NCBI GenBank assembly: GCA_019262145.1
Contig: CP076745.1
Span: 1,175,093-1,239,092, forward strand
Reading direction: 5' to 3'
DNA length: 64,000 bases
DNA from: Candidatus Methanogranum gryphiswaldense
GTDB lineage: Archaea; Thermoplasmatota; Thermoplasmata; Methanomassiliicoccales; Methanomethylophilaceae
This document shows, piece by piece, positions 1 through 64,000 of the stretch. Position 1 is the first letter of the stretch. Every line of letters begins with the position of its first letter. The notes under the pieces were generated by a model that was given only the letters and a program-made list of their open reading frames with translations, was not told where the DNA came from and did not search any database. The position numbers and the translations under genes were made by a program.

Positions 1-1797
1 CGAAACGACCGGACCGAACTGTGGGTCGCGGATCATGGAGAGGATTACCTCCTGACCAAAGACCATCTGCTGTATGGAAACTCCGTCGAGCCTCGATGTG
101 GGTTTCGCCTTTCTGCAATTTGTCATGATCTTATTGAACGCCTCCGCGGCCTCCTCTGGTGTCTCCACTCCGACAACCACACCTCCGACATCTGTCTTGT
201 GTGCGATGTCTGGAGAAAGGATCTTCATGACCACTGGGTATCCGATCTTATTGCATGCAGTGACGGCTTCTTCCGAGGATTTGACCGTAGCCTCGCCTGG
301 AACGGGCATTCCGTATGCCTTGAATATCTTCTTACCCTCTGACTCTGAAAGTCCATGCCTTCCTTCTGCAAAGGCAGCATCGATTATCTCCTTGGTCTTC
401 TTCCTTCCGTCGACCTTGGGGACATCGAGGGCCGTTCTCTTCTGTTCCTCCTTAAGCGTGTATTTTCTCAGGATCGACAAAGCACGCACGGCTCTGTCGG
501 GGGACGGATAGGATGGGATCCTTCCTGCTCTGAGGATCTTGTTAGCCTCTTCGCACTTGTTTCCTCCTGCAAAACAGCAGGTGGTGGGTATCGGGATGTC
601 ATCTCTCATTTCAACAAGGATCTTGGCAATGTTGTTGAGGTCCGCTGTATCAAGAGGCGATCCCATGACGACGAGCCCACCGACCGATGGGTCCTTTATC
701 ACTGCCTCTATCGCGCCCTTGAAGTATTCGGCCTTTGCATCTCCCCTTACATCAATTGGATTGGTGAGTCCTGCGATAGTGGGAACCGCCTTCTTTATTG
801 CCTCGATGGTCTCCGGTGCAAGTTTTGCCGCTTCTATATACGGAGCATCGAATGCTGCGTCTGCGGACATGACCCCAAGTCCACCGGCATTCGTTATGAT
901 CGCGATACCGTTCTTCTTCATAGGGCTGCATGTGCTGAAAACCTGCAACGCATCGCAGAATTCATCAAGATCCATTGCTCTGTGTATGTTGAGTTTCTTG
1001 AAGATCACGTTGTTCACTGCATCGGAACCTGCAAGGGAACCTGTGTGTGAGGACGCCGCCTTCGAGCCAGCCTCGGTCTTTCCTGACTTGAACATCACTA
1101 TTGGCTTCTTCTGAGGCATTCCCTCCACAGCCTTTATGAACTGATCGCCTCTGGATATTCCTTCGAGGTACATTCCGATGACCTTCGTTTCTGAGTCATT
1201 GGCAATTATGGAGAGCATGTCTGCTTCATCCATATCGCTCTTGTTTCCAAAGGTAACGAACTTAGAAAGCCCCAATCCACTGAGACGGAACCAATCAAGA
1301 ATAGATGATCCAACAGCTCCGGATTGTGAGAATATCGCCACATTACCAACGGCAGGACGAATATGTGTGAATGTTGTGTTGACACCGGCCTTGGGATTCA
1401 TCAGACCGAAACTGTTGGGCCCAAGGATCCTCACATTTGCTTTCTTGGCAGCTGCAAGCAACTCCATCTCAAGCTCTGCACCGGCTGGACCTTCCTCCTT
1501 GAATCCTGCCGTCAAGATCGATGCGACCTTTATTCCCGCTTTGCCGAGATTCTCCATCTCAGCTATCACCTGTGTATTCTTGACCGCCATGACGGCAAGG
1601 TCCACGGGTGCTCCGATATCAAGGACGGACGGATAGGCCTTATATCCCTGTATCTCCCCACCCTTGGGGTTAACGGGATATAATTTTCCCTTAAATCCTG
1701 CGTCGATCATGTTCTTTACGAGCATACCGCCTAATTTCGTAGTATCCGAGGAAGCACCAATTATGGCTACCGAATCGGGGGATAAGAAGTTCTTCAT
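1..1797 (-). CDS. acd: ADP-forming acetyl-CoA synthetase (fused alpha-beta), 3' end outside window
   Basis: Converts acyl-CoA, ADP and phosphate to the acid, ATP and CoA, conserving energy by substrate-level phosphorylation in the cytoplasm. The reading frame starts at ATG 1797 and stays open to base 1, giving 599 codons. The N-terminus has a CoA-binding Rossmann domain (SVAIIGASSD). The middle holds the ligase domain with the phospho-His region SSHTGSLAGSD. The last visible residues (DPQFGPVV) belong to the ATP-grasp beta domain, so alpha and beta are fused as in many archaea and only the C-terminal end is missing. A minus-strand TATA-like element near 1824 sits about 26 bp before the ATG, suggesting a leaderless transcript. 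Family assignment is firm; the preferred acyl substrate is not visible. Confidence 0.93.
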   Translation of the reverse strand, partial: MKNFLSPDSVAIIGASSDTTKLGGMLVKNMIDAGFKGKLYPVNPKGGEIQGYKAYPSVLDIGAPVDLAVMAVKNTQVIAEMENLGKAGIKVASILTAGFKEEGPAGAELEMELLAAAKKANVRILGPNSFGLMNPKAGVNTTFTHIRPAVGNVAIFSQSGAVGSSILDWFRLSGLGLSKFVTFGNKSDMDEADMLSIIANDSETKVIGMYLEGISRGDQFIKAVEGMPQKKPIVMFKSGKTEAGSKAASSHTGSLAGSDAVNNVIFKKLNIHRAMDLDEFCDALQVFSTCSPMKKNGIAIITNAGGLGVMSADAAFDAPYIEAAKLAPETIEAIKKAVPTIAGLTNPIDVRGDAKAEYFKGAIEAVIKDPSVGGLVVMGSPLDTADLNNIAKILVEMRDDIPIPTTCCFAGGNKCEEANKILRAGRIPSYPSPDRAVRALSILRKYTLKEEQKRTALDVPKVDGRKKTKEIIDAAFAEGRHGLSESEGKKIFKAYGMPVPGEATVKSSEEAVTACNKIGYPVVMKILSPDIAHKTDVGGVVVGVETPEEAAEAFNKIMTNCRKAKPTSRLDGVSIQQMVFGQEVILSMIRDPQFGPVVS

Positions 1798-1854
1798 GAA
1801 TAGGGGGAATGAAAATGTGTTTAATAAACTTAACTGTGTCGAAAATCATTTTTA

Positions 1855-1917
1855 ACGAATTTCATAAATATATCTACGAATATCGTATTTTTAACTATTT
1901 AATTCCTCGAAATTCGA
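1855..1917. promoter_or_regulatory. Putative regulator-binding repeats upstream of acd
   Basis: Two ACGAATNT direct repeats (1855-1862 and 1876-1883) lie 21 bp apart. The second is part of the perfect palindrome TACGAATATCGTA (1875-1887). A further palindrome, TCGAAATTCGA, is at 1907-1917. They lie upstream of the presumed acd TATA element. A similar pair, spaced 20 bp, lies between porC and ppsA. This is a regulatory-site inference only. Confidence 0.4.
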
Positions 1918-1960
1918 TAAAATTCGACAATAAATAGATTTTTTTTGCCTATATAGCAAT

Positions 1961-1991
1961 TTACGACTTTTAAATACGTCAATTGTCGTAA
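1961..1991. promoter_or_regulatory. Inverted repeat flanking a TATA-like box
   Basis: TTACGAC (1961-1967) and its exact complement GTCGTAA (1985-1991) flank a TTTTAAATAC TATA-like element. The arrangement suggests an operator around a promoter. The direction is unclear; it may serve the candidate RNA downstream. Confidence 0.35.
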
Positions 1992-2048
1992 CTATATTAA
2001 TTGAGAATGTTTGTGTATTTTTTTAAATACTAGATGCATATTGCATAC

Positions 2049-2300
2049 CGCTGAATCGGTCAAGGGACGCGATTTCATGAACGCCATAGACACGATACAG
2101 CACAAAGCGATCCTATCCCTATTTATTAGGGCTCTTGCGGTAGCAACGATGAGTCATCGTAGCCATGACCGGAAGCCAACGTAGGATCCGACACACACTC
2201 CCGGCGTCAGTCAGTATCTAGAGACCGATGTCATCATCGGACCATGAAAGGATTTGTTAGCGCCCGGGAGACAATTTCATCCCCCGAGCAATTTGTTTTA
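2049..2300 (+). ncRNA. Candidate structured non-coding RNA
   Basis: This non-coding stretch is clearly less AT-rich than its flanks and has many self-complementary segments. They are ATCGGTC 2055-2061 with GACCGAT 2223-2229, GATCCTA 2109-2115 with TAGGATC 2182-2188, and hairpins at 2117-2131, 2146-2160 and 2225-2240. A GC-rich imperfect stem near 2261-2290 is followed by a T-rich run. A TATA-like element (about 2018-2031) predicts a start near 2050. The length is in the range of SRP RNA or RNase P RNA, but I could not find the diagnostic motifs of either, so the identity is open. The rest of 1798-2401 is AT-rich and shows no gene. Confidence 0.4.
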
Positions 2301-2401
2301 TGAATACCTCCACATGATGATACCATCGATCTGTAGCTTTTTATCGATCCAATAATTGAACAACGGTATTTCTTCAAATGGCATTTTTTAATTATATTTC
2401 A

Positions 2402-3082
2402 TCATAAATAAAGACAAATTTTCCTCAGCCACTCCTCTGCTTCACTTTGTTGTGAAAATTTAGATTCCAATGCAGCAAAATCAACACCATGCCCTTTTCC
2501 TGTAGGGTCGAATCCAATTATTATATGACACAACTCATGATATAAACAATAGTCCAAAACGAAATCTGGAATCATATCCGTGTCAAGCTGTTTTGATATT
2601 GTGATCACTTTCATTAAAACCGAACATGTACCTACCTTGCGTACTGACGGTTCCTTTGTCCACGAAAGACATAATGTGGGGTCTTCTTTCACAAGTCCTA
2701 TTCCAATGAGTCTTTTATATGAATCTGTGAGGTCCTTGAATTCTCCCTGATGTGACCTCATTATATTCCTACTTCTTCTGATGTATACCGATTGTTTTGA
2801 CTCGGCAAACCCTGGCGCCGTGACCCATGCACACATCTCTTTAGAATACGAATCCTCCCCTGTACCCATTATTCTGGAAAAAATTGACATGGAAAGTCCC
2901 TTTATCACTTCCTCAGGAGCATCGGCCAAATAATCAGATACCTTGAATTCTGCCCATTTGTAACTTCTCTGCCAACGTACCTTGAACTCTTTAAAGGCCA
3001 TGAATTCTGCCTGAACCTTATCAAATCCAAAACCACTTCCAACTTCCGTGAATATCTTATTCAATGTCTCTTCCGATACCAT
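2402..3082 (-). CDS. SprT/YgjP-like zinc metallopeptidase-type protein
   Basis: A 226-residue protein whose C-terminal third carries HELCH followed about 15 residues later by GHGVDF. This is the HExxH-plus-third-ligand pattern of SprT- or YgjP-like zinc-dependent enzymes. The N-terminal 150 residues are charged and match no family I recognise. A GGGAGA ribosome-binding site lies about 9 bases before the ATG. It stands alone, facing away from the next gene. The fold class is reasonably supported by the motif; the substrate is unknown. Confidence 0.65.
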   Translation of the reverse strand: MVSEETLNKIFTEVGSGFGFDKVQAEFMAFKEFKVRWQRSYKWAEFKVSDYLADAPEEVIKGLSMSIFSRIMGTGEDSYSKEMCAWVTAPGFAESKQSVYIRRSRNIMRSHQGEFKDLTDSYKRLIGIGLVKEDPTLCLSWTKEPSVRKVGTCSVLMKVITISKQLDTDMIPDFVLDYCLYHELCHIIIGFDPTGKGHGVDFAALESKFSQQSEAEEWLRKICLYL

Positions 3083-3184
3083 TTCTGTATATCTCCCAAC
3101 GGCCTACACCGTATGGCTACAAGATCGGCCAAAATAGAACATTAAAATGGCCCATTACAGTTATAATACGCAAAGTTTCTTTTT

Positions 3185-3592
3185 ATGGAATTATATGAGC
3201 CCTCTATGGAAACAGATCAGAAGGACCGTGAGATAACGGACAAGATCCTCAATGCAATAGAAAAGAAATATGGTTTCATACCGATGATCAATCAGATACT
3301 TTCCGAACGCCCGGACATGTTCATACCCGCCATAGGTCTTAGCAAAGCTATATTAGAAAATCCGAACTCATCTTTCGAACCTAAATACAGATACCTTTTG
3401 GCCATATCGGCCGCCTCAGCACTAGGATCGCAATACTGCATAGATATCCAAATAAAACATGCATTGGATGCTGGAGCCACAAAAGAAGAGATAATGGAAA
3501 CTCTGATGATCGGATCATATATGACAATGTCACGCTCCCAGTCCATCGCTTTGCGTGAATATGATAAACAATTCAACATAACAAAAAAGTGA
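3185..3592 (+). CDS. Carboxymuconolactone decarboxylase / AhpD-like protein
   Basis: A 135-residue all-alpha protein with the CMD-family core: an alanine-rich helix, a cysteine, then H-A-x-x-A-G-A-T-x-E-E-I and a C-terminal helix. Family members act as alkylhydroperoxidase-type reductants or decarboxylases. Peroxidase members use a CxxC pair; here only the second cysteine (SQYCID) is present, so AhpD-type disulfide chemistry is unlikely as it stands. A TATA-like box near 3163 lies about 22 bp before the ATG, consistent with a leaderless message. The exact role is unknown. Confidence 0.75.
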   Translation: MELYEPSMETDQKDREITDKILNAIEKKYGFIPMINQILSERPDMFIPAIGLSKAILENPNSSFEPKYRYLLAISAASALGSQYCIDIQIKHALDAGATKEEIMETLMIGSYMTMSRSQSIALREYDKQFNITKK

Positions 3593-3650
3593 TTTCCTAG
3601 GGGTTACTAAGCGTATTAAATACTTGCGAACTATTCAAAGATTGATAAGT

Positions 3651-3977
3651 ATGGTCACGATTACGCCCGATGCAGAAAAATTCATCGACGAACTCATGGA
3701 AAAGAACGGGAAGGTCGGATATGGTATCAGGATCTACCTTTCTGGTTTCGCATGCTCTGGACCTCAGTTCGGAATGTCCTTCCAACAGCAGGCCGGAGAG
3801 AATGAGAAGGTCGACAAGTCAGCCCCGAGCTTCGAAATATATTACGACGCCGAAACAGAACAGGCGCTGAAAGATTGTGTCATCGAATTCGTAGATGACC
3901 CCAATTTCGGGACTGGTCTTAGTATCCGTAATCCCAACTTCAGCGGTTGCGCCTCATGCGGCGGCGGATGCCACTAA
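3651..3977 (+). CDS. HesB/IscA-type iron-sulfur protein
   Basis: A 108-residue A-type Fe-S scaffold or carrier. It begins VTITPDAEKFI, has the conserved GFACSGPQFGM segment, and ends with a cysteine-rich tail (CASCGGGC) that supplies the cluster or iron ligands. The start at ATG 3651 is chosen because homology begins there; a nine-residue upstream extension in the same frame looks non-coding. A TATA-like element near 3617 fits a short or absent leader. It probably delivers clusters to cytosolic Fe-S enzymes, which are abundant in this window. Confidence 0.85.
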   Translation: MVTITPDAEKFIDELMEKNGKVGYGIRIYLSGFACSGPQFGMSFQQQAGENEKVDKSAPSFEIYYDAETEQALKDCVIEFVDDPNFGTGLSIRNPNFSGCASCGGGCH

Positions 3978-4044
3978 ATACTCTTTCGGGGGATTCGGTC
4001 ATCCCCCAGACAACCTTTTATTGTTTCTTTCATTAACACTTACG

Positions 4045-5595
4045 ATGAGATACATCTCCCACCCTAGGATCGTTCCCGACAAAGTCGAAGAACGCAGATA
4101 TCAATCTACCATGGCCAAGGGATGTCTGGACAACAATACCTTGATAATCTTGCCCACCGGCCTCGGAAAAACGATTGTGGCACTCTGCGTTACGGCTGAT
4201 TTACTCGCAAATGGTAAAGTACTGATGCTGGCCCCGACCAAGCCCCTTGTGGAACAACATTCAGAATTCTTTTCAGAAATGCTTGTAGATACACGCATCG
4301 GCATAATGACCGGACTTATGAAACCTGATATTAGGGCTGACATAGTGAACAACAATGATGTTATCGTCTCTACTCCGCAATGTATTGCCAATGATCTAGA
4401 ATCAAAAAAATATGACCTCACGCCATTCAGCCTGATAATATATGATGAGGCACACAGAGGAACCGGGAATTATTCGTACGTGACGATCGCAAAGTATTGC
4501 ACTTCCAAAATAAGGTGCATAGGCCTCACTGCATCGCCCGGAAGCGATATCAAAAAGGTCGAAGAAGTGTGTGAGAACCTTTCCCTTTCCAAAATAGACA
4601 TGAGGAATGATGAGGATCCAGACGTATCGCCTTATGTACATGATACTTATGTAAAAAGGATAGAAGTTAACATGCCCAAGGACCTCACAGATGTGGTGTG
4701 TATCTTTAAAGACCTTCTTAATCATTATTTCGGAGAGCTTGCATCATTGCATCTAACTGACCCGAACTGGCCGGTTTCTACCAAACATATGCTGGTGGTC
4801 GGAGAATCCCTTCAAAAAAGACTCGCAAGAGGAGAGAAAACGGCGATAATATTCAGAGGCCTGACTGTTCAGTCGATGTGTGTCAAACTCCTTCATGCAA
4901 TAAATCTTGCAGAAACGCAGGGCATGACCGCTTTGAGAACATATATGAACAAACTTAACGAAGATGGCGGCCCGAATGGGTCAAAAGGCGGAAAAGAACT
5001 TGTCAGTCGCAAAGAATACACTGATGCCTGGAACATTGTAAGGGATACAAAAGTGGAACATCCAAAGATCTCCAAGGTCATGAGCCTTGTGAGTCAGATA
5101 CTCAACTCCGAGAATGGTACCAAAGTGATGATATTCACACAATACAGGGATACATGCGAACTTTTGGTAGAAAAGCTATCATCCATACCAGAGGCAAAGG
5201 TTGCCAAACTCATCGGCCAATCCAATGGTGGATTAAAGCAGAAGGAACAGATCGGTGTACTAGATGATTTCAGATCTGGAAAATACAATGTCATAATATC
5301 CACATCCGTAGGGGAAGAAGGGTTGGATATAACGAGTACCAATGCAGTGATATTCTATGAGCCAGTACCTTCAGAGATAAGAACCATACAAAGACGCGGA
5401 CGTACAGGAAGAAAGAACGACGGAGAGGTATTCGTCCTTGTGGCCAAGGGAACAATGGACGAAGTATTCGAAGAATCCAGCAAAAAGAAAGAGGCTCTTA
5501 TGCGTTCCAGACTAGAAACCTTAAATGAAGTTTTAAAAAAGAAGAATCCTAAGCCATTCATTTCCAAAGGTCAGAGGACGATGGGCGAATTCTGA
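4045..5595 (+). CDS. hef: Hef/MPH1-type superfamily 2 DNA helicase (helicase part only)
   Basis: A 516-residue archaeal fork-processing helicase that acts on stalled replication forks. Helicase motif I is LPTGLGKT, motif II is DEAH, motif III is TASP, and the C-terminal RecA lobe ends with the QRRGRTGR motif VI. A charged insertion lies between the lobes, as in Hef. The start is placed at MRYISHP because the 50 residues upstream in frame overlap the IscA-type gene. Classical Hef proteins carry an additional XPF-like nuclease domain; this one ends soon after the helicase core. It is followed by DNA ligase, suggesting a shared repair or replication role. Confidence 0.9.
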   Translation: MRYISHPRIVPDKVEERRYQSTMAKGCLDNNTLIILPTGLGKTIVALCVTADLLANGKVLMLAPTKPLVEQHSEFFSEMLVDTRIGIMTGLMKPDIRADIVNNNDVIVSTPQCIANDLESKKYDLTPFSLIIYDEAHRGTGNYSYVTIAKYCTSKIRCIGLTASPGSDIKKVEEVCENLSLSKIDMRNDEDPDVSPYVHDTYVKRIEVNMPKDLTDVVCIFKDLLNHYFGELASLHLTDPNWPVSTKHMLVVGESLQKRLARGEKTAIIFRGLTVQSMCVKLLHAINLAETQGMTALRTYMNKLNEDGGPNGSKGGKELVSRKEYTDAWNIVRDTKVEHPKISKVMSLVSQILNSENGTKVMIFTQYRDTCELLVEKLSSIPEAKVAKLIGQSNGGLKQKEQIGVLDDFRSGKYNVIISTSVGEEGLDITSTNAVIFYEPVPSEIRTIQRRGRTGRKNDGEVFVLVAKGTMDEVFEESSKKKEALMRSRLETLNEVLKKKNPKPFISKGQRTMGEF

Positions 5596-5643
5596 TATCT
5601 GGAACACAACAGTGTAAAATATTGAGATGTGGATTCGGCCATT

Positions 5644-7410
5644 ATGCTTTATTCTGAACTCGCAGAGCAATTCGACATCCTGGAACAAACAAGCAGTCGT
5701 TTGGAAATGACGACTCAGCTTTCGTTGTTCTTCAGGAAGGTCGATCCGAAAGAGATCAGGATAATCATTTATCTCTGTCAAGGAAAACTCCACCCTGATT
5801 TTTACGGTATAGAGCTCGGAATGTCCGACAAACTTGTATTGAAAGCGATATCATCTACCACTGGAACATCTCCTGAGAAAACGGAGAAGATGTGGATAGA
5901 ACAAGGAGACTCAGGCACAGTAGCTGAGGGTCTCATAGGTATCAAAAAACAGATGACGCTATTCTCGGAGTCCCTTACACTTGAAAGAGTTGTGAAAAAT
6001 CTCCTTGCGATAGAGAACGCAGACGGAAAGGACAGCCAAACAAAAAAGACAAAATATCTGGCACAATTGCTTCATGACTCTTCACCCATAGAGGCAAGAT
6101 ACCTCTGCCGGATAGTAACAGGAAGGATGAGGGTCGGGGCAGGGTCCATGACCCTATTGGACGCACTGGCCGAAGCCTTCGCAACAAAGAATGACCGGTC
6201 CGATATCGAGAGAGGATACAATATAACCTGTGATCTGGGACTTGTAGCAGAAAAACTTGCAATAGAAGGTTTGCAAGGCATACAGAAAATGCAGGTCACG
6301 ATTGGCAATCCTATAAAGGTCATGCTAGCCGAACGTCTACCCTCGATCACACAGGTGATTGAAAAAATGGGCGGAAAATGTGCAATGGAATACAAATACG
6401 ATGGGATCAGAGTGCAGGCCCACATCAGTAAAGACTCCGTAAAGCTCTATTCACGCAGACTGGAAGATCTGACATCCAACTTTCCTGACATAGCTGAGGC
6501 CTTGAGGAACCAATGCAAATGCACAGAGACCATAATAGAAGGAGAATGCGTGGCCATTGACAATAAGACCGGAGATATGCTCCCTTTCCAAACCGTTACC
6601 CACAGGCGCAAAAAACATGGCATGGAGGAAGCTATTAAGGAATTCCCTGTCAAGATATTCATGTTCGATATCATTTACGCAGACAACGCCGACATGTCTA
6701 TGTATCCATATCCAGAAAGAAGAAGGATATTATCTGAATCCTTCGACCTGAAGGAACAAATCGATATGACCACCATGAAGGTCGTGAACTCTCCTGAGGA
6801 GGGGGAGGAATTCTTCAACGAAGCACTTGCCGCGAAATGCGAAGGGATAATGGCAAAATCATTGTCTGATGATTCAGTATACCGGGCAGGTTCCAGGGGA
6901 TTCCTCTGGATAAAATACAAGAAAGATTATGAGGCCGCCCTAACAGATTCGTTCGACCTTGCTGTGGTCGGTGCCTTCTTCGGAATGGGAAAAAGAGCCG
7001 GAAAATATGGAGCGCTCCTCATGGCCTCATATGATGACGAGACTGGAAGATTCGGGACCGTCTGTAAATTGGGGACCGGATTTGACGACGAATTCCTGGC
7101 TAAAATGCCAGAACTTCTGGATGGATACCTTAGCAATGACAAACCCTCTTCTGTGGATGCAAAGATGATCCCGGATGTGTGGTTCGATCCCACTGTCGTA
7201 TTGGAGGTAGTTGCAGCAGAGATCAGCGTGAGTCCTATACACACGGCCGCAGAAGGGATTTTCAGCAAAGATTCGGGATTGGGGTTGAGATTCCCGCGTT
7301 TCACCGGACGTATAAGGGATGATAAAGGTCCGGAACAATGCACAACTGTCCATGAGATATGCGAGATTTATGAACTTCAAGAGAAGAAGGACACACATAT
7401 TTCGGAATGA
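5644..7410 (+). CDS. lig: ATP-dependent DNA ligase
   Basis: Seals nicks in duplex DNA through an enzyme-adenylate intermediate. The protein has 588 residues, normal for archaeal replicative ligases. An N-terminal DNA-binding domain is followed by the adenylation motif KYDGIR with the catalytic lysine near residue 251, and the C-terminal OB domain includes GLGLRFPRF. The start is set at ATG 5644, 26 bp after a TATA-like element; a GTG at 5629 is an alternative. It lies 48 bp downstream of the helicase gene on the same strand. Confidence 0.95.
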   Translation: MLYSELAEQFDILEQTSSRLEMTTQLSLFFRKVDPKEIRIIIYLCQGKLHPDFYGIELGMSDKLVLKAISSTTGTSPEKTEKMWIEQGDSGTVAEGLIGIKKQMTLFSESLTLERVVKNLLAIENADGKDSQTKKTKYLAQLLHDSSPIEARYLCRIVTGRMRVGAGSMTLLDALAEAFATKNDRSDIERGYNITCDLGLVAEKLAIEGLQGIQKMQVTIGNPIKVMLAERLPSITQVIEKMGGKCAMEYKYDGIRVQAHISKDSVKLYSRRLEDLTSNFPDIAEALRNQCKCTETIIEGECVAIDNKTGDMLPFQTVTHRRKKHGMEEAIKEFPVKIFMFDIIYADNADMSMYPYPERRRILSESFDLKEQIDMTTMKVVNSPEEGEEFFNEALAAKCEGIMAKSLSDDSVYRAGSRGFLWIKYKKDYEAALTDSFDLAVVGAFFGMGKRAGKYGALLMASYDDETGRFGTVCKLGTGFDDEFLAKMPELLDGYLSNDKPSSVDAKMIPDVWFDPTVVLEVVAAEISVSPIHTAAEGIFSKDSGLGLRFPRFTGRIRDDKGPEQCTTVHEICEIYELQEKKDTHISE

Positions 7411-7460
7411 AGACTGATTTCCCGCGAAACGTTTAAAATATAGATAACGTTCAGAGCATC

Positions 7461-7715
7461 ATGCAGACCTACGTTGTCGAGAAAACCGATAAGAGCATTA
7501 CAGTTGGTTTCAAGGACATCAACCTCACTATCATCGCCCCCCTCATCAAAGCGCTTGATGATGACAAGAATGTCGAGATCGCCAGGTTCATCGATAAACA
7601 TCCTGAACTGTGCGACAGACAAATCTACGTTAAGGTCAAAAAAGGTAAGCCTGAAGACACACTTAAAAAAGCCTTCAAGACCATCTCCGAGTATTACTCA
7701 GACATAAACGAGTGA
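7461..7715 (+). CDS. rpoL: DNA-directed RNA polymerase subunit L
   Basis: An 84-residue Rpb11/RpoL family protein, the partner of subunit D in the assembly platform of archaeal RNA polymerase. The family pattern is visible: an N-terminal beta strand, a short helix in place of the usual HTLLN region, D-x-N-V-E-x-A-R-F-x-x-x-H-P, then a strand (IYVKVKKGKPEDTL) and a C-terminal amphipathic helix. The length is typical. It sits 8 bp before truD and is probably cotranscribed with it. Confidence 0.85.
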   Translation: MQTYVVEKTDKSITVGFKDINLTIIAPLIKALDDDKNVEIARFIDKHPELCDRQIYVKVKKGKPEDTLKKAFKTISEYYSDINE

Positions 7716-7722
7716 AACTCAT

Positions 7723-9027
7723 ATGCAGTACAGGTACTGCAGGACAGCTGAGGCCAACATCGGCATGAATTTTTACATGACGTCGATGGATGGCACCGGA
7801 GGACGTCTAAAGACCCTCCCCGAGGATTTCATCGTTACAGAGATATCTGATCCTCCGGAACCGAAAGAGAACGGTAAATTCGTGATCGCTGAGGTCACTA
7901 CTAGGAATTGGGAGACGAACAGACTCATCAGACTCATGTCAAGGAACATGGGAATATCTAGAGAACGCATAGGGTTCGCAGGCACGAAGGATAAGAGGGC
8001 CATAACCACACAGTTGATGTCCTTTGAGATGCCGATCGAAAAACTCCAGGACGTGAATCTGAAAGATGTCGAGATAAAGAATGCCTATCTCGGAAAAAGG
8101 AACATCCAAATAGGCGATCTCATCGGTAATTCTTTCAAAATACGGGTAAAAGAATGCGATGCACCCCCCGAAAAGATCGAAGACACGATAACATCTGTGA
8201 TTTCTGAGATCAAGAAAATGGGAGGATTTCCAAATTATTTCGGGGTTCAAAGATTTGGAGTGATACGTCCCATAACTCACATCGTTGGAGAATCACTCGT
8301 ACGTGGCGATATCGAAGGAGCTGTCAGAAGATATCTCTCAGATCCGTCTGAATATGAGGAAGAGGATGTCCGCAATGCGAGGATGGAACTCGTATCAAGA
8401 AATGATTGGAAAGAACTTGTCAAAATAATGCCAGACCAACTGTCTTTCGAAAAGATGATGGTGTTTCATCTTGCCGATAACCCTGATGATTGGATAGGGG
8501 CCATAGATGTACTTCCAAAAAATCTGCAGATGATGTTCGTTCATGCCTATCAGTCCTATCTTTTCAATATGATGCTCAGCAAAAGAATGGAAATTGGACT
8601 CCCGCTCAATGTTCCAGTGGTCGGCGATGTCGTTATACCATTGGACTCCAACAAGATACCTCTGCACGAGAACCCCATCATATCCACAGAAAAGAATATA
8701 GATCTTGTAACAAGACAAGTGCGTGCCGGACGGGCATACATAACAATTTCATTGTTCGGCAGTGAGAGCCTGCTGGCAGAAGGCCAGATGGGAGATATAG
8801 AAAGGGAGATCATCAAAAAGGAGATGATCAAAGCGGAAGACTTCATAGTTCCGGGACTTAACCATTGCAGTTCAAAAGGCAGCAGAAGGGAAATAATCTG
8901 TCCCATCAAAGATATCGGATATGAGCTTAACGACGACGGTTACAGCATATCCTTCTCACTTCCAAAGGGCAATTATGCCACATGCCTCATGAGAGAATTC
9001 ATGAAATCAGAGATGGAAAGATATTGA
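7723..9027 (+). CDS. truD: tRNA pseudouridine(13) synthase TruD
   Basis: Isomerises uridine 13 of tRNA. The protein has 434 residues, normal for archaeal TruD/Pus7. The family signature FAGTKDKRA contains the catalytic aspartate near residue 90. The downstream GGFPNYFGVQRFG and HAYQSYLFN motifs of the TruD domain are also present. It is spaced 8 bp from rpoL. Its stop codon abuts the stop of the convergent TPR gene with no intervening base (shared TGATCA). Confidence 0.95.
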   Translation: MQYRYCRTAEANIGMNFYMTSMDGTGGRLKTLPEDFIVTEISDPPEPKENGKFVIAEVTTRNWETNRLIRLMSRNMGISRERIGFAGTKDKRAITTQLMSFEMPIEKLQDVNLKDVEIKNAYLGKRNIQIGDLIGNSFKIRVKECDAPPEKIEDTITSVISEIKKMGGFPNYFGVQRFGVIRPITHIVGESLVRGDIEGAVRRYLSDPSEYEEEDVRNARMELVSRNDWKELVKIMPDQLSFEKMMVFHLADNPDDWIGAIDVLPKNLQMMFVHAYQSYLFNMMLSKRMEIGLPLNVPVVGDVVIPLDSNKIPLHENPIISTEKNIDLVTRQVRAGRAYITISLFGSESLLAEGQMGDIEREIIKKEMIKAEDFIVPGLNHCSSKGSRREIICPIKDIGYELNDDGYSISFSLPKGNYATCLMREFMKSEMERY

Positions 9028-12000
9028 TCAAAGATTTTCTTTGAAGGCCTTGGCGTGATATATCCCGATATGCATCGTTTTGACCATATCTTCGACGGTC
9101 ATATCCTTGGTCACCACCGATGTGACCTTGATATCAGCGAGAACACGTTTGTCCGTCTTGGTCTTCATGACCTTATAGATATAAGCAACAAGCAACTTGG
9201 CCTCGTCTGAATCCTTAGTACCGCCTGCAACAAAGGCGCACGGGATAGGTATCACAGGATCATTCTCTAGATCATTGCAGTCTCCTTTGATTATGGCATT
9301 CATAGAGAGCGTTTCCATACGGTCGAACTCCGGCGTACCAGGAAGGATATCACCGTACTCGGACATGTTAGAAAGATACTTCAGTATGGAATTCGCCATA
9401 TCCTTTTCAATATCCAAGGCAACAACGAGATCTGGATCGCTGAGAGGTAGTCCGGAAGTATATGCGCGTCTGAGAACACGCTCCGAATGTCTCTTGACTG
9501 CATCCGGAACCTTAGCTGTAACTGTTGATTTAACGACCTCTTTTGTCTTTACGTGCTGAGAAAGATTATTTGCATCCTGTTTGAGTCCCACAGAATCCAT
9601 GGCCTTTACCATTATATCCTGTGATTGCTGGCTCTTATCTGTGCATTTCAGATATTGATCATACATGGACTGTACCTCATTGACGTTCTTTTTTTCCGCA
9701 AAAACCTTGGCACGTAATGAGATGGTCATTGCCGATTTATCGGAAACATACAATGTTTCAATGCTTTTTTCTGCAGCCTGCAGATTACCAGTAATAAGTT
9801 GACATGCCGTCAAATGTTTATATGCATCAGAATTCTTTGGATCTTTGATGACAGCAGATGTGAAACTGTTTATTGCAAACTCATAATTCCCCAACTTCTC
9901 TTGCATCAATCCAAGTTTAGAATATACAATGGATGTTTCTTTCCCACCGTTCAAAGCAGAATTATAACAAACCGATGCGCCGCTAAGGTCCCCCATTCTA
10001 TATTTGAGATCTCCATTCGCCTCGCATATCTCAGGTAGATTTCCATTTTTCTTAATGACCTCCGATAAGAAAGCATCAGCGCTTCTAAGGTCCCCTGCTT
10101 TTTCATATATCTCCGATCTCAACAATATATATTTTGAATTCAAAGGATCCAATGTCAAAGCACGCTCGATTGACCTAGTAGATCCCTGAATATCGCCAGC
10201 TTTTAACAAAGAACGAGCTATCTGATATGAGGATTCTCCATCGGATACCTCTTTGACCTTACATTCCACCGTTGCTTGTTCTTTCTTCTTGTTCAACGTA
10301 TCCTGCATTTCTAGATTCAATCTATTTGCCGAATTGACGTCCCCCACTCTGGTATAAAGGTCGATCAGGTCCGTCTTTATCATACGGTTATCAGACTGTA
10401 TATTCAATATTGTCTCACAAACATTGATGGCACCCAAAATATCACCGAGTTCTGTCAATATTTCCTTTTTCTCCAAGAGCATAGGTATGGAATAAGGGTC
10501 CCTGATAACTGCATTATCAACTGTGGAGATGGCCTTTCCCTTTTCACCTCTAGAGATGTATTTTCTAGCAAGGATCCCAACAGTCTCTGCATCTTTTGGA
10601 TCTATGCAAATTATCCTTTCTGATATGTTGATCAACTTATCATCCATTGATGCTGCAAGATATATGTCCCTCTCAACTTTCAGAATGTCCTTATTACCTT
10701 CATCTGCCATACATGCCAGTTTCAAAAAATATAATGCCTCTTCGAACTTTCCCATAGAAGCGAAGATCATCCCTTTTTTTACCAATGCATAAGAAGAATC
10801 TGGAGAAAGCTCTATCACTCTATTGAGAGATTCTACAGCACCATTGAGATCTCCTTTCTTTTCCTGCACAGATGAGCAGGAGATCCAGAATTCCGGTTCA
10901 TTGAGATCCATAAGAACAGCTTTATTGAACGCTTCCTCTGCAGAATCTAGGTCTCCGATCTTCTCATCAGCCATCCCCTTGGAATGCCATATTATTGGAT
11001 CTATTGGATCCATTGCAGCTGCAGAAGCATAAGAGGCCGAAGCTTTGAGATACTCACCAGAATGGTATTCGGCATTTCCTTTTAACTTTTTGACCTTGAG
11101 ATTGTTACCGTATCTCTTCTCGTATTCATTGCATACCTCGATCGTTTCCTTATATCTGCTCTCGATGATAAGAGAACTTGCAAGGTCTATCAGATTCTTG
11201 GGACCTACATCCACATGAATGGTTGACTCAACATTGTTTCCATCTTTAACCTTGCTGGACAGTATCAGGGTCTTTGCCATCACCCCTGAAGCCTCTTCGT
11301 TCATAGGGTCTATGTTTAAGATCTTCTTGCATATCCTGACCACCCCTTCATTGTCCTTTTTGACTGAAAGTATATTCATCATCGATAACAAGGCGTCCAC
11401 GTTCTCTGGTTCCGACCTGAGCACTTTTTCTATCTCTTTCTCTGCCCTGTCCATCTTACCAATGTTGATTAGGACATCGGCATACTGTATCCTACATGCG
11501 CTTTCTCCCTGATTCTTGCGCAGGACCTCGCTGGCAATATCCAAGGCCGCATTGTAGTTTCCTTTCCCGACCTGTATCTTAGAACTCAGGATATTGGTCT
11601 CCATATCGTCAGGGTATATTGTCGATATGCGCGAGACCACTTTCAAAGATTCATTGTAATTCTCCCAATCATAAAGGAGTCTGGCACATTTCTTATAAGA
11701 AGAAAGTTCGATACTTTCTGTATCTAGATATCCTACAATGCATTGGACGGCTTCATCTGTCATTCCACATGCATGGTATGTTTGGATCAGCCCCTTGACC
11801 ACCATATCGGAACATGGATCGAGGGCTTCGGCATCCCTGTACAGTGCGAGCGAACGGTCGTAATTCTTATCACGAGAGTATGAGTCCGCTGCCTCGCACA
11901 GAATGTATACACAATTCGGCTTACTGGCCAGAATGCCCTCATACATCATCTGAGCTGAATGCCAATCTCTTTCATCCATCGACATCCTCGCAGATGCAAG

Positions 12001-12672
12001 CAAGAACTCTGGATTCTTGTCCCTGTATTCTTCAGAAGATATCATTTCACGAGTGGCATCATCTCTGCGGCCTCTGTACCAGTCATGGTAAATGTTATAG
12101 AGTTTCTCGGCCACTCCTTTTAGATCTGTGCTTCCGCAAGGTATTGGTTCCTTTCCTGACACCAGCAACTCAATGTTGCGGCGATACATCCAACCGCCAG
12201 TAGGGTCTATGATCTCAATGAGCTCATAGAACATCGCATATGTCGGATCACTGCATCTTGCACGTGTCAATTCCTTTCTCGCCTTGGAGAAATCCCCTTC
12301 TGCGATTGCAATTCTCGCACGAACACAACATATGAATGGAATGTTTCCTGTCTTGACATGGGATTCCATTTCTTTAGCCGAATCCATGTCGTTTATGCTC
12401 AAAAATATCATTGCAGCCGTGAGAGGTGGCATACAATCCTCAGGTCTGCGTTTTGAAACCAGGTCTTTTATGAGTTCTTTACGTTTAGAACATTTACGTT
12501 CATTCACAATTTGAATGGCCTTCACCAGTATATGTGAATCAACGGTACCACTGTGTTTTAGGATTATATCCAACCACTCTATGAACTGATCGTCGGTCCT
12601 CCAAGACCCAGTCTCCAATGTCTTCCAGACCCCTAACCCATATTTATCCTGGAAGACAGGCATAATTTCCAT
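9028..12672 (-). CDS. Giant tetratricopeptide-repeat protein
   Basis: A 1214-residue protein built almost entirely of tandem TPR units. The repeats show the typical helix-turn-helix pattern with conserved G, Y/F, A and P positions (for example GDLDSAEEAFNKAVLMDLNEPEFW). They run from about residue 80 to about residue 1000. The final 170 residues (from about AKVPDAVKRHSERVLRRAY) are a different, non-repetitive domain that I do not recognise. There is no signal peptide or membrane segment, so it is probably a cytoplasmic scaffold. A minus-strand TATA-like box at 12691-12702 predicts a start at the ATG. It is monocistronic; partners are unknown. Confidence 0.85.
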   Translation of the reverse strand: MEIMPVFQDKYGLGVWKTLETGSWRTDDQFIEWLDIILKHSGTVDSHILVKAIQIVNERKCSKRKELIKDLVSKRRPEDCMPPLTAAMIFLSINDMDSAKEMESHVKTGNIPFICCVRARIAIAEGDFSKARKELTRARCSDPTYAMFYELIEIIDPTGGWMYRRNIELLVSGKEPIPCGSTDLKGVAEKLYNIYHDWYRGRRDDATREMISSEEYRDKNPEFLLASARMSMDERDWHSAQMMYEGILASKPNCVYILCEAADSYSRDKNYDRSLALYRDAEALDPCSDMVVKGLIQTYHACGMTDEAVQCIVGYLDTESIELSSYKKCARLLYDWENYNESLKVVSRISTIYPDDMETNILSSKIQVGKGNYNAALDIASEVLRKNQGESACRIQYADVLINIGKMDRAEKEIEKVLRSEPENVDALLSMMNILSVKKDNEGVVRICKKILNIDPMNEEASGVMAKTLILSSKVKDGNNVESTIHVDVGPKNLIDLASSLIIESRYKETIEVCNEYEKRYGNNLKVKKLKGNAEYHSGEYLKASASYASAAAMDPIDPIIWHSKGMADEKIGDLDSAEEAFNKAVLMDLNEPEFWISCSSVQEKKGDLNGAVESLNRVIELSPDSSYALVKKGMIFASMGKFEEALYFLKLACMADEGNKDILKVERDIYLAASMDDKLINISERIICIDPKDAETVGILARKYISRGEKGKAISTVDNAVIRDPYSIPMLLEKKEILTELGDILGAINVCETILNIQSDNRMIKTDLIDLYTRVGDVNSANRLNLEMQDTLNKKKEQATVECKVKEVSDGESSYQIARSLLKAGDIQGSTRSIERALTLDPLNSKYILLRSEIYEKAGDLRSADAFLSEVIKKNGNLPEICEANGDLKYRMGDLSGASVCYNSALNGGKETSIVYSKLGLMQEKLGNYEFAINSFTSAVIKDPKNSDAYKHLTACQLITGNLQAAEKSIETLYVSDKSAMTISLRAKVFAEKKNVNEVQSMYDQYLKCTDKSQQSQDIMVKAMDSVGLKQDANNLSQHVKTKEVVKSTVTAKVPDAVKRHSERVLRRAYTSGLPLSDPDLVVALDIEKDMANSILKYLSNMSEYGDILPGTPEFDRMETLSMNAIIKGDCNDLENDPVIPIPCAFVAGGTKDSDEAKLLVAYIYKVMKTKTDKRVLADIKVTSVVTKDMTVEDMVKTMHIGIYHAKAFKENL

Positions 12673-12763
12673 GGTTCCGTATTATTCAAACTATAAATAA
12701 ACGTAGCTTTCAAAAGCATTGAATGAAACGATTATATACAATCACTAATTTACGAGTGACATT

Positions 12764-12836
12764 GCAATCGTAATCTAGCTGGTTAGGATTCGAGCCTTCC
12801 AAGCTCGTCGCCCGGGTTCGAATCCCGGCGATTGCA
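12764..12836 (+). tRNA. tRNA-Gly (UCC)
   Basis: A full cloverleaf is visible. The 7-bp acceptor stem pairs GCAATCG with CGATTGC, followed by discriminator A. There is a 4-bp D stem, an anticodon stem CGAGC/GCTCG with loop CTTCCAA (anticodon TCC at 12798-12800), and a T stem CCGGG/CCCGG with loop TTCGAAT. CCA is not encoded. A TATA-like box (ATTATATACA) lies about 26 bp before the 5' end. Confidence 0.96.
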
Positions 12837-13104
12837 CTCATCTTGTTCATCTTTGTTTCGCATGATATCAATTTTGGTTCATTAACGAATTTACAATTTC
12901 ACTGATAGGGTCGTTCGAATCATCTCAATTCATTCTCAAAAATTTCAGTATATAAACAAATCAATTCATACGCCGTTGGATTATATCCATTAAATATCAT
13001 TTCGTAATTGTAACGTCATCCAAAAGACAGAGTGTATCGAACACACGGTGGGAATAACCAATTAAAACATTGAAACCCCCTCTTAAGGATACAAGGTGAA
13101 TGAA
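12837..13104. other. AT-rich intergenic region
   Basis: No coding frame or RNA gene is seen between tRNA-Gly and the ABC gene. The region is AT-rich. It ends with an AGGTGA ribosome-binding site for the downstream gene. Confidence 0.6.
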
Positions 13105-14046
13105 ATGACAGACAATTTTCCGATAGATGTTGTCGGCCTAAGGAAGGAATACAAAAACTTCGTGGCCGTAGATAACCTCGATCTGAAAGTAGAACGCAAT
13201 AGCTTTACGGGGCTGTTAGGACCCAACGGTGCAGGTAAAAGTACCACACTTAAGATCCTCACAAATCTGATAAATGCTACCAGTGGAAATGCGTATCTCA
13301 ATGGAATAGATGTCACAAAGGACCCCAAAGCAGCATTGATAGGTGTAGGAACTGTAGTGGAAACACCAGAATTCTATGGCTATCTCACTCCAAAGGAGAC
13401 CTTTTCTTACATCGGTGAAATATTCGGAATGACCAGTGAAGCAATATCCTCTGAAACCGACGAGATATTGGAAAAAGTAAAGATGGTAGAGTGGGGCGAC
13501 AAAAAACTTAGCACATTCTCAAAAGGAATGAGGCAAAGGATAGCTTTGGGATTGTCTTTGATGAACAGTCCCAGTATAATCATTCTTGATGAACCCACTT
13601 CCGGACTTGATCCAAGAGGAATGGCCGAGACCAGAGAGATATTGAAGAACATAAGGAACACCTCAAAGGACCTTACAATACTGATGAGCTCACATGTACT
13701 GCATGAAGTGAATGATCTGTGCGACCATGTGGCGCTGATCAATCACGGAAAAATGTTGATACAGGACAAGACAGAGGCAGTCACACATCTGAACAAGATC
13801 CGTAAACTCAGTTTGAACTTTATCGGAGGTCCGACAAATTCAACTGTGGAAAAGATCTCTGGCCTTCCAAACGTGACAAAGACATCTATCGAAGCAAGAA
13901 CACTTGTGGTCCTCTTCGAAGGAGATGACAAAGATCAAGCAGATTTCTTCGACAATGTCTCCAAACTCAGTGTTGGCGCATATAACTTGAATGAAGAAGA
14001 TGCTCTAGAAGCGGTCTATTTGGATATGATCAAGGAGACGAGGTGA
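13105..14046 (+). CDS. ABC-2 type transporter, ATP-binding subunit
   Basis: A 313-residue nucleotide-binding subunit of the DrrA/CcmA class. Walker A is GPNGAGKST, the signature is FSKGMRQRIALG, Walker B is IIILDEPTSGLDP, and the H-loop sits in LMSSHVLHE. About 90 residues follow the ATPase core, as in DrrA-type exporters. AGGTGA five bases before ATG 13105 decides the start over the upstream GTG. It overlaps the permease gene by 4 bp. It likely powers export of an unidentified compound or maintains the membrane. Confidence 0.92.
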   Translation: MTDNFPIDVVGLRKEYKNFVAVDNLDLKVERNSFTGLLGPNGAGKSTTLKILTNLINATSGNAYLNGIDVTKDPKAALIGVGTVVETPEFYGYLTPKETFSYIGEIFGMTSEAISSETDEILEKVKMVEWGDKKLSTFSKGMRQRIALGLSLMNSPSIIILDEPTSGLDPRGMAETREILKNIRNTSKDLTILMSSHVLHEVNDLCDHVALINHGKMLIQDKTEAVTHLNKIRKLSLNFIGGPTNSTVEKISGLPNVTKTSIEARTLVVLFEGDDKDQADFFDNVSKLSVGAYNLNEEDALEAVYLDMIKETR

Positions 14047-14807
14047 TTCACTTGACAGAATTGAATAAGAAAGATGATCTCAGACAGTCAAGGGTCGTAA
14101 TGAAATACGAATTTAGAAAACATCTCGAAGGAAAAAAGATCCTGCTATTCGGAGGATTGATTGCAGCTGTACTGTTATTACTGACTGTCCTTCCTTATGT
14201 ATTCGGTGACGGACTTCCTAAAGATGCTTCCGACCTTGGTTCTCTGTACCTTATGTTCGGCAGTCTCATAGTACTCATTGCAGCAACATTGTTCACCTCT
14301 GGTGCAATTGCTTCTGAGTTCGAAGAAAGAACTGCACTGATACTCTTCACGAAACCGATCAGGAAATGGTCCATATATCTAGGAAAGTATGTTGCATCAT
14401 GTCTGCTAGGAATAGCCTTCATGGTTGTGTATTACGCAATTGTATGTGCAGTATCCTTGGCCGTAACGGGCTCGATACCTCCACATTTCGCTGCATCCCT
14501 CGGACTGACCGTCTTGTACGTGGTATCCACAAGTGGAATAGCTATGATGATCAGCTCGTTCGCAAAGAAAAGCAGTACTGCGGCCATATTGACATTCATA
14601 ACGCTGTTACTTCTCATATCGATCGTAACTGGTGTGCTGATGATGTACAACGTGGACACCTGGTTCATGTTAGATGATGCCTCAAATCACATCTCTACTA
14701 GCGTAACTGGCGAATCCGGTACCGGTACTGCGGCTGGAGTCATGGTCGTCTGGGCATTTATAACGACTACCCTTGGATACTTCATATTCAAGAAGAGAGA
14801 ATTCTAA
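14043..14807 (+). CDS. ABC-2 type transporter, permease subunit
   Basis: A 254-residue membrane protein with about six hydrophobic segments (for example ILLFGGLIAAVLLLLTVLPYVF near the N-terminus). It also has the GAIASEFEERTALILFTKPIRKW coupling-region pattern typical of ABC-2 permeases, and ends FKKREF. The GTG at 14043 has a GGAG site five bases upstream and overlaps the ATPase stop; TTG 14052 is an alternative start. It forms a two-gene exporter with the preceding ATPase. The substrate is unknown. Confidence 0.9.
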   Translation: MIHLTELNKKDDLRQSRVVMKYEFRKHLEGKKILLFGGLIAAVLLLLTVLPYVFGDGLPKDASDLGSLYLMFGSLIVLIAATLFTSGAIASEFEERTALILFTKPIRKWSIYLGKYVASCLLGIAFMVVYYAIVCAVSLAVTGSIPPHFAASLGLTVLYVVSTSGIAMMISSFAKKSSTAAILTFITLLLLISIVTGVLMMYNVDTWFMLDDASNHISTSVTGESGTGTAAGVMVVWAFITTTLGYFIFKKREF

Positions 14808-14815
14808 ACATTTTA

Positions 14816-14840
14816 GGGGGACTCCCCCATTTTCATTTTT
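14816..14840 (+). terminator. Hairpin terminator after ABC-2 operon
   Basis: GGGGG-ACT-CCCCC stem-loop (14816-14828), nine bases after the permease stop, followed by a T-rich tail. Confidence 0.6.
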
Positions 14841-15038
14841 ATTAGTAAAAAATGCTACAATTATCTACATGTGTGAATATTGCCGGAAGGATCAACTTCA
14901 ACGAAAAATAGAATGAGTTTATATAAAACACCAAAATCAAAAACCATATTTTTAAAATCCCATCATTCAAAAAATGCCCATCCTCATTGAACATAGAAAA
15001 TCAATATCTATCGGTTTCCCATAACCCCATCAGATATC

Positions 15039-15284
15039 ATGAAGACGCCTCAGCAAAGAATGGAAGAATACGGGGATATCAGAAACGACATATGGAAAAT
15101 CTTTGAGAGCAAAGGTTACTATCCGCAAGAAATGGCTGGTCCTCTGAGCAACATGATAGTAGAACTTTGTGTGATAACCTCTGACAAACCGCTCATGGAT
15201 ATCAACACGATCTGCAAGACCATGACCTCAGATGTGAAGAACATGCTGAAAATGGTGAAAGAAGAGAACAATAATGTCGAGTGA
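15039..15284 (+). CDS. Small hypothetical protein
   Basis: An 81-residue soluble, mostly helical protein (MKTPQQRMEEYGDIRNDIWK...). Its composition and codon use resemble neighbouring genes. It has no motif I recognise and no membrane segment. It lies 48 bp before the DUF368 gene on the same strand and may be cotranscribed with it. Confidence 0.6.
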   Translation: MKTPQQRMEEYGDIRNDIWKIFESKGYYPQEMAGPLSNMIVELCVITSDKPLMDINTICKTMTSDVKNMLKMVKEENNNVE

Positions 15285-15331
15285 TGAATTCGATGAGCTG
15301 AGTGCTTCAACATTCAAAATGTAGTGAAAAT

Positions 15332-16186
15332 ATGGTCTCTTTCGTCGAACAGATAAAAAGATTCATTGTTGGAACGATAGTGGGCATAGCCTCGATGCTT
15401 CCGGGTGTCAGTGGTGCGATAATAGCGGTATGTTTTGGCGTATATGAACGCTTAGTTGCAGATCTGGCCGACCTGAGACACAGGCTCACAACTGATTTTG
15501 TCTTCATATTGGTGATAGGACTAGGTATCCTATTCGGCATGGTGGTATCCGCATTCGGATTGGATTACCTGATGGATCAATACCTGGTTCTCGCCTTGTT
15601 CTTATTCCTTGGTCTGATTATCGGGCAGATACCGGAGCTCTGGAAAATAACAAAACCAACACCTGAAAAATTCAATAAATACAACATCGTTGCCGCTGCC
15701 ATAGGATTCTCAGTAATGCTTGTGCTATTAAAGGTGGGGATAGCAGAAGATGCAGTTGTAGGACACAACATAGAATCGTATATTTGCCTCGTGTTCGTAG
15801 GAATAATATTCGCAATATCAAAACTGGCACCGGGAATAAGTGGCTCAACGATACTTCTCGCACTTGGTCTTTATCAACCATTGATGAATGCCATTACCCA
15901 TTATGATTGGGCCCTTCTTTTTCCCCTCCTCCTGGGACTGATCATTGGTCTCATCGGCTTTGCAAAAGTGATTAACTACGCTCTAAACCATCATAGAAAA
16001 TCCACATATTGTGCAATATTGGGACTGACCGTTGGGTCTGTAGCAGTCATACTTAGTTATGCTTATGCAGATATCACATCATCTCTTGATGTCCTTGGCG
16101 GAATAATGGCCATGATCATTGGAATAGGGATGAGTATGCTGTTCGTCAAAATAGGAAAGATCTCCTGTAATAACGATCAAACTTGA
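15332..16186 (+). CDS. DUF368 polytopic membrane protein (PopT-like)
   Basis: About 284 residues with eight or nine membrane helices. It has the two diagnostic DUF368 half-repeats, G-x-A-S-M-L-P-G-V-S-G-A and A-I-S-K-L-A-P-G-I-S-G-S-T. Bacterial DUF368 proteins are implicated in flipping undecaprenyl phosphate back across the membrane. By analogy, this protein could recycle an archaeal dolichyl-phosphate carrier. The start is ATG 15332, since the residues before it do not resemble the family; an upstream in-frame start at 15302 exists. The family is firm; the archaeal function is inferred. Confidence 0.85.
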   Translation: MVSFVEQIKRFIVGTIVGIASMLPGVSGAIIAVCFGVYERLVADLADLRHRLTTDFVFILVIGLGILFGMVVSAFGLDYLMDQYLVLALFLFLGLIIGQIPELWKITKPTPEKFNKYNIVAAAIGFSVMLVLLKVGIAEDAVVGHNIESYICLVFVGIIFAISKLAPGISGSTILLALGLYQPLMNAITHYDWALLFPLLLGLIIGLIGFAKVINYALNHHRKSTYCAILGLTVGSVAVILSYAYADITSSLDVLGGIMAMIIGIGMSMLFVKIGKISCNNDQT

Positions 16187-16234
16187 TTAAATTCCTCAAA
16201 TACGTTTATATGGGATTTAAACAATACTATTAAC

Positions 16235-16876
16235 ATGTTCTGTCCAGGCTGTGGTCGTTACTTAAACAGTAATGTAATGGAGTGCCCATATTGCAGTGCA
16301 GATATCACAGCCCGTGTTCAATCTCGTACAGAGATGATGGAAAAATCCAAAACGCCCGGAATAGAACTGAATAATAAAACTGAAGATCCGCCAAAATCAC
16401 CCATAAAAAATATCAAAAAAGAACCTTTATTAGATTTCAGTAATAGATTTTTCTTTTTCGCATTCATTTCCAGCATAGCATTGGCGTTATGCATGTTCTT
16501 GCCCTGGACCATCTGGAATGGAGGGGACGTACACATAACATACAATGCCATAGACATGCTATCTTTCAAATGGGAAAGTTCATCCTTACTGAGTAAATAT
16601 CTTCCAATGATCGTTTCTATGTGTGGTATTGTATCCCTATTAGGATTATTGTTGCGCAACAGAAAATCATGTACGGTTTGTGTCTCTTTCGCTTCCGGAT
16701 TATTTTCTTTGATCCTTATATTCATATTCGCCATTATGATCTATCTGGGCACAGGTCTGAGCCCTTATTATGGACTTGGAATTGCACTGATCTTTTCACT
16801 GATACTTACTATGTGCACCCTCAACATTGCTGAGGGCTTCAAATGTTATAGAAAAAAGAAAAAACAACTAAACTAA
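16235..16876 (+). CDS. Zinc-ribbon membrane protein
   Basis: A 213-residue protein with an N-terminal zinc ribbon (CPGCGRYL...CPYCSADI, residues 3-22). A charged linker follows, then about four hydrophobic segments from residue 75, and a lysine-rich tail. A TATA-like box near 16207 about 27 bp before the ATG suggests a leaderless transcript. It resembles the zinc-ribbon membrane protein at 62 kb in design but not in detail. Function unknown. Confidence 0.75.
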   Translation: MFCPGCGRYLNSNVMECPYCSADITARVQSRTEMMEKSKTPGIELNNKTEDPPKSPIKNIKKEPLLDFSNRFFFFAFISSIALALCMFLPWTIWNGGDVHITYNAIDMLSFKWESSSLLSKYLPMIVSMCGIVSLLGLLLRNRKSCTVCVSFASGLFSLILIFIFAIMIYLGTGLSPYYGLGIALIFSLILTMCTLNIAEGFKCYRKKKKQLN

Positions 16877-16987
16877 AAATCAAAAAAATATTGACTGAAT
16901 CAAACAAATTTTAAGAAAAAATTCCAACTATCAACAAAGAAATTACTACGATAGATGCCATTTTAAAATCTATAAAAATTAACGAAC

Positions 16988-17074
16988 GAGCAGGACGGAA
17001 ATTGGATGGATGGGAGTCCCGCTCATTCTTAGAAGACCGAACATCGGGGGATGCTTACGGTTCTTCTAGATACA
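16988..17074 (+). ncRNA. Candidate two-hairpin (H/ACA-like) small RNA
   Basis: Two hairpins lie in the gap between convergent genes. The first pairs GAGC-A-GGAC (16988-16996) with GTCC-C-GCTC (17016-17024). The second pairs TAGAAGA (17030-17036) with TCTTCTA (17062-17068), extended inside by CCG/CGG and CATC/GATG. ACA follows at 17072-17074, three bases after the second stem. A TATA-like box (about 16970-16980) precedes the stems. The layout resembles archaeal H/ACA guide RNAs, but no guide-target match was checked. Confidence 0.35.
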
Positions 17075-17140
17075 AAATCTACTATGGAGTATTTAATCCA
17101 AACCAAGAGGTCACCGAAGATGACCGAAAGTGCTGACCCC

Positions 17141-18838
17141 TCATTTTACCTTGTGACGTGTCTTCACAGCGATACCTCTTTTCAGTTCGGTCATCTCCCT
17201 TCCGGACATCATTGCAACGCCCACTCCCTTGACCTCTCCGTTACAAACTATCACTGCCTCATCACCAATACGGATCCTTGGGTCCGCTTTTACAACACCG
17301 ACAGCAAAAAGATTGCCCTTCATTTCGAAATTCATCATCTCTACTGTGAATAATCCTGACGCGGCCATTACTTCTGCTCCTTCAAAAGTGAGAGACACCA
17401 TCCCTCTCTCCGGAGTGAGCATTCCAAGTTGGATCTTCTTGGTCTTATCATTAATATCCTCTCTCATGAGCTTCCAATAAGGGAATTTTCCAATAGCGTA
17501 TGTATTGTCGTTCATGAGTAGGTCTGCAGCCTCTTTTCCAAATTGATAAACGAGTACAGCCCTCATAGCCTCCCTGCGTTCAACATAATAGTCTACAGGC
17601 TCCATGTCCTTGGTGTTTCTCCTGAGGGCCTCATCGAGGTTCCTTAACGATGCAGGAGAGGTCGGATCACCGACAACTGTGAATTCCATATCAGCGAGAC
17701 CTTCGACAAGCTCACGGTCATCGATATGACATATGATTCTGTCATAACCTTGCGATATGATCTTTGACAGCATATCTCTGATCATCCTCTTCTCCTCACA
17801 TTTCCATTCTCCTGTGACTGGAATGTCATATGAGTTCGCAGGATAGTACACATCAAGTTCTCTGGGCACTATGCCGAGCGGTGATGTCACTATAACCTCG
17901 TGTACAAGTGTGTCGTGGGATGCTGTGTGGATCGCTGACGCGAAGGCCTTATGGGTCTTTGAAATGTGATATGGCTTCTTTGCGGAACATGGAAGGATCA
18001 ACAGAACACGCTTATGCTCTGGTTTTACATATGAGTCCATAATCCTCTCCCTGTATCTTATCAGGTCCGGTCTACGCAATGACTGTGTCGTATTACAAGA
18101 GAACCTACATCCAACTGTGGAACATGCCTCTTCCTGATATGCGAACCCTACACGATCGAATATCCTCAGAAGAGCTACAGAGGACGGCGAAGACGTTGCC
18201 CTCTGGTCGACAAGTTCTCTTAAACGCTGGGCCATGGTGAAAGTTATTATCTTTTCACGTTCGATCAGCATTTCTTTGCAATTTATGTCAGAAACATCCG
18301 TGCCTGTTAGGACGTCCCCTTCAGGGATCAGCTTTATTCCATTGATGCCTGCTGCTCTTGGCAACGAATCATCAAAGATATCCACTCCCATGTAAGCATA
18401 CAATGCCATCGTAGAGGGTTCAGCAAGACCAAGAATGCACAGAAGCCTGTTGTATCCTATCTTTTCTCTTATGGCGATTATTGACTCGATGGCCTTCCTT
18501 GGCTCTCTCCTTAATTCATAACCATTAGAAATTACCACAAGTTCAACATCGTCCGGGATCTCTTCCTCTCCGGTGAATGGTAGCCTTGTTACTAGGACTC
18601 CGTCCATGCATAATGTTTCTATACTCATTCCTGAAGAAGCCGTGATGAACAATTTGGTATCGATGGGCATCTCAGAGCCCATGACCACAAGTTTCCTAAT
18701 ATTTCCTTCCTGGATGTATATGGGGTCCTCTGAAGGACCATCATAAGAGGATATCACCGCCGGTGTTCTGACAAGGGCCTCCCCTCTCTTAAAGTCGCAA
18801 ACTCTTCCTCTCTGTGATCTGCCGATAACATCCAGCAT
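17141..18838 (-). CDS. arcS: Archaeosine synthase (TgtA2/ArcS)
   Basis: Converts preQ0 at position 15 of archaeal tRNA to archaeosine. The 565-residue protein has a TGT-like N-terminal domain, the ArcS signature LPCSAKKPYHISKTH near residue 290, and a C-terminal PUA RNA-binding domain (GMVSLTFEGAEVMAASGL to the end). AGGAGGT four bases before ATG 18838 fixes the start and excludes an 18-residue upstream extension. It is divergent from pyrB. Confidence 0.92.
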   Translation of the reverse strand: MLDVIGRSQRGRVCDFKRGEALVRTPAVISSYDGPSEDPIYIQEGNIRKLVVMGSEMPIDTKLFITASSGMSIETLCMDGVLVTRLPFTGEEEIPDDVELVVISNGYELRREPRKAIESIIAIREKIGYNRLLCILGLAEPSTMALYAYMGVDIFDDSLPRAAGINGIKLIPEGDVLTGTDVSDINCKEMLIEREKIITFTMAQRLRELVDQRATSSPSSVALLRIFDRVGFAYQEEACSTVGCRFSCNTTQSLRRPDLIRYRERIMDSYVKPEHKRVLLILPCSAKKPYHISKTHKAFASAIHTASHDTLVHEVIVTSPLGIVPRELDVYYPANSYDIPVTGEWKCEEKRMIRDMLSKIISQGYDRIICHIDDRELVEGLADMEFTVVGDPTSPASLRNLDEALRRNTKDMEPVDYYVERREAMRAVLVYQFGKEAADLLMNDNTYAIGKFPYWKLMREDINDKTKKIQLGMLTPERGMVSLTFEGAEVMAASGLFTVEMMNFEMKGNLFAVGVVKADPRIRIGDEAVIVCNGEVKGVGVAMMSGREMTELKRGIAVKTRHKVK

Positions 18839-18932
18839 AATACCTCCTAATAGGCGGTCACTAATTAATATTACCGCGTACCAACCTAGCAAATAGACAA
18901 ACTGTTAAATCGTGGCGGGAGAATAGAGTGTC

Positions 18933-19859
18933 ATGGACTTTTACGACAAGGACCTGGTGTCCATCCGCGACCTTGACAGAGAACACATTGAGTCTCTATT
19001 GGACCTCTCGGAGGAAATGATCCCCTACGCCAGAGGAGAAAAGGTCGAACGCATGCTTGACGGAAAGGTTTTGGGCAATCTATTTTTTGAGCCCTCTACC
19101 CGCACAAAACTATCTTTCGAAAGTGCTGCCTGCAGATTAGGTTGCAGCGTAATAGATGTTTCCGAGATGTCCATGACATCCATATCAAAAGGCGAGACTC
19201 TTGCTGACACCATCAGAATGGTGGATGCGTACTGTGACGTCATCGTCCTCAGACATCCCCACGAAGGAGCTGCCAGACTTGCCGCTAAATTCTCTGAGAA
19301 TCCGGTCATAAACGCAGGCGACGGAGCTGGTTCTCACCCCACACAGACACTCCTGGACCTATTTACGATGAGAAAGGTGAAAGGTTCACTAGACGGTCTG
19401 AACGTCGTCCTTGTAGGGGATCTGAAATACGGCCGTACCGTACATTCCCTTGCCGATGCCCTCACAATGTTCGGTGCAAAACTTACACTTGTAGCACCAG
19501 AGACACTTCAGATGCCTGACGACATATATCATCATTTAAAAGAAAAAGGATGCAATCCCAAAAAGACCTCTACACTGGAAGATGTCATAGGTCAGGCAGA
19601 CGTCCTATATGTCACACGTATACAAAGGGAGAGATTCCCAGACCCTGCTGAATACCAGAAGGTCGCAGGAACCTATAGGATCGACAATACTATGCTTAGG
19701 GAAGCAAAAAGCGACATGATCGTGATGCACCCCCTACCCAGAGTGAATGAGATCGCATATGAGGTGGATTCGACCCCTCATGCAATGTATTTCGAACAAG
19801 CATTCAACGGGGTCCCGGTCAGAATGGCCATACTTCGCGCTATACTCAGAGGCATTTAA
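18933..19859 (+). CDS. pyrB: Aspartate carbamoyltransferase catalytic chain
   Basis: Condenses carbamoyl phosphate with aspartate in the committed step of pyrimidine synthesis. The protein has 308 residues, the usual length. Carbamoyl-phosphate binding motif FEPSTRTKLSFE, GDGAGSHPTQTLLDL and HPLPRVNEI are all present. The regulatory chain gene begins directly after its stop, so the pair encodes the allosteric holoenzyme. Confidence 0.97.
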   Translation: MDFYDKDLVSIRDLDREHIESLLDLSEEMIPYARGEKVERMLDGKVLGNLFFEPSTRTKLSFESAACRLGCSVIDVSEMSMTSISKGETLADTIRMVDAYCDVIVLRHPHEGAARLAAKFSENPVINAGDGAGSHPTQTLLDLFTMRKVKGSLDGLNVVLVGDLKYGRTVHSLADALTMFGAKLTLVAPETLQMPDDIYHHLKEKGCNPKKTSTLEDVIGQADVLYVTRIQRERFPDPAEYQKVAGTYRIDNTMLREAKSDMIVMHPLPRVNEIAYEVDSTPHAMYFEQAFNGVPVRMAILRAILRGI

Positions 19860-20336
19860 ATGGCAGACGGAAAAATCGTAGAAACAAAGATACCTCCAAT
19901 CAGGAACGGAACAGTCATCGATCACATATCCAACGGTCAGTCTTTGAATGTCCTCAAGATCCTAGGGGTCAACGAGAACAACATCGACTCCGTGATAAGC
20001 ATCGGAATGCATGTACCTTCATCCAAATGTAACTCTTGGAAAGATGTGATAAAGGTGGAGGACCGTGAATTAGACCCTCAAACTGTAGATAAGATCGCAC
20101 TTATCGCACCAGAGGCCACGATCTCGATAATCAGGGATTATTACATAGCTGAAAAATTCAATGTAAGACTTGAGGACCATATCGTAGGTCTCGCAAAATG
20201 CAGCAATCCCAACTGTATAACCAACAAGGGAGAGCCGATCGACCCTGAATTCATTGTGGAAGAACGTTGCCCTCCTAAGCTCAGATGCGTTTATTGCGAC
20301 AGGATACTTACGAACATCTCCGATAATCTACTCTGA
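19860..20336 (+). CDS. pyrI: Aspartate carbamoyltransferase regulatory chain
   Basis: A 158-residue regulatory subunit that binds nucleotide effectors and holds the catalytic trimers together. The allosteric domain begins at residue 10 (IPPIRNGTVIDHI). The C-terminal zinc domain has four cysteines in the pattern C-x4-C...C-x-x-C (CSNPNC, CVYC). It begins immediately after the pyrB stop and ends 2 bp before the next gene, so translation is probably coupled. Confidence 0.96.
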   Translation: MADGKIVETKIPPIRNGTVIDHISNGQSLNVLKILGVNENNIDSVISIGMHVPSSKCNSWKDVIKVEDRELDPQTVDKIALIAPEATISIIRDYYIAEKFNVRLEDHIVGLAKCSNPNCITNKGEPIDPEFIVEERCPPKLRCVYCDRILTNISDNLL

Positions 20337-20338
20337 AC

Positions 20339-20869
20339 ATGTTGATACTTCTTGTAGCAGGCATGCCTGGTTCCGGTAAAGAGGAGTTCTTGACCGTGGC
20401 CAGGTCGATAGATATCCCTTTCCTTAGGATGGGAGACATTGTTAGGGATTCGTATTCCTCCAGGTCCCCATCCGATACGAATCTTAGCGTTGGCGATTTT
20501 GCCTCCTTAGAAAGAGAAAGACATGGAAAGGATATCTGGGCCAAGCGCGCGCTACAAAAAATGTCTGGAGATATTTTCCTTGTTGACGGATGCAGGAGCC
20601 TCGATGAGGTGGCATCATACAAAAGACTGAGCGATAATGTACGCATAATAGCAATACACAGTGCACCGTCTGTCAGATACATTAGACTTTTAAAAAGGGC
20701 CAGAAATGATGCGCCGAACAACCTCAATGAATTCGATGCCCGTGACAGCAGGGAGATGTCATGGGGACTTGGAAACGTCATAGCGCTAGCCGACATCATG
20801 ATCGATAATTCTTCTACCCTCGAAGACTTCCACATAAGATCCGGTGAACTTCTGGAGAACATCAAATGA
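20339..20869 (+). CDS. UPF0200-type P-loop nucleotide/CoA-precursor kinase-like protein
   Basis: A 176-residue P-loop protein. Walker A is GMPGSGKEE (residues 8-16), followed by an NMP-kinase-like fold with FLRMGD and FLVDGCRSLDEV. It resembles the archaeal UPF0200 family, distant relatives of dephospho-CoA kinase and adenylate kinase; the phosphoryl acceptor is not established. It is tightly packed after pyrI (2 bp) and overlaps the next gene by 4 bp, so it belongs to the pyrBI transcript. Confidence 0.75.
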   Translation: MLILLVAGMPGSGKEEFLTVARSIDIPFLRMGDIVRDSYSSRSPSDTNLSVGDFASLERERHGKDIWAKRALQKMSGDIFLVDGCRSLDEVASYKRLSDNVRIIAIHSAPSVRYIRLLKRARNDAPNNLNEFDARDSREMSWGLGNVIALADIMIDNSSTLEDFHIRSGELLENIK

Positions 20870-21132
20870 GATTTACTACTGCACGTCTATGCGGTGGAGA
20901 GGCCCTGATGGCCATATCGGCCGATATCATGGATATCGATATGACCAAAGCAAAAGGCTATCTGATGTCCAAAGGATATAACATCAAACAGTCCGACGAC
21001 CTTATGATCGTCTTTGATTGGAACGGCATGGAAACGACCTTATACCCTCAGGGAAAGGTCATGTTCTTCCCCCTCCAGGATAGAACCTCTTGCATAAAAT
21101 ATGCAACAGAAATCCTTGATGCCTTGATATAA
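20866..21132 (+). CDS. Small conserved-type hypothetical protein
   Basis: An 88-residue soluble protein of mixed alpha/beta pattern ending in a helix. The strand pair METTLYPQGKVMFFPL recalls small TBP-like or RNase-HIII-N-like folds, but this is only an impression. It overlaps the kinase gene by 4 bp (ATGA), supporting translation. Function unknown. Confidence 0.65.
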   Translation: MRFTTARLCGGEALMAISADIMDIDMTKAKGYLMSKGYNIKQSDDLMIVFDWNGMETTLYPQGKVMFFPLQDRTSCIKYATEILDALI

Positions 21133-21164
21133 ATTCATTTTATATTAGAAGGATATAGGCCCCT

Positions 21165-21890
21165 ATGGTGGCATTGATAGAAGCGGCAATAGTGATATTC
21201 ATATCACTCTTACTGTCGATATGCGGCTGGAAATTCAAGATGCTCACTGTCGGTGGTGCTATAGCCGCATTCATTACTGGCTCTATTGTCGGACTCACTA
21301 GCAACCTTGAATGGTTCGCCCTTCTGATATTATTCACTGTATCCGGTCTTATAGCAACCAGGATCGGATTTGATAGAAAACTGAAAAAGGGGATCCAAGA
21401 AGGAAAACACGGGGAGAGGACCCATCTAAATGTCCTAGGTGTTGGAATACCCCCCTGCATAATCTCCGTGATATATCTTTTGGCAAATGGACAATATTCA
21501 TTTGAATTGACTATTGCCTTCATAAGTACGATGGCCGTCTCTGCGGCAGACACAATAGCAAGTGAGATCGGTACTAAAGATGAAAGAGTATGGTTGATTA
21601 CAACCTTCAAACGTGTTAAGCCCGGAGTAAACGGAGGGATATCCATCTTTGGCACAGGCATATCCATACTTGCATCTCTGGCAATATCCATTATCGGATG
21701 GCTTATGATATATCATACCATAGAGATCTACATCTTGATCCCCACTTTTGCAGGCCTTGTTGGTAATATGTTGGATAGTCTGTTGGGTGCCACCTTGGAA
21801 GATGGTGGATATATCTCTAAATACACCAATAATTGCGTGACATCGTTGATGGGGGCTGCATTCGGTGCAGCGGTCGCATTCATCATTTGA
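21165..21890 (+). CDS. DUF92 family membrane protein
   Basis: A 241-residue polytopic protein with about six membrane helices and the DUF92 signatures: TVGGAIAAFITG near the N-terminus, AADTIASEIG in the middle, KPGVNGGIS, and GNMLDSLLGATLE near the end. The plant relative VTE6 phosphorylates phytyl phosphate, so an isoprenoid-phosphate kinase role is possible. Start GTG-rich context: ATG 21165. It is the last gene of the pyrB-led gene row. Confidence 0.87.
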   Translation: MVALIEAAIVIFISLLLSICGWKFKMLTVGGAIAAFITGSIVGLTSNLEWFALLILFTVSGLIATRIGFDRKLKKGIQEGKHGERTHLNVLGVGIPPCIISVIYLLANGQYSFELTIAFISTMAVSAADTIASEIGTKDERVWLITTFKRVKPGVNGGISIFGTGISILASLAISIIGWLMIYHTIEIYILIPTFAGLVGNMLDSLLGATLEDGGYISKYTNNCVTSLMGAAFGAAVAFII

Positions 21891-21928
21891 GTCCTGTACA
21901 AATAGGGACTGTCGAATGCATGGACGCC

Positions 21929-22819
21929 TTAGAACAATGAGGTTTGTTTATATTTGGGTTCAAACGCCCGCAAATACGCGAAGACCTCTTCGGGCTTCCA
22001 AAGAATGCCATGTTGCTTACATGTCTCCTTGAAGATAATCGTCAGACGATCATTGTTTAGACTATTGCATGAATACATATTTCCAAAATAACGAACATAT
22101 CTTTCTTTCATTCCAGGGAAAAGATTGTCCAACTGGGCATAGAAATATTCCCTGTCACCCTCCCGAAGCGTCGTGCCGAAACCAAAACACATTATCCCAT
22201 GTACCTTTGCCCTTATGCAATAATCCAATAATCCTTGTAAATTCTCCTCGGTATCGTTTATGAATGGTAGGGTCGGACATAGCCATACCACCGTCGGTAT
22301 CCCATTGTCCCTCATAACTTCCAGAACATGGAACCGCTCCGATGTCGTAGATACGTTTGGCTCGATCTTGCGACACAGGTCCTCGTCATAAGTGGTCAAA
22401 GTGATTTGAACAACACATTTTGTTTTTTCATTAATGGCCTTCAAAAGGTCCAAGTCCCGTAGTATCCTGGATGATTTGGTCAAGATCGTCATACCGAATC
22501 CGTAACGCTTGATCAACTCAAGACATTGACGAGTGACTTGCAATTCCTCTTCCAGAGGGATGTACGGGTCGCACATCGCCCCTGTACCGATCATACAAGG
22601 TTTCCTTTTCCTACGCAACTGTTCTTCCAGAATATCCGGGGCATTGCGCTTGACCTCTATATCCTCGAAATCATGATCGATCTGATAACATGAACTCCTG
22701 CTATCACAGTAGATACAACCGTGGGAACAACCACGATACAGATTCATACCGTTCTGTGGCGACAATATCGTCTTGTAATCACCATAATGATATGCGACTG
22801 CCTTATCTTTCACGACCAA
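21929..22819 (-). CDS. Radical SAM protein (SplB-related)
   Basis: A 296-residue radical SAM enzyme with the CxxxCxxC cluster motif CSHGCIYC near residues 31-38. It is related to the COG1533 group that includes spore photoproduct lyase-like proteins. The core barrel continues with GTGAMCDPYIPLE and ILTKSSRILRDLDLL. Additional cysteines are scattered toward the C-terminus. It is monocistronic. The substrate cannot be deduced. Confidence 0.85.
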   Translation of the reverse strand: MVVKDKAVAYHYGDYKTILSPQNGMNLYRGCSHGCIYCDSRSSCYQIDHDFEDIEVKRNAPDILEEQLRRKRKPCMIGTGAMCDPYIPLEEELQVTRQCLELIKRYGFGMTILTKSSRILRDLDLLKAINEKTKCVVQITLTTYDEDLCRKIEPNVSTTSERFHVLEVMRDNGIPTVVWLCPTLPFINDTEENLQGLLDYCIRAKVHGIMCFGFGTTLREGDREYFYAQLDNLFPGMKERYVRYFGNMYSCNSLNNDRLTIIFKETCKQHGILWKPEEVFAYLRAFEPKYKQTSLF

Positions 22820-22839
22820 GAATAGGCAACGGCATTAAA

Positions 22840-22868
22840 AGAAATATTGGGAGGGGTCGCGCCCCTCC
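22840..22868 (-). terminator. Hairpin terminator after porB
   Basis: GGAGGGG (22850-22856) pairs with CCCCTCC (22862-22868), seven bases after the porB stop. Read on the minus strand, a T-rich stretch follows. Confidence 0.65.
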
Positions 22869-22874
22869 GTTTGA

Positions 22875-23825
22875 TCAAAGCTTACAAAGTTTCAAAAGAT
22901 AATCCCAACGAGCGTCGAGCTTCTCTTGCATTTCTTCCACAACAGGCTCCCATCTCTCGTTCATAAGGTGCTTGTACCTTCCCTGAGATGCGATCCACTC
23001 TGTAATGGGCTTCTTTTCGACCTTTCCCTCTGCGATCTTAAGACTCTCGGGCGACAAGGTGTAATCCGTACCGTTCTCTATCTCATACAGAGGCCATACA
23101 CATGTATCGACCGCAAGCTTGGATATGTTTATGGAATCTTCTGGCTGGAACCTCCATCCTCTAGGACATGGACTGAGGGCGTTTATGAAACTCGGCCCTC
23201 CGCATTCAAATGCCTTGTGAGCCTTTGTTATCATGTCCCTCCAAGCATGTGGTGCAGCTTGTGCCACGTAAGGCACTCCGTGCATTGCAACGATCTTGGT
23301 CATGTCCTTGGAATATTCCTTCTTTCCATAACAGACGCTTCCAGCACACGATGTGGTCGTGGATGCGCCCATACCGGTAGCGGAGGACCTCTGAATACCT
23401 GTGTTCATGTATGCTTCGTTATTCAGACATACATACAACATGTGGTGTCCTCTCTCCATGGCTCCGGAAAGTGCTTGCAGACCTATATCGTACGTTGCCC
23501 CATCCCCGGCAAAGGTAACAAACTTGATGTCCTTGGTGATCTTGCCTTGTCTTCTCAATGATTGATAGGCCGATTCTACTCCTGCACATCCTGCTGCTCC
23601 ATTTCCAAATGCCGTATGGATGTATGGGACATTCCAGGAAGTATATGGGAAGATGGTCGTAGAAACTTCGAAACAGCCTGTGGCACATGTCACAACGACA
23701 TCCTTCTCCGTACCCATGAGGATCTGTCTGGCAATTATTGATTCTGCACATCCAGCACAAAGCCTGTGCCCACTTGCAAGCCTTACAGGTATCTTGTTGA
23801 GATCCTTCAATGAAAGTGTACTCAT
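22875..23825 (-). CDS. porB: Pyruvate:ferredoxin oxidoreductase beta subunit
   Basis: The thiamine-diphosphate and Fe-S subunit of the enzyme that interconverts pyruvate with acetyl-CoA and CO2. The protein has 316 residues. A cysteine pair (CAGC) lies near the N-terminus, and GDGATYDIG with a downstream NNEAYMN forms the ThDP/Mg binding motif. It is the last gene of porC-D-A-B; its ATG overlaps the porA stop by 4 bp. Confidence 0.96.
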   Translation of the reverse strand: MSTLSLKDLNKIPVRLASGHRLCAGCAESIIARQILMGTEKDVVVTCATGCFEVSTTIFPYTSWNVPYIHTAFGNGAAGCAGVESAYQSLRRQGKITKDIKFVTFAGDGATYDIGLQALSGAMERGHHMLYVCLNNEAYMNTGIQRSSATGMGASTTTSCAGSVCYGKKEYSKDMTKIVAMHGVPYVAQAAPHAWRDMITKAHKAFECGGPSFINALSPCPRGWRFQPEDSINISKLAVDTCVWPLYEIENGTDYTLSPESLKIAEGKVEKKPITEWIASQGRYKHLMNERWEPVVEEMQEKLDARWDYLLKLCKL

Positions 23826-25000
23826 TCTCTCACCCCCAAATAATTGATACGCTTGGCCTTTCCTTCCTTCACGTCCTTATAGACAGACACGAAATCGGAT
23901 ACCATTGTATCGGCTCCTCCCAATCCATAGATGTAGTTGTACATCTTGGGCATCTCTCCTTCGTTCTCAAGAGCGGCAGCAACAACTTCGGGGAACATCG
24001 GCCCATATGAACCTATGCTCAGATGTCTGTCCATTACGATGACCGACTTCTTACCCTTCATGACCTTTGCAAGGTCGCTGATCGGCCATGGCCTGTATAG
24101 ACGTGGCATTGCAACACCGACGTGCATTCCCTCTCTGCGAAGTTGATCCACTGCTTCCTTCATCGTTCCGAATGAAGAACCTAGGACTATCGCTATGCAG
24201 CTCGCATCGTCGCACATGTATTCCTCCACAAGATTGTATTCTCTTCCTGATATCTGCTGGAACTCCTTGAATACCTGCTTTGTGACCTCCAATGCCTTAT
24301 CCATGGCCTTTACGGTCTGATACTTATGAGGGAAATAGAACAATGGACCGTCCATGAGGTTATGGGAGACCGGGTGCTCAACATCAAGCAGCGGATAAAG
24401 CGGCTTGAATTCTCCAACGAACTTCTTCACAGCGTGAGTGTCCAAAGGTGTCATCCTCTCGATAGCGTGTGTAAGTATGAATCCGTCCAGATTCATAAGA
24501 CACGGAAGCTGAACCTCGTGATGTTCCGCAATCCTCGGTGCAATTATGGAAAGGTCGTACGCCTGCTGGACATTCTCTGCGAATAGGGACATCCAACCTG
24601 TATCCCTTGCCGACATCACGTCTCCATGATCGTTGTTTATATTAATCGGCCCGCTGACGGCCCTGTTTGCAACAGCCATTATGATCGGCACGCGCATTGA
24701 CGCAGCTATCGGGAGTACTTCCCACATATATGCCATTCCCTGAGATGCCGTAGCGGTGAATGTCCTTGCACCTGCAGAACAAGCAGTTACACAAAGTGTC
24801 AGTGCGCTATGCTCAGACTCTACACATACGAACTCCGTCTTGACCTCTCCGTTTGCAATATATTCCGCAAACTTCTCAACGATGATCGTTTGAGGTGTGA
24901 TCGGATATGCAGCGCAAACATCGGGGTCGATCTGTCTCCACGCGAGAGCGACCGCACAATCTCCGTTTATAGCAATATCGCTATGCTTTGCTGGTGTCAT
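23822..25000 (-). CDS. porA: Pyruvate:ferredoxin oxidoreductase alpha subunit
   Basis: A 392-residue alpha subunit. The YPITPQT motif near residue 30, a GARTFTATASQG motif and the VANRAVSGPININNDHGD segment are typical. The start is ATG 25000, preceded by an AGGA site; an upstream extension of 21 residues in frame overlaps porD and looks spurious. Packed between porD (1 bp gap) and porB (4 bp overlap). Confidence 0.96.
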   Translation of the reverse strand: MTPAKHSDIAINGDCAVALAWRQIDPDVCAAYPITPQTIIVEKFAEYIANGEVKTEFVCVESEHSALTLCVTACSAGARTFTATASQGMAYMWEVLPIAASMRVPIIMAVANRAVSGPININNDHGDVMSARDTGWMSLFAENVQQAYDLSIIAPRIAEHHEVQLPCLMNLDGFILTHAIERMTPLDTHAVKKFVGEFKPLYPLLDVEHPVSHNLMDGPLFYFPHKYQTVKAMDKALEVTKQVFKEFQQISGREYNLVEEYMCDDASCIAIVLGSSFGTMKEAVDQLRREGMHVGVAMPRLYRPWPISDLAKVMKGKKSVIVMDRHLSIGSYGPMFPEVVAAALENEGEMPKMYNYIYGLGGADTMVSDFVSVYKDVKEGKAKRINYLGVRE

Positions 25001-25001
25001 C

Positions 25002-25286
25002 TCATTCCTCCCCTTCGACCATTGTGATAGCCTTCTTGGGACATGCCTTCGCACATATCCCACATCCCTTGCAGTGGGTCTTCTTTATACCCACTACCTT
25101 GTCATCCTTCACTAGGATGCAATCGTCTGGACAGTATATCCAACATGTCAAACAATCAATACACTTATCAAGATCTATTACCGGAAGCATACTTCTCCAG
25201 TCGCCGGTCTTGAATTCCTCAGAGGATCCGGGCTTGATTACACGGTCCCCTATGACCAAATCCTTATAATTGGCTAAATTGACCAT
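25002..25286 (-). CDS. porD: Pyruvate:ferredoxin oxidoreductase delta subunit (2[4Fe-4S] ferredoxin)
   Basis: A 94-residue polyferredoxin subunit. Two CxxCxxCxxxC motifs are present (CIDCLTCWIYCP and CKGCGICAKACP), which pass electrons to external ferredoxin. It overlaps porC by one base. Confidence 0.96.
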   Translation of the reverse strand: MVNLANYKDLVIGDRVIKPGSSEEFKTGDWRSMLPVIDLDKCIDCLTCWIYCPDDCILVKDDKVVGIKKTHCKGCGICAKACPKKAITMVEGEE

Positions 25287-25843
25287 TAACGCACCTCCTC
25301 ATATGCTCTCTTGAGAGCTGAAAGATTCTTTACTATCATCTTATCAGATAATTTTCCTGTGAACTTGGTCGTTATATGGTCTTCGAGTTCACCATATGAA
25401 ATGATGGGAGAGATCTTAACGAGCGCACCCAACATTGCTGTGTTTGCCATAGGCATACCTATTTCCTCGGTTGAGATCCTCGTAGCATCGACAGCATGGC
25501 AATCTACCATGGTACCAATGGCCTTCTTGAGTTCCTCGGGAGTACCTGGGTAATTGGCCAGGATCATGCCCCCTTTCTTGATTCCCTTTGCAACATCTAC
25601 CTTTCCGATGAGTGTGGGATCGATAACAATAACGATGTCAGGCTCATAGACCTGAGTATGTACTCTGATAGGTTCCCCAGATATTCTAGCGAATGCCCTT
25701 ATCGGTGCTCCCATCCTCTCCGGTCCGAATTCGGGGAAAGCCTTGACATATTTCCCTGCATAGATGGCGGTCTCAGCGAGAATCTCGTTTGCAGTGACGA
25801 CTCCCTGTCCACCTCTTCCGTGCCAACAAATTTCCGTGTCCAT
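25286..25843 (-). CDS. porC: Pyruvate:ferredoxin oxidoreductase gamma subunit
   Basis: A 185-residue gamma subunit, first gene of the por operon. The N-terminal GRGGQGVVTANEIL motif and the GPERMGAPIRAFARIS segment are diagnostic. A minus-strand TATA-like box near 25882 lies about 26 bp upstream of a predicted start that is close to the ATG. The divergent partner is PEP synthase, linking acetyl-CoA to gluconeogenesis. Confidence 0.95.
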   Translation of the reverse strand: MDTEICWHGRGGQGVVTANEILAETAIYAGKYVKAFPEFGPERMGAPIRAFARISGEPIRVHTQVYEPDIVIVIDPTLIGKVDVAKGIKKGGMILANYPGTPEELKKAIGTMVDCHAVDATRISTEEIGMPMANTAMLGALVKISPIISYGELEDHITTKFTGKLSDKMIVKNLSALKRAYEEVR

Positions 25844-26206
25844 GTTGAACCAACTTGGGGGTTAAATGTACATATCCGATTTAAAGCCTTGTATGTATTA
25901 TCTCGATTTTCACTGTTTAAGAGAGAATATACTGAATAAAACACAAAAATATGCACCAGTTTATACGAATTTAGAAACAATAATACGAATTTCGAAAAAA
26001 TAGGGATACTATTTTACTGTACCTGTGTGCTGTCTTGATATTCGAATGAAAAGACATACAAAACGAATAATAACTTGCATTTTTCCTACCAATAATTTTG
26101 TTGGTCTAGCAAGCAATAATAAAAATAACCCTATTAGGGGCCGTATAGGAAGCCGTGGGGGCTTTGTCCTTGCGCATTAGAAACCCCTTCCTTAACAGGG
26201 ATTCCC
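25844..26206. promoter_or_regulatory. Divergent por/ppsA promoter region with ACGAATTT repeats
   Basis: This 363-bp AT-rich region holds promoters for porCDAB (minus) and ppsA (plus). Two identical TACGAATTT repeats (25964-25972 and 25984-25992) lie 20 bp apart, two helical turns, and a weaker ACGAATAA is at 26063-26070. A similar pair lies upstream of acd. A TATA-like element near 26118-26126 suits ppsA, leaving a leader of about 55 nt. No gene is seen. Confidence 0.5.
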
Positions 26207-28525
26207 ATGGACAGAAGAATAATTGATGTTAATGAACTGCGCGTGACCGATGTACCCATTGTTGGTGGTAAAGGAGCGAATCTTGGAGAACTTACATCTG
26301 CAGCATTCCCTGTACCCAATGCATTCGTTCTCACAACGGTCTCGTACGACTATTTTTTGACCAAAAGCAGAATTATGAACAAGATCGATGAGGAACTCAA
26401 AAAGATCGATAAGAATTCTGACCAGAGCCTTACAGATGCATCTGGTAGGATCAGGAAACTCTTTGAAACTTATGAGATTCCTGCAGACCTCAAAAAAGAG
26501 ATCATCTCGAATTACAACCTTTTGTTCACAAAAGGAAAGATGGGTTTCGTCGCTATAAGATCGAGTGCGACAGCTGAAGATCTTCCTGATGCAAGTTTCG
26601 CAGGACAACAGGAAACATATCTCAATGTGAAGGGAAACGACGACCTATTCGATAAGATCAGAAAATGTTGGTCCTCACTCTTTACTGCAAGGGCCATATC
26701 CTATCGTGAGAAACAAGGATATGCCCACAAAGATGTGAAATTGGCTGTCGTTGTTCAAAAGATGGTAAATTCTGAAATTTCAGGTATAATGTTCACAGTA
26801 GACCCGCACAATGGTGCTAAGAACATCATTATCGAAGCAGGATATGGGCTCGGTGAAGCGATCGTGGGAGGAGAAGTAACTCCTGATACGTACGTTATAG
26901 ACAAAAGCAAAATGTCCATCTCCAAAAAGAGAATTTCTGTGCAAAAGTGGAAATATGTAAGAGGCCCAGATGTTGGATGCGTCAAAGAGGATGTCGCTGC
27001 AGACCTGGAAAAGGCCCAAAAAATATCTGACAATCGCATATTAGAGATCGCAGAACTAGGACGTCAGGTAGAGATCCACTATCAAAGACCGATGGATATG
27101 GAATGGTGCATAGAGGATGACAAAGTATATCTTGTACAGGCCAGACCGATCACTGCGATCGGAAATACTGGAGCAGATACGATCAAAACAGAGATATCTT
27201 CCAGTGAAGAGGTCATTCTCAGCGGACTTGGAGCAAGCCCAGGAATGGCTAGCGGAACTGTCTGCATCTACGATGAGACGATGAGTTTGGATGTTGTAAA
27301 GGACGGGGATGTCCTCGTTACAAAAATGACCATGCCGGATATGGTACCTGCAATGAGCAGGTCCGTTGCCATAGTGACTGACGAAGGCGGAATGACCTGT
27401 CATGCCGCCATAATATCCAGGGAATTGGGTACACCTTGTGTCGTAGGAACCGGACATGCCACTGAGAAACTAAAGAACGGAGATATCATCACTGTCGATG
27501 GAACAACAGGATCAGTTTACAGAGGAGAGATCAAAAGATCGACTGAACCCTCCTCACCATCCGAGACAGTGAACGCATCTTGCTACGAATCCGTGCCTAT
27601 CACAGGAACAAAGGTCCTGGTCAATATGAGCATGCCCTCCAAGGCTGATGAGATCGCAAAACTTCCTTGCGACGGTGTAGGGCTAATGAGATCCGAATTC
27701 CTTTTCACCAACTACATAGGAGAACACCCGTGTGCCATCATCGAAGATGGACGCTCCGAAGAACTCATACAAAAATTGGCTGAAGGTATCTCTAAAGTCG
27801 CCAGAGCATTTTACCCAAGACCGGTAACTCTCAGGACATCGGACTTCAAAACGAACGAATACCGTGATATGAAAGGCGGTATGGACTTCGAACCTAATGA
27901 GGACAATCCCATGATAGGATGGAGGGGATGTTCGAGATACGTCTCTGACTCTTATCGTGATGCATTCATATGCGAATTGAAAGCCATAAAGAAAGTAAGG
28001 GATGAATTCGGGCTGAAGAACGTACACATAATGCTCCCGTTCGTAAGAACAATATCGGAAGTTCAACAGATCACCGAAATGATGACATCGGTAGGACTTA
28101 GAAGAGGCCTTGATCTGAAGCTTTATTTCATGGCCGAGGTCCCCGTCAACATCTTCATGGCAGAAGAGTTCTGCAAATACTGTGATGCTTTCTCGATCGG
28201 TTCGAACGACCTCACTCAGCTCATTCTCGGATGTGACCGCGACTCAGACCTTCTAGGAAAGATGGGTTACTTCGATGAAAGGAATCCTGGTGTGAAGGCT
28301 GCCATCTCCTATCTGATCAAGGTCGCACACAAGAACGGGAAAACGGTCAGTATCTGTGGACAGGGACCGTCAGTTTATCCAGAATTCGCTGAGTTCCTTG
28401 TTGAAGAAGGAATAGATTACATCTCCCTCAACCCTGATACTTTCGTGAAGACCAAGAGGATAATCGCTTCCGCAGAACAAAGAATAATGCTGAGGAACCT
28501 CAAGGAACTTAAGAACAAACAATAA
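26207..28525 (+). CDS. ppsA: Phosphoenolpyruvate synthase
   Basis: Makes PEP from pyruvate, ATP and water for gluconeogenesis. The 772-residue protein has an N-terminal ATP-grasp domain (VGGKGANLGEL), the swivelling phospho-histidine domain with GGMTCHAAIISRELG, and a C-terminal PEP-binding barrel with GSNDLTQ and the cysteine motif ISICGQ-like VSICGQGP. The length is normal. Its placement opposite por fits anabolic use of pyruvate made from acetyl-CoA. Confidence 0.97.
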   Translation: MDRRIIDVNELRVTDVPIVGGKGANLGELTSAAFPVPNAFVLTTVSYDYFLTKSRIMNKIDEELKKIDKNSDQSLTDASGRIRKLFETYEIPADLKKEIISNYNLLFTKGKMGFVAIRSSATAEDLPDASFAGQQETYLNVKGNDDLFDKIRKCWSSLFTARAISYREKQGYAHKDVKLAVVVQKMVNSEISGIMFTVDPHNGAKNIIIEAGYGLGEAIVGGEVTPDTYVIDKSKMSISKKRISVQKWKYVRGPDVGCVKEDVAADLEKAQKISDNRILEIAELGRQVEIHYQRPMDMEWCIEDDKVYLVQARPITAIGNTGADTIKTEISSSEEVILSGLGASPGMASGTVCIYDETMSLDVVKDGDVLVTKMTMPDMVPAMSRSVAIVTDEGGMTCHAAIISRELGTPCVVGTGHATEKLKNGDIITVDGTTGSVYRGEIKRSTEPSSPSETVNASCYESVPITGTKVLVNMSMPSKADEIAKLPCDGVGLMRSEFLFTNYIGEHPCAIIEDGRSEELIQKLAEGISKVARAFYPRPVTLRTSDFKTNEYRDMKGGMDFEPNEDNPMIGWRGCSRYVSDSYRDAFICELKAIKKVRDEFGLKNVHIMLPFVRTISEVQQITEMMTSVGLRRGLDLKLYFMAEVPVNIFMAEEFCKYCDAFSIGSNDLTQLILGCDRDSDLLGKMGYFDERNPGVKAAISYLIKVAHKNGKTVSICGQGPSVYPEFAEFLVEEGIDYISLNPDTFVKTKRIIASAEQRIMLRNLKELKNKQ

Positions 28526-28533
28526 ACCAAAAT

Positions 28534-28553
28534 GGGGGCGAACCCCCCTTCTT
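28534..28553 (+). terminator. Hairpin terminator after ppsA
   Basis: GGGGG (28534-28538) pairs with CCCCC (28543-28548) and is followed by TTCTTATT, nine bases after the stop. Confidence 0.6.
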
Positions 28554-28595
28554 ATTAATATAATTATATCAACTGAGAATTAGCGCACATACAAG

Positions 28596-29456
28596 TCAGT
28601 TGTCTGATATCGGCTTGCTGTTCTCCATCAATCTCTGATTGATCCCGTCTGCCTGTTCCTTTGGAAGTAACATGGTCGTGACCTCCATGAAGGGATGCTT
28701 TGAACCTTCGATTATCTTTACGTCGTCCAAGGTCCGTAGACCCCATTTCTCTGCTGTCTTCTCCAAACCTAACGGTACCTCTAAATTATTGGGTTCCAAA
28801 ACTATGGCCTTGAAGGTCTTCAGACCTAATTTCTTGGCAGCCATGACCCTATGATGACCGTCCACGACTAGATATCCTTTGAGTCTCTTTATTACGATCA
28901 AAGGCTCATTTAAACCTCTTTTGATCTCATATTGCCTTCCGATGAGCTCGTCCATATAGACCTCTTTCTGCGTAGGTATCAATTGATCGATAAGGACGTC
29001 CTGGTTTGATACCCTGAGCTTTATTCCGTTCTGCTTCTCCATGAAATTCTTGACGGACATTACTTTCCCCGGTCTTGATTTTTCGATCTGAGACCTTACT
29101 ATGTCTATATTGGAGATTATACCGACGAGTTTACGGTCCTCATCCACTACTGGGAGATTCCTGAGTCCGTACCTAAAAAGAATGCGCGTAGCATCATCTA
29201 TTGACATTGAAGGGATAGCACAAAGCGTACCGCGACTCATTACCTCTCTCATCTTAGCATTAGGGGTATCAATATGCCTAAGAAGCTCCTTCGCAGAGAC
29301 ATATCCTAAAAGATAACCGTTCTCGACTATGGGGAATCCGTGAAAATTTGAACTTATGATCTTCTGCCTTACCTGCCAGACCGTCATATCTGGTGAAACA
29401 CACTGGACGTTACGGATCATGTATTCGCCGACTGTCGCATCTGCCATTTTTATCAT
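28596..29456 (-). CDS. CBS-domain protein with ParB-like (SerK-type) C-terminal domain
   Basis: A 286-residue protein. Two CBS domains (about residues 10-130) form a nucleotide-sensing Bateman module. They are followed by a ParB/sulfiredoxin-like domain with VVDGHHRVMAAKKLG near residue 208. An archaeal ParB-like protein of this superfamily, SerK, is an ADP-dependent serine kinase, so a small-molecule kinase regulated by adenine nucleotides is a fair guess. The partner genes of chromosome partitioning are absent here. The ATG at 29447 is an alternative start. Confidence 0.8.
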   Translation of the reverse strand: MIKMADATVGEYMIRNVQCVSPDMTVWQVRQKIISSNFHGFPIVENGYLLGYVSAKELLRHIDTPNAKMREVMSRGTLCAIPSMSIDDATRILFRYGLRNLPVVDEDRKLVGIISNIDIVRSQIEKSRPGKVMSVKNFMEKQNGIKLRVSNQDVLIDQLIPTQKEVYMDELIGRQYEIKRGLNEPLIVIKRLKGYLVVDGHHRVMAAKKLGLKTFKAIVLEPNNLEVPLGLEKTAEKWGLRTLDDVKIIEGSKHPFMEVTTMLLPKEQADGINQRLMENSKPISDN

Positions 29457-29718
29457 CTAGGTGATACGCACGCATGTGTTAATATTTTCCCGATGCGCAC
29501 CTACCTATTATAGATACTCTATATAGAACAACGATAACAACCGTGCAATAATTGGTCAAACTTATCAAATCGAACGAATTTTAAGATCAAAATATTAACT
29601 GGATGTATAATATATCCTAAAAACCAATACTTTTTTAATAGACAATCTGGGTGGCTTAAATATTTTCAATTGTTAAAAACTAACCATTAAATACCACCGC
29701 TTAATATGGTGTTTTGTT
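29457..29718. other. AT-rich intergenic region
   Basis: No gene is seen between the divergent CBS-ParB gene and tRNA-Asp. A TTTAAATATT-like promoter element precedes the tRNA. Confidence 0.55.
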
Positions 29719-29791
29719 GCCCTGGTAGTGTAGTGGCCTATCATGAAGCCCTGTCGAGGCTTCGACACGGATTCGAATTCCGTCCAGGGCG
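29719..29791 (+). tRNA. tRNA-Asp (GUC)
   Basis: The acceptor stem pairs GCCCTGG with CCAGGGC, followed by discriminator G. The anticodon stem AAGCC/GGCTT encloses loop CTGTCGA (anticodon GTC at 29753-29755), and the T stem is ACGGA/TCCGT with loop TTCGAAT. CCA is not encoded and a TTTT run follows. Confidence 0.96.
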
Positions 29792-29969
29792 CTTTTCCAT
29801 TCCTTAATTGCATATCTGTTTGTTTTATTCAGAAATTTGTCAATACAATAATTGTCATTATTGCGCATAATATGACACGAATCAAAATTAATTTTTATAT
29901 ACATACAATAAAACTCTTAAACGTTTAATAACACGAATTACATATTTTTATACTTCCAATCTATCTCGA

Positions 29970-31073
29970 ATGACAGTGATAACACTGAATGCTAAAGTTT
30001 TAACAATTGCAATATTAGCTGCGATGATTGCATCCAGCATATGTTACATTGACATTGGAAACTCTAATGGTGAAAGTAATGAACCCTTCTACATTACAGA
30101 TTCTAACGGAAATGTTGTCGAATTCGAACAAACATCCGAACATGTGATTATCCTTGGTTATGGATATGCTCTAAGCACAATTGACCTTGGATGCGAAGAA
30201 AACATTGTAGGAGTGGATTACTATACTGCTAAATACCTGGTAGAAGCAGGAGAAACACAATTTGAAGACCTCGATATCGGAAATTTCTACAATTCCGACG
30301 GATGTGTCCAAATAGCGACCGCCATACTTCAGATGAGCGAGGATGGAACATTCGATCTTGAAACCGATTGGATTATCGCACCTAGCTACTCATACATAAC
30401 TAAAAGTGGTGGACTTATCGATATTCTCAACGAATACATTGGAGAGGGAGAATACAATCTAATAACACTAGTAGGAACAGCCACCTCCTACGACGATGTA
30501 ATGGAAGTCATCGATGACCTCGGACAGATCCTAGGTGCAGATTCTAGCAGCATCCTGGAAGAGATGGAATATGTGCAGTACACCATCACTAAGACTGTAG
30601 AAGATAACGATCTGTCAGGTGCCGCAGCCATCCAAATCAGTTCAAGTGGAAAAGTATACAACACAAGTCTAATGACTTCGATTATTACAGAGATCCTCAA
30701 CGGAGTCAATGCAGGAAATAACGGTGGCACAGTCACAAGTTACAGTGCAGACTACAGTGCCATACTCCAGATGGCATCACAATATGAGAACACTGTGATA
30801 TTTGTGGACAGCAGCTACTCTGGAATAGCGGATCTAAAAAATTACCTATCTGATTATGACGTCGTTGTCATAGAGCATCAATGGGATAATATCTGCCCAG
30901 AAGTTACAAATTGTCTTTGGGTGATGGCGTGTGCCTTATATCCTGACTATTTCACAGGTGACGTTCCGACAGTTCCAGCAGAAGAAGACAACACTTTGCT
31001 GTATCTAGGGATCGGTATTGCTGCTGCTGTAATAATTGCAGTGGTAGCTGTAATATTGATCAGAAAACACTGA
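29970..31073 (+). CDS. FecB/BtuF-type substrate-binding protein, C-terminally membrane-anchored
   Basis: A 367-residue extracytoplasmic binding protein. It has an N-terminal hydrophobic signal or anchor (residues 8-28), then a two-lobed TroA/BtuF-type domain, an acidic linker (VPAEEDN), and a C-terminal membrane helix ending in IRKH. It lacks the dockerin-like repeats of the two other binding proteins in this region. It is followed by its permease and ATPase on the same strand, making a complete importer for a metal chelate or corrinoid. TATA-like element at 29943-29954. Confidence 0.8.
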   Translation: MTVITLNAKVLTIAILAAMIASSICYIDIGNSNGESNEPFYITDSNGNVVEFEQTSEHVIILGYGYALSTIDLGCEENIVGVDYYTAKYLVEAGETQFEDLDIGNFYNSDGCVQIATAILQMSEDGTFDLETDWIIAPSYSYITKSGGLIDILNEYIGEGEYNLITLVGTATSYDDVMEVIDDLGQILGADSSSILEEMEYVQYTITKTVEDNDLSGAAAIQISSSGKVYNTSLMTSIITEILNGVNAGNNGGTVTSYSADYSAILQMASQYENTVIFVDSSYSGIADLKNYLSDYDVVVIEHQWDNICPEVTNCLWVMACALYPDYFTGDVPTVPAEEDNTLLYLGIGIAAAVIIAVVAVILIRKH

Positions 31074-31107
31074 TAAACTCTTTATCATAAAATCCGCTGA
31101 GGGGTCG

Positions 31108-32130
31108 ATGGAAAAAAAGAAAGGACGTATCCGCACATTGGTGGCAATCATCGTTTTGATTGTCATAACAATGACGGCAATACTCTTGGACCTCGGATGG
31201 GCCAACTGGCCCCTCAGCATCTCAGAAGTCATAGACGTTCTGCTAGGTGGAGGTTCCACTGTGAACAGGACCATCGTCCTTGACATCAACCTTCCAAGGG
31301 TGGTCATGGGACTGTTCGTAGGAGCTGGATTAGCAGTCGCAGGAGCTGTGATGCAGGCCATATTCAAAAATCCAATGGCCTCACCCTACATACTCGGTCT
31401 TTCCAACGGAGCGGCCCTTGGCGCAGCAATAGGCATGGTATTCACAATCTCCTTCATCCCGATCGCTATTACCGTACCGGTACTTGCATTCATTTTCTGT
31501 CTTGGAACTATGATACTAGTATATTCCCTTTCAAGAGTAGGTGGAACCACCCAAACTGAAACTCTTCTATTGTCAGGTATTGCTGTAAGCGCTCTCCTAT
31601 CGGCATTGGTCTCACTTATGACGTTCCTTGCAGGTGACCAAATGGAAGGGATTGTCTTTTGGACTATGGGAAGTCTTTCAAAAGCTACGTGGTCAAATCT
31701 AATGTTCGTGATACCCGTTATCTCCGTTGGTATCTTCATAATGACCACGATGTCCAGAGAGATCAATGCGATGATGCTGGGCGATGCCCATGCGATGGAT
31801 CTCGGCGTGGATGTTCGCAGAGTCCGTATATTGCTCCTGGTCTGTACCACACTTGTTGTTGCTGCCGCAGTATCATTTGTCGGTGTGATCGGATTCGTAG
31901 GACTTGTGATCCCACACGTAGTTCGTTTGATAGTGGGACCAGACAACAGAATAGTGATACCCATCACAATTTTTGCAGGCGCCTCATACCTGGTGATCTG
32001 CGATTACATTGCTCATTGCATGTACGGCATTTCCGGTGTATTGCCAATCGGAATAATCACGGCTATAATCGGTGGTCCTTACTTCATCTACCTGTTGCGT
32101 AGAAGAAAACACGAGGTGGGATGGAATTGA
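31108..32130 (+). CDS. FecCD/BtuC-type ABC permease
   Basis: A 340-residue permease with about nine or ten membrane helices. Family motifs are present: LPRVVMGLFVGAGLAVAGAVMQ, KNPMASPYILGLSNGAALGA and the C-terminal GVIGFVGLVIPHVVR, where the coupling helix meets the ATPase. It lies 34 bp after the binding-protein gene and overlaps the ATPase gene by 10 bp. It imports a siderophore-, haem- or corrinoid-type substrate. Confidence 0.92.
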   Translation: MEKKKGRIRTLVAIIVLIVITMTAILLDLGWANWPLSISEVIDVLLGGGSTVNRTIVLDINLPRVVMGLFVGAGLAVAGAVMQAIFKNPMASPYILGLSNGAALGAAIGMVFTISFIPIAITVPVLAFIFCLGTMILVYSLSRVGGTTQTETLLLSGIAVSALLSALVSLMTFLAGDQMEGIVFWTMGSLSKATWSNLMFVIPVISVGIFIMTTMSREINAMMLGDAHAMDLGVDVRRVRILLLVCTTLVVAAAVSFVGVIGFVGLVIPHVVRLIVGPDNRIVIPITIFAGASYLVICDYIAHCMYGISGVLPIGIITAIIGGPYFIYLLRRRKHEVGWN

Positions 32131-32915
32131 CACTAAAAGTAAGAGACCTCAAATTTTACTACGATAAGAAAATAGTACTTGATGGTATTGACCTTGATAT
32201 CAGAGAAGGAGAATTACTTGGAATACTAGGCCCGAATGGTTGTGGAAAGACAACTCTATTAAAAAATCTGAATAAGAATCTTTCACCACATGAAGGATGT
32301 GTTTTGATTGATGATACAGATCTGGAAGAACTTTCAAAGAAAGAAGTTGCCAAGACCATTGCCGTCGTACCGCAAACAAATGAGATCCGCTTTGCATTCA
32401 CCGTAAAAGATATCGTATCAATGGGCAGACTTCCTTTCACAAGAGCATTCGAAGGTGAATCCCATAAAGATATAGACATAATAAACAGCGCAATGCAAAG
32501 AACAGGTATTTGCGAATTTTCTGAAAGATACATCAACACCATGAGCGGGGGAGAACGCCAAAGGGTCATAATCGCTAGAGCATTGGCACAAACTCCCAAA
32601 ATACTTTTGATGGATGAACCCACTCTGCATCTAGATATCAACACTCAATTCGATGTTTTGGATCTTGTATATGAATTATCAAAAAAAGAAAATCTTGCCG
32701 TGGTCGTTGTTTCTCACGACCTAGCAATGGTGGCTAGATACTGCGACCGTATAGTGCTTATCAAAGATCACAAGATCCACTCTATGGGCACACTTGATGA
32801 GGTCCTGACACCGGAAAATATGGATCTGGTATTTGGTGTTGATGCTGAACTCAGCATTGACGAGAAAACAGGAAAACGCACTGTAGTGCTTCATGGTTCT
32901 ACGAAGAGACTTTAA
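32121..32915 (+). CDS. FecE/BtuD-type ABC ATPase
   Basis: A 264-residue ATPase. Walker A is LGPNGCGKTT, the signature is MSGGERQRV, Walker B is LLMDEPTLHLD, and the switch histidine is in VVSHD. It completes the importer encoded from 29970. Its stop lies inside the segment duplicated near 50 kb together with panD. Confidence 0.93.
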   Translation: MELTLKVRDLKFYYDKKIVLDGIDLDIREGELLGILGPNGCGKTTLLKNLNKNLSPHEGCVLIDDTDLEELSKKEVAKTIAVVPQTNEIRFAFTVKDIVSMGRLPFTRAFEGESHKDIDIINSAMQRTGICEFSERYINTMSGGERQRVIIARALAQTPKILLMDEPTLHLDINTQFDVLDLVYELSKKENLAVVVVSHDLAMVARYCDRIVLIKDHKIHSMGTLDEVLTPENMDLVFGVDAELSIDEKTGKRTVVLHGSTKRL

Positions 32916-33315
32916 CGTCAAACGTCGGACCGAAAGTATCTTTTATTGCATATGGATAAAGAATATCATGCGTTGGATGTTGCGCGGAAAGATCCACAGA
33001 GCCACTGTGACGGAGACCAGACTCGATTACGAGGGCAGCATAACCGTTGATCAGGACCTTCTAGATAAATCCGGCATATGGCTCGGAGAAAGGGTCAGCA
33101 TAGCTAACGTCAACAACGGTGCCCGCTTTGATACATATACCCTTCCCGGGGAAAGAGGTTCGGGCATCATAGCCATCAACGGCGCCGCAGCACACCTTTG
33201 TAACGTAGGTGACAAGATAATCATCATGGGATACGAACTCACTGACGAGCAGATAAACGCGAAAGTTGTCCTCGTTAACGAATACAACGAACCAGTCAAA
33301 GAATTCATTTATTGA
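32909..33315 (+). repeat. Duplicated panD segment, copy 1
   Basis: The whole panD gene plus about 60 bp of promoter and the last few bases of the ATPase gene recur at 50003-50408. The first 90 or so coding bases differ at almost no position. Confidence 0.85.
32968..33315 (+). CDS. panD: Aspartate 1-decarboxylase (pyruvoyl-dependent), copy 1
   Basis: Makes beta-alanine from aspartate. The 115-residue proenzyme has the conserved N-terminus ([11 protein letters not shown]), the self-cleavage site Gly-Ser in YEGSIT (serine becomes the pyruvoyl group), NNGARF and PGERGSG, and NGAAAHL. A TTTTATTG TATA-like element lies about 25 bp before ATG 32968. PanD is mainly bacterial; most archaea use a PLP-dependent decarboxylase, so acquisition from bacteria is likely. 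A second copy at 50061 differs at only a modest number of residues. Confidence 0.95.
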   Translation: MRWMLRGKIHRATVTETRLDYEGSITVDQDLLDKSGIWLGERVSIANVNNGARFDTYTLPGERGSGIIAINGAAAHLCNVGDKIIIMGYELTDEQINAKVVLVNEYNEPVKEFIY

Positions 33316-33396
33316 CCTATGTCAGGTATGCTACAATGGCCTAATATCTGATGCCAATAAAACAATGATTTATACTTATCTTACATTATGCCATGT

Positions 33397-34200
33397 ATGT
33401 TGGATTATCCATCCAAATCTGTCAATCCCAATTCATTCGTACGTTCAAAATTTGAAAAAGCTTTAGATTTATGGAAAACTGACCCGAAAAATGAAAAGAT
33501 AAAAGATATTCTTCTTGATAACATAGAAAAAAGATGTTCTGATTCTATGGTCCTGCTAGGAGACATATATGTCGATGGAACTGAAGAAGAAAAGAAAATA
33601 GCATTGGATCTTTTCATAAGAGCGGCAGAAATGGGAAATGATTCGGGTATGAGGAATGCAGGATACCTGCTTGCCATCGGCATAGGGTGTGAACGCAATA
33701 AAAAGAAGGCCGCTGAATGGTATATAAAAGCGGGAAATGCAGGAAACGCAAAGGCACAATGCAATATCGGAGTCATGTACGACTTTGGAAATGGCGTTTC
33801 CCAGAATTTTGAAGAAGCCGTCAAATGGTTCAAAAGATCAGCAGAGAACGGATACTCCAGAGGAATGACCAACCTAGGGATGATGTATCTTGAAGGTAAA
33901 GGTATAGAAAAAGATCCCATTGAAGCTCAAAAATGGTTCATTAAATCTGGATCCCCCAGAGCACTTTACAAACTATCGGAAATGTATCTTGAGGGATCTG
34001 ATGTTGAAAAGAACGAAACCCTTGGGATGTCATACCTCTTAAAAGCTGCTGATGCAAAGAATTCTAAAGCAATGTACCGCCTTGCAACAATTAAAGAAAA
34101 AGACGATATGACTCTCGCATTATCACTTTATAAAGAAGCTGCCGCAAAAAGGAATAAAGATGCAATTGCGAGACTTGTAGAAATAGAAAAATATAAATGA
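33397..34200 (+). CDS. Sel1-like repeat protein
   Basis: A 267-residue protein of about six Sel1-type TPR-like repeats. The pattern A-x-x-x-L-G-x-x-Y-x-x-G-x-G-V-x-x-[ND]-x-x-x-A-x-x-W-[YF]-x-K-[AS]-A is clear (for example CNIGVMYDFGNGVSQNFEEAVKWFKRSA). There is no signal peptide or membrane segment. The ATG at 33397 is preferred over 33388 because the TATA-like box lies 24-28 bp upstream, implying a leaderless transcript. An operator of the cluster overlaps its start, so it belongs to the same regulon. Likely a protein-protein adaptor. Confidence 0.85.
   Translation: MLDYPSKSVNPNSFVRSKFEKALDLWKTDPKNEKIKDILLDNIEKRCSDSMVLLGDIYVDGTEEEKKIALDLFIRAAEMGNDSGMRNAGYLLAIGIGCERNKKKAAEWYIKAGNAGNAKAQCNIGVMYDFGNGVSQNFEEAVKWFKRSAENGYSRGMTNLGMMYLEGKGIEKDPIEAQKWFIKSGSPRALYKLSEMYLEGSDVEKNETLGMSYLLKAADAKNSKAMYRLATIKEKDDMTLALSLYKEAAAKRNKDAIARLVEIEKYK
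33400..33416. promoter_or_regulatory. Operator, TTGGA-N7-TCCAA family (Sel1 gene)
   Basis: TTGGATTATCCATCCAA. It starts about 27 bp downstream of a TATA-like box (33369-33377) and overlaps the first codons of the Sel1-repeat gene, which argues for a repressor covering the start site. Confidence 0.7.
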
Positions 34201-34244
34201 CCGCTGTGAAACCTCTATAAAAATTCAAAATAACGAATGTGCCA

Positions 34245-35114
34245 TCAAGCCTCTGTCTTCTCTGGCTCCTTAGAAACTTCATCTTTTGAGACTTTCATTT
34301 TGAGGGCGGCCGCCATCTTTGCACCAGGTACGTTCTCGTCAGTCATTGGTATTGCATCCCTGAGTATGACATGAGGTCTTCCCTCATCCTCGATGACCTT
34401 TGATGTCACGCCGTATACAACCTTGAGATTCTCCTCGCTTATGACCTCTAGCGGTGTACCCACATCGTAGATGTTGCCTTGGTACATAAGTATGACCTCA
34501 TCTGCGAACTTTGATGCTATGTTGATGTCGTGACTTATCATTATTATCAATATGTTCTTCTCGATCGACAATTCTTTCAGCATCTTAGTAACATCGATCT
34601 GGTGCCTCACATCAAGATTTGAAGTTGGTTCATCCAGTAGAAGTATCTTAGGTTCCTGGACCAACCCCCTTGCCAACATGACCTTCTGATGTTGACCTGC
34701 AGAGAGCTCATTGAATGGCCTCATGGCAAGATGCGATATCCCCAACATCTTTAGGGTATCATAAACGATGTCAAGATCGTTATCCAACGATTTCCATTTA
34801 CTGTGGGGATGTCTTCCCATGAGGACCGTGTCTACCACTGTGAGGGGGAACGTATCATTGGCAGAATAGGGAACATAACCAACACTCTTTGCCATCTCCT
34901 TTATCGTTATATCCTTTACATCCTTCCCATCAAGTAATACGGCCCCAGAATCTGGAGATAATATCTTGTTTATGCAGTGTATCAATGTTGACTTGCCGAC
35001 ACCATTTGGCCCTAATATCGATACGAACTTGGCTCCATCCAAGTCCAACGATATGTCGTTGAGTACGGGTACACTAGAATATCCGAACTCCACATTATCT
35101 ATCTTCAAATGCAT
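34245..35114 (-). CDS. FecE/BtuD-type ABC ATPase
   Basis: A 289-residue ATPase. Walker A is LGPNGVGKST, the signature is the variant LSAGQHQK, Walker B is LLLDEPTSNLD, and the H-loop is in MISHD. The C-terminus has a lysine- and glutamate-rich tail of about 25 residues. An AGGTG site six bases before ATG 35114 fixes the start. It is downstream of a binding-protein gene but has its own operator and TATA-like box, so it may serve several of the ATPase-less permease pairs nearby. Confidence 0.92.
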   Translation of the reverse strand: MHLKIDNVEFGYSSVPVLNDISLDLDGAKFVSILGPNGVGKSTLIHCINKILSPDSGAVLLDGKDVKDITIKEMAKSVGYVPYSANDTFPLTVVDTVLMGRHPHSKWKSLDNDLDIVYDTLKMLGISHLAMRPFNELSAGQHQKVMLARGLVQEPKILLLDEPTSNLDVRHQIDVTKMLKELSIEKNILIIMISHDINIASKFADEVILMYQGNIYDVGTPLEVISEENLKVVYGVTSKVIEDEGRPHVILRDAIPMTDENVPGAKMAAALKMKVSKDEVSKEPEKTEA

Positions 35115-35132
35115 TTGATACACCTGTTCATA

Positions 35133-35149
35133 TTGGATATATTATCCAA
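35133..35149. promoter_or_regulatory. Operator, TTGGA-N7-TCCAA family (BtuD-type ATPase)
   Basis: TTGGATATATTATCCAA, a near-perfect palindrome. It lies 19 bp upstream of the ATPase ATG, downstream of a minus-strand TATA-like box near 35174, overlapping the predicted transcription start. Confidence 0.75.
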
Positions 35150-35348
35150 AGTAATAATACATTCTTTCGTATAAATAGATAGGCCTGTATTGAAAAAAAG
35201 GCCCCACAATATTAAAAATCCTTTGTGATCAGACAATCTAGCCCCGCTAATAGATGTGACTGACACACTTTTGACTTCCTTATTATTATTCAATTTATCA
35301 TCTACTATGAATATTAAATTGGATGCGAGCTTTTTGCCCGCATCCATA

Positions 35349-36674
35349 TCATGATCTAGCAGCGATATAATCCGAATAAGTGATAGTTGTGGTCACATCT
35401 TGAGTAACATCAAAATCACCATCAGATTGAGCATCGTTCAAATAGCCCATGAACTCATCAACGAATTCTTGGAAAACCTTATCCGCATAACCTGAGAACA
35501 GATCAGGATACATTATCTCGGCCGCATATGCTACCCTGCACGCAACAGGTATTGCCGCATTGAGATATACCAAATCCTCATAGGATGTGCAATTGAAGAA
35601 ATAACTCATATACTTCTCCCATGTGGATACAATATCTGAATCAGTCTGATTTATGAGGTCCATCGTTCTGAAATTGATCATATGCTGTACGCCATCATAC
35701 TGAGTTATCGCTTCAGTATTTGCCAATTTCACGGAGCTTGTACCTTCCAATTGGGTTATGTTATTACCGCCTGCAAGTTCGGTTATTATCGTATATTGTG
35801 ATTCTGTCTGACATAGGGCGTAATATTGAGAGAAAGCTATACAGGTCTCCTTAGTCTCGACTGTCGATACCTTCTCACTCACATAGTCCAAAATATCATA
35901 ACATGAGTCGACATAATTCAACGCTGTCTCTTCTGTATCGGTACCGAGTAGGAACCCGATGGTCAAGGCAGCATCGATTGAAGATGTCGGGTCTCCACAT
36001 TTGATTATGACAGTAGGTATTCCTGCCGCCTGAAAATCAGAACCGTAACCTCCCAGATTGTCTGTGGTCATAACAAATATCGCACCTATTCCTCCAGAAG
36101 AGTATAATTCAGTATCAATATTCTTTATGTTCAAATATGCAGTGCTATCGATCGATCTGGAATTTCCTGTCGTAAGCAATTCTGCATCACTGCTATACAC
36201 TGGCCCTAATAGTGATGTGTAATCTGTCGATGTGATATATCCTGCAATGCTGTCCAGCCCTCCTATCACAAGGAACAATGATGTCATATCGACATTGACT
36301 GTCACCACATTCTTCAAAGGATAACTCATCTCAACAACATTAGAATCCTGATCTATGACATATACGATCGTAGATTCACGAGATATCAATTTCTCAACTA
36401 TGGCTACATCGGAACTGTCTATTGTCCCATCGTTGTTAGCATCCGCAAGAGGATATTCTTCAAATGATTTGCTTCCGGAAATTATGTCCTTGACAATGGT
36501 CAAATCCTCATCATCGATTGTGTAATCTTGATTTGCATTACCCATTATGGAAAGAGCTGTATCCACATCGATTGAATCACTGCCTTTATTATCATTATGA
36601 ACCAGATAGATCCATGCCCCTGCAATAACAACAACGGCAACGACAACAACGGCTATTATCTTCATATTTGCCAT
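35349..36674 (-). CDS. FecB/BtuF-type binding protein with dockerin-like domain
   Basis: A 441-residue surface protein. It has an N-terminal membrane anchor (residues 5-25). Two dockerin type I-like calcium loops follow at about residues 45-100 (NANQDYTIDDEDL and DANNDGTIDSSDV, each followed by a helix), then a BtuF/FepB-type binding domain to the end. Start ATG 36674 follows a GGTG site. It is divergent from a tandem permease pair and probably supplies it. No cohesin partner is visible in the window. It is paralogous to the protein at 46157. Confidence 0.82.
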   Translation of the reverse strand: MANMKIIAVVVVAVVVIAGAWIYLVHNDNKGSDSIDVDTALSIMGNANQDYTIDDEDLTIVKDIISGSKSFEEYPLADANNDGTIDSSDVAIVEKLISRESTIVYVIDQDSNVVEMSYPLKNVVTVNVDMTSLFLVIGGLDSIAGYITSTDYTSLLGPVYSSDAELLTTGNSRSIDSTAYLNIKNIDTELYSSGGIGAIFVMTTDNLGGYGSDFQAAGIPTVIIKCGDPTSSIDAALTIGFLLGTDTEETALNYVDSCYDILDYVSEKVSTVETKETCIAFSQYYALCQTESQYTIITELAGGNNITQLEGTSSVKLANTEAITQYDGVQHMINFRTMDLINQTDSDIVSTWEKYMSYFFNCTSYEDLVYLNAAIPVACRVAYAAEIMYPDLFSGYADKVFQEFVDEFMGYLNDAQSDGDFDVTQDVTTTITYSDYIAARS

Positions 36675-36809
36675 ATGATTCGCACCTATTTGGCGTACTA
36701 TGTAATAATATTTAATAAAATCGTATATTCAAAGTAACATATAATCTTAAAATTATATTACTTATAAATACTGAGAAAATATGAGCATTCCTAAAGATAG
36801 GTGAGTGAT

Positions 36810-37883
36810 TTGGAAGACCCGAACCCAAAAAATACCTACAAAACTAACTCTTTCAAAAAAATATCACTTATATTCTTCATAGCAGTGATGCTTTGCCTAT
36901 TAGTGATATTTACATCATTCATAGGTACCGATGTCTCTTTTACCCGCTCCTATGAGGTCATAATGGATCACATATGTGGTATTACATACGCCCCGGGAAG
37001 TCCAGATTGGTGGGCGGATTACTACATCTGGAACAATGTCCTGCCTGGTGTCGTAATGTGCATAATTGCAGGAGCTGGCCTCGCCATTGGCGGATGTGTT
37101 ATGCAAAGTATGATGGGGAATCCTTTAGCAGACCCTTATACTACAGGTATATCATCTGGTGCCTGTCTGGGAGCCGTTACCGCCATAATAATGGGATTCT
37201 CATTCTCAACGGTAGCTGGAGAATATGGTATCATCACCAATGCGTTCGTATGCGCATTGATACCTGCGATCATCATAGTCCTATTCTCAAAATACATAAA
37301 TAACTCACCGGCGACCATGATCTTACTGGGCACTGCAATATCCTACTTTTTCAATGCATTGGTCACGTTCATAATGATCGGGACGGATAGTGACACACTC
37401 CAATCAGCATTCCTATGGCAGGTAGGATCCGTGACAAATGCCTCGTGGAGTGACATCCCAATAATGCTCACCATTGTGGTGATATCGTCGCTGGCCGTGG
37501 AATTGGCATCTAGAAAATTTAACATACTGGCATTAGGCGATGATAGTGCCAAAAGCCTTGGTCTTGATGTTGAGAACTTCAGAATATTGTGCCTTATACT
37601 CCTTTCCGTACTTATTGCTTCTATAGTGAGTTACACAGGCATAATCGGATTTGTTGGACTTACATCGCCACATATTGCTAGATTCTTGATCGGCGGTAAC
37701 AATAGATTCGTAATACCCGCCTCAATGGCGATAGGCGCACTTATGCTCACATCTGCCAACGTTATCGCCCGTATGTTGACTTCGACTGCAGACATACCGA
37801 TAGGCGTGATAATGGCTTTCATCGGCAGCCCCATATTCCTATATCTGGTAATAAGAAAAAAATCAGACAGAGAGGTGATCTGA
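36810..37883 (+). CDS. FecCD/BtuC-type ABC permease, pair A first gene
   Basis: About 357 residues with nine or ten membrane helices and the family motifs LPGVVMCIIAGAGLAIGGCVMQ, GNPLADPYTTGISSGACLGA and GIIGFVGLTSPHIAR. The start is taken as TTG 36810 because GGTGA lies five bases upstream; GTG 36801 is the other candidate. TATA-like element near 36767. No palindromic operator is seen here. The adjacent gene is a second permease, so the transporter is probably a permease heterodimer. Confidence 0.88.
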   Translation: MEDPNPKNTYKTNSFKKISLIFFIAVMLCLLVIFTSFIGTDVSFTRSYEVIMDHICGITYAPGSPDWWADYYIWNNVLPGVVMCIIAGAGLAIGGCVMQSMMGNPLADPYTTGISSGACLGAVTAIIMGFSFSTVAGEYGIITNAFVCALIPAIIIVLFSKYINNSPATMILLGTAISYFFNALVTFIMIGTDSDTLQSAFLWQVGSVTNASWSDIPIMLTIVVISSLAVELASRKFNILALGDDSAKSLGLDVENFRILCLILLSVLIASIVSYTGIIGFVGLTSPHIARFLIGGNNRFVIPASMAIGALMLTSANVIARMLTSTADIPIGVIMAFIGSPIFLYLVIRKKSDREVI

Positions 37884-37966
37884 TCACCGATACGGCCCAG
37901 ATATTCAAAGAAAAATATCTTAAAAGTAATCGCCAAAAGATACTATTCATAGCAATATGCATAATA

Positions 37967-38947
37967 TTGGTCGTATTAGCTTTCGGATACACATTGACGA
38001 TAGGTTTCTTTAAAATCGGGATTATTGATACTTATAAAGTCATAATAGATCATATAACCGGAAATATCACTGATGCTAGAGCAGACAATATAATCTGGAA
38101 CACACGTCTTCCCGAAGCAATAATGGCCGTTGTCGCCGGTGCATCACTTGCGGCCGCTGGTGCCGTCATGCAAACAATGATGCGCAATCCCCTTGCAGAT
38201 CCCTATATGATGGGTGTATCATCGGGTGCATCCCTCGGAGCTTCGGTTGCAATCATCTTTGGCATCTGCATATTACCTGGCATTGCCGGTGACAACGCCA
38301 TCGTGATCAACGCTTTCGTTCTCTCACTGTTGCCTACAGCTTTGATACTAGTAATGTATCGGAAGAGAAGCATGACGCCTACAAGGATGATATTGTCGGG
38401 CATTGCAATAATGTATGTTTTCTCTGCGATAACGACACTTTTAATGGTCACTGCATCATCCGAAACACTCGATGAGATCTACAGATGGCGGGTTGGAACA
38501 CTATCCGGTATAGAATGGTCGTGCATACCTCTTACAATAGTAATTACTCTATTGGGATTGTTATTCTTGATGTTCCAGTACAGAAAATATGATATACTGT
38601 CCACAGGCGATAAAATTTCTTTAACACTTGGCGTCGACCCGAAAAAGGTCATACTTTTCGGTAGCGTCGTAATAGCGCTTATGACCGCTACGATAGTGAG
38701 CTTCACAGGTACTATTGGATTCATAGGACTTGTTGGACCGCACATAGCTAGGATGTTCGTCGGCTCCGATTCCAAATATCTGATACCTGCATCCGCATCT
38801 TTTGGAGCCCTATTCTTGCTTTGTGCCGATTCCATTGCTAAAGTATCTGGATCTTTAGGATTGCCAGTAGGCATTATCAGTGCCCTGATCGGCTGTCCAC
38901 TTTTTATCATCATACTCATAAAATTAAATCATAAAGTCTGGGCATAA
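37967..38947 (+). CDS. FecCD/BtuC-type ABC permease, pair A second gene
   Basis: A permease of the same family (LPEAIMAVVAGASLAAAGAVMQ, RNPLADPYMMGVSSGASLGA, GTIGFIGLVGPHIAR). The first canonical start, TTG 37967, would cut into the first membrane helix. The frame is open upstream to the end of the previous gene and encodes a plausible N-terminus (ITDTAQIFKEKYLKSN). An AGGTGA site at 37873-37878 points to initiation near an ATC at 37883, a very unusual start codon. The full protein would then be about 354 residues, normal for the family. Confidence 0.88.
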   Translation: MVVLAFGYTLTIGFFKIGIIDTYKVIIDHITGNITDARADNIIWNTRLPEAIMAVVAGASLAAAGAVMQTMMRNPLADPYMMGVSSGASLGASVAIIFGICILPGIAGDNAIVINAFVLSLLPTALILVMYRKRSMTPTRMILSGIAIMYVFSAITTLLMVTASSETLDEIYRWRVGTLSGIEWSCIPLTIVITLLGLLFLMFQYRKYDILSTGDKISLTLGVDPKKVILFGSVVIALMTATIVSFTGTIGFIGLVGPHIARMFVGSDSKYLIPASASFGALFLLCADSIAKVSGSLGLPVGIISALIGCPLFIIILIKLNHKVWA

Positions 38948-39015
38948 TTAGTTCAATCAAATTTTAGTTTCTGCTTGTTCGTTTTATGATTGGGGCGCCG
39001 TTGATATTTTATATA

Positions 39016-39032
39016 TTGGCTTATACATCCAA
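39016..39032. promoter_or_regulatory. Operator, TTGGA-N7-TCCAA family (cobN-like gene)
   Basis: TTGGCTTATACATCCAA, one mismatch to the core. It fills the space between the TATA-like box (39005-39016) and the leaderless ATG at 39038. Confidence 0.65.
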
Positions 39033-39037
39033 CATAT

Positions 39038-42000
39038 ATGAAGATCAAAGTCGTGTCTGTATCGGTTCAAAGCTCTGATGCACGTTCCCTGACAGAACCC
39101 TTGAAAAAAATGGGAAAAGAACTGGATCTGGAATATGACATATACTGTGTAAACTGTGAAGATGCAGACGAAGATCTGCTGATATACCAGGAGCTTGAAA
39201 GAAAGACCAGAGATGCGGATTTCGTATTCATACGATGTATGGCCGATGTCTCGAGATTCAACAAATACGAAAAATACGAAAAAGCATTGAAAGAATGCGA
39301 TGGATTCGTTTTCCTTAACTCTGGAAATCTAGAAGTTACGATGATGCACCGTGATTTATTCAAAGGTTCAGATGATGACTTCATCCTTTTGAGAAATTTT
39401 GCAATGAACAGAGGGCCGGAGAACGACCATGGACTTCTACGTTGGGCCGCCGTGGCACTGGGTTTAACTAATTTACCTGTACCGGCTCCGGTAGAGCAGA
39501 GATCGTCTGGAATATATCATCCAAATTTTCCAAAGGATGTCACAGCCGATCACTATTTTAAAACACTCACACCTAGAAAATTAAAGATCGGGATAATGTT
39601 CACCAGCAGTCTGTGGTCATATGACAATATGGACCACATCGACTCACTCATAAGATGCCTTGAGAGCTATGAAATGAATACAATACCCATTTTCTTCTCG
39701 GCTACATCTTTTAGTGTAGACGGCGTTGAAGGCACAAGATCCAGTGTAGAAAAATATTTCATAAAAGATGAAAATGTGATCGTTGATGCTCTCATAGTAT
39801 GCACTCCTTTTTCACAACTTGTAAACTCCAGAAAGATCCAAGGCGTAGGAACAAAAGATTCAGAGAATTACTACCACACATTGTTGGACGTACCTGTGAT
39901 ACATGCCATTAGTGTGACAGGAGATTATCACGATTTCGAACAAGACCAAATAGGTCTAGGAAAACATGATATTTCTGCCAATGTAGCATGGCCAGAGATC
40001 GACGGGCAAATAATTGCTGTACCGATATGCTACACTCCAAAAAAGGGCGGATTAAAACGGGCCGTACCGATACAAGACAGGATAGAGCATATATCTCGTC
40101 TTGCGAAAGGATGGGCAACACTGAGACATAAGCCGATCTCGGAAAGAAAGGTCGCTATACTTCTATATCAATCACGTCCCAACTCTGGTAACATAGGCGG
40201 AGCTGCAGGACTGGATTCCATTGAGAGTGTATCGGATCTCATGAAAAAAATGTACGATCTGGGATATCATGTTGAAGGCGTTCCTGACTCTGGAAAGGAA
40301 TTGATAGATGAGATATTGAATGGCGTCACAAACGATCTTGATAATATTTCATCAGAAAATATGAGAAAAAAAGCTGCAGACCTTGTAAATTCAAAAGAAT
40401 ACAAACAACAATTTTCGAATATCCCTGAATTTGACCAGATCATGACAAAAAATGATTGGGGAGAACCGCCGGGAACAATATGCATAGATGGAAATGAAAT
40501 CGTGATACCTGGCCTCATAAAAGGAAATATTTTCATCGGATATCAGCCACTAAGAGGATGGGCCGATAAGATGGAATCAAACTGTCATGATCCCACACTA
40601 TTCGCACAACATCAGTATATCGCTTATTACAAATGGATAAGAAACACCTTCAAAGCAGATCTTCTTATGCACATAGGCACACATGGAACTTTGGAATGGC
40701 TTCCGGGAAAAAATGTGGGACTTTCTGAAAAATGCGATCCCGATCTTATACTTGACGGCCTTCCAAACCTATACCCTTACATAATTGATGACCCAGGAGA
40801 AGGAATACAAACCAAGCGTAGAACAGAATCGGTTGTCATTGGACACATGTGCCCTACTATGGCACGCGCTGGTATATATGAAGAATTGGACCAAGTCAAT
40901 ATCCCTCTTCAAGAATATTTCAAATCAAGAAACATAGCTTCACAGGATAGAAAGGATGTCATGATCTCGCAGATATATGAAGCTGCAAAGGAACACGATC
41001 TTTTAAGCGACCTTGGCATAACAGAAGACCCGGGCTCTCAAGGATTCGAACCTTATGTCGGCAAACTTCATGATTACATCACTGAGATCAAAGATGCATT
41101 GATCAGAGCCGATCTTCATGTTTTAGGAAGATCCCCGAAAGAACATCACATGGACGAAACCGTATACTCCCTGATGAGATTGGATAACGGTGGAATACCG
41201 TCCCTCCGTTATTCTTTTGCAGAGAACATGGGTATCGATCTCAGAAAAATAATTGATGATCCGTCTGGTACATCCAATGGGGAAGTCAATAGTATTGCAA
41301 TAGATCGGGTCGATGACGAACTTCAGGCATTCATAATAAAAATGAGGGAAATGGAATATGACCGGATAAAATGCTTAGAGGAGATCCAAAGAAGATACAA
41401 TACTGTCTCTGAAAAACTCATTGAATCAATATCCTACACATGCGATACGCTTGTGCCTAATATACTAAGGATGACAGACGAAATCGATAACATCATGCTC
41501 GGACTCGATGGAAGATATGTACTCCCGGGTCCTTCTGGGGCTCCTACCCGCGGTAACGCCTCGATACTGCCAATGGGAAGGAACTATTATGGACTGGATC
41601 CTGACACTGTCCCCAATCATGCGTCATGGGTGATTGGCAGCAAGATGGCAGACCAGATGATCGAACATTATGTTAAGGAAAAAGGAGAATACCCTCGTGA
41701 GATCGGATTCATACTCTGGGCAACTGACACGATGAAGACGGGTGGAGACGACATATCGTACATCCTTTGGCTCATGGGCGTGAAACCCATATGGTCAAAA
41801 GAAGGTGGACAGGTAATAGATCTGGAAGTGATTTCGCTTGAAGAACTTGAACGTCCGAGGATAGATGTTACCGTCCACATAACTGGGCTTTTCAGAGACA
41901 CTTTCCCTAACCTTATCGATCTGATAGACACTGCCGTAAAAATGGTCGGCGACCTAGATGAATCTGAAGAGGACAATGCTTTGGCGGCAAATCTCAGAAA

Positions 42001-42787
42001 AGATATGATCGATAGCATTGCCAACGGCCTAAGTCCTGAGGAAGCTAGAAAAAAGAATTCCGTACGTGTGTTCGGAGCCCCTCCTGGGGCTTACGGCACT
42101 GGTGTGAACAAGATGATCGAATCCAGCACTTGGAAGACCGTCAACGACCTTGCAGACATGTACATCGACTGGTGCAGCCATGGATATGCAAAAGGAGACT
42201 ATGGCATGAACCTCAAGGATGAATTCATCAAAAGATTCAGCAAAGTGAGTGTCACGGTCAAGAACATGCCAGACAGGGAAATAGACCTATTGGACTGCGA
42301 TGACGTCTATGAATATCTGGGTGGAATGAATGCTTTCGTACGTGCATATGGCAAAAAAGATGCGATATCTGTTATGGGGGACAGTTCCGACCCCAACAGA
42401 CTAAAGATAAGGGATACCGCAGAAGAGTGCAAATTCGTTTTCAGAAGCAAGATATTGAACCCAAAATTCATGTCAGGACTTAAGGAACATGATTACCGCG
42501 GAGCATCAGAACTTGCCAACATTACGGAATATGTTATGGCCTGGGACGCAACATCAGATATTGTAGACGATTGGATGTATGAAGGGATGGCAGAAAAATT
42601 CCTATTCGATGAAGAAACACAAAAATGGATGCAAGACGTCAATATACACGCCATGATGAATATCCTTAATCGTCTTCAAGAGGCAATAGAAAGAGGCCTA
42701 TGGAATGCATCTGATGACATGAAAGATAGGATCAAAGACCTATACATGAAAACGGAAGAAAAAATAGAAGAAGTCACAGATCGCTGA
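39038..42787 (+). CDS. CobN/BchH-like metal chelatase large subunit
   Basis: A 1249-residue protein, the normal length of CobN-type chelatase subunits, which bind the tetrapyrrole and receive Co, Mg or another divalent metal. Core motifs include GGAAGLDSIESV, PLRGWADKME, the signature MHIGTHGTLEWLPGK, and FGAPPGAYGTGVNKM near the C-terminus. It is probably cytoplasmic. A TATA-like box 27 bp before ATG 39038 implies a leaderless transcript controlled by the operator at 39016. Partner ATPases are encoded from 43158. Archaeal CobN usually serves B12 synthesis, but no other cobalamin gene lies nearby, so another macrocycle is possible. Confidence 0.93.
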   Translation: MKIKVVSVSVQSSDARSLTEPLKKMGKELDLEYDIYCVNCEDADEDLLIYQELERKTRDADFVFIRCMADVSRFNKYEKYEKALKECDGFVFLNSGNLEVTMMHRDLFKGSDDDFILLRNFAMNRGPENDHGLLRWAAVALGLTNLPVPAPVEQRSSGIYHPNFPKDVTADHYFKTLTPRKLKIGIMFTSSLWSYDNMDHIDSLIRCLESYEMNTIPIFFSATSFSVDGVEGTRSSVEKYFIKDENVIVDALIVCTPFSQLVNSRKIQGVGTKDSENYYHTLLDVPVIHAISVTGDYHDFEQDQIGLGKHDISANVAWPEIDGQIIAVPICYTPKKGGLKRAVPIQDRIEHISRLAKGWATLRHKPISERKVAILLYQSRPNSGNIGGAAGLDSIESVSDLMKKMYDLGYHVEGVPDSGKELIDEILNGVTNDLDNISSENMRKKAADLVNSKEYKQQFSNIPEFDQIMTKNDWGEPPGTICIDGNEIVIPGLIKGNIFIGYQPLRGWADKMESNCHDPTLFAQHQYIAYYKWIRNTFKADLLMHIGTHGTLEWLPGKNVGLSEKCDPDLILDGLPNLYPYIIDDPGEGIQTKRRTESVVIGHMCPTMARAGIYEELDQVNIPLQEYFKSRNIASQDRKDVMISQIYEAAKEHDLLSDLGITEDPGSQGFEPYVGKLHDYITEIKDALIRADLHVLGRSPKEHHMDETVYSLMRLDNGGIPSLRYSFAENMGIDLRKIIDDPSGTSNGEVNSIAIDRVDDELQAFIIKMREMEYDRIKCLEEIQRRYNTVSEKLIESISYTCDTLVPNILRMTDEIDNIMLGLDGRYVLPGPSGAPTRGNASILPMGRNYYGLDPDTVPNHASWVIGSKMADQMIEHYVKEKGEYPREIGFILWATDTMKTGGDDISYILWLMGVKPIWSKEGGQVIDLEVISLEELERPRIDVTVHITGLFRDTFPNLIDLIDTAVKMVGDLDESEEDNALAANLRKDMIDSIANGLSPEEARKKNSVRVFGAPPGAYGTGVNKMIESSTWKTVNDLADMYIDWCSHGYAKGDYGMNLKDEFIKRFSKVSVTVKNMPDREIDLLDCDDVYEYLGGMNAFVRAYGKKDAISVMGDSSDPNRLKIRDTAEECKFVFRSKILNPKFMSGLKEHDYRGASELANITEYVMAWDATSDIVDDWMYEGMAEKFLFDEETQKWMQDVNIHAMMNILNRLQEAIERGLWNASDDMKDRIKDLYMKTEEKIEEVTDR

Positions 42788-42789
42788 GA

Positions 42790-43032
42790 TCATTTGTCCT
42801 TTTGATCTGCATCTTCACTTCCATAACGCTCTTTGTAAGTTTCCGACGGAGACCTCATATAGATCAAAGAGGCAGATATCAGTACGAATAAAGTAAGTGT
42901 TGACCCCAAGAAAGAACTCCAAAGAAGAAGCATATCGGGATCGTCACCGAGAGTAAGTATGCATATCGCCAACATTACAAAAAACAAGGATACTACGATT
43001 GTCGAAAAAATGGCGATTGTCTTCTTTTCCAT
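42790..43032 (-). CDS. Small two-helix membrane protein
   Basis: An 80-residue protein with two hydrophobic segments (about residues 7-27 and 35-58) and a highly charged C-terminal tail (KERYGSEDADQKDK). ATG 43032 lies about 25 bp from a minus-strand TATA-like element near 43057. It is convergent with the CobN-like gene, with stops 2 bp apart. No family recognised; it may be an accessory of the cluster. Confidence 0.6.
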   Translation of the reverse strand: MEKKTIAIFSTIVVSLFFVMLAICILTLGDDPDMLLLWSSFLGSTLTLFVLISASLIYMRSPSETYKERYGSEDADQKDK

Positions 43033-43119
43033 ACACAAGATAATGCATATCTGAAATATAATCTATTTTGCAGACCACAGAATTATTTTTAAGGTCTATA
43101 TCCCACAAAGATATATTTA

Positions 43120-43136
43120 TTGGATTAATCATCCAA
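43120..43136. promoter_or_regulatory. Operator, TTGGA-N7-TCCAA family (chlI-like operon)
   Basis: TTGGATTAATCATCCAA. It lies directly downstream of the TATA-like sequence ATATATTTAT and 21 bp before the chlI-like ATG. Confidence 0.75.
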
Positions 43137-43157
43137 CATCATTACAAGGTGTAAAGA

Positions 43158-44192
43158 ATGTCGATCGATGAACCAGTACTTTTTCCATTCACGAGTATAG
43201 TCGGCCAAGAGAATATGAAAAAAGCACTTCTTTTGAATGTAATAGATCCCAGTATCGGAGGAGTGCTCATCAAAGGGGAAAAAGGTACTGCAAAATCCAC
43301 GACCGTGAGGTCGATGGCACAGATATTGCCTTCGCGCGTAGTAGTGAAAGGCTGTCCATTCCGTTGCGATTTCTACAATGAAGAAAGATATTGCCCATAC
43401 TGTCGTAAACGTGTGGCCGACAATGAAAAACTAGAACCTATATCTGTACCAATGAGGGTGACAGAACTTCCGTTAAGTTCCACGGAGGACAGGGTATCTG
43501 GAACATTAGATCTGGAACATGTCCTTAAAACAGGTGAGAAGAAATTCGAGCCAGGTGTACTTGCAACTGCGAACGGCAATATCCTCTATGTCGATGAGGT
43601 CAATCTTCTGGACGACCATCTTGTGGATCTCCTTCTCGATTCTGCGGCAATGGGCATCAACTATGTGGAAAGGGAGGGCATATCATTTGCACACCCAGCA
43701 AGATTCGTTCTCATTGGTACGATGAATCCTGAAGAAGGGGACCTCAGACCTCAACTTCTAGATAGATTCGGATTGTCCATAGATATTATTGGGGAACGGG
43801 ACGTAAAGAAAAGAGCTGAAGTGGTAAAACGCAGACTATCATTCGATATGGATCCAAAAAAATATGTAGATTCTTGTTCCAAAGATATAGATGTAATGAG
43901 AGCGAAGATCATCAGAGCCAAAGAGATATTACCGACAATTGAGATAGATGATGACTTTGTCGATATGGTTGTATCCGTGATGATACATTTCGGAGTAGAC
44001 GGCCATAGGGCAGACATCACACTCATGAAGGCCTCAAAGGCCAATGCCGCATTGGAAGGAAGAACGAATGTCACTAAAGAGGACATATACGCTACAGCAG
44101 AACTCGTTCTGTCCCACCGCTTGAAAAGACGGCCATTCGAAGACTCTAGCCTCGACCAAGAGGAGCTAAAAAAATGCCTGCAGAGCCTTTGA
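43158..44192 (+). CDS. ChlI/BchI-like AAA+ chelatase ATPase
   Basis: A 344-residue AAA+ subunit that drives metal insertion with a ChlD-type partner and a CobN/ChlH-type subunit. Walker A is [10 protein letters not shown] (residues 39-48). A four-cysteine insert (C66, C70, C79, C82) follows, as in many CobN-associated ChlI proteins. The Walker B segment [12 protein letters not shown] and sensor region [19 protein letters not shown] are intact. An AAGGTG ribosome-binding site lies seven bases before the ATG. It overlaps chlD by 19 bp. Confidence 0.94.
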
Positions 44193-46060
44193 CGTGCATT
44201 TATCCAATATCTGCGATCGTAGGCATGGAGAATGCGAAGATAGCGTTAGAATGTGCACTCATAAATCCTTCTATCCATTCCGTACTTTTGCGTGGAAGTG
44301 AGGGCACTGCAAAAAGCACAACCGCACGTGCAATAGCTGGAATAACATCTAAAAAGGTTATAACTTGTCCTCTGGGAATATCAGAAGAACAACTTTTCGG
44401 AGGTCTTGATCTGGAAAAGGCCATGAGGACCGGAAAGACCGAATCTGATGCGGGACTTTTAACAAAAGCAAACGAGAATATACTTTACATAGACGATGTG
44501 AATCTTATGGAAAAGACAACATTGGCATCGATATTCGATGTTGTTCTTACAGGTATGGCCAAAGTAGAAAGGGGACCAATATCAAGGACGTACTCATGCA
44601 ATACGATCCTGATAGCAACCATGAATCCTGAAGGTTCTGACCTAGACCCACACATGTTGGATAGATTCGATCTATGTTCATATATTGAACCAACGGATGA
44701 AATATGCCGCAAAGAAATCTTGAATAGAAATATTGACTTCTGTAACGATCCCATAGCTTTTTCAAAACTTTACAAAAAAGAAGAAAATGAGACCATTGCA
44801 AAAATTAGAAGAGCCGAACAAATCCTACCAACGGTCACAATATCGGATGAGATAATATTGATAATTTCCGAACTATGCATAAGACTGGGCGCAGATGGAT
44901 GCCGCGGTGATATTTCAATGGTAAACTGTGCAAGAACGCTTGCAGCCATGAATGGAAGAGACGAGGTCATAAGAAAAGATGTGGAAGCAGCAGCCATACT
45001 TTGTCTAGCGCACAGACGCAACAACAATCCGCCTCCTCCTCCCAAACAACAGACACCAGAGAATCAAAAAAACGATCAAAACGAACTTCCATCAGAACAT
45101 AATCAGAAAGAAGATCAGAACTCCCCTGAACCCCCTCAAATCGAAAAAGACGATCATAATAACGAATCCGTTGAACCTGAAGAACAAGAATTACCGGATA
45201 TTGATGATATCATGTTCGAGATAGGCAAACAGTTCCGCGTAATTGACTACCTTGATTCTTATGAAAGATTGCCTTCCAGAACAAAGACCCGCAAAGGTCG
45301 CAGAGCTATCGCTGAGAGCGGTGACGGTACAGGGAGATATGCACGCTCCAGGATCCCGTTCGGTCAATCCAAGGACATAGCATTTGATGCTACTATACTG
45401 GCGGCTGCCCCCTATCAAAGAACCAGAGAAAGCAATGGATTATCCATTGTCATCAACAAACAAGACCTACGTGAAAAAGTGCGTGAAAGACGTAGCGGAT
45501 GCACATTGATCTTCCTTGTCGATGCCAGCGGTTCATTGGGAGTAAAAAGAAGGATGGCGACTGTAAAAGGAGCCATATTGTCCATGTTGCGTGAAAGTTA
45601 TGTGAAGCGCGATAGGATCGGACTCATTGCTTTCAGAAGGGATTCAGCCGATGTCATCCTCCCACCTACCAGATCGGTCGAGTACAGTTATAAGAAACTG
45701 GAAGAATTACCAACTGGTGGAAAAACCCCATTGGGAGAGGCATTGAATAAGGTCGATGACTACATGAATTCATATGCCAGGTGTCATACCGGTGAAAGAT
45801 GTTTTGTGATTCTGGTAACAGATGGGAGAGCGAATGTACCGCTCAAAGAAGGCACAGATGCTAACGATGAAGTACAGAGAATAGCGAAAAAGATCAAGAT
45901 ACCAGGAATAAGATGGATAGTGGTGGATGCAGGCATAAGTTACCCTCACTTCGATAATGCAGAAAGACTTGCGGAAAACCTTAATGCTAGATACTTCAGA
46001 TTAGAAGATCTGGATGCCGACCGTTTCGCTAAAAACATTAAATCTGCAATAGATTCATGA
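44174..46060 (+). CDS. ChlD/BchD-like AAA+ and von Willebrand A chelatase subunit
   Basis: A 628-residue protein in three parts. The first 285 residues are an AAA+ domain with an intact Walker A (GSEGTAKST). A proline- and acid-rich linker runs from about residue 285 to 345 ([11 protein letters not shown]). The C-terminal VWA domain has the MIDAS motif DASGS near residue 450 and [13 protein letters not shown] domains bind the large chelatase subunit through a metal ion. The AAA+ site is more complete than in plant ChlD. Translation is probably coupled to the overlapping chlI-like gene. Confidence 0.94.
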
Positions 46061-46156
46061 TATGTGTCTACCGTTTATCATCGTCTCTTCTCGACCTTAT
46101 ATGGTAAAGATAAAATCAGAAAATTAAAAATTGTAAAGGGTTTTTATTAGCTGTTT

Positions 46157-47455
46157 TTAATTGGAGGTCGCGGCAATCATATCGCTTGTAAGCACGAATA
46201 TGCCATCGGTGGTCACATCATACCCTGACTCATGTAGATTGTCAACGAAGTTATCGATAAAGGTCTGATGGACCTGTGCTCCGTAATCGCTTCCGAAGAG
46301 ATCAGGATAGAATATTGATGCCATATATGCGATCCTAACAGGAACTGGCATATTACCGTTCAATATCAGGTAATTGCCATCCTCATAAGCATCCATTGCT
46401 GTGAAATATTGCGAATATGTATCCCATATCGTTACCAATTGCTCGGAGGTGTATGTGCCATACCCTATACTCCTCACATGTACTATGTAATCTGCCTGAT
46501 ACTTACTTTCCAACAACCATTCGTCTCCGATATTGAATCTCTTTGTCGTCTCCGACCAATCTGCAAGATTTATAGCGCCTGCAAGTTCAGTGGCGGCATA
46601 GTAATCGGATGATGTTCCACCGACATAGTTGGTCATTGTAACACTTAGTGCGGTCACACGATCGTCATCAGAGAGGACATCCGATCCAATCTTGGATTGC
46701 ACATAATCTATGACCTCGTCACAAAACTGTGCATATGCATTGGCACGATCCTCACACTGAAGTAAATATCCTAATGTGATGACACCGCTGATAGATTCGA
46801 TACCATCTGAAGCCGATATCCTTACAACATCTATTCCTGCCGTCTCAAAATCAGAATAATTTGTTAGAAATGATGAACTATCTGAAGTTATTATTGCAGA
46901 GACTGTGTATTTTGATACTTCCTCCACATTGGCCTTGAATAGGCTGTCACTTACAGTAGGTAGATCTACAATATCCGAATAAAGTGTACTGTCTATAGTA
47001 CCACCAGATATACAAACGATATCCTCTTCGGCTCCAATCGATTTCATAGCGAGAAGGACACTGGTCCCAACAATGCACGCAGAAGTTATAGGATAACTTA
47101 CCTGACCTTGTAAAAGATTGCCACCGTAATAATAATCATAATAGATCTCCATGGATTCACGATCTATCATCTTCTCGACCATATCGATATCAGATTGGTC
47201 GACCTTACCGTCCAGATTGGCATCTGAATAGGTGGTAGCTTCAAGCTCACCAGATATTACCTTCTCCAATGTTGCCACATCATCCTCATCCAAATAATCA
47301 TCGTTATTCGCATTACCGTATATCATAAGACGACCTGTATCATCATCAGATCTGTAGTTGCTACTGTCATTACTATTATTCAAAAAATAAAGACCCGTAC
47401 CTGCAGCTACTACGACCAAGATAACGACAACTGCAATCAATTTTGTATTTGCCAT
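46157..47455 (-). CDS. FecB/BtuF-type binding protein with dockerin-like domain
   Basis: A 432-residue surface protein. It has an N-terminal membrane anchor (residues 5-25). Two dockerin-like calcium loops lie at about residues 48-100 (NANNDDYLDEDDV and DANLDGKVDQSDI), and a substrate-binding domain follows to the C-terminus. ATG 47455 is chosen because GTGAG lies just upstream and because MAN-K-IAVVV matches the paralogue at 35349; the longer frame starting at 47521 would run over the promoter and operator. Divergent from permease pair B. Confidence 0.82.
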   Translation of the reverse strand: MANTKLIAVVVILVVVAAGTGLYFLNNSNDSSNYRSDDDTGRLMIYGNANNDDYLDEDDVATLEKVISGELEATTYSDANLDGKVDQSDIDMVEKMIDRESMEIYYDYYYGGNLLQGQVSYPITSACIVGTSVLLAMKSIGAEEDIVCISGGTIDSTLYSDIVDLPTVSDSLFKANVEEVSKYTVSAIITSDSSSFLTNYSDFETAGIDVVRISASDGIESISGVITLGYLLQCEDRANAYAQFCDEVIDYVQSKIGSDVLSDDDRVTALSVTMTNYVGGTSSDYYAATELAGAINLADWSETTKRFNIGDEWLLESKYQADYIVHVRSIGYGTYTSEQLVTIWDTYSQYFTAMDAYEDGNYLILNGNMPVPVRIAYMASIFYPDLFGSDYGAQVHQTFIDNFVDNLHESGYDVTTDGIFVLTSDMIAATSN

Positions 47456-47464
47456 ATGTCTCAC

Positions 47465-47481
47465 TTGGATATAACATCCAA
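47465..47481. promoter_or_regulatory. Operator, TTGGA-N7-TCCAA family (binding protein)
   Basis: TTGGATATAACATCCAA. It is 10 bp from the binding-protein ATG and about 20 bp downstream of a minus-strand TATA-like box (about 47501-47509). Confidence 0.75.
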
Positions 47482-47703
47482 TTGTATAATCTGATTGTGA
47501 TATATAAAATCGATGAGACAATAATTCGATATGAAAAATATGCTATAAACTAAATAATTACCATCAATTAAAACCATTAAAACATTTGATTCAGATATGA
47601 AAATAACAGTTCATTTTTGCTTCAATATTATTACATGATAATGCATGAAAACAAATAAAAAATCCAACCATAAAGAGGATTATATACATCTTTGTCAATT
47701 GCG
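47482..47703. other. Divergent promoter region between two operators
   Basis: AT-rich spacer with two outward-facing TATA-like boxes (about 47501-47509 minus, about 47681-47688 plus). No gene is seen. Confidence 0.55.
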
Positions 47704-47720
47704 TTGGAGCAATAATCCAA
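47704..47720. promoter_or_regulatory. Operator, TTGGA-N7-TCCAA family (permease pair B)
   Basis: TTGGAGCAATAATCCAA. It overlaps the predicted start site, about 27 bp downstream of the TATA-like box at 47681. Confidence 0.7.
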
Positions 47721-47800
47721 TTATATAAAATGCATTGTACGACCACAATATAAATCGAAATAATGCAAAAAAAACCAATTCGACAAAAATAGGAATGACC

Positions 47801-48883
47801 ATGGATAACGAGAATGATAAGATTACCCTTAGGGAGAATTACCATAGTTATACCATAAGAAAATTACTTTTCATTGCAGTAACCATCATTGCCATTTTTA
47901 TAATCGCAGGTGTGGCATTAACATTAGGCGGCCGGGACATAGGGTTCGTGCAAGTCTATCAGATCCTATTTGATCACATATTGGGCGCCACTTACACACC
48001 CGGAACCGAAGAATGGTGGGACGATTATATTGTCTGGAGCGTCAGACTCCCCCGTATCCTGATCGCAATCGTTGCCGGTGCTGGACTTGCCATAGGTGGT
48101 GCAGCAATGCAGGTTGTGGTGAAAAATCCATTAGCAGACCCATACACAACAGGAATATCCGCGGGAGCTGTATTCGGAGTTGCCATAGCACTTGTTTTAG
48201 GTTTTACTGCTGGATCAACTATTGGCGATTACGGACTTGTTATCAATGCATTCCTGTTCGGCCTGATCCCAGCGGGAGTGATAATAATCATATCAAAATT
48301 CACGAACACTTCCCCTGCAACCATGATACTTGCCGGTATAGCAATGTCATACATGTTCACTGCACTTAGTACACTTCTTCTTGTATCTGCAAATACGGAG
48401 ACCATACAACAGGCATATCTTTGGCAGATTGGAAGTCTCGAGAACGTAAATTGGTCTGACCTTCCATTGATGTTCGTTATAACGTTGATTGGTGGCATAT
48501 TCATGATGTTCTCCACAAAAAAATTGAATATCCTTACACTTGGAGATGACAGTGCCAGAAGTCTGGGACTAGATGCTGAGAATTTTAGAATTCTTGTTTT
48601 GATAATCCTTTCGATAATGACCGCAAGTGTGATTGGATTCATAGGAATAATCGGATTTATTGGCCTTATATCTCCGCATATCGTTAGAATATTCCTTGGC
48701 TCCGACAATAAATATGTATTGCCTGCATCAGCAATATTCGGTGCAGCCTTCCTTCTATTGGCTGATCTGATATCCAGGGTCATTGTATATCCTGGAGAAG
48801 TGCCAGTGGGTGTAATAATGTCCTTTATTGGCGGCCCGCTCTTCCTGATATTGATATTACGTTCTAAAAAGGAGATGTGGTAA
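47801..48883 (+). CDS. FecCD/BtuC-type ABC permease, pair B first gene
   Basis: About 360 residues with nine or ten membrane helices. The motifs LPRILIAIVAGAGLAIGGAAMQ, KNPLADPYTTGISAGAVFG and GIIGFIGLISPHIVR match the family. ATG 47801 is seven bases after AGG, so it is preferred over ATG 47795 and upstream in-frame starts. It is paralogous to the pair A gene at 36810, with near-identical motifs. No dedicated ATPase gene follows, so it probably shares the ATPase at 34245 or 32121. Confidence 0.9.
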   Translation: MDNENDKITLRENYHSYTIRKLLFIAVTIIAIFIIAGVALTLGGRDIGFVQVYQILFDHILGATYTPGTEEWWDDYIVWSVRLPRILIAIVAGAGLAIGGAAMQVVVKNPLADPYTTGISAGAVFGVAIALVLGFTAGSTIGDYGLVINAFLFGLIPAGVIIIISKFTNTSPATMILAGIAMSYMFTALSTLLLVSANTETIQQAYLWQIGSLENVNWSDLPLMFVITLIGGIFMMFSTKKLNILTLGDDSARSLGLDAENFRILVLIILSIMTASVIGFIGIIGFIGLISPHIVRIFLGSDNKYVLPASAIFGAAFLLLADLISRVIVYPGEVPVGVIMSFIGGPLFLILILRSKKEMW

Positions 48884-48953
48884 TATTACAACATCGATAC
48901 CTAATTTTTCTGATTTTAAAAATACATATTACAAGTATCTTTCAAAAAAACTG

Positions 48954-49970
48954 ATGTTTGTGATATTGTGTCTAGTAATAGCTTTCTTAGCAATGGGGCT
49001 AGAACTATCTTTCGGAAAATATGATATCGGATTTATTGAATCTTATCGCATACTAATAGACCATATCTTGGGAGTTGTGCCAATAAGTGAAGCTGAAAAG
49101 ATGAAAGATTATGTTATCTGGGACTTACGTTTTCCACGCGCGATTGCTGGATTGGCCGTGGGTGCAGGCTTAGGTGTGTGTGGTGCTGCCATGCAAAGTG
49201 CTTTGAAGAATCCTCTTGCAGACCCATATACTACTGGTATTGCATCAGGTGCATCATTCGGAGCATGTTTAGCGATAATACTTGGAATAAGTCTGATACC
49301 TGGCCTATATAGCGAATCAGCCACCATGATGAACGCATTCATTTTTGCATTGATACCTGCAGCAATGATAATCATCATATCAAAATTCAAAAAGAACATA
49401 ACCCCTGCAGCGATGGTATTAATCGGCATTGCAGTCATGTACATATTCACAGCTGCAACAACGATGCTGAAAGTTACCGCCTCAGAAGAATCCCTCGCTG
49501 AAATATACATCTGGAACATTGGTACATTAGGAAAGGCCAGCTGGAGTAACGTCTGGTATATGGTCGTTGCAGCATTACTGGGGATCATAGCATTCCAAAT
49601 ACTTGCAAAAAAACTCAACGTGTTGGTAATGTGCGATCAAGGTGCAATAACATTAGGAGTTAATCCCAAAAAAACAAGATTGATAACACTAGGTATCGTA
49701 TCTTTGGTCACTGCTGTGCTTGTTGGATTCACAGGAACAATTGGATTTGTTGGATTGGTAGCACCACATGTCGTAAGGATTTTCCTGGGATCCGATAACA
49801 AATATCTCATTCCCGCTTCTGCAGCCTTTGGCGCAATGATGCTCCTTCTAGCAGATTGCATCGCAAAGAGCGCAGGATCCACAGGATTACCGGTCGGTAC
49901 CATTACAGCACTTATCGGTGGACCACTTTTCCTATATTTGCTTATCAAACAGAGTAAATCAGCATGGTAA
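48954..49970 (+). CDS. FecCD/BtuC-type ABC permease, pair B second gene
   Basis: At least 338 residues. The family motifs are FPRAIAGLAVGAGLGVCGAAMQ, KNPLADPYTTGIASGASFGA and GTIGFVGLVAPHVVR. ATG 48954 is the first canonical start, but the frame is open back to the previous stop. The upstream stretch resembles the N-terminus of the pair A second gene (I-T near the start, a basic pre-helix segment). GGAGATG at 48871-48877 would suit initiation at ATT 48885. The pair A gene shows the same anomaly. Confidence 0.88.
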   Translation: MFVILCLVIAFLAMGLELSFGKYDIGFIESYRILIDHILGVVPISEAEKMKDYVIWDLRFPRAIAGLAVGAGLGVCGAAMQSALKNPLADPYTTGIASGASFGACLAIILGISLIPGLYSESATMMNAFIFALIPAAMIIIISKFKKNITPAAMVLIGIAVMYIFTAATTMLKVTASEESLAEIYIWNIGTLGKASWSNVWYMVVAALLGIIAFQILAKKLNVLVMCDQGAITLGVNPKKTRLITLGIVSLVTAVLVGFTGTIGFVGLVAPHVVRIFLGSDNKYLIPASAAFGAMMLLLADCIAKSAGSTGLPVGTITALIGGPLFLYLLIKQSKSAW

Positions 49971-50002
49971 TTTGAAAAAAACATATTATTTGTTAGCAAA
50001 AA

Positions 50003-50408
50003 ACTTTACTTCAAACGTCAGACCGAAAGTGTCTTTTATTCCGTACAGATAAAGAATATCATGCGTTGGATGTTGCGCGGAAAGATCCACAGAGCCACTG
50101 TGACGGAGACCAGACTCGATTACGAGGGCAGCATAACCGTCGATCAGGACCTTTTGGATAGGTCCGGCATATTGCTCGGAGAAAAGGTCTATATCGCTAA
50201 CGTCACCAACGGTGCCCGTTTCGAAACATACTCCCTCCCCGGGGAAAGAGGCTCGGGCATTATAGCCATTAACGGCGCCGCAGCACACCTTTGTAACATA
50301 GGTGACAAGATAATCATAATGGGATTCGAACTTACTGATGAACAGATACATGCAAATGTTACCCTGGTCAACGAATACAACGAACCTATCAAGGAGTTCA
50401 CCTACTAA
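50003..50408 (+). repeat. Duplicated panD segment, copy 2
   Basis: Counterpart of 32909-33315, including the TATA-like element and the bases matching the end of the ATPase gene there. No terminal inverted repeats or transposase are seen. Confidence 0.85.
50061..50408 (+). CDS. panD: Aspartate 1-decarboxylase (pyruvoyl-dependent), copy 2
   Basis: A second 115-residue PanD proenzyme. All functional motifs seen in the copy at 32968 are intact, including the Gly-Ser cleavage site in YEGSIT and PGERGSG. Differences are mostly conservative and clustered outside the active site (for example [16 protein letters not shown] against SGIWLGERVSIANVNN). This suggests both copies are under purifying selection. 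It is followed after 1 bp by an RNase HI gene. Confidence 0.95.
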
Positions 50409-50409
50409 C

Positions 50410-50811
50410 ATGTACCAAATATTCTCAGACGGAGGATCGAGAGGCAACCCTGGACCTGCAGCGTACGCCATCGTAGTAACTAAAGACGGCAAGATAATAC
50501 ATGAGCATTCTGAATTTCTTGGAATAGGAACCAACAATTATGCAGAATATCGTGGATTGATCGCAGGCATGATTAAAGCAATCGAACTAGGTGCAGACGA
50601 TGTTGAGTTCATTATGGACTCCCAACTGGTAATAAAACAAATGACTGGGGAATATAAAGTAAAATCAGAGAACATCAAAGACCTTCATGCGGATGCCATC
50701 ACCCTTTCATCGATGATACCAAAAGTCAGATTTAGAAATGTAAGGCGTTCAGAACTTTTGATACCGAGAGCGGATGCACTTCTCAACATAGAATTAGATA
50801 TTAACAAGTAA
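50410..50811 (+). CDS. rnhA: Ribonuclease HI family protein
   Basis: A 133-residue RNase HI-fold protein that cleaves RNA in RNA-DNA hybrids. Active-site acids are visible: D in FSDGGSRGNPG, E in YAEYRGL and D in MDSQLV. A late aspartate lies in PRADALLN. ATG 50410 is chosen because homology starts at MYQIFSDGG and it directly follows panD; the 24-residue upstream extension overlaps panD. It belongs to the archaeal short RNase HI type. It is probably a passenger in the panD transcript rather than part of the metal system. Confidence 0.88.
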   Translation: MYQIFSDGGSRGNPGPAAYAIVVTKDGKIIHEHSEFLGIGTNNYAEYRGLIAGMIKAIELGADDVEFIMDSQLVIKQMTGEYKVKSENIKDLHADAITLSSMIPKVRFRNVRRSELLIPRADALLNIELDINK

Positions 50812-51013
50812 GATAAATATTAAATTAATACCAATTTATGTATTATTTGTAATCGCCAAAATAACTTTTTTAATCTACAAATTAAAAATAACATAACAAT
50901 AAAATCAAAAATAATCTTAAAATTTGATTTATAACAATTATTTTACTTATTTCTAATAAAAAATATAAAAAATAATTTACTTAACCCTAACTTGGTCATG
51001 CATTTATTATATG
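50812..51013. other. Very AT-rich intergenic region
   Basis: About 200 bp of almost pure A and T between rnhA and the ABC-2 operon. No gene is seen. Confidence 0.55.
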
Positions 51014-51030
51014 TTGGATGTATTTTCCAA
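51014..51030. promoter_or_regulatory. Operator, TTGGA-N7-TCCAA family (ABC-2 operon)
   Basis: TTGGATGTATTTTCCAA. It lies just downstream of the TATA-like sequence ATTTATTATATG and 11 bp before the likely TTG start at 51042. It overlaps an ATG at 51018 that is therefore unlikely to be the start. Confidence 0.7.
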
Positions 51031-51041
51031 TTGGTGATTTA

Positions 51042-51905
51042 TTGGACGACATCATATCGGTCAAAGGACTTTCCAAGGCTTTCAATAAAAAAACAGCCGT
51101 AGATCATATTGACCTAAATGTGAAAAGAGGGGAAGTGTTTGGATTTTTAGGACCAAACGGTGCAGGAAAAACAACAACGATCCGATTGATTACAACGTTG
51201 GAAAACAAAGACTCAGGTACTGTGATCATTAATGATTACGACATTGATAAAGACCCCATAAAAGCAAAAACAAGCATCGGCGTGATACAACAGCAGATCA
51301 GTCTTGATAATGACCTTACAGTCATAGAGAACATGATATGCCATGCAAAATATCATAAAATGTCAAAAAAAGAAGGAATGGAAAAAATTGAATACCTGAT
51401 CAATTACCTTGGGGTTAGCGAATACAGAGATTACAAAATAACTGCCTTGTCCGGTGGTTGGAAAAAAAGAGTCTCCATCGCATGTGCATTGATACATAAT
51501 CCAAAGGTGTTATTCCTTGACGAACCTACAGTCGGATTGGACATTGGAGCAAGAAGACTTATCTGGGACATTGTCAGAAAATTGAATTCCGATGGTACCA
51601 CCATATTTCTGACCACTCACTATATCGAAGAAGCAGAGGCACTTTGCGATAGGGTCGCCTTCATCAATCACGGAAAGATCGTGGTCGTAAACACGCCTGA
51701 AGAACTATGTAACATTGTGGGATCCACAGCAGTTGAATGTTTTGACCAAATGAAAAAGACAACTTATTCGTACTTCGATAACAGAGAAAAGGCGAATGAA
51801 TATGCCAATACCCTTGATCCAAAAAGTACAGTCACTGTAAGGAATACCAATCTTGAAGATTGTTTTGTAAAAATGACTGGCGACTCGGTCGGTGAACAAA
51901 AATGA
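51042..51905 (+). CDS. ABC-2 type transporter ATPase (DrrA/NodI-like)
   Basis: A 287-residue ATPase. Walker A is GPNGAGKTT, the signature is LSGGWKKRV, Walker B is LFLDEPTVGLD and the H-loop is in LTTHY. TTG 51042 is chosen as start because GGTGA (51033-51037) precedes it and the ABC domain begins at once (DIISVKGLSK). It overlaps the permease gene by 4 bp. It is the only ABC-2 transporter in the regulon and may export a product or a metal-free ligand. Confidence 0.92.
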   Translation: MDDIISVKGLSKAFNKKTAVDHIDLNVKRGEVFGFLGPNGAGKTTTIRLITTLENKDSGTVIINDYDIDKDPIKAKTSIGVIQQQISLDNDLTVIENMICHAKYHKMSKKEGMEKIEYLINYLGVSEYRDYKITALSGGWKKRVSIACALIHNPKVLFLDEPTVGLDIGARRLIWDIVRKLNSDGTTIFLTTHYIEEAEALCDRVAFINHGKIVVVNTPEELCNIVGSTAVECFDQMKKTTYSYFDNREKANEYANTLDPKSTVTVRNTNLEDCFVKMTGDSVGEQK

Positions 51906-52651
51906 TCGACAATCTAAAGGAGATCTCCAGTGTTGCATGGGGCGATATGCGCTTCCTAAGACATAGTGCCCTCAGCGTACTTGTGATGAGCCTGATGAGC
52001 CCACTTTTATATCTTTTGGCATTCGGATATGGATTAGGAAATGGACAGATAATCGATGGCGTATCATATATCGCATTCATCATTCCCGGTATCGTTGCTC
52101 TTACTGCACTTTCTGCATCGTTTTCGTCAACTTCGGCTAGAATGAATGTTCAAAGATTGTATTATCATAATTTCGATGAATTGATACTGTGCCCTCTAAG
52201 ATATTCATCAATTGCAATTGGAAAGGCCATGCTTGGGGTGGTGCGTGGTCTCATCAGTTGTGCAATAATATTCATCATCGGGTTATTCTTGGCCCCCGAA
52301 TTACATTTCACAATAGAATTTTTGATCACTTTGGTCGTATCATGTTTTACATTCTCCCTACTAGGAGAATCCGCTGCTTTGATAGCAAAATCCCATCAAA
52401 GCATGTCAACATTCAGCACTTTGGTTATATTACCCATGACATTCCTTTGCGGTACTTTCTTCTCAGTATCCTCTATGCCGGAATGGTTCCAAGCAATACT
52501 GTACTGTCTGCCGCTGACATATTCAAGCACTCTGATGAGAGAAAGTTCATTAGGATTAGATTACTCTTGGTTATTCCTCATTGTCTTAATAGCATTCGGA
52601 GTTGCATTATTGCTGTTCAACATCTATCTTATGAGAGAAAGAAAGATCTGA
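51902..52651 (+). CDS. ABC-2 type transporter permease
   Basis: A 249-residue integral membrane protein with six hydrophobic segments. It is of the DrrB/NodJ class: a cytoplasmic N-terminus, then SVLVMSLMSPLLYLLAFGYGLG, IPGIVALTALSASF and a C-terminal CGTFFSVSSMPEWFQ motif. It pairs with the overlapping ATPase gene. The substrate is unknown. Confidence 0.9.
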   Translation: MIDNLKEISSVAWGDMRFLRHSALSVLVMSLMSPLLYLLAFGYGLGNGQIIDGVSYIAFIIPGIVALTALSASFSSTSARMNVQRLYYHNFDELILCPLRYSSIAIGKAMLGVVRGLISCAIIFIIGLFLAPELHFTIEFLITLVVSCFTFSLLGESAALIAKSHQSMSTFSTLVILPMTFLCGTFFSVSSMPEWFQAILYCLPLTYSSTLMRESSLGLDYSWLFLIVLIAFGVALLLFNIYLMRERKI

Positions 52652-52939
52652 ATGTTTAAATTTAAACTTCTTAAAACTTTTTTCTATAAATTTTCAATAG
52701 GCCCCTGTAACTCAAAATAGAACTTTGAAATCATTATGGAATCATAGAAAGCGTCTCATGAATGCGCTCTATGTGCTGTGCAAATTATTCTCAGTAATCT
52801 TAACCCATTAAATCGTTTTATTCATAATCCTTCAATTATGTAAACAAAGTTGAAATGTAAATCCAAAATATCTTTTAAAATTTAATCATCGATGGATATC
52901 AAATTAACAACATATATATAAGAAAAAATTAATCAACAA
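52652..52939. other. AT-rich intergenic region upstream of the nitrogenase-like operon
   Basis: No coding frame or RNA gene is recognised. The end contains a TATA-like box (ACATATATATAAG, about 52910-52922) placed for the operator at 52940. Confidence 0.55.
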
Positions 52940-52956
52940 TTGGATAATATATCCAA
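52940..52956. promoter_or_regulatory. Operator, TTGGA-N7-TCCAA family (nitrogenase-like operon)
   Basis: TTGGATAATATATCCAA, one of the most symmetrical copies. It overlaps the predicted start about 26 bp after the TATA-like box. It is 242 bp upstream of the gene, so the transcript would carry a long leader. Confidence 0.72.
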
Positions 52957-53198
52957 ATAACATTTGCATTAAACAAAGTTTAAACCTTCAAATTGAAACT
53001 GTAGTAAAATTTCAAGAGTGCATTTAATAATTCGTTATATTTGCACAAAAACTCAACCAATGCAGATCAATAAAACACATTATTCATTACATATCGCCAA
53101 ATTTCTACAAAAATACCAAAAAGGCTATAATAAAAAATAATGAAACTGCACAATACAAAAAACAGCAAATATTACATTATACAAAAAAAGGACATCCT
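52957..53198 (+). other. Long AT-rich leader of the nitrogenase-like operon
   Basis: About 240 bases between the operator and the ATG, with no obvious ORF. A second TATA-like element (CTATAATAAAAA near 53133-53144) could give a shorter transcript. AGGA lies 8 bases before the ATG. Confidence 0.5.
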
Positions 53199-55364
53199 AT
53201 GATACAAATAGCAATTTATGGAAAAGGAGGAATAGGAAAATCTACAGTATCGTCAAATATTTCATATTCTCTTTCACAAAAAGGAAAGAAGGTTCTGCAG
53301 ATAGGATGTGATCCCAAACATGATTCCACTAGAGCTCTTTTGGCAGGAAAAGAACAATCTACAGTACTCAACTACATAAGAAATACACCTCCCTATGACA
53401 GGCATCTCGAGGATATTGTTCTTGATGGGGTCAATGGAATAAAATGCGTGGAAGCAGGAGGTCCAGAACCTGGGATAGGTTGCGCTGGCAGAGGTATCTT
53501 GAGTACATTCGATACCCTGAAGAAACTCGGCCTCGACGATATGTGCTTTGATGTGAAACTGTATGATGTCCTTGGAGATGTGGTATGTGGGGGATTCGCA
53601 GTTCCTCTAAGAAATGAATATGCAGACGGAGTATACCTAGTGACATCGGGCGAATTTATGTCATTATATGCTGCAAACAACATACTCAAAGGAATTAGCA
53701 ATTTTGATAGGGGAATTCCCAGAGTGGCAGGCATAATCTTGAACTGTCGCGGTGCAGATGCTGAATATGATACTGTAAAAAGATTTGCAGATGCGGTCGA
53801 TCTTCCAATAGTAGCGTGCATTCCAAGGAGCAAACTTTTTGCAGATGCTGAAAGAGCAGGAAAGACCGTAATGGAAATGTTTCCTGACTCCGATGTTGCA
53901 TATGAACTTAACAAGATCTCCGAAAATATCCTGAATATAGTGAACGGCAAATCCAAACTACTGGATTCAAAACCATTAAATGATCATCAAATGGAACAAA
54001 TAGCAAAAGGAGAAACAGTAAGAAATAGTACTGCTGATCTCTTGAGTATCAAGAACGAAATTTGTCGAACGTGTGCTAGAACCACCAAAGAAAAGGTCAC
54101 AACAGAAGAGAAGATACTTTCATCGTGTGCCACATCTGGCGCAGTACATGGATGTTCTTCGGTCATAGATTCCATTGTTATAATCCATGGCCCCCGCAGC
54201 TGTGCACATATAATGTCATCATCAAAAAATCTAAGCGAAATAAAAAGAAGAAGCAACCATATCCATAATTTTAATCCTCAATCAATGAGAATAATATCCA
54301 CAGATATGGACGATACAGTATCTGTGTTTGGTGGAGCTGGACTTCTTGAACAAAAAATACGCGATTCGATACTTGAAGGCCATCACAACATATTCATTGT
54401 AACATCATGCGTTTCAGGCATAATCGGAGATAATGTGATCGATGTCGTCAATGCTATCAGCAATGAACATCCTGACATGTATTTCAGAGTGGTAGAAGCT
54501 GATGGAAATATTCTTGGAGACTGGGAAGCAGGTTACATTGAATCTGCCAACGCACTCTTGGACATGGTAAATAACACTCTAGAACCTGAGATGAGAAAGG
54601 TAAACATCCTTGCAGAAAGATATTTCTTCAAACAAGGAGAAAACAAAGATAACGAGATATTCGACCTTTTCCGCCCATATGGAATAGAAGTCAACTGTAG
54701 ATTCATGTATGAATCCTCGATGGAATCTATCTGTAATTTCCGCTTAGGAAAAATGAATTACATCGTTGACAGTGATAGGGGTTCCATTAAAATTGCTCAA
54801 CTGGTAAAAAATAAATTGAACGTACCTGTAGACTTTGAACCACTTCCAATTGGTATAAGGGAATATCGCAGATTTTCTGAAAAAATTGGAAAACAGTTCA
54901 ACATTTCCGATATAGCCGAAAAAATAGCCAATGATGAAGAAAAGAAATATGATTCTGAGATCAGTAAACTAAGGACAAAATTAGTGGGAAAAAGGATCAT
55001 AATCGAAGATAAATTTACACAAAACGTAGATTGGCTTATCGAACTTGTTCTAGATCTAGGGATGGAGATCATTGTCGTCGGTGTCGGTCCAGTATATTAT
55101 TGGAAAGAAAAAAGACAGGAATCGATCTATGTTGCCATGGGCATCAAATTCAAGCACAATTATAGATTAGAAGAAATAACTTCAGATATCGTACTCTATT
55201 CGCCCGATATTGTGGCCTCGGATAGCGGACTCACCGAATTGGACGGTGTTTATCATATGACCTATTCTCGTCCAGGTCCGGGCCTTAACGGTGTTTTAGC
55301 ATATGGACGCAAATTCGTAGATTTGATTAGCGTTCCAAAAAAAGAAGGATGGAGGGACCTTTAA
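53199..55364 (+). CDS. Nitrogenase-like fusion: NifH/BchL-type reductase with NifD-type subunit
   Basis: A 721-residue fusion. Residues 1-270 are a dimeric Fe-protein type reductase with P-loop GKGGIGKST (8-16), GCDPKHDST, and cluster cysteines C95 (GCAGRG) and C130 (VVCGGFA). Residues about 289-721 are a NifD/BchN-like domain. Cysteines C319 (HGCS), C335 (HGPRSCAH) and C404 (TSCVSG) match the three cluster ligands of NifD. No cysteine is found at the position equivalent to the FeMo-cofactor ligand (YIVDSDRGS region), and the histidine position is shifted, so nitrogen fixation is unlikely. Relatives reduce tetrapyrroles (DPOR, COR, CfbCD). The fusion itself is unusual. The NifK-like gene overlaps its stop by one base. 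Confidence 0.92.
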
Positions 55365-56638
55365 TGACAATTAATAGAATATGCATGGACGGATTTACAG
55401 GTGCACTTTTGGCCGTAGAGAGTTTTAGCGATGGATGTGCTGTGCTCCACGGCCCTGGCGGATGTAGAAATTATCATACATTTTTATCATCTATGTGCTA
55501 CCCGCGTGCAAATCCTGGAGATTTCAAAAAATATTCACAACAATATTTCTTTGGTCAATCCAGAATACCTTGCACTTTCATTGATGAAGACAATTACATA
55601 AATGGGTCTGACAAGAAACTTGAGGAATGCATACCGCTGATCTGCAACATGAATGATTGTTTTGATGTATTCATAAAATCTCCTGGAGCGGCTCTTATCG
55701 GAGATAACATAACAGATTCGATAGAAAGATCTGGTTTTACGAATAAGGCAATGGCAATAGAAGAATCACTTATATCCCAACCTTTCTCTGCAAGTTACGA
55801 TCATACCATAAAATCCATACTCGAATGGAAATCTCCGAAAAAAAAGACCACTATACCCAATACTGTAAACATAATCGGTCTTCCGATTTCCAGTAATGAC
55901 TGGGAGGATGCACTCAACGATCTAAGGCTAATGCTGAATGAAATGGGCATTGATGTCATCTCCTCACCTGGTGCGGGATGCAGTTCATCGGATTTGGAAA
56001 GATCAACTGCAGCAGAATTCAATGTTTGTGTAAGTCCAGAATATTGCAGTAGGGTCGCCTCGTTCTACGATAAAGAATATGGTATTCCGACAATATTTTC
56101 AGAAATGGGTGCCCCCGTTGGATTTGATGCCACAGAAGGCTGGGCAAATAATATAGCAGAAAAAATGGAAGCTGATACTTCAATAATGACCAAACATGTA
56201 CACAAATATAGAGAAAGGGCTTTCAAAAGGATCAACGGCTCCCTATATTCACAAAGTACAAAATGTTGCAGATTCACAATAATGACAGATAGTTCTGTGA
56301 TGTATCCGTTGATGAAATGGTTATACAGCTATCTCTGCATGGTACCCATGAGCATATCTGCGGACCCGGGGGCTGACAAGAATATGATCGCATCAACGAT
56401 CAAATTCTTGGAAGATACAGGACTAAAAGAAGCATGGTATAACGATCCCGCAGCGAACAAAGTAGATTTCATGTTCACTGATGGACAGACAGCAGAGACT
56501 CAGATGATGATGGGTAACTGCAGGAAAGGAGTGGATATCGCTCTACCAAATCTTTCTCGTGCAAATTTCATTCCAAGACCCATATATGGCCTTAATGGTT
56601 CACTATTCATACTAGATGAGATTTTCAACAATCTTTAA
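55364..56638 (+). CDS. Nitrogenase-like NifK/BchB-type subunit
   Basis: A 424-residue partner of the fused NifD-like domain. Cysteines C25 (SDGCAVLHG) and C34 (HGPGGCRNYH) match the first two cluster ligands of NifK. The third position is KSPGAALIGDNI, with no cysteine, so a full P-cluster is improbable and a [4Fe-4S] cluster at the subunit interface is more likely. GGAGG lies 8 bases before ATG 55364, excluding a five-residue extension. The complex would be a heterotetramer with the upstream protein. Its substrate is unknown; tetrapyrrole or metallophore reduction is inferred from family and context. Confidence 0.88.
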   Translation: MTINRICMDGFTGALLAVESFSDGCAVLHGPGGCRNYHTFLSSMCYPRANPGDFKKYSQQYFFGQSRIPCTFIDEDNYINGSDKKLEECIPLICNMNDCFDVFIKSPGAALIGDNITDSIERSGFTNKAMAIEESLISQPFSASYDHTIKSILEWKSPKKKTTIPNTVNIIGLPISSNDWEDALNDLRLMLNEMGIDVISSPGAGCSSSDLERSTAAEFNVCVSPEYCSRVASFYDKEYGIPTIFSEMGAPVGFDATEGWANNIAEKMEADTSIMTKHVHKYRERAFKRINGSLYSQSTKCCRFTIMTDSSVMYPLMKWLYSYLCMVPMSISADPGADKNMIASTIKFLEDTGLKEAWYNDPAANKVDFMFTDGQTAETQMMMGNCRKGVDIALPNLSRANFIPRPIYGLNGSLFILDEIFNNL

Positions 56639-56686
56639 TCCAATCGAGAACTAAATCCTCTTATGAATCGTCATTGATATTTACCT

Positions 56687-56703
56687 GTGGATATATACTC
56701 CAA
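56687..56703. promoter_or_regulatory. Operator, TTGGA-N7-TCCAA family (isochorismatase-like gene)
   Basis: GTGGATATATACTCCAA, one mismatch to the core. It lies 9 bp before the ATG and overlaps the predicted start downstream of a TTGATATTTA TATA-like box. Confidence 0.6.
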
Positions 56704-56712
56704 TTGATAAGC

Positions 56713-57300
56713 ATGCCAATGCCTGAAAAAAAAGATAGGAAGTTAGCACTTGTTATAATAGATGTGCAAAAAAAATTTACAGGAGGCTCCATATCTGAAG
56801 AAGGCAACCTCGACAGCGTAGCAACGATAAACAGAGCTGTTGCTTCATTCCATAAAAATAAAAGACCGGTCATTTTTGTTCATTACGACGGTCCGTGCGA
56901 ATGTTCGCTATATGAAAAAGATGATGGTGACGAATATATTCAAGGCATCATATCAGATCCAAGAAACATCATCGTCCATAAAACACGCATGAACTCCTTT
57001 GTAGGAACAAAACTAGCGGATGTCGTGAAAGAATGTAAATGCGACAGCATACTCTTGGCTGGACTGGTCACTCAATATTGTATTATAGGGACATATTACG
57101 GGTCCTTTGAACACAACATCAGCCCGTATCTTCTGATCGGAGGAACAATATCCACTGATAATAAATTTGACAATGCCGCATATACCATTTGCAAAACATT
57201 CACAATGGATGAACTAGAAGAAAATCTAAGTACAACAAAAATACCCGAATTCACAATTTGTGGATCGGAATACCCTTGTTGTGAAATTATTAACAAATGA
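56713..57300 (+). CDS. Isochorismatase-like cysteine hydrolase
   Basis: A 195-residue member of the isochorismatase/nicotinamidase superfamily. The catalytic triad is visible as D17 (VIIDVQKKF), K in VHKTRMNSF and C in LVTQYCIIGT. Most members hydrolyse amides or vinyl ethers such as nicotinamide or isochorismate. Neither siderophore nor nicotinamide genes are adjacent, but control by the cluster operator ties it to the nitrogenase-like system. ATG 56713 is preferred over 56674, which would place the operator inside the gene. Confidence 0.85.
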   Translation: MPMPEKKDRKLALVIIDVQKKFTGGSISEEGNLDSVATINRAVASFHKNKRPVIFVHYDGPCECSLYEKDDGDEYIQGIISDPRNIIVHKTRMNSFVGTKLADVVKECKCDSILLAGLVTQYCIIGTYYGSFEHNISPYLLIGGTISTDNKFDNAAYTICKTFTMDELEENLSTTKIPEFTICGSEYPCCEIINK

Positions 57301-57354
57301 ATATGACCAAATAAGATCTGGGGCACTTCTGACCCTTGAAGGCAGCATCGATGT

Positions 57355-58608
57355 TCAAAACGGACCTGACATTACCTCAACTATGTTCCAGATCTTTACA
57401 ATGGTCTGTTTTCCTGTGACCATGTCCCTAAGGGTTACCGCTCCTTCCTCCATCTCTTTTGAACCGACGATAAGGACTTTCCTTGCCTTTGCATCGGATG
57501 CAAATTTCATGGCCTTGGACATCTTGCGGCCCATGAGGTCTACATCCGCAGATATGCCCGCATTGCGTAACAATGAAACTATCTCGAACGCCTTGATCCT
57601 CATCTCATCGGAAGCTGGTACAACATATACTTCGATACCTTTTGTCTCGTACTGAATGCCTTCCTTCTCCATGGCCAGAAGTATCCTGTCGAATCCGATG
57701 GCAAACCCTGTGGAGAACACCTTTTCACCACCAAAAAGCTCAGACAAAGTATATGACCCGCCTCCGCAGATCTGTTTCTCTGCTCCAAGGACCGGTGCCT
57801 CTGCTTCAAAGACCATCCCTGTATAATAATCAAGACCGCGAACAACACCCAGATCGATCTCGATGTTGTTCACACCCATCGCAGAAAGATAACTGACCAC
57901 GGATCTCAAATAATCCCCAGCCTCTCCTGGGATCTTTTCCAGAACAGTCACGTCTCCCACTGTCTCAGTGAATCTAAAGATGTCGTCTACCATATCCTGG
58001 GACACGCCCATGTCAATAAGGAGCGGCTCTGCTTCATCATAGAGCTTCTTATCCAGTTTCTGAAGGACTTCGGCCGTCCTTTCCTTTGGAACACCTGCAT
58101 CTGAGATCTTCTGTCTTAACACACCGATGTGCCCGATACGCATCTTGTAATCCTTGAGGCCAAGGTCCTTTATCATGGAGGCAGCCATTGCAATGACCTC
58201 TGCATCGGTCTCGGGTGTTGCACTGCCTATGATTTCAGCACCGAATTGGAAGAATTCCCTGTATCTGCCGCTCTGCGGCCTCTCATATCTGAAGCACTGA
58301 CCGAAATAGAACACCTTTATCGGTTTTGGATCATTGCTCATGTTGTTGACGAAAAGCCTGATCGCGGGAGCGGTCATCTCAGGACGAAGGGCCATTTCCC
58401 TGTCCCCTTTGTCCTTAAAATTGTAAATTTCCTTCAACACATTGGGTCCAGAACGAAGTATGAACAGCTCTGCCTCTTCGAATATGGGGGTCTCTATCTC
58501 CCTGAATCCGAAGGTGTGCGCGGTATCCCTGAGGATGTTCTCGTAGAATCTTCTCTTTTCCATCTCGTCCGGGAGAAAGTCCCTTGTACCGCGCGGGCAT
58601 TGGATCAT
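57355..58608 (-). CDS. hisS: Histidyl-tRNA synthetase
   Basis: Charges tRNA-His. The 417-residue class II synthetase starts at MIQCPRGTRDFLP, with motif 2 (FRYERPQSGRYREFFQ), the histidine-specific GLDYYTGMVFE, and a C-terminal anticodon-binding domain (VYVVPASDEMR). ATG 58608 is chosen because 47 upstream in-frame residues lack homology. It is convergent with the isochorismatase-like gene and marks the end of the special region. Confidence 0.97.
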   Translation of the reverse strand: MIQCPRGTRDFLPDEMEKRRFYENILRDTAHTFGFREIETPIFEEAELFILRSGPNVLKEIYNFKDKGDREMALRPEMTAPAIRLFVNNMSNDPKPIKVFYFGQCFRYERPQSGRYREFFQFGAEIIGSATPETDAEVIAMAASMIKDLGLKDYKMRIGHIGVLRQKISDAGVPKERTAEVLQKLDKKLYDEAEPLLIDMGVSQDMVDDIFRFTETVGDVTVLEKIPGEAGDYLRSVVSYLSAMGVNNIEIDLGVVRGLDYYTGMVFEAEAPVLGAEKQICGGGSYTLSELFGGEKVFSTGFAIGFDRILLAMEKEGIQYETKGIEVYVVPASDEMRIKAFEIVSLLRNAGISADVDLMGRKMSKAMKFASDAKARKVLIVGSKEMEEGAVTLRDMVTGKQTIVKIWNIVEVMSGPF

Positions 58609-58794
58609 GACTGACCCAATGTTCAGGACAGTAATAAATTTTGACCCATTTTTACCAATAATAGATCGAAATAAAACAAGACATCTCGTGCATATCTGCC
58701 AAATACACGACGCTTTGTCCAAAAAATACAAATAAAAATCCAAGACCAATAATAATTTATACGTATTACAACTAGGAAGCGAACAGCGATTTGA

Positions 58795-59286
58795 ATGACA
58801 GATGTGGAATATAAGACATTGAACCCGAAATGCAAATCTGCGATGTATGTGAAATATGCGATATTGCTGATAATATTCATAGCAGCCGTCGCAATAATCG
58901 AAGCATTATTCATCAAGAACGATTCCGTTCGCAGCGACATACGTATCATCACAGCATTGATCTTTGCAATATGCCTGATATATTCTATCGTAGGCCCGAT
59001 AATATTCTACAGACGCTACAAATACATCCTGACCCAGGACAAAGTGGATATCAGGCGCGGGATAATAATCGTAAGACACACACTCGTGCCTATAGAGAGG
59101 ATCCATCAGGTCGAAGTCGTCAGCGGTCCGATCAATAATATGTTCGGTCTGGCTGATGTGAACATCACCACTGCCGGCGGTACAGCGCGCATTGAATTCC
59201 TGGAAAAAGACGAAGCAGACAAGGTCGCTATTGAATTGAACGCAGTCGTCGAAAAAATCCTCAAGGACAGGATGAAGAATGAATGA
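58795..59286 (+). CDS. PH-domain membrane protein (YdbS-like)
   Basis: A 163-residue protein with two N-terminal membrane helices (about residues 20-42 and 52-72) and a bacterial-type PH domain (YILTQDKVDIRRGIIIVRHTLVPIERIHQVEV). The PH fold often scaffolds membrane stress or secretion complexes. It overlaps the next gene by 8 bp, a typical ydbS-ydbT arrangement. A TATA-like TTTATACG lies upstream. Function uncertain. Confidence 0.85.
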   Translation: MTDVEYKTLNPKCKSAMYVKYAILLIIFIAAVAIIEALFIKNDSVRSDIRIITALIFAICLIYSIVGPIIFYRRYKYILTQDKVDIRRGIIIVRHTLVPIERIHQVEVVSGPINNMFGLADVNITTAGGTARIEFLEKDEADKVAIELNAVVEKILKDRMKNE

Positions 59287-60751
59287 AAGGAAGTACAGGA
59301 ATCACCCAACGGTGATGATCCAGAATACCATATTATTGGTTGTGATACTTGGATTCATAATCATATCCTTCATGAAGGATTCAAACGTTCCAATAGGAGC
59401 GACCTATTTCATATTGGCCATCTTCATAATATGGGAGCTTTTAGTTTTCATTTCCTGGAAAAGAACGACCATTACATTCGAATCGGATCAAGCCATTGTG
59501 GAAAGCAATGTATTCTACAAAAAGAAGAAGACCATACCTTACTCGAAGATAGCCTCGGCCAACGTAGTACGCAGTGTCTTCAATCGTATATTTGGAACTA
59601 CAAGGCTTCAGATAAACATAAATTCCTCACACAATGCCGCAATACCCGAAGCAAGCTTTGTTTTCAAGAAGGACCTTGCCGACCAGATCAGAACAGAACT
59701 TATGTCCGGTATATTCAAACAGGAATACAAGACAGAAAATGAGAACTCATTTGAATCAGTATTGAAATTCAAAGGGTCCGATGCCATACTTTATGGAGTG
59801 ATCGGAGGTTCTAGCTGGAGTTTCCTGTACGCTCTGTTCTTTGGTGCCTTTTCACTCATATCCGTCATATTCACTAGCGGAGGAGGATTGATCATCTCTC
59901 TGATGATGCTCTTGGTATCCAGTTTGATACCGATGGTAAGTTTAATATTCAGATATTATAACTTTAAGGTTTATCGTTTAGATGACAAGATCCACCTACA
60001 ACACGGATTGATCGAAACCTATCGTACCTCGTTCGAAGTAAAAAGGATAAATGCTGTGCGTGTAAGAAGGCCATATTTTGCGAGACTCCTCCACAGATGC
60101 TGCATAGAAGCAGAAGTGGTGGGGATCAACGCTATCGGAAAAGAGACCACGCCCCTTCTATGCCTTCTGATCAAAGAAGAACAATTAGATGAAGCAATGA
60201 AAGCACTCGTGCCTGAGTTCATGCGCGACATAAAGACGCATGTACAGCCTGAAACTGCCAAATTTCCACTTGTATCAAAGACCACATATGTAATGATCGC
60301 CTGGGTGATCTTAATGGCATATCCGTGCTGGTGGATATACACCTACACAGGAACTATCGGTAATTTGCCAGACTATTCTGTCACCGTATTAAAATATCTC
60401 ACCATTGTTGGTACAGCCGCTGTTGTTGCACTATTTTATTTCGGAGCGTTCATATCCTACAAAAAACGTGAATTTGGAATGGATGATGAGATGTTCGTGT
60501 TGATCAACGGTATCTTGGATAGAGAGACCCTGACTGTGCAATATGATCGCGTACAGATAACCGATGTATTCGCTACACCTATGTCTAGAAGATTCGATCT
60601 CGCAAGAATTGACATCTCCCTATTGTCATCAGCAGGTGCAAAAACCGTAAGATCTGGATACTTCGATGAACAGGAACTCTCAATGATCTCAAATAAGATC
60701 ATGGAACGTCTTGCTGACGGGAGATATGATTACAAAGCAACCGAGATCTGA
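59279..60751 (+). CDS. PH-domain membrane protein (YdbT-like)
   Basis: A 490-residue protein with several membrane helix pairs, each followed by a bPH2 domain, for example FYKKKKTIPYSKIASANVV, then LIETYRTSFEVKRINAVRVRR and ILDRETLTVQYDRVQITDV. This three-module build is that of YdbT. It is translationally coupled to the YdbS-like gene. Its stop abuts the DRG stop without a gap (shared TGATCA). Confidence 0.87.
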   Translation: MNERKYRNHPTVMIQNTILLVVILGFIIISFMKDSNVPIGATYFILAIFIIWELLVFISWKRTTITFESDQAIVESNVFYKKKKTIPYSKIASANVVRSVFNRIFGTTRLQININSSHNAAIPEASFVFKKDLADQIRTELMSGIFKQEYKTENENSFESVLKFKGSDAILYGVIGGSSWSFLYALFFGAFSLISVIFTSGGGLIISLMMLLVSSLIPMVSLIFRYYNFKVYRLDDKIHLQHGLIETYRTSFEVKRINAVRVRRPYFARLLHRCCIEAEVVGINAIGKETTPLLCLLIKEEQLDEAMKALVPEFMRDIKTHVQPETAKFPLVSKTTYVMIAWVILMAYPCWWIYTYTGTIGNLPDYSVTVLKYLTIVGTAAVVALFYFGAFISYKKREFGMDDEMFVLINGILDRETLTVQYDRVQITDVFATPMSRRFDLARIDISLLSSAGAKTVRSGYFDEQELSMISNKIMERLADGRYDYKATEI

Positions 60752-61852
60752 TCATCTCTTTACGATGATGGTCAAGATATCCTCATCCTGAACAATGTGG
60801 TCCAGTCCCACGGTCTGGCCGGGGAACTTTGCGCTCTTACCCCAGATCATGGCATAACGGAAATTGCTCTTGAAATCCCTGTGTATGAGTTCACAGACCT
60901 CACCGACACTGTTCCCCTTTTTGACAATGAGGGGGACTTCCATATCTGCATCCTTGCCCTGAGGCTTCAGATAGATGCGGATCATCTCGATGGTATCGTA
61001 CAATGTCTTTTTGAGGTCTTCCATACCAAAACCCGTGGCTGCAGAAACAGGCACCTTGACGAAATCTTTGTGCGTCTCCAGCACCGCCTCTAATTCTCCG
61101 GGCTTCGCCAGATCTATCTTATTAATTGCCATGACGGACTTGATGTAAACACGGTTACCTGCTAGAACGTCCAGCATCTGTTCCACGTCGATATCTTCCC
61201 TTACAACGACTGTCGCATTTATGTGTCCATACGCAGAGGTCATGTCTGCGATGGTCTCTACATCTATCTTTGTCAACTTTACCGTGGGCATGACGTTTAT
61301 CCCGCCCTGAGAACTGGTAGTTATAACCACATCCGGTCTTTTTTGATCCAAACGTATGGCCGCATTGTAAAGTTCCTTCATCAGGACATTGATATTGGGA
61401 TTGAAGATATCCACAACAAGAAGTATCACATCGGCTGCCCTCGCAGCCGCGATTACCTCTCTTCCTCTTCCTTTTCCCCTTGATGCATCCTTTATCAGCC
61501 CTGGCATATCCAAGATCTGGATCTTTGCGTGGTTGTATTCCAACACCCCGGGCACAACATCCAACGTTGTGAAATGATACGCTGCTACTTCGGATTTGGC
61601 TCCTGTCAACTGATTCAGAAGAGTGGATTTACCAACCGAAGGGAATCCTACGAGGGCAACTGTCGCGTTGCCTGCCTTTTTGACATAAAATCCTTTGACC
61701 GGTCCTTTAGAGGACCTTCTCTTTTCCTCTTCCTCGGAAAGACGGGCGATCTTCGCCTTCAACTTTCCAATGTGGGCCTCGGTGGCCTTGTTATATTTGG
61801 TATTGGAAATCTGATCTTCCAACTCCTTGATCTGTTCTTCGATCGTTGCCAT
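60752..61852 (-). CDS. DRG/Rbg family GTPase
   Basis: A 366-residue translation-associated GTPase. An N-terminal coiled-coil region with a charged helix precedes the G domain with G1 GFPSVGKST, G3 DMPGLI and G4 NKID, and a C-terminal TGS domain (GNSVGEVCELIHRDF) completes the classical DRG build. It likely binds ribosomes. The start ATG at 61852 is followed at once by the conserved helix. Confidence 0.94.
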   Translation of the reverse strand: MATIEEQIKELEDQISNTKYNKATEAHIGKLKAKIARLSEEEEKRRSSKGPVKGFYVKKAGNATVALVGFPSVGKSTLLNQLTGAKSEVAAYHFTTLDVVPGVLEYNHAKIQILDMPGLIKDASRGKGRGREVIAAARAADVILLVVDIFNPNINVLMKELYNAAIRLDQKRPDVVITTSSQGGINVMPTVKLTKIDVETIADMTSAYGHINATVVVREDIDVEQMLDVLAGNRVYIKSVMAINKIDLAKPGELEAVLETHKDFVKVPVSAATGFGMEDLKKTLYDTIEMIRIYLKPQGKDADMEVPLIVKKGNSVGEVCELIHRDFKSNFRYAMIWGKSAKFPGQTVGLDHIVQDEDILTIIVKR

Positions 61853-62033
61853 AAAGAAATCTCTTACAACTAGGTGATGTCGGTCACATATTTTACAATT
61901 ATTAATAGACTACAATTGAAGGTTGATCCGAAAATACCTATCTGCGGCTATTTTTTTCCATACTGGCACATTAACATTAAAAAATATCCCCCAAAAAGAT
62001 GTGCACAATACCTTTTAAAAGAAAGAAAGAATA

Positions 62034-63146
62034 ATGGGGACCATGAGTATATCGCTGAAGATCGATAAAAGTAAACTCGATCTAAATCCAAAAAGGACGG
62101 CGGCCTTGGTAATAACCTTCATCTTGGCCCTTATCCTTACTTTGTATGGATGGACGGCTAACTGTTTTGGAATGTTCCTTATCGGTGTAATGCTTTACAT
62201 GATCCCTCACCTATTAGGTGTCAATAACCTCAAACTCTTGACAGCTTACGGTGCCATCTTCATGATAACAGCATTGATAATTGGTGCCACGGTAATGGCG
62301 CCAGGTGTGATCGATAAGAATTCGGAACCAGTAGAAGATTCTAACTTTACAGATATCACATGCACTTACGAAGACAATACCGTCACAATAGTTGCAACCT
62401 ATTCCGGTGACACTTCAGGATATGACATAGTCCTCCGCACTTACACGGTCAGTGGCGTAGGTTTCACTACCGATCAGGTATACGGTTCTGACTTAGAAAA
62501 ATTCGAATTAACGGTCGTATCCTATACCTCAGAAAGTACAACGGCTAGCGGTACTTTCGATCTAGATTCCTCTAAGCTATACATTGGTCAATTAGGTCTG
62601 GTCAACGATAATGATGACTTTAGTGATGGATCATACACCTGGTTCCTGACAGATGCTTACGACGGAAGTCTCACATCGATTTGCATATATGGAACCTTCA
62701 TGAGCACGGTCTACGTGATCATAATCTTCCTGATGATCCTCTTCCTCTCTGCATTCATGAGGTCAAGATTGGAAAAGACAAGGACCAAGATGGAAGAAGA
62801 GGGCCGCCTGTACCCCAAGGGATACGGTAGATGCGAAAAATGCAACGCAGTTGTATTGCCTGGTGAGGTCAACTGTAGGAAGTGCGGTGCATATATCGAC
62901 CGTCCAGAAGACATAAAACCGAATAAGGCAGACTTCTTTACCTGTTCAGACTGCGGAGCCGAAGTGCCAGCAGATGCCAAGGTATGTCCCAAATGCGGAT
63001 CCAAATTTGATGAGGAGATCGAAACAGAGGTCACACATGCCGACGGAACAGTAGAGGTCACTTTGAATAACATCATCTGTCCTGACTGTGGAGCCGAAGT
63101 ACCTTCGACCGCGTCCTTCTGCCCCAAATGCGGTAAGAAATTCTGA
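62034..63146 (+). CDS. Membrane protein with three C-terminal zinc ribbons
   Basis: A 370-residue protein. Two or three membrane helices occupy residues 20-90, an extracytoplasmic threonine-rich domain spans about 100-215, and another helix (VYVIIIFLMILFLSAF) returns the chain. The cytoplasmic tail has three zinc ribbons (CEKCNAV...CRKCGAY, CSDCGAE...CPKCGSK, CPDCGAE...CPKCGKK). The ATG at 62043 is an alternative start. No family name is recognised; a membrane sensor or scaffold role is a guess. Confidence 0.8.
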   Translation: MGTMSISLKIDKSKLDLNPKRTAALVITFILALILTLYGWTANCFGMFLIGVMLYMIPHLLGVNNLKLLTAYGAIFMITALIIGATVMAPGVIDKNSEPVEDSNFTDITCTYEDNTVTIVATYSGDTSGYDIVLRTYTVSGVGFTTDQVYGSDLEKFELTVVSYTSESTTASGTFDLDSSKLYIGQLGLVNDNDDFSDGSYTWFLTDAYDGSLTSICIYGTFMSTVYVIIIFLMILFLSAFMRSRLEKTRTKMEEEGRLYPKGYGRCEKCNAVVLPGEVNCRKCGAYIDRPEDIKPNKADFFTCSDCGAEVPADAKVCPKCGSKFDEEIETEVTHADGTVEVTLNNIICPDCGAEVPSTASFCPKCGKKF

Positions 63147-63157
63147 TCAACATTTTA

Positions 63158-63186
63158 CAGGGCGGGAAACCGCCCTGACTTTTTTA
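63158..63186 (+). terminator. Hairpin terminator
   Basis: CAGGGCGG pairs with CCGCCCTG around a GAAA loop (63158-63177), followed by a run of T. A strong intrinsic-type terminator after the zinc-ribbon gene. Confidence 0.75.
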
Positions 63187-63204
63187 CCCTGTTTTATATA
63201 TCGA

Positions 63205-64000
63205 TTATCCCAGTTCAAATGAGGTTATACCAAAAACATTGTTCCAACGAACATCAGGACATCCTCTGGTATACATCCTTAAAGTCGAAAATATCGGCCT
63301 CATTCCTATATTTTGGACCAATGTTCCAGCTTCATTATTGTTGTCCATTATGTCCAAATAGATCTTGTTCCCTTCCAGACCATTTACCAACCCGCTCAAA
63401 AGATCCTTTGCTATACTGGAATTGTCACTGAATAAGGGGCCGATCTTATAACCATCATTACACTCCCTTATGACACCAAGACCTCTGATATTATCTCCCT
63501 CCATGTATGTAAATGACCTATGGGAATTATGTATCCAGGATCTCAAGAATGCATCCCTTCTTGCAGGAAAATGCATCCTGTCATAAACACAGATATCCTC
63601 GAATTTTATTGCGTCTGCATCTACAAGACACCTGGTATCACCAGATGAACGGATGTCTTGACCGCAATAACGATGATTAACGTTGTTCGATTTGAAACCA
63701 CTCTTGATGTAATTATCTACTTGAGCTGGCACACCGTCCAGACCTACATTCCTATTAGGATTGCGTCCGAACACTTCCTTCCATAAAGAATGACCGTTAC
63801 CCTCATTTCTGTGTTCGGGGAAGGTCATGTAAAACCCAACGAATGAAAAATCTGAATCTGGGTAATTGACAAAACTCAGTGTGCTAACTATCCTTTCGTC
63901 ATCATCAAGACCGACCCAGAATCCATTGTTATCGCATGAATAAAAGCACTCTGCATCGTTCAGTCCAGGATTCCATCCCTCTGACTTGGCGGCCTCGATC
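63205..64000 (-). CDS. GNAT family acetyltransferase, 5' end outside window
   Basis: The frame is open from base 64000 to the stop at 63205, about 265 codons, so the N-terminus is missing. The start of the visible part (AAKSEGWNPGLNDAECFY) and FVGFYMTFPEHRNEGNGHSLWKEV form the acetyl-CoA binding core of a GNAT domain, followed by the GLDGVPAQVDNYIKSGF segment. A second GNAT-like half follows, similar to Acetyltransf_18 proteins. An internal ATG at 63828 is not the true start. The substrate is unknown. Confidence 0.82.
   Translation of the reverse strand, partial: IEAAKSEGWNPGLNDAECFYSCDNNGFWVGLDDDERIVSTLSFVNYPDSDFSFVGFYMTFPEHRNEGNGHSLWKEVFGRNPNRNVGLDGVPAQVDNYIKSGFKSNNVNHRYCGQDIRSSGDTRCLVDADAIKFEDICVYDRMHFPARRDAFLRSWIHNSHRSFTYMEGDNIRGLGVIRECNDGYKIGPLFSDNSSIAKDLLSGLVNGLEGNKIYLDIMDNNNEAGTLVQNIGMRPIFSTLRMYTRGCPDVRWNNVFGITSFELG

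Follow-up and report, generated by a model that had tools for sequence, protein, structure and literature searches.

Introduction

Accounts of nitrogenase-type catalysis usually let the Fe protein dock on its partner and leave again in each cycle. The Mo, V and Fe nitrogenases need NifD C275 and H442 together with six P-cluster cysteines. In DPOR (BchL, BchN, BchB) the reductase is likewise a separate protein; the cluster is held by three alpha-type cysteines and one beta ligand, an Asp contributed by BchB. CfbC and CfbD, which act in F430 biosynthesis in methanogens, are also separate proteins; they are without FeMo-cofactor ligands, CfbD has no K partner, and their substrate is Ni-sirohydrochlorin a,c-diamide. 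DPOR, COR and CfbCD are the characterised enzymes of the [4Fe-4S]-only class and act on tetrapyrroles (PMC7242693, PMC12552129).

Genes in which an Fe protein is fused to a NifD/E-like subunit have been noted before, in bacteria as well as in archaea. The same domain order with the same partner gene was reported in 2012 by Dos Santos et al. (PMC3464626), and a "fused nifH/nifE" was mentioned in 2014 by Borrel et al. for the archaeal order studied here (PMC4153887). A 2024 mSystems survey (PMC11237513) gives high confidence to the NifH-NifD/E fusion of Methanomassiliicoccales (cluster 443), and for Methanosarcinales and Methanomicrobiales it records composite as well as split forms. Where these reports treat the fusion, they do so in short mentions that assign no function, and neither an importer association nor a TAG codon at the hinge is brought up. 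The architecture is already known; added here are a ligand pattern of three plus one cysteines without cofactor ligands, a quantified link to FecCD-type importers, a bacterial counterpart in which H and D are not fused, and the TAG codons at the hinge.

Results

An in-frame fusion of Fe protein and NifD/E-like subunit

The window analysed is a stretch of 64,000 nucleotides from Candidatus Methanogranum gryphiswaldense, whose genome is a single contig of 1.52 Mb. As proposed in the original prediction, positions 53199-55364 of the plus strand hold a single ATG-to-stop frame of 721 amino acids that joins an Fe protein to a NifD/E-like subunit, while the opposite strand of this interval contains many stops. 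Both domains were recovered with Pfam models, PF00142 (Fer4_NifH) at residues 3-269 (296.8 bits) and PF00148 (Oxidored_nitro) at residues 310-677 (160.6 bits). The H domain (residues 1-262, 53199-53984) carries the P-loop GKGGIGKST at residues 8-16 and the cluster cysteines C95 (53481-53483) and C130 (53586-53588), as expected of an active Fe protein of the NifH/BchL/CfbC class; both cysteines, also named beforehand, are present in each of 53 fusion homologues. The D domain is reached through a linker of about 45 amino acids (residues 263-309, 53985-54125) (residues 310-721, 54126-55361). The junction had been expected at about 53970-54070, which is the right region but slightly too far 5'. 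The linker of the window gene contains a C-x-x-C motif (C289/C292, 54063-54074), and this motif or C-x-C occurs in about 19 of the 53 fusions, mainly near relatives of the window gene; judged from the motif, it is possibly a metal or redox site. An AlphaFold prediction of the fusion, computed from two sequences only, gave a mean pLDDT of 38.7, too low to read any geometry from.

In a search of PDB sequences, the best 60 of 126 matches were NifH, NifD/E and BchL-type proteins on separate chains, none of them a NifH-NifD fusion, and we found no functional study or characterisation of such a fusion in the literature. Both searches agree with the original prediction, which knew of no characterised enzyme with this order, although the architecture itself had been published.

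Cluster ligands and the NifK-like partner

Ligand positions were counted in a set of 53 fusions and in 59 sequences of K. The three NifD-like cluster cysteines expected in the D domain were indeed retained: C310 (49 of 53), C335 (53 of 53) and C404 (53 of 53) align with NifD C62, C88 and C154. At the NifD C275 column, Cys is not among the common residues of the 53 fusions, and His occupies the H442 column in only three of them; the window protein has Asp and Ser at these positions. A NifK-like gene of 429 codons (55349-56638, plus strand, PF00148) overlaps the end of the fusion by 16 bp. Such a gene lies directly downstream of 49 of the 53 fusions and nearby in 52, so that the family shows the arrangement previously described, with NifH and NifD/E in one frame and a NifK/N-like gene next to it (PMC3464626, PMC11237513). 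Every K protein (59/59) has a Cys equivalent to beta-C95, C39 in the window protein, whereas Pro replaces beta-C153 in 54 of 59, the window protein included. The window K also has C12 near the expected place of beta-C70, a rare feature (6/59). With three cysteines in D and beta-C95 as the only universal one in K, the six-cysteine set of a P-cluster is absent. Three cysteines from D, one from K and no cofactor ligands make a pattern that, in the aligned residues, resembles that of the [4Fe-4S]-only tetrapyrrole reductases and is unlike that of nitrogenase.

This pattern bears on two alternatives. The first is reduction of a sulfur compound, for which methylthio-alkane reductase and the isethionate nitrogenase-like enzyme would be the models; these enzymes do have transporters nearby (PMC12552129, PMC11423573). 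However, methylthio-alkane reductase has retained both a Cys and a His to bind its large Fe8S9C cofactor (PMC12552129), and the fusions lack both. Next to the fusion, we recognised no window gene of NifB type and none for sulfur metabolism; we regard this role as very unlikely. The second is nitrogen fixation or FeMo-cofactor assembly. Of the curated models, those for NifD and NifE-type proteins scored highest with the D domain (98 and 91 bits), far below their cut-offs, but the missing FeMo-cofactor ligands and a dedicated nif set elsewhere make such a role extremely improbable. The nif genes lie at about 417-424 kb of the same genome (L051:7427-13351), with NifH (444 bits) and NifE (599 bits) both above cut-off, so that nitrogen fixation by the host is plausible. 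A CfbD gene (453238-454284, 376 bits, above cut-off) is also present, with a CfbC-like gene near it at 450 kb. The fusion is therefore a third system, and with separate gene sets available we rejected both nitrogen fixation and F430 synthesis as its role.

Scores with models of the related reductases placed the fusion outside each of them. Those for DPOR and COR fell well short (BchL 200 against a cut-off of 345 bits, BchX 185 against 331), and BchB, although the best NCBIfam match of K, scored 56 against 490. The fusion shares with DPOR an H domain and a D/K pair with three alpha-type cysteines and one beta ligand, but the reductase is tethered, the beta ligand in K is Cys at the place corresponding to the Asp of BchB, and D is no close relative of BchN. 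Judged by its ligand pattern the system would work like DPOR and COR without being a member of that group. The H domain is near CfbC (324.6 bits, cut-off 402), whereas D scored 27.2 bits with CfbD (cut-off 268.4).

Distribution of the fusion and an unfused counterpart

Fusion-type best matches were found in 91 of 147 Methanomassiliicoccales genomes, complete chromosomes included and often with several copies per genome; this is a threshold count (best match E < 1e-84, dividing fusion-type from Fe-protein-only matches) that takes in some partial matches at contig ends. By family, 83 of 102 genomes of the host's own family had such matches, against 6 of 15 in a second family and 2 of 22 in a third. 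The search for the same domain order suggested in the original prediction recovered full-length homologues in many genomes of the order, with identities down to about 30%. In a sample of the phylum taken beyond the order, all matches were to separate Fe proteins. Scanning genome contigs with the fusion protein alone gave one locus, and a scan of viral contigs gave no locus. A maximum likelihood tree was built from 56 Fe-protein rows, and in it a branch with support 100/100 has all 45 fusions on one side.

Nothing in the window pointed to an artificial join. That sequencing or assembly had joined two genes is a negligible possibility, ruled out, together with chance and a local frameshift, by the same fused frame in many genomes, including full-length copies in other single-contig genomes (G071, G072, G077, G033, G034 and G036), and further opposed by the three independent published reports (PMC4153887, PMC3464626, PMC11237513). 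The fusion gene family is real and widespread, and its function is uncharacterised.

Relatives with two separate genes had been named beforehand as a sign of an artefact. One such relative exists: plasmid pTS1 of Treponema saccharophilum carries unfused H, D and K genes beside genes for a substrate-binding protein, an iron-type permease and an ATPase, yet the window gene is no artefact. The pTS1 system shares with the fusions the H-D-K order, a Cys at beta-C95 and a Pro at beta-C153 in its K-like protein, and an adjacent FecBCD-type importer. It differs in that its H groups with CfbC-like rows, outside the fusion group, and in that its H and D genes are separate and overlap by 8 bp, an arrangement from which a small indel could produce a fusion.

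Three irregular loci were observed in passing. In G085 (L124:3395-4570) a complete Fe-protein domain is joined without a frame change to the C-terminal half of an importer ATPase; a deletion or misassembly between adjacent genes is the probable cause. G073 (L085:12932-15508) has, besides one normal fusion, a D-K pair with no attached or adjacent recognised Fe-protein domain, which may borrow H from elsewhere. In G024 (L125:3427-5522), the H and D frames differ and overlap, as in a split or frameshifted copy.

Association with FecCD-type importers

Upstream of the fusion, the window contains two FecCD/BtuC-type importer permeases on the plus strand (47735-48883 and 48954-49970) and, on the minus strand, an importer substrate-binding protein (46157-47521) with a weak Peripla_BP_2 match below cut-off. 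A FecCD permease was found within 10 kb of 33 of the 53 fusions. Seven complete genomes together hold 12 fusions; 10 of these had such a permease within 8 kb compared with 1.2 expected, and random placement reached 10 in none of 5000 simulations; the simulation treats fusions as independent and ignores the shared ancestry of the genomes, so that the probability is approximate, while the effect is large. We consider this repeated adjacency of fusion and importer a good clue to function. The adjacency has exceptions. G071 has a fusion, no CobN in its genome and no FecCD within 120 kb, and one fusion copy of G034 lies 85 kb from FecCD; neither neighbour is thus obligatory.

The host genome has nine FecCD permeases above cut-off, five inside the window and a sixth 6 kb beyond it. 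Six of the nine are thereby gathered in an island of about 40 kb (from window position 29970-49970 to genome position 1245421), together with several substrate-binding proteins and the plus-strand chelatase-type genes at 39038-46060: CobN (39038-42787), ChlI-like (43158-44192) and ChlD-like (44174-46060).

Other neighbours were considered as partners. CobN was near one of 12 fusions at 8-10 kb against 0.4-0.5 expected, which is no enrichment, and given also its absence from G071 we rejected CobN/ChlID as functional partner. Upstream of the fusion lies a DrrAB-like ABC-2 exporter pair (51018-52651, plus strand; ATPase 51018-51905, membrane protein 51902-52651), whose link to the fusion is uncertain. 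Exporters of this type occur near some fusions, but the closest homologue stands beside CobN in G033, G034 and G036, and the exporter was likewise rejected as partner; CobN and the DrrAB-like exporter possibly form one unit. Downstream, 35 bp after K, is an isochorismatase-family hydrolase (56674-57300, plus strand) with relatives near 7 of the 53 fusions.

TAG codons at the hinge

Among the matches listed, eight full-length homologues carried a single in-frame TAG. In four of these, from three genera (G067, L123; G078, L120; G090, L059; G120, L079), the TAG falls at alignment position 272-280, the natural end of the Fe-protein domain; the other four have it elsewhere. In three of the four hinge-TAG genes no in-frame ATG, GTG or TTG was present between the TAG and the first conserved cysteine of D, so that production of D would need read-through. 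PylS was above cut-off in all four genomes; it was carried by all ten genomes tested, the host included. The window gene has no TAG at the hinge and is constitutively fused. In the hinge-TAG relatives both free and fused reductase may be made: termination would give a free Fe protein and read-through the tethered enzyme, with amber decoding setting the ratio. Such an adjustable link is a doubtful idea, as linkers may simply tolerate TAG best, and the hinge TAG of G067 could be a single CAG-to-TAG change. The genomes concerned are drafts, and we treat the hinge TAG as a lead.

Discussion

FecCD-type importers carry haem and B12 and also siderophores and other chelates. Because such importers include haem and B12 carriers, and DPOR, COR and CfbCD act on tetrapyrroles, we tentatively favour an ATP-driven, [4Fe-4S]-only reductase with a tethered Fe protein that would act on a metal chelate brought in from outside, with a tetrapyrrole as the likeliest kind; we hold this reading to be quite possible, if still short of probable. 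Two H domains would pair into an Fe-protein dimer that hydrolyses ATP and passes electrons of low potential to a [4Fe-4S] cluster, which three cysteines of D and one of K would bind where the two subunits meet. As happens in DPOR and CfbCD, the cluster would then reduce a substrate lying next to it. This substrate would be a metal chelate delivered by the adjacent FecBCD/BtuFCD-type importers, with a haem, corrinoid or porphyrin favoured. A point against this reading is that D scores nearer to the NifD/NifE-type models than to CfbD.

The main rival to the tetrapyrrole reading is reductive iron release, in which the Fe(III) of a siderophore or comparable chelate would be reduced after import and Fe(II) freed. 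The strong association of the fusions with an importer type that includes siderophore carriers would fit this too, and the annotation of the Treponema permease reads iron ABC permease. We know of no siderophore-reducing member of this fold, and we place iron release on the unlikely side. The characterised [4Fe-4S]-only enzymes of the fold reduce double bonds of tetrapyrroles (PMC7242693, PMC12552129).

The enzyme might instead serve a further tetrapyrrole step of the cell itself, towards a modified F430 or another corrinoid or porphinoid, importer proximity being secondary. The closeness of the H domain to CfbC and the CobN/ChlI/ChlD genes within the window speak for such a role, but the CfbC-like and CfbD genes are located elsewhere, several divergent fusion copies occur per genome, and CobN shows the distribution described above; we find it decidedly unlikely.

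The original prediction held that a covalent link restricts the docking cycle and fixes a 1:1 ratio. Each chain does carry equal H and D, but one Fe-protein dimer could still form per (HD-K)2. The tether may restrict the cycle, speed it up or do no more than balance the amounts, and in the relatives with a hinge TAG a free reductase may exist as well. The fused order is nevertheless relevant to reductase docking: a tethered family, often in several copies in methanogens related to gut lineages, lends itself naturally to testing if the Fe protein has to be released at all. From the association with importers, in turn, follows a substrate class that can be tested. It also bears on a question raised in print, namely how archaea use CobN/HmuS-like chelatase homologues and imported tetrapyrroles (PMC12583661).
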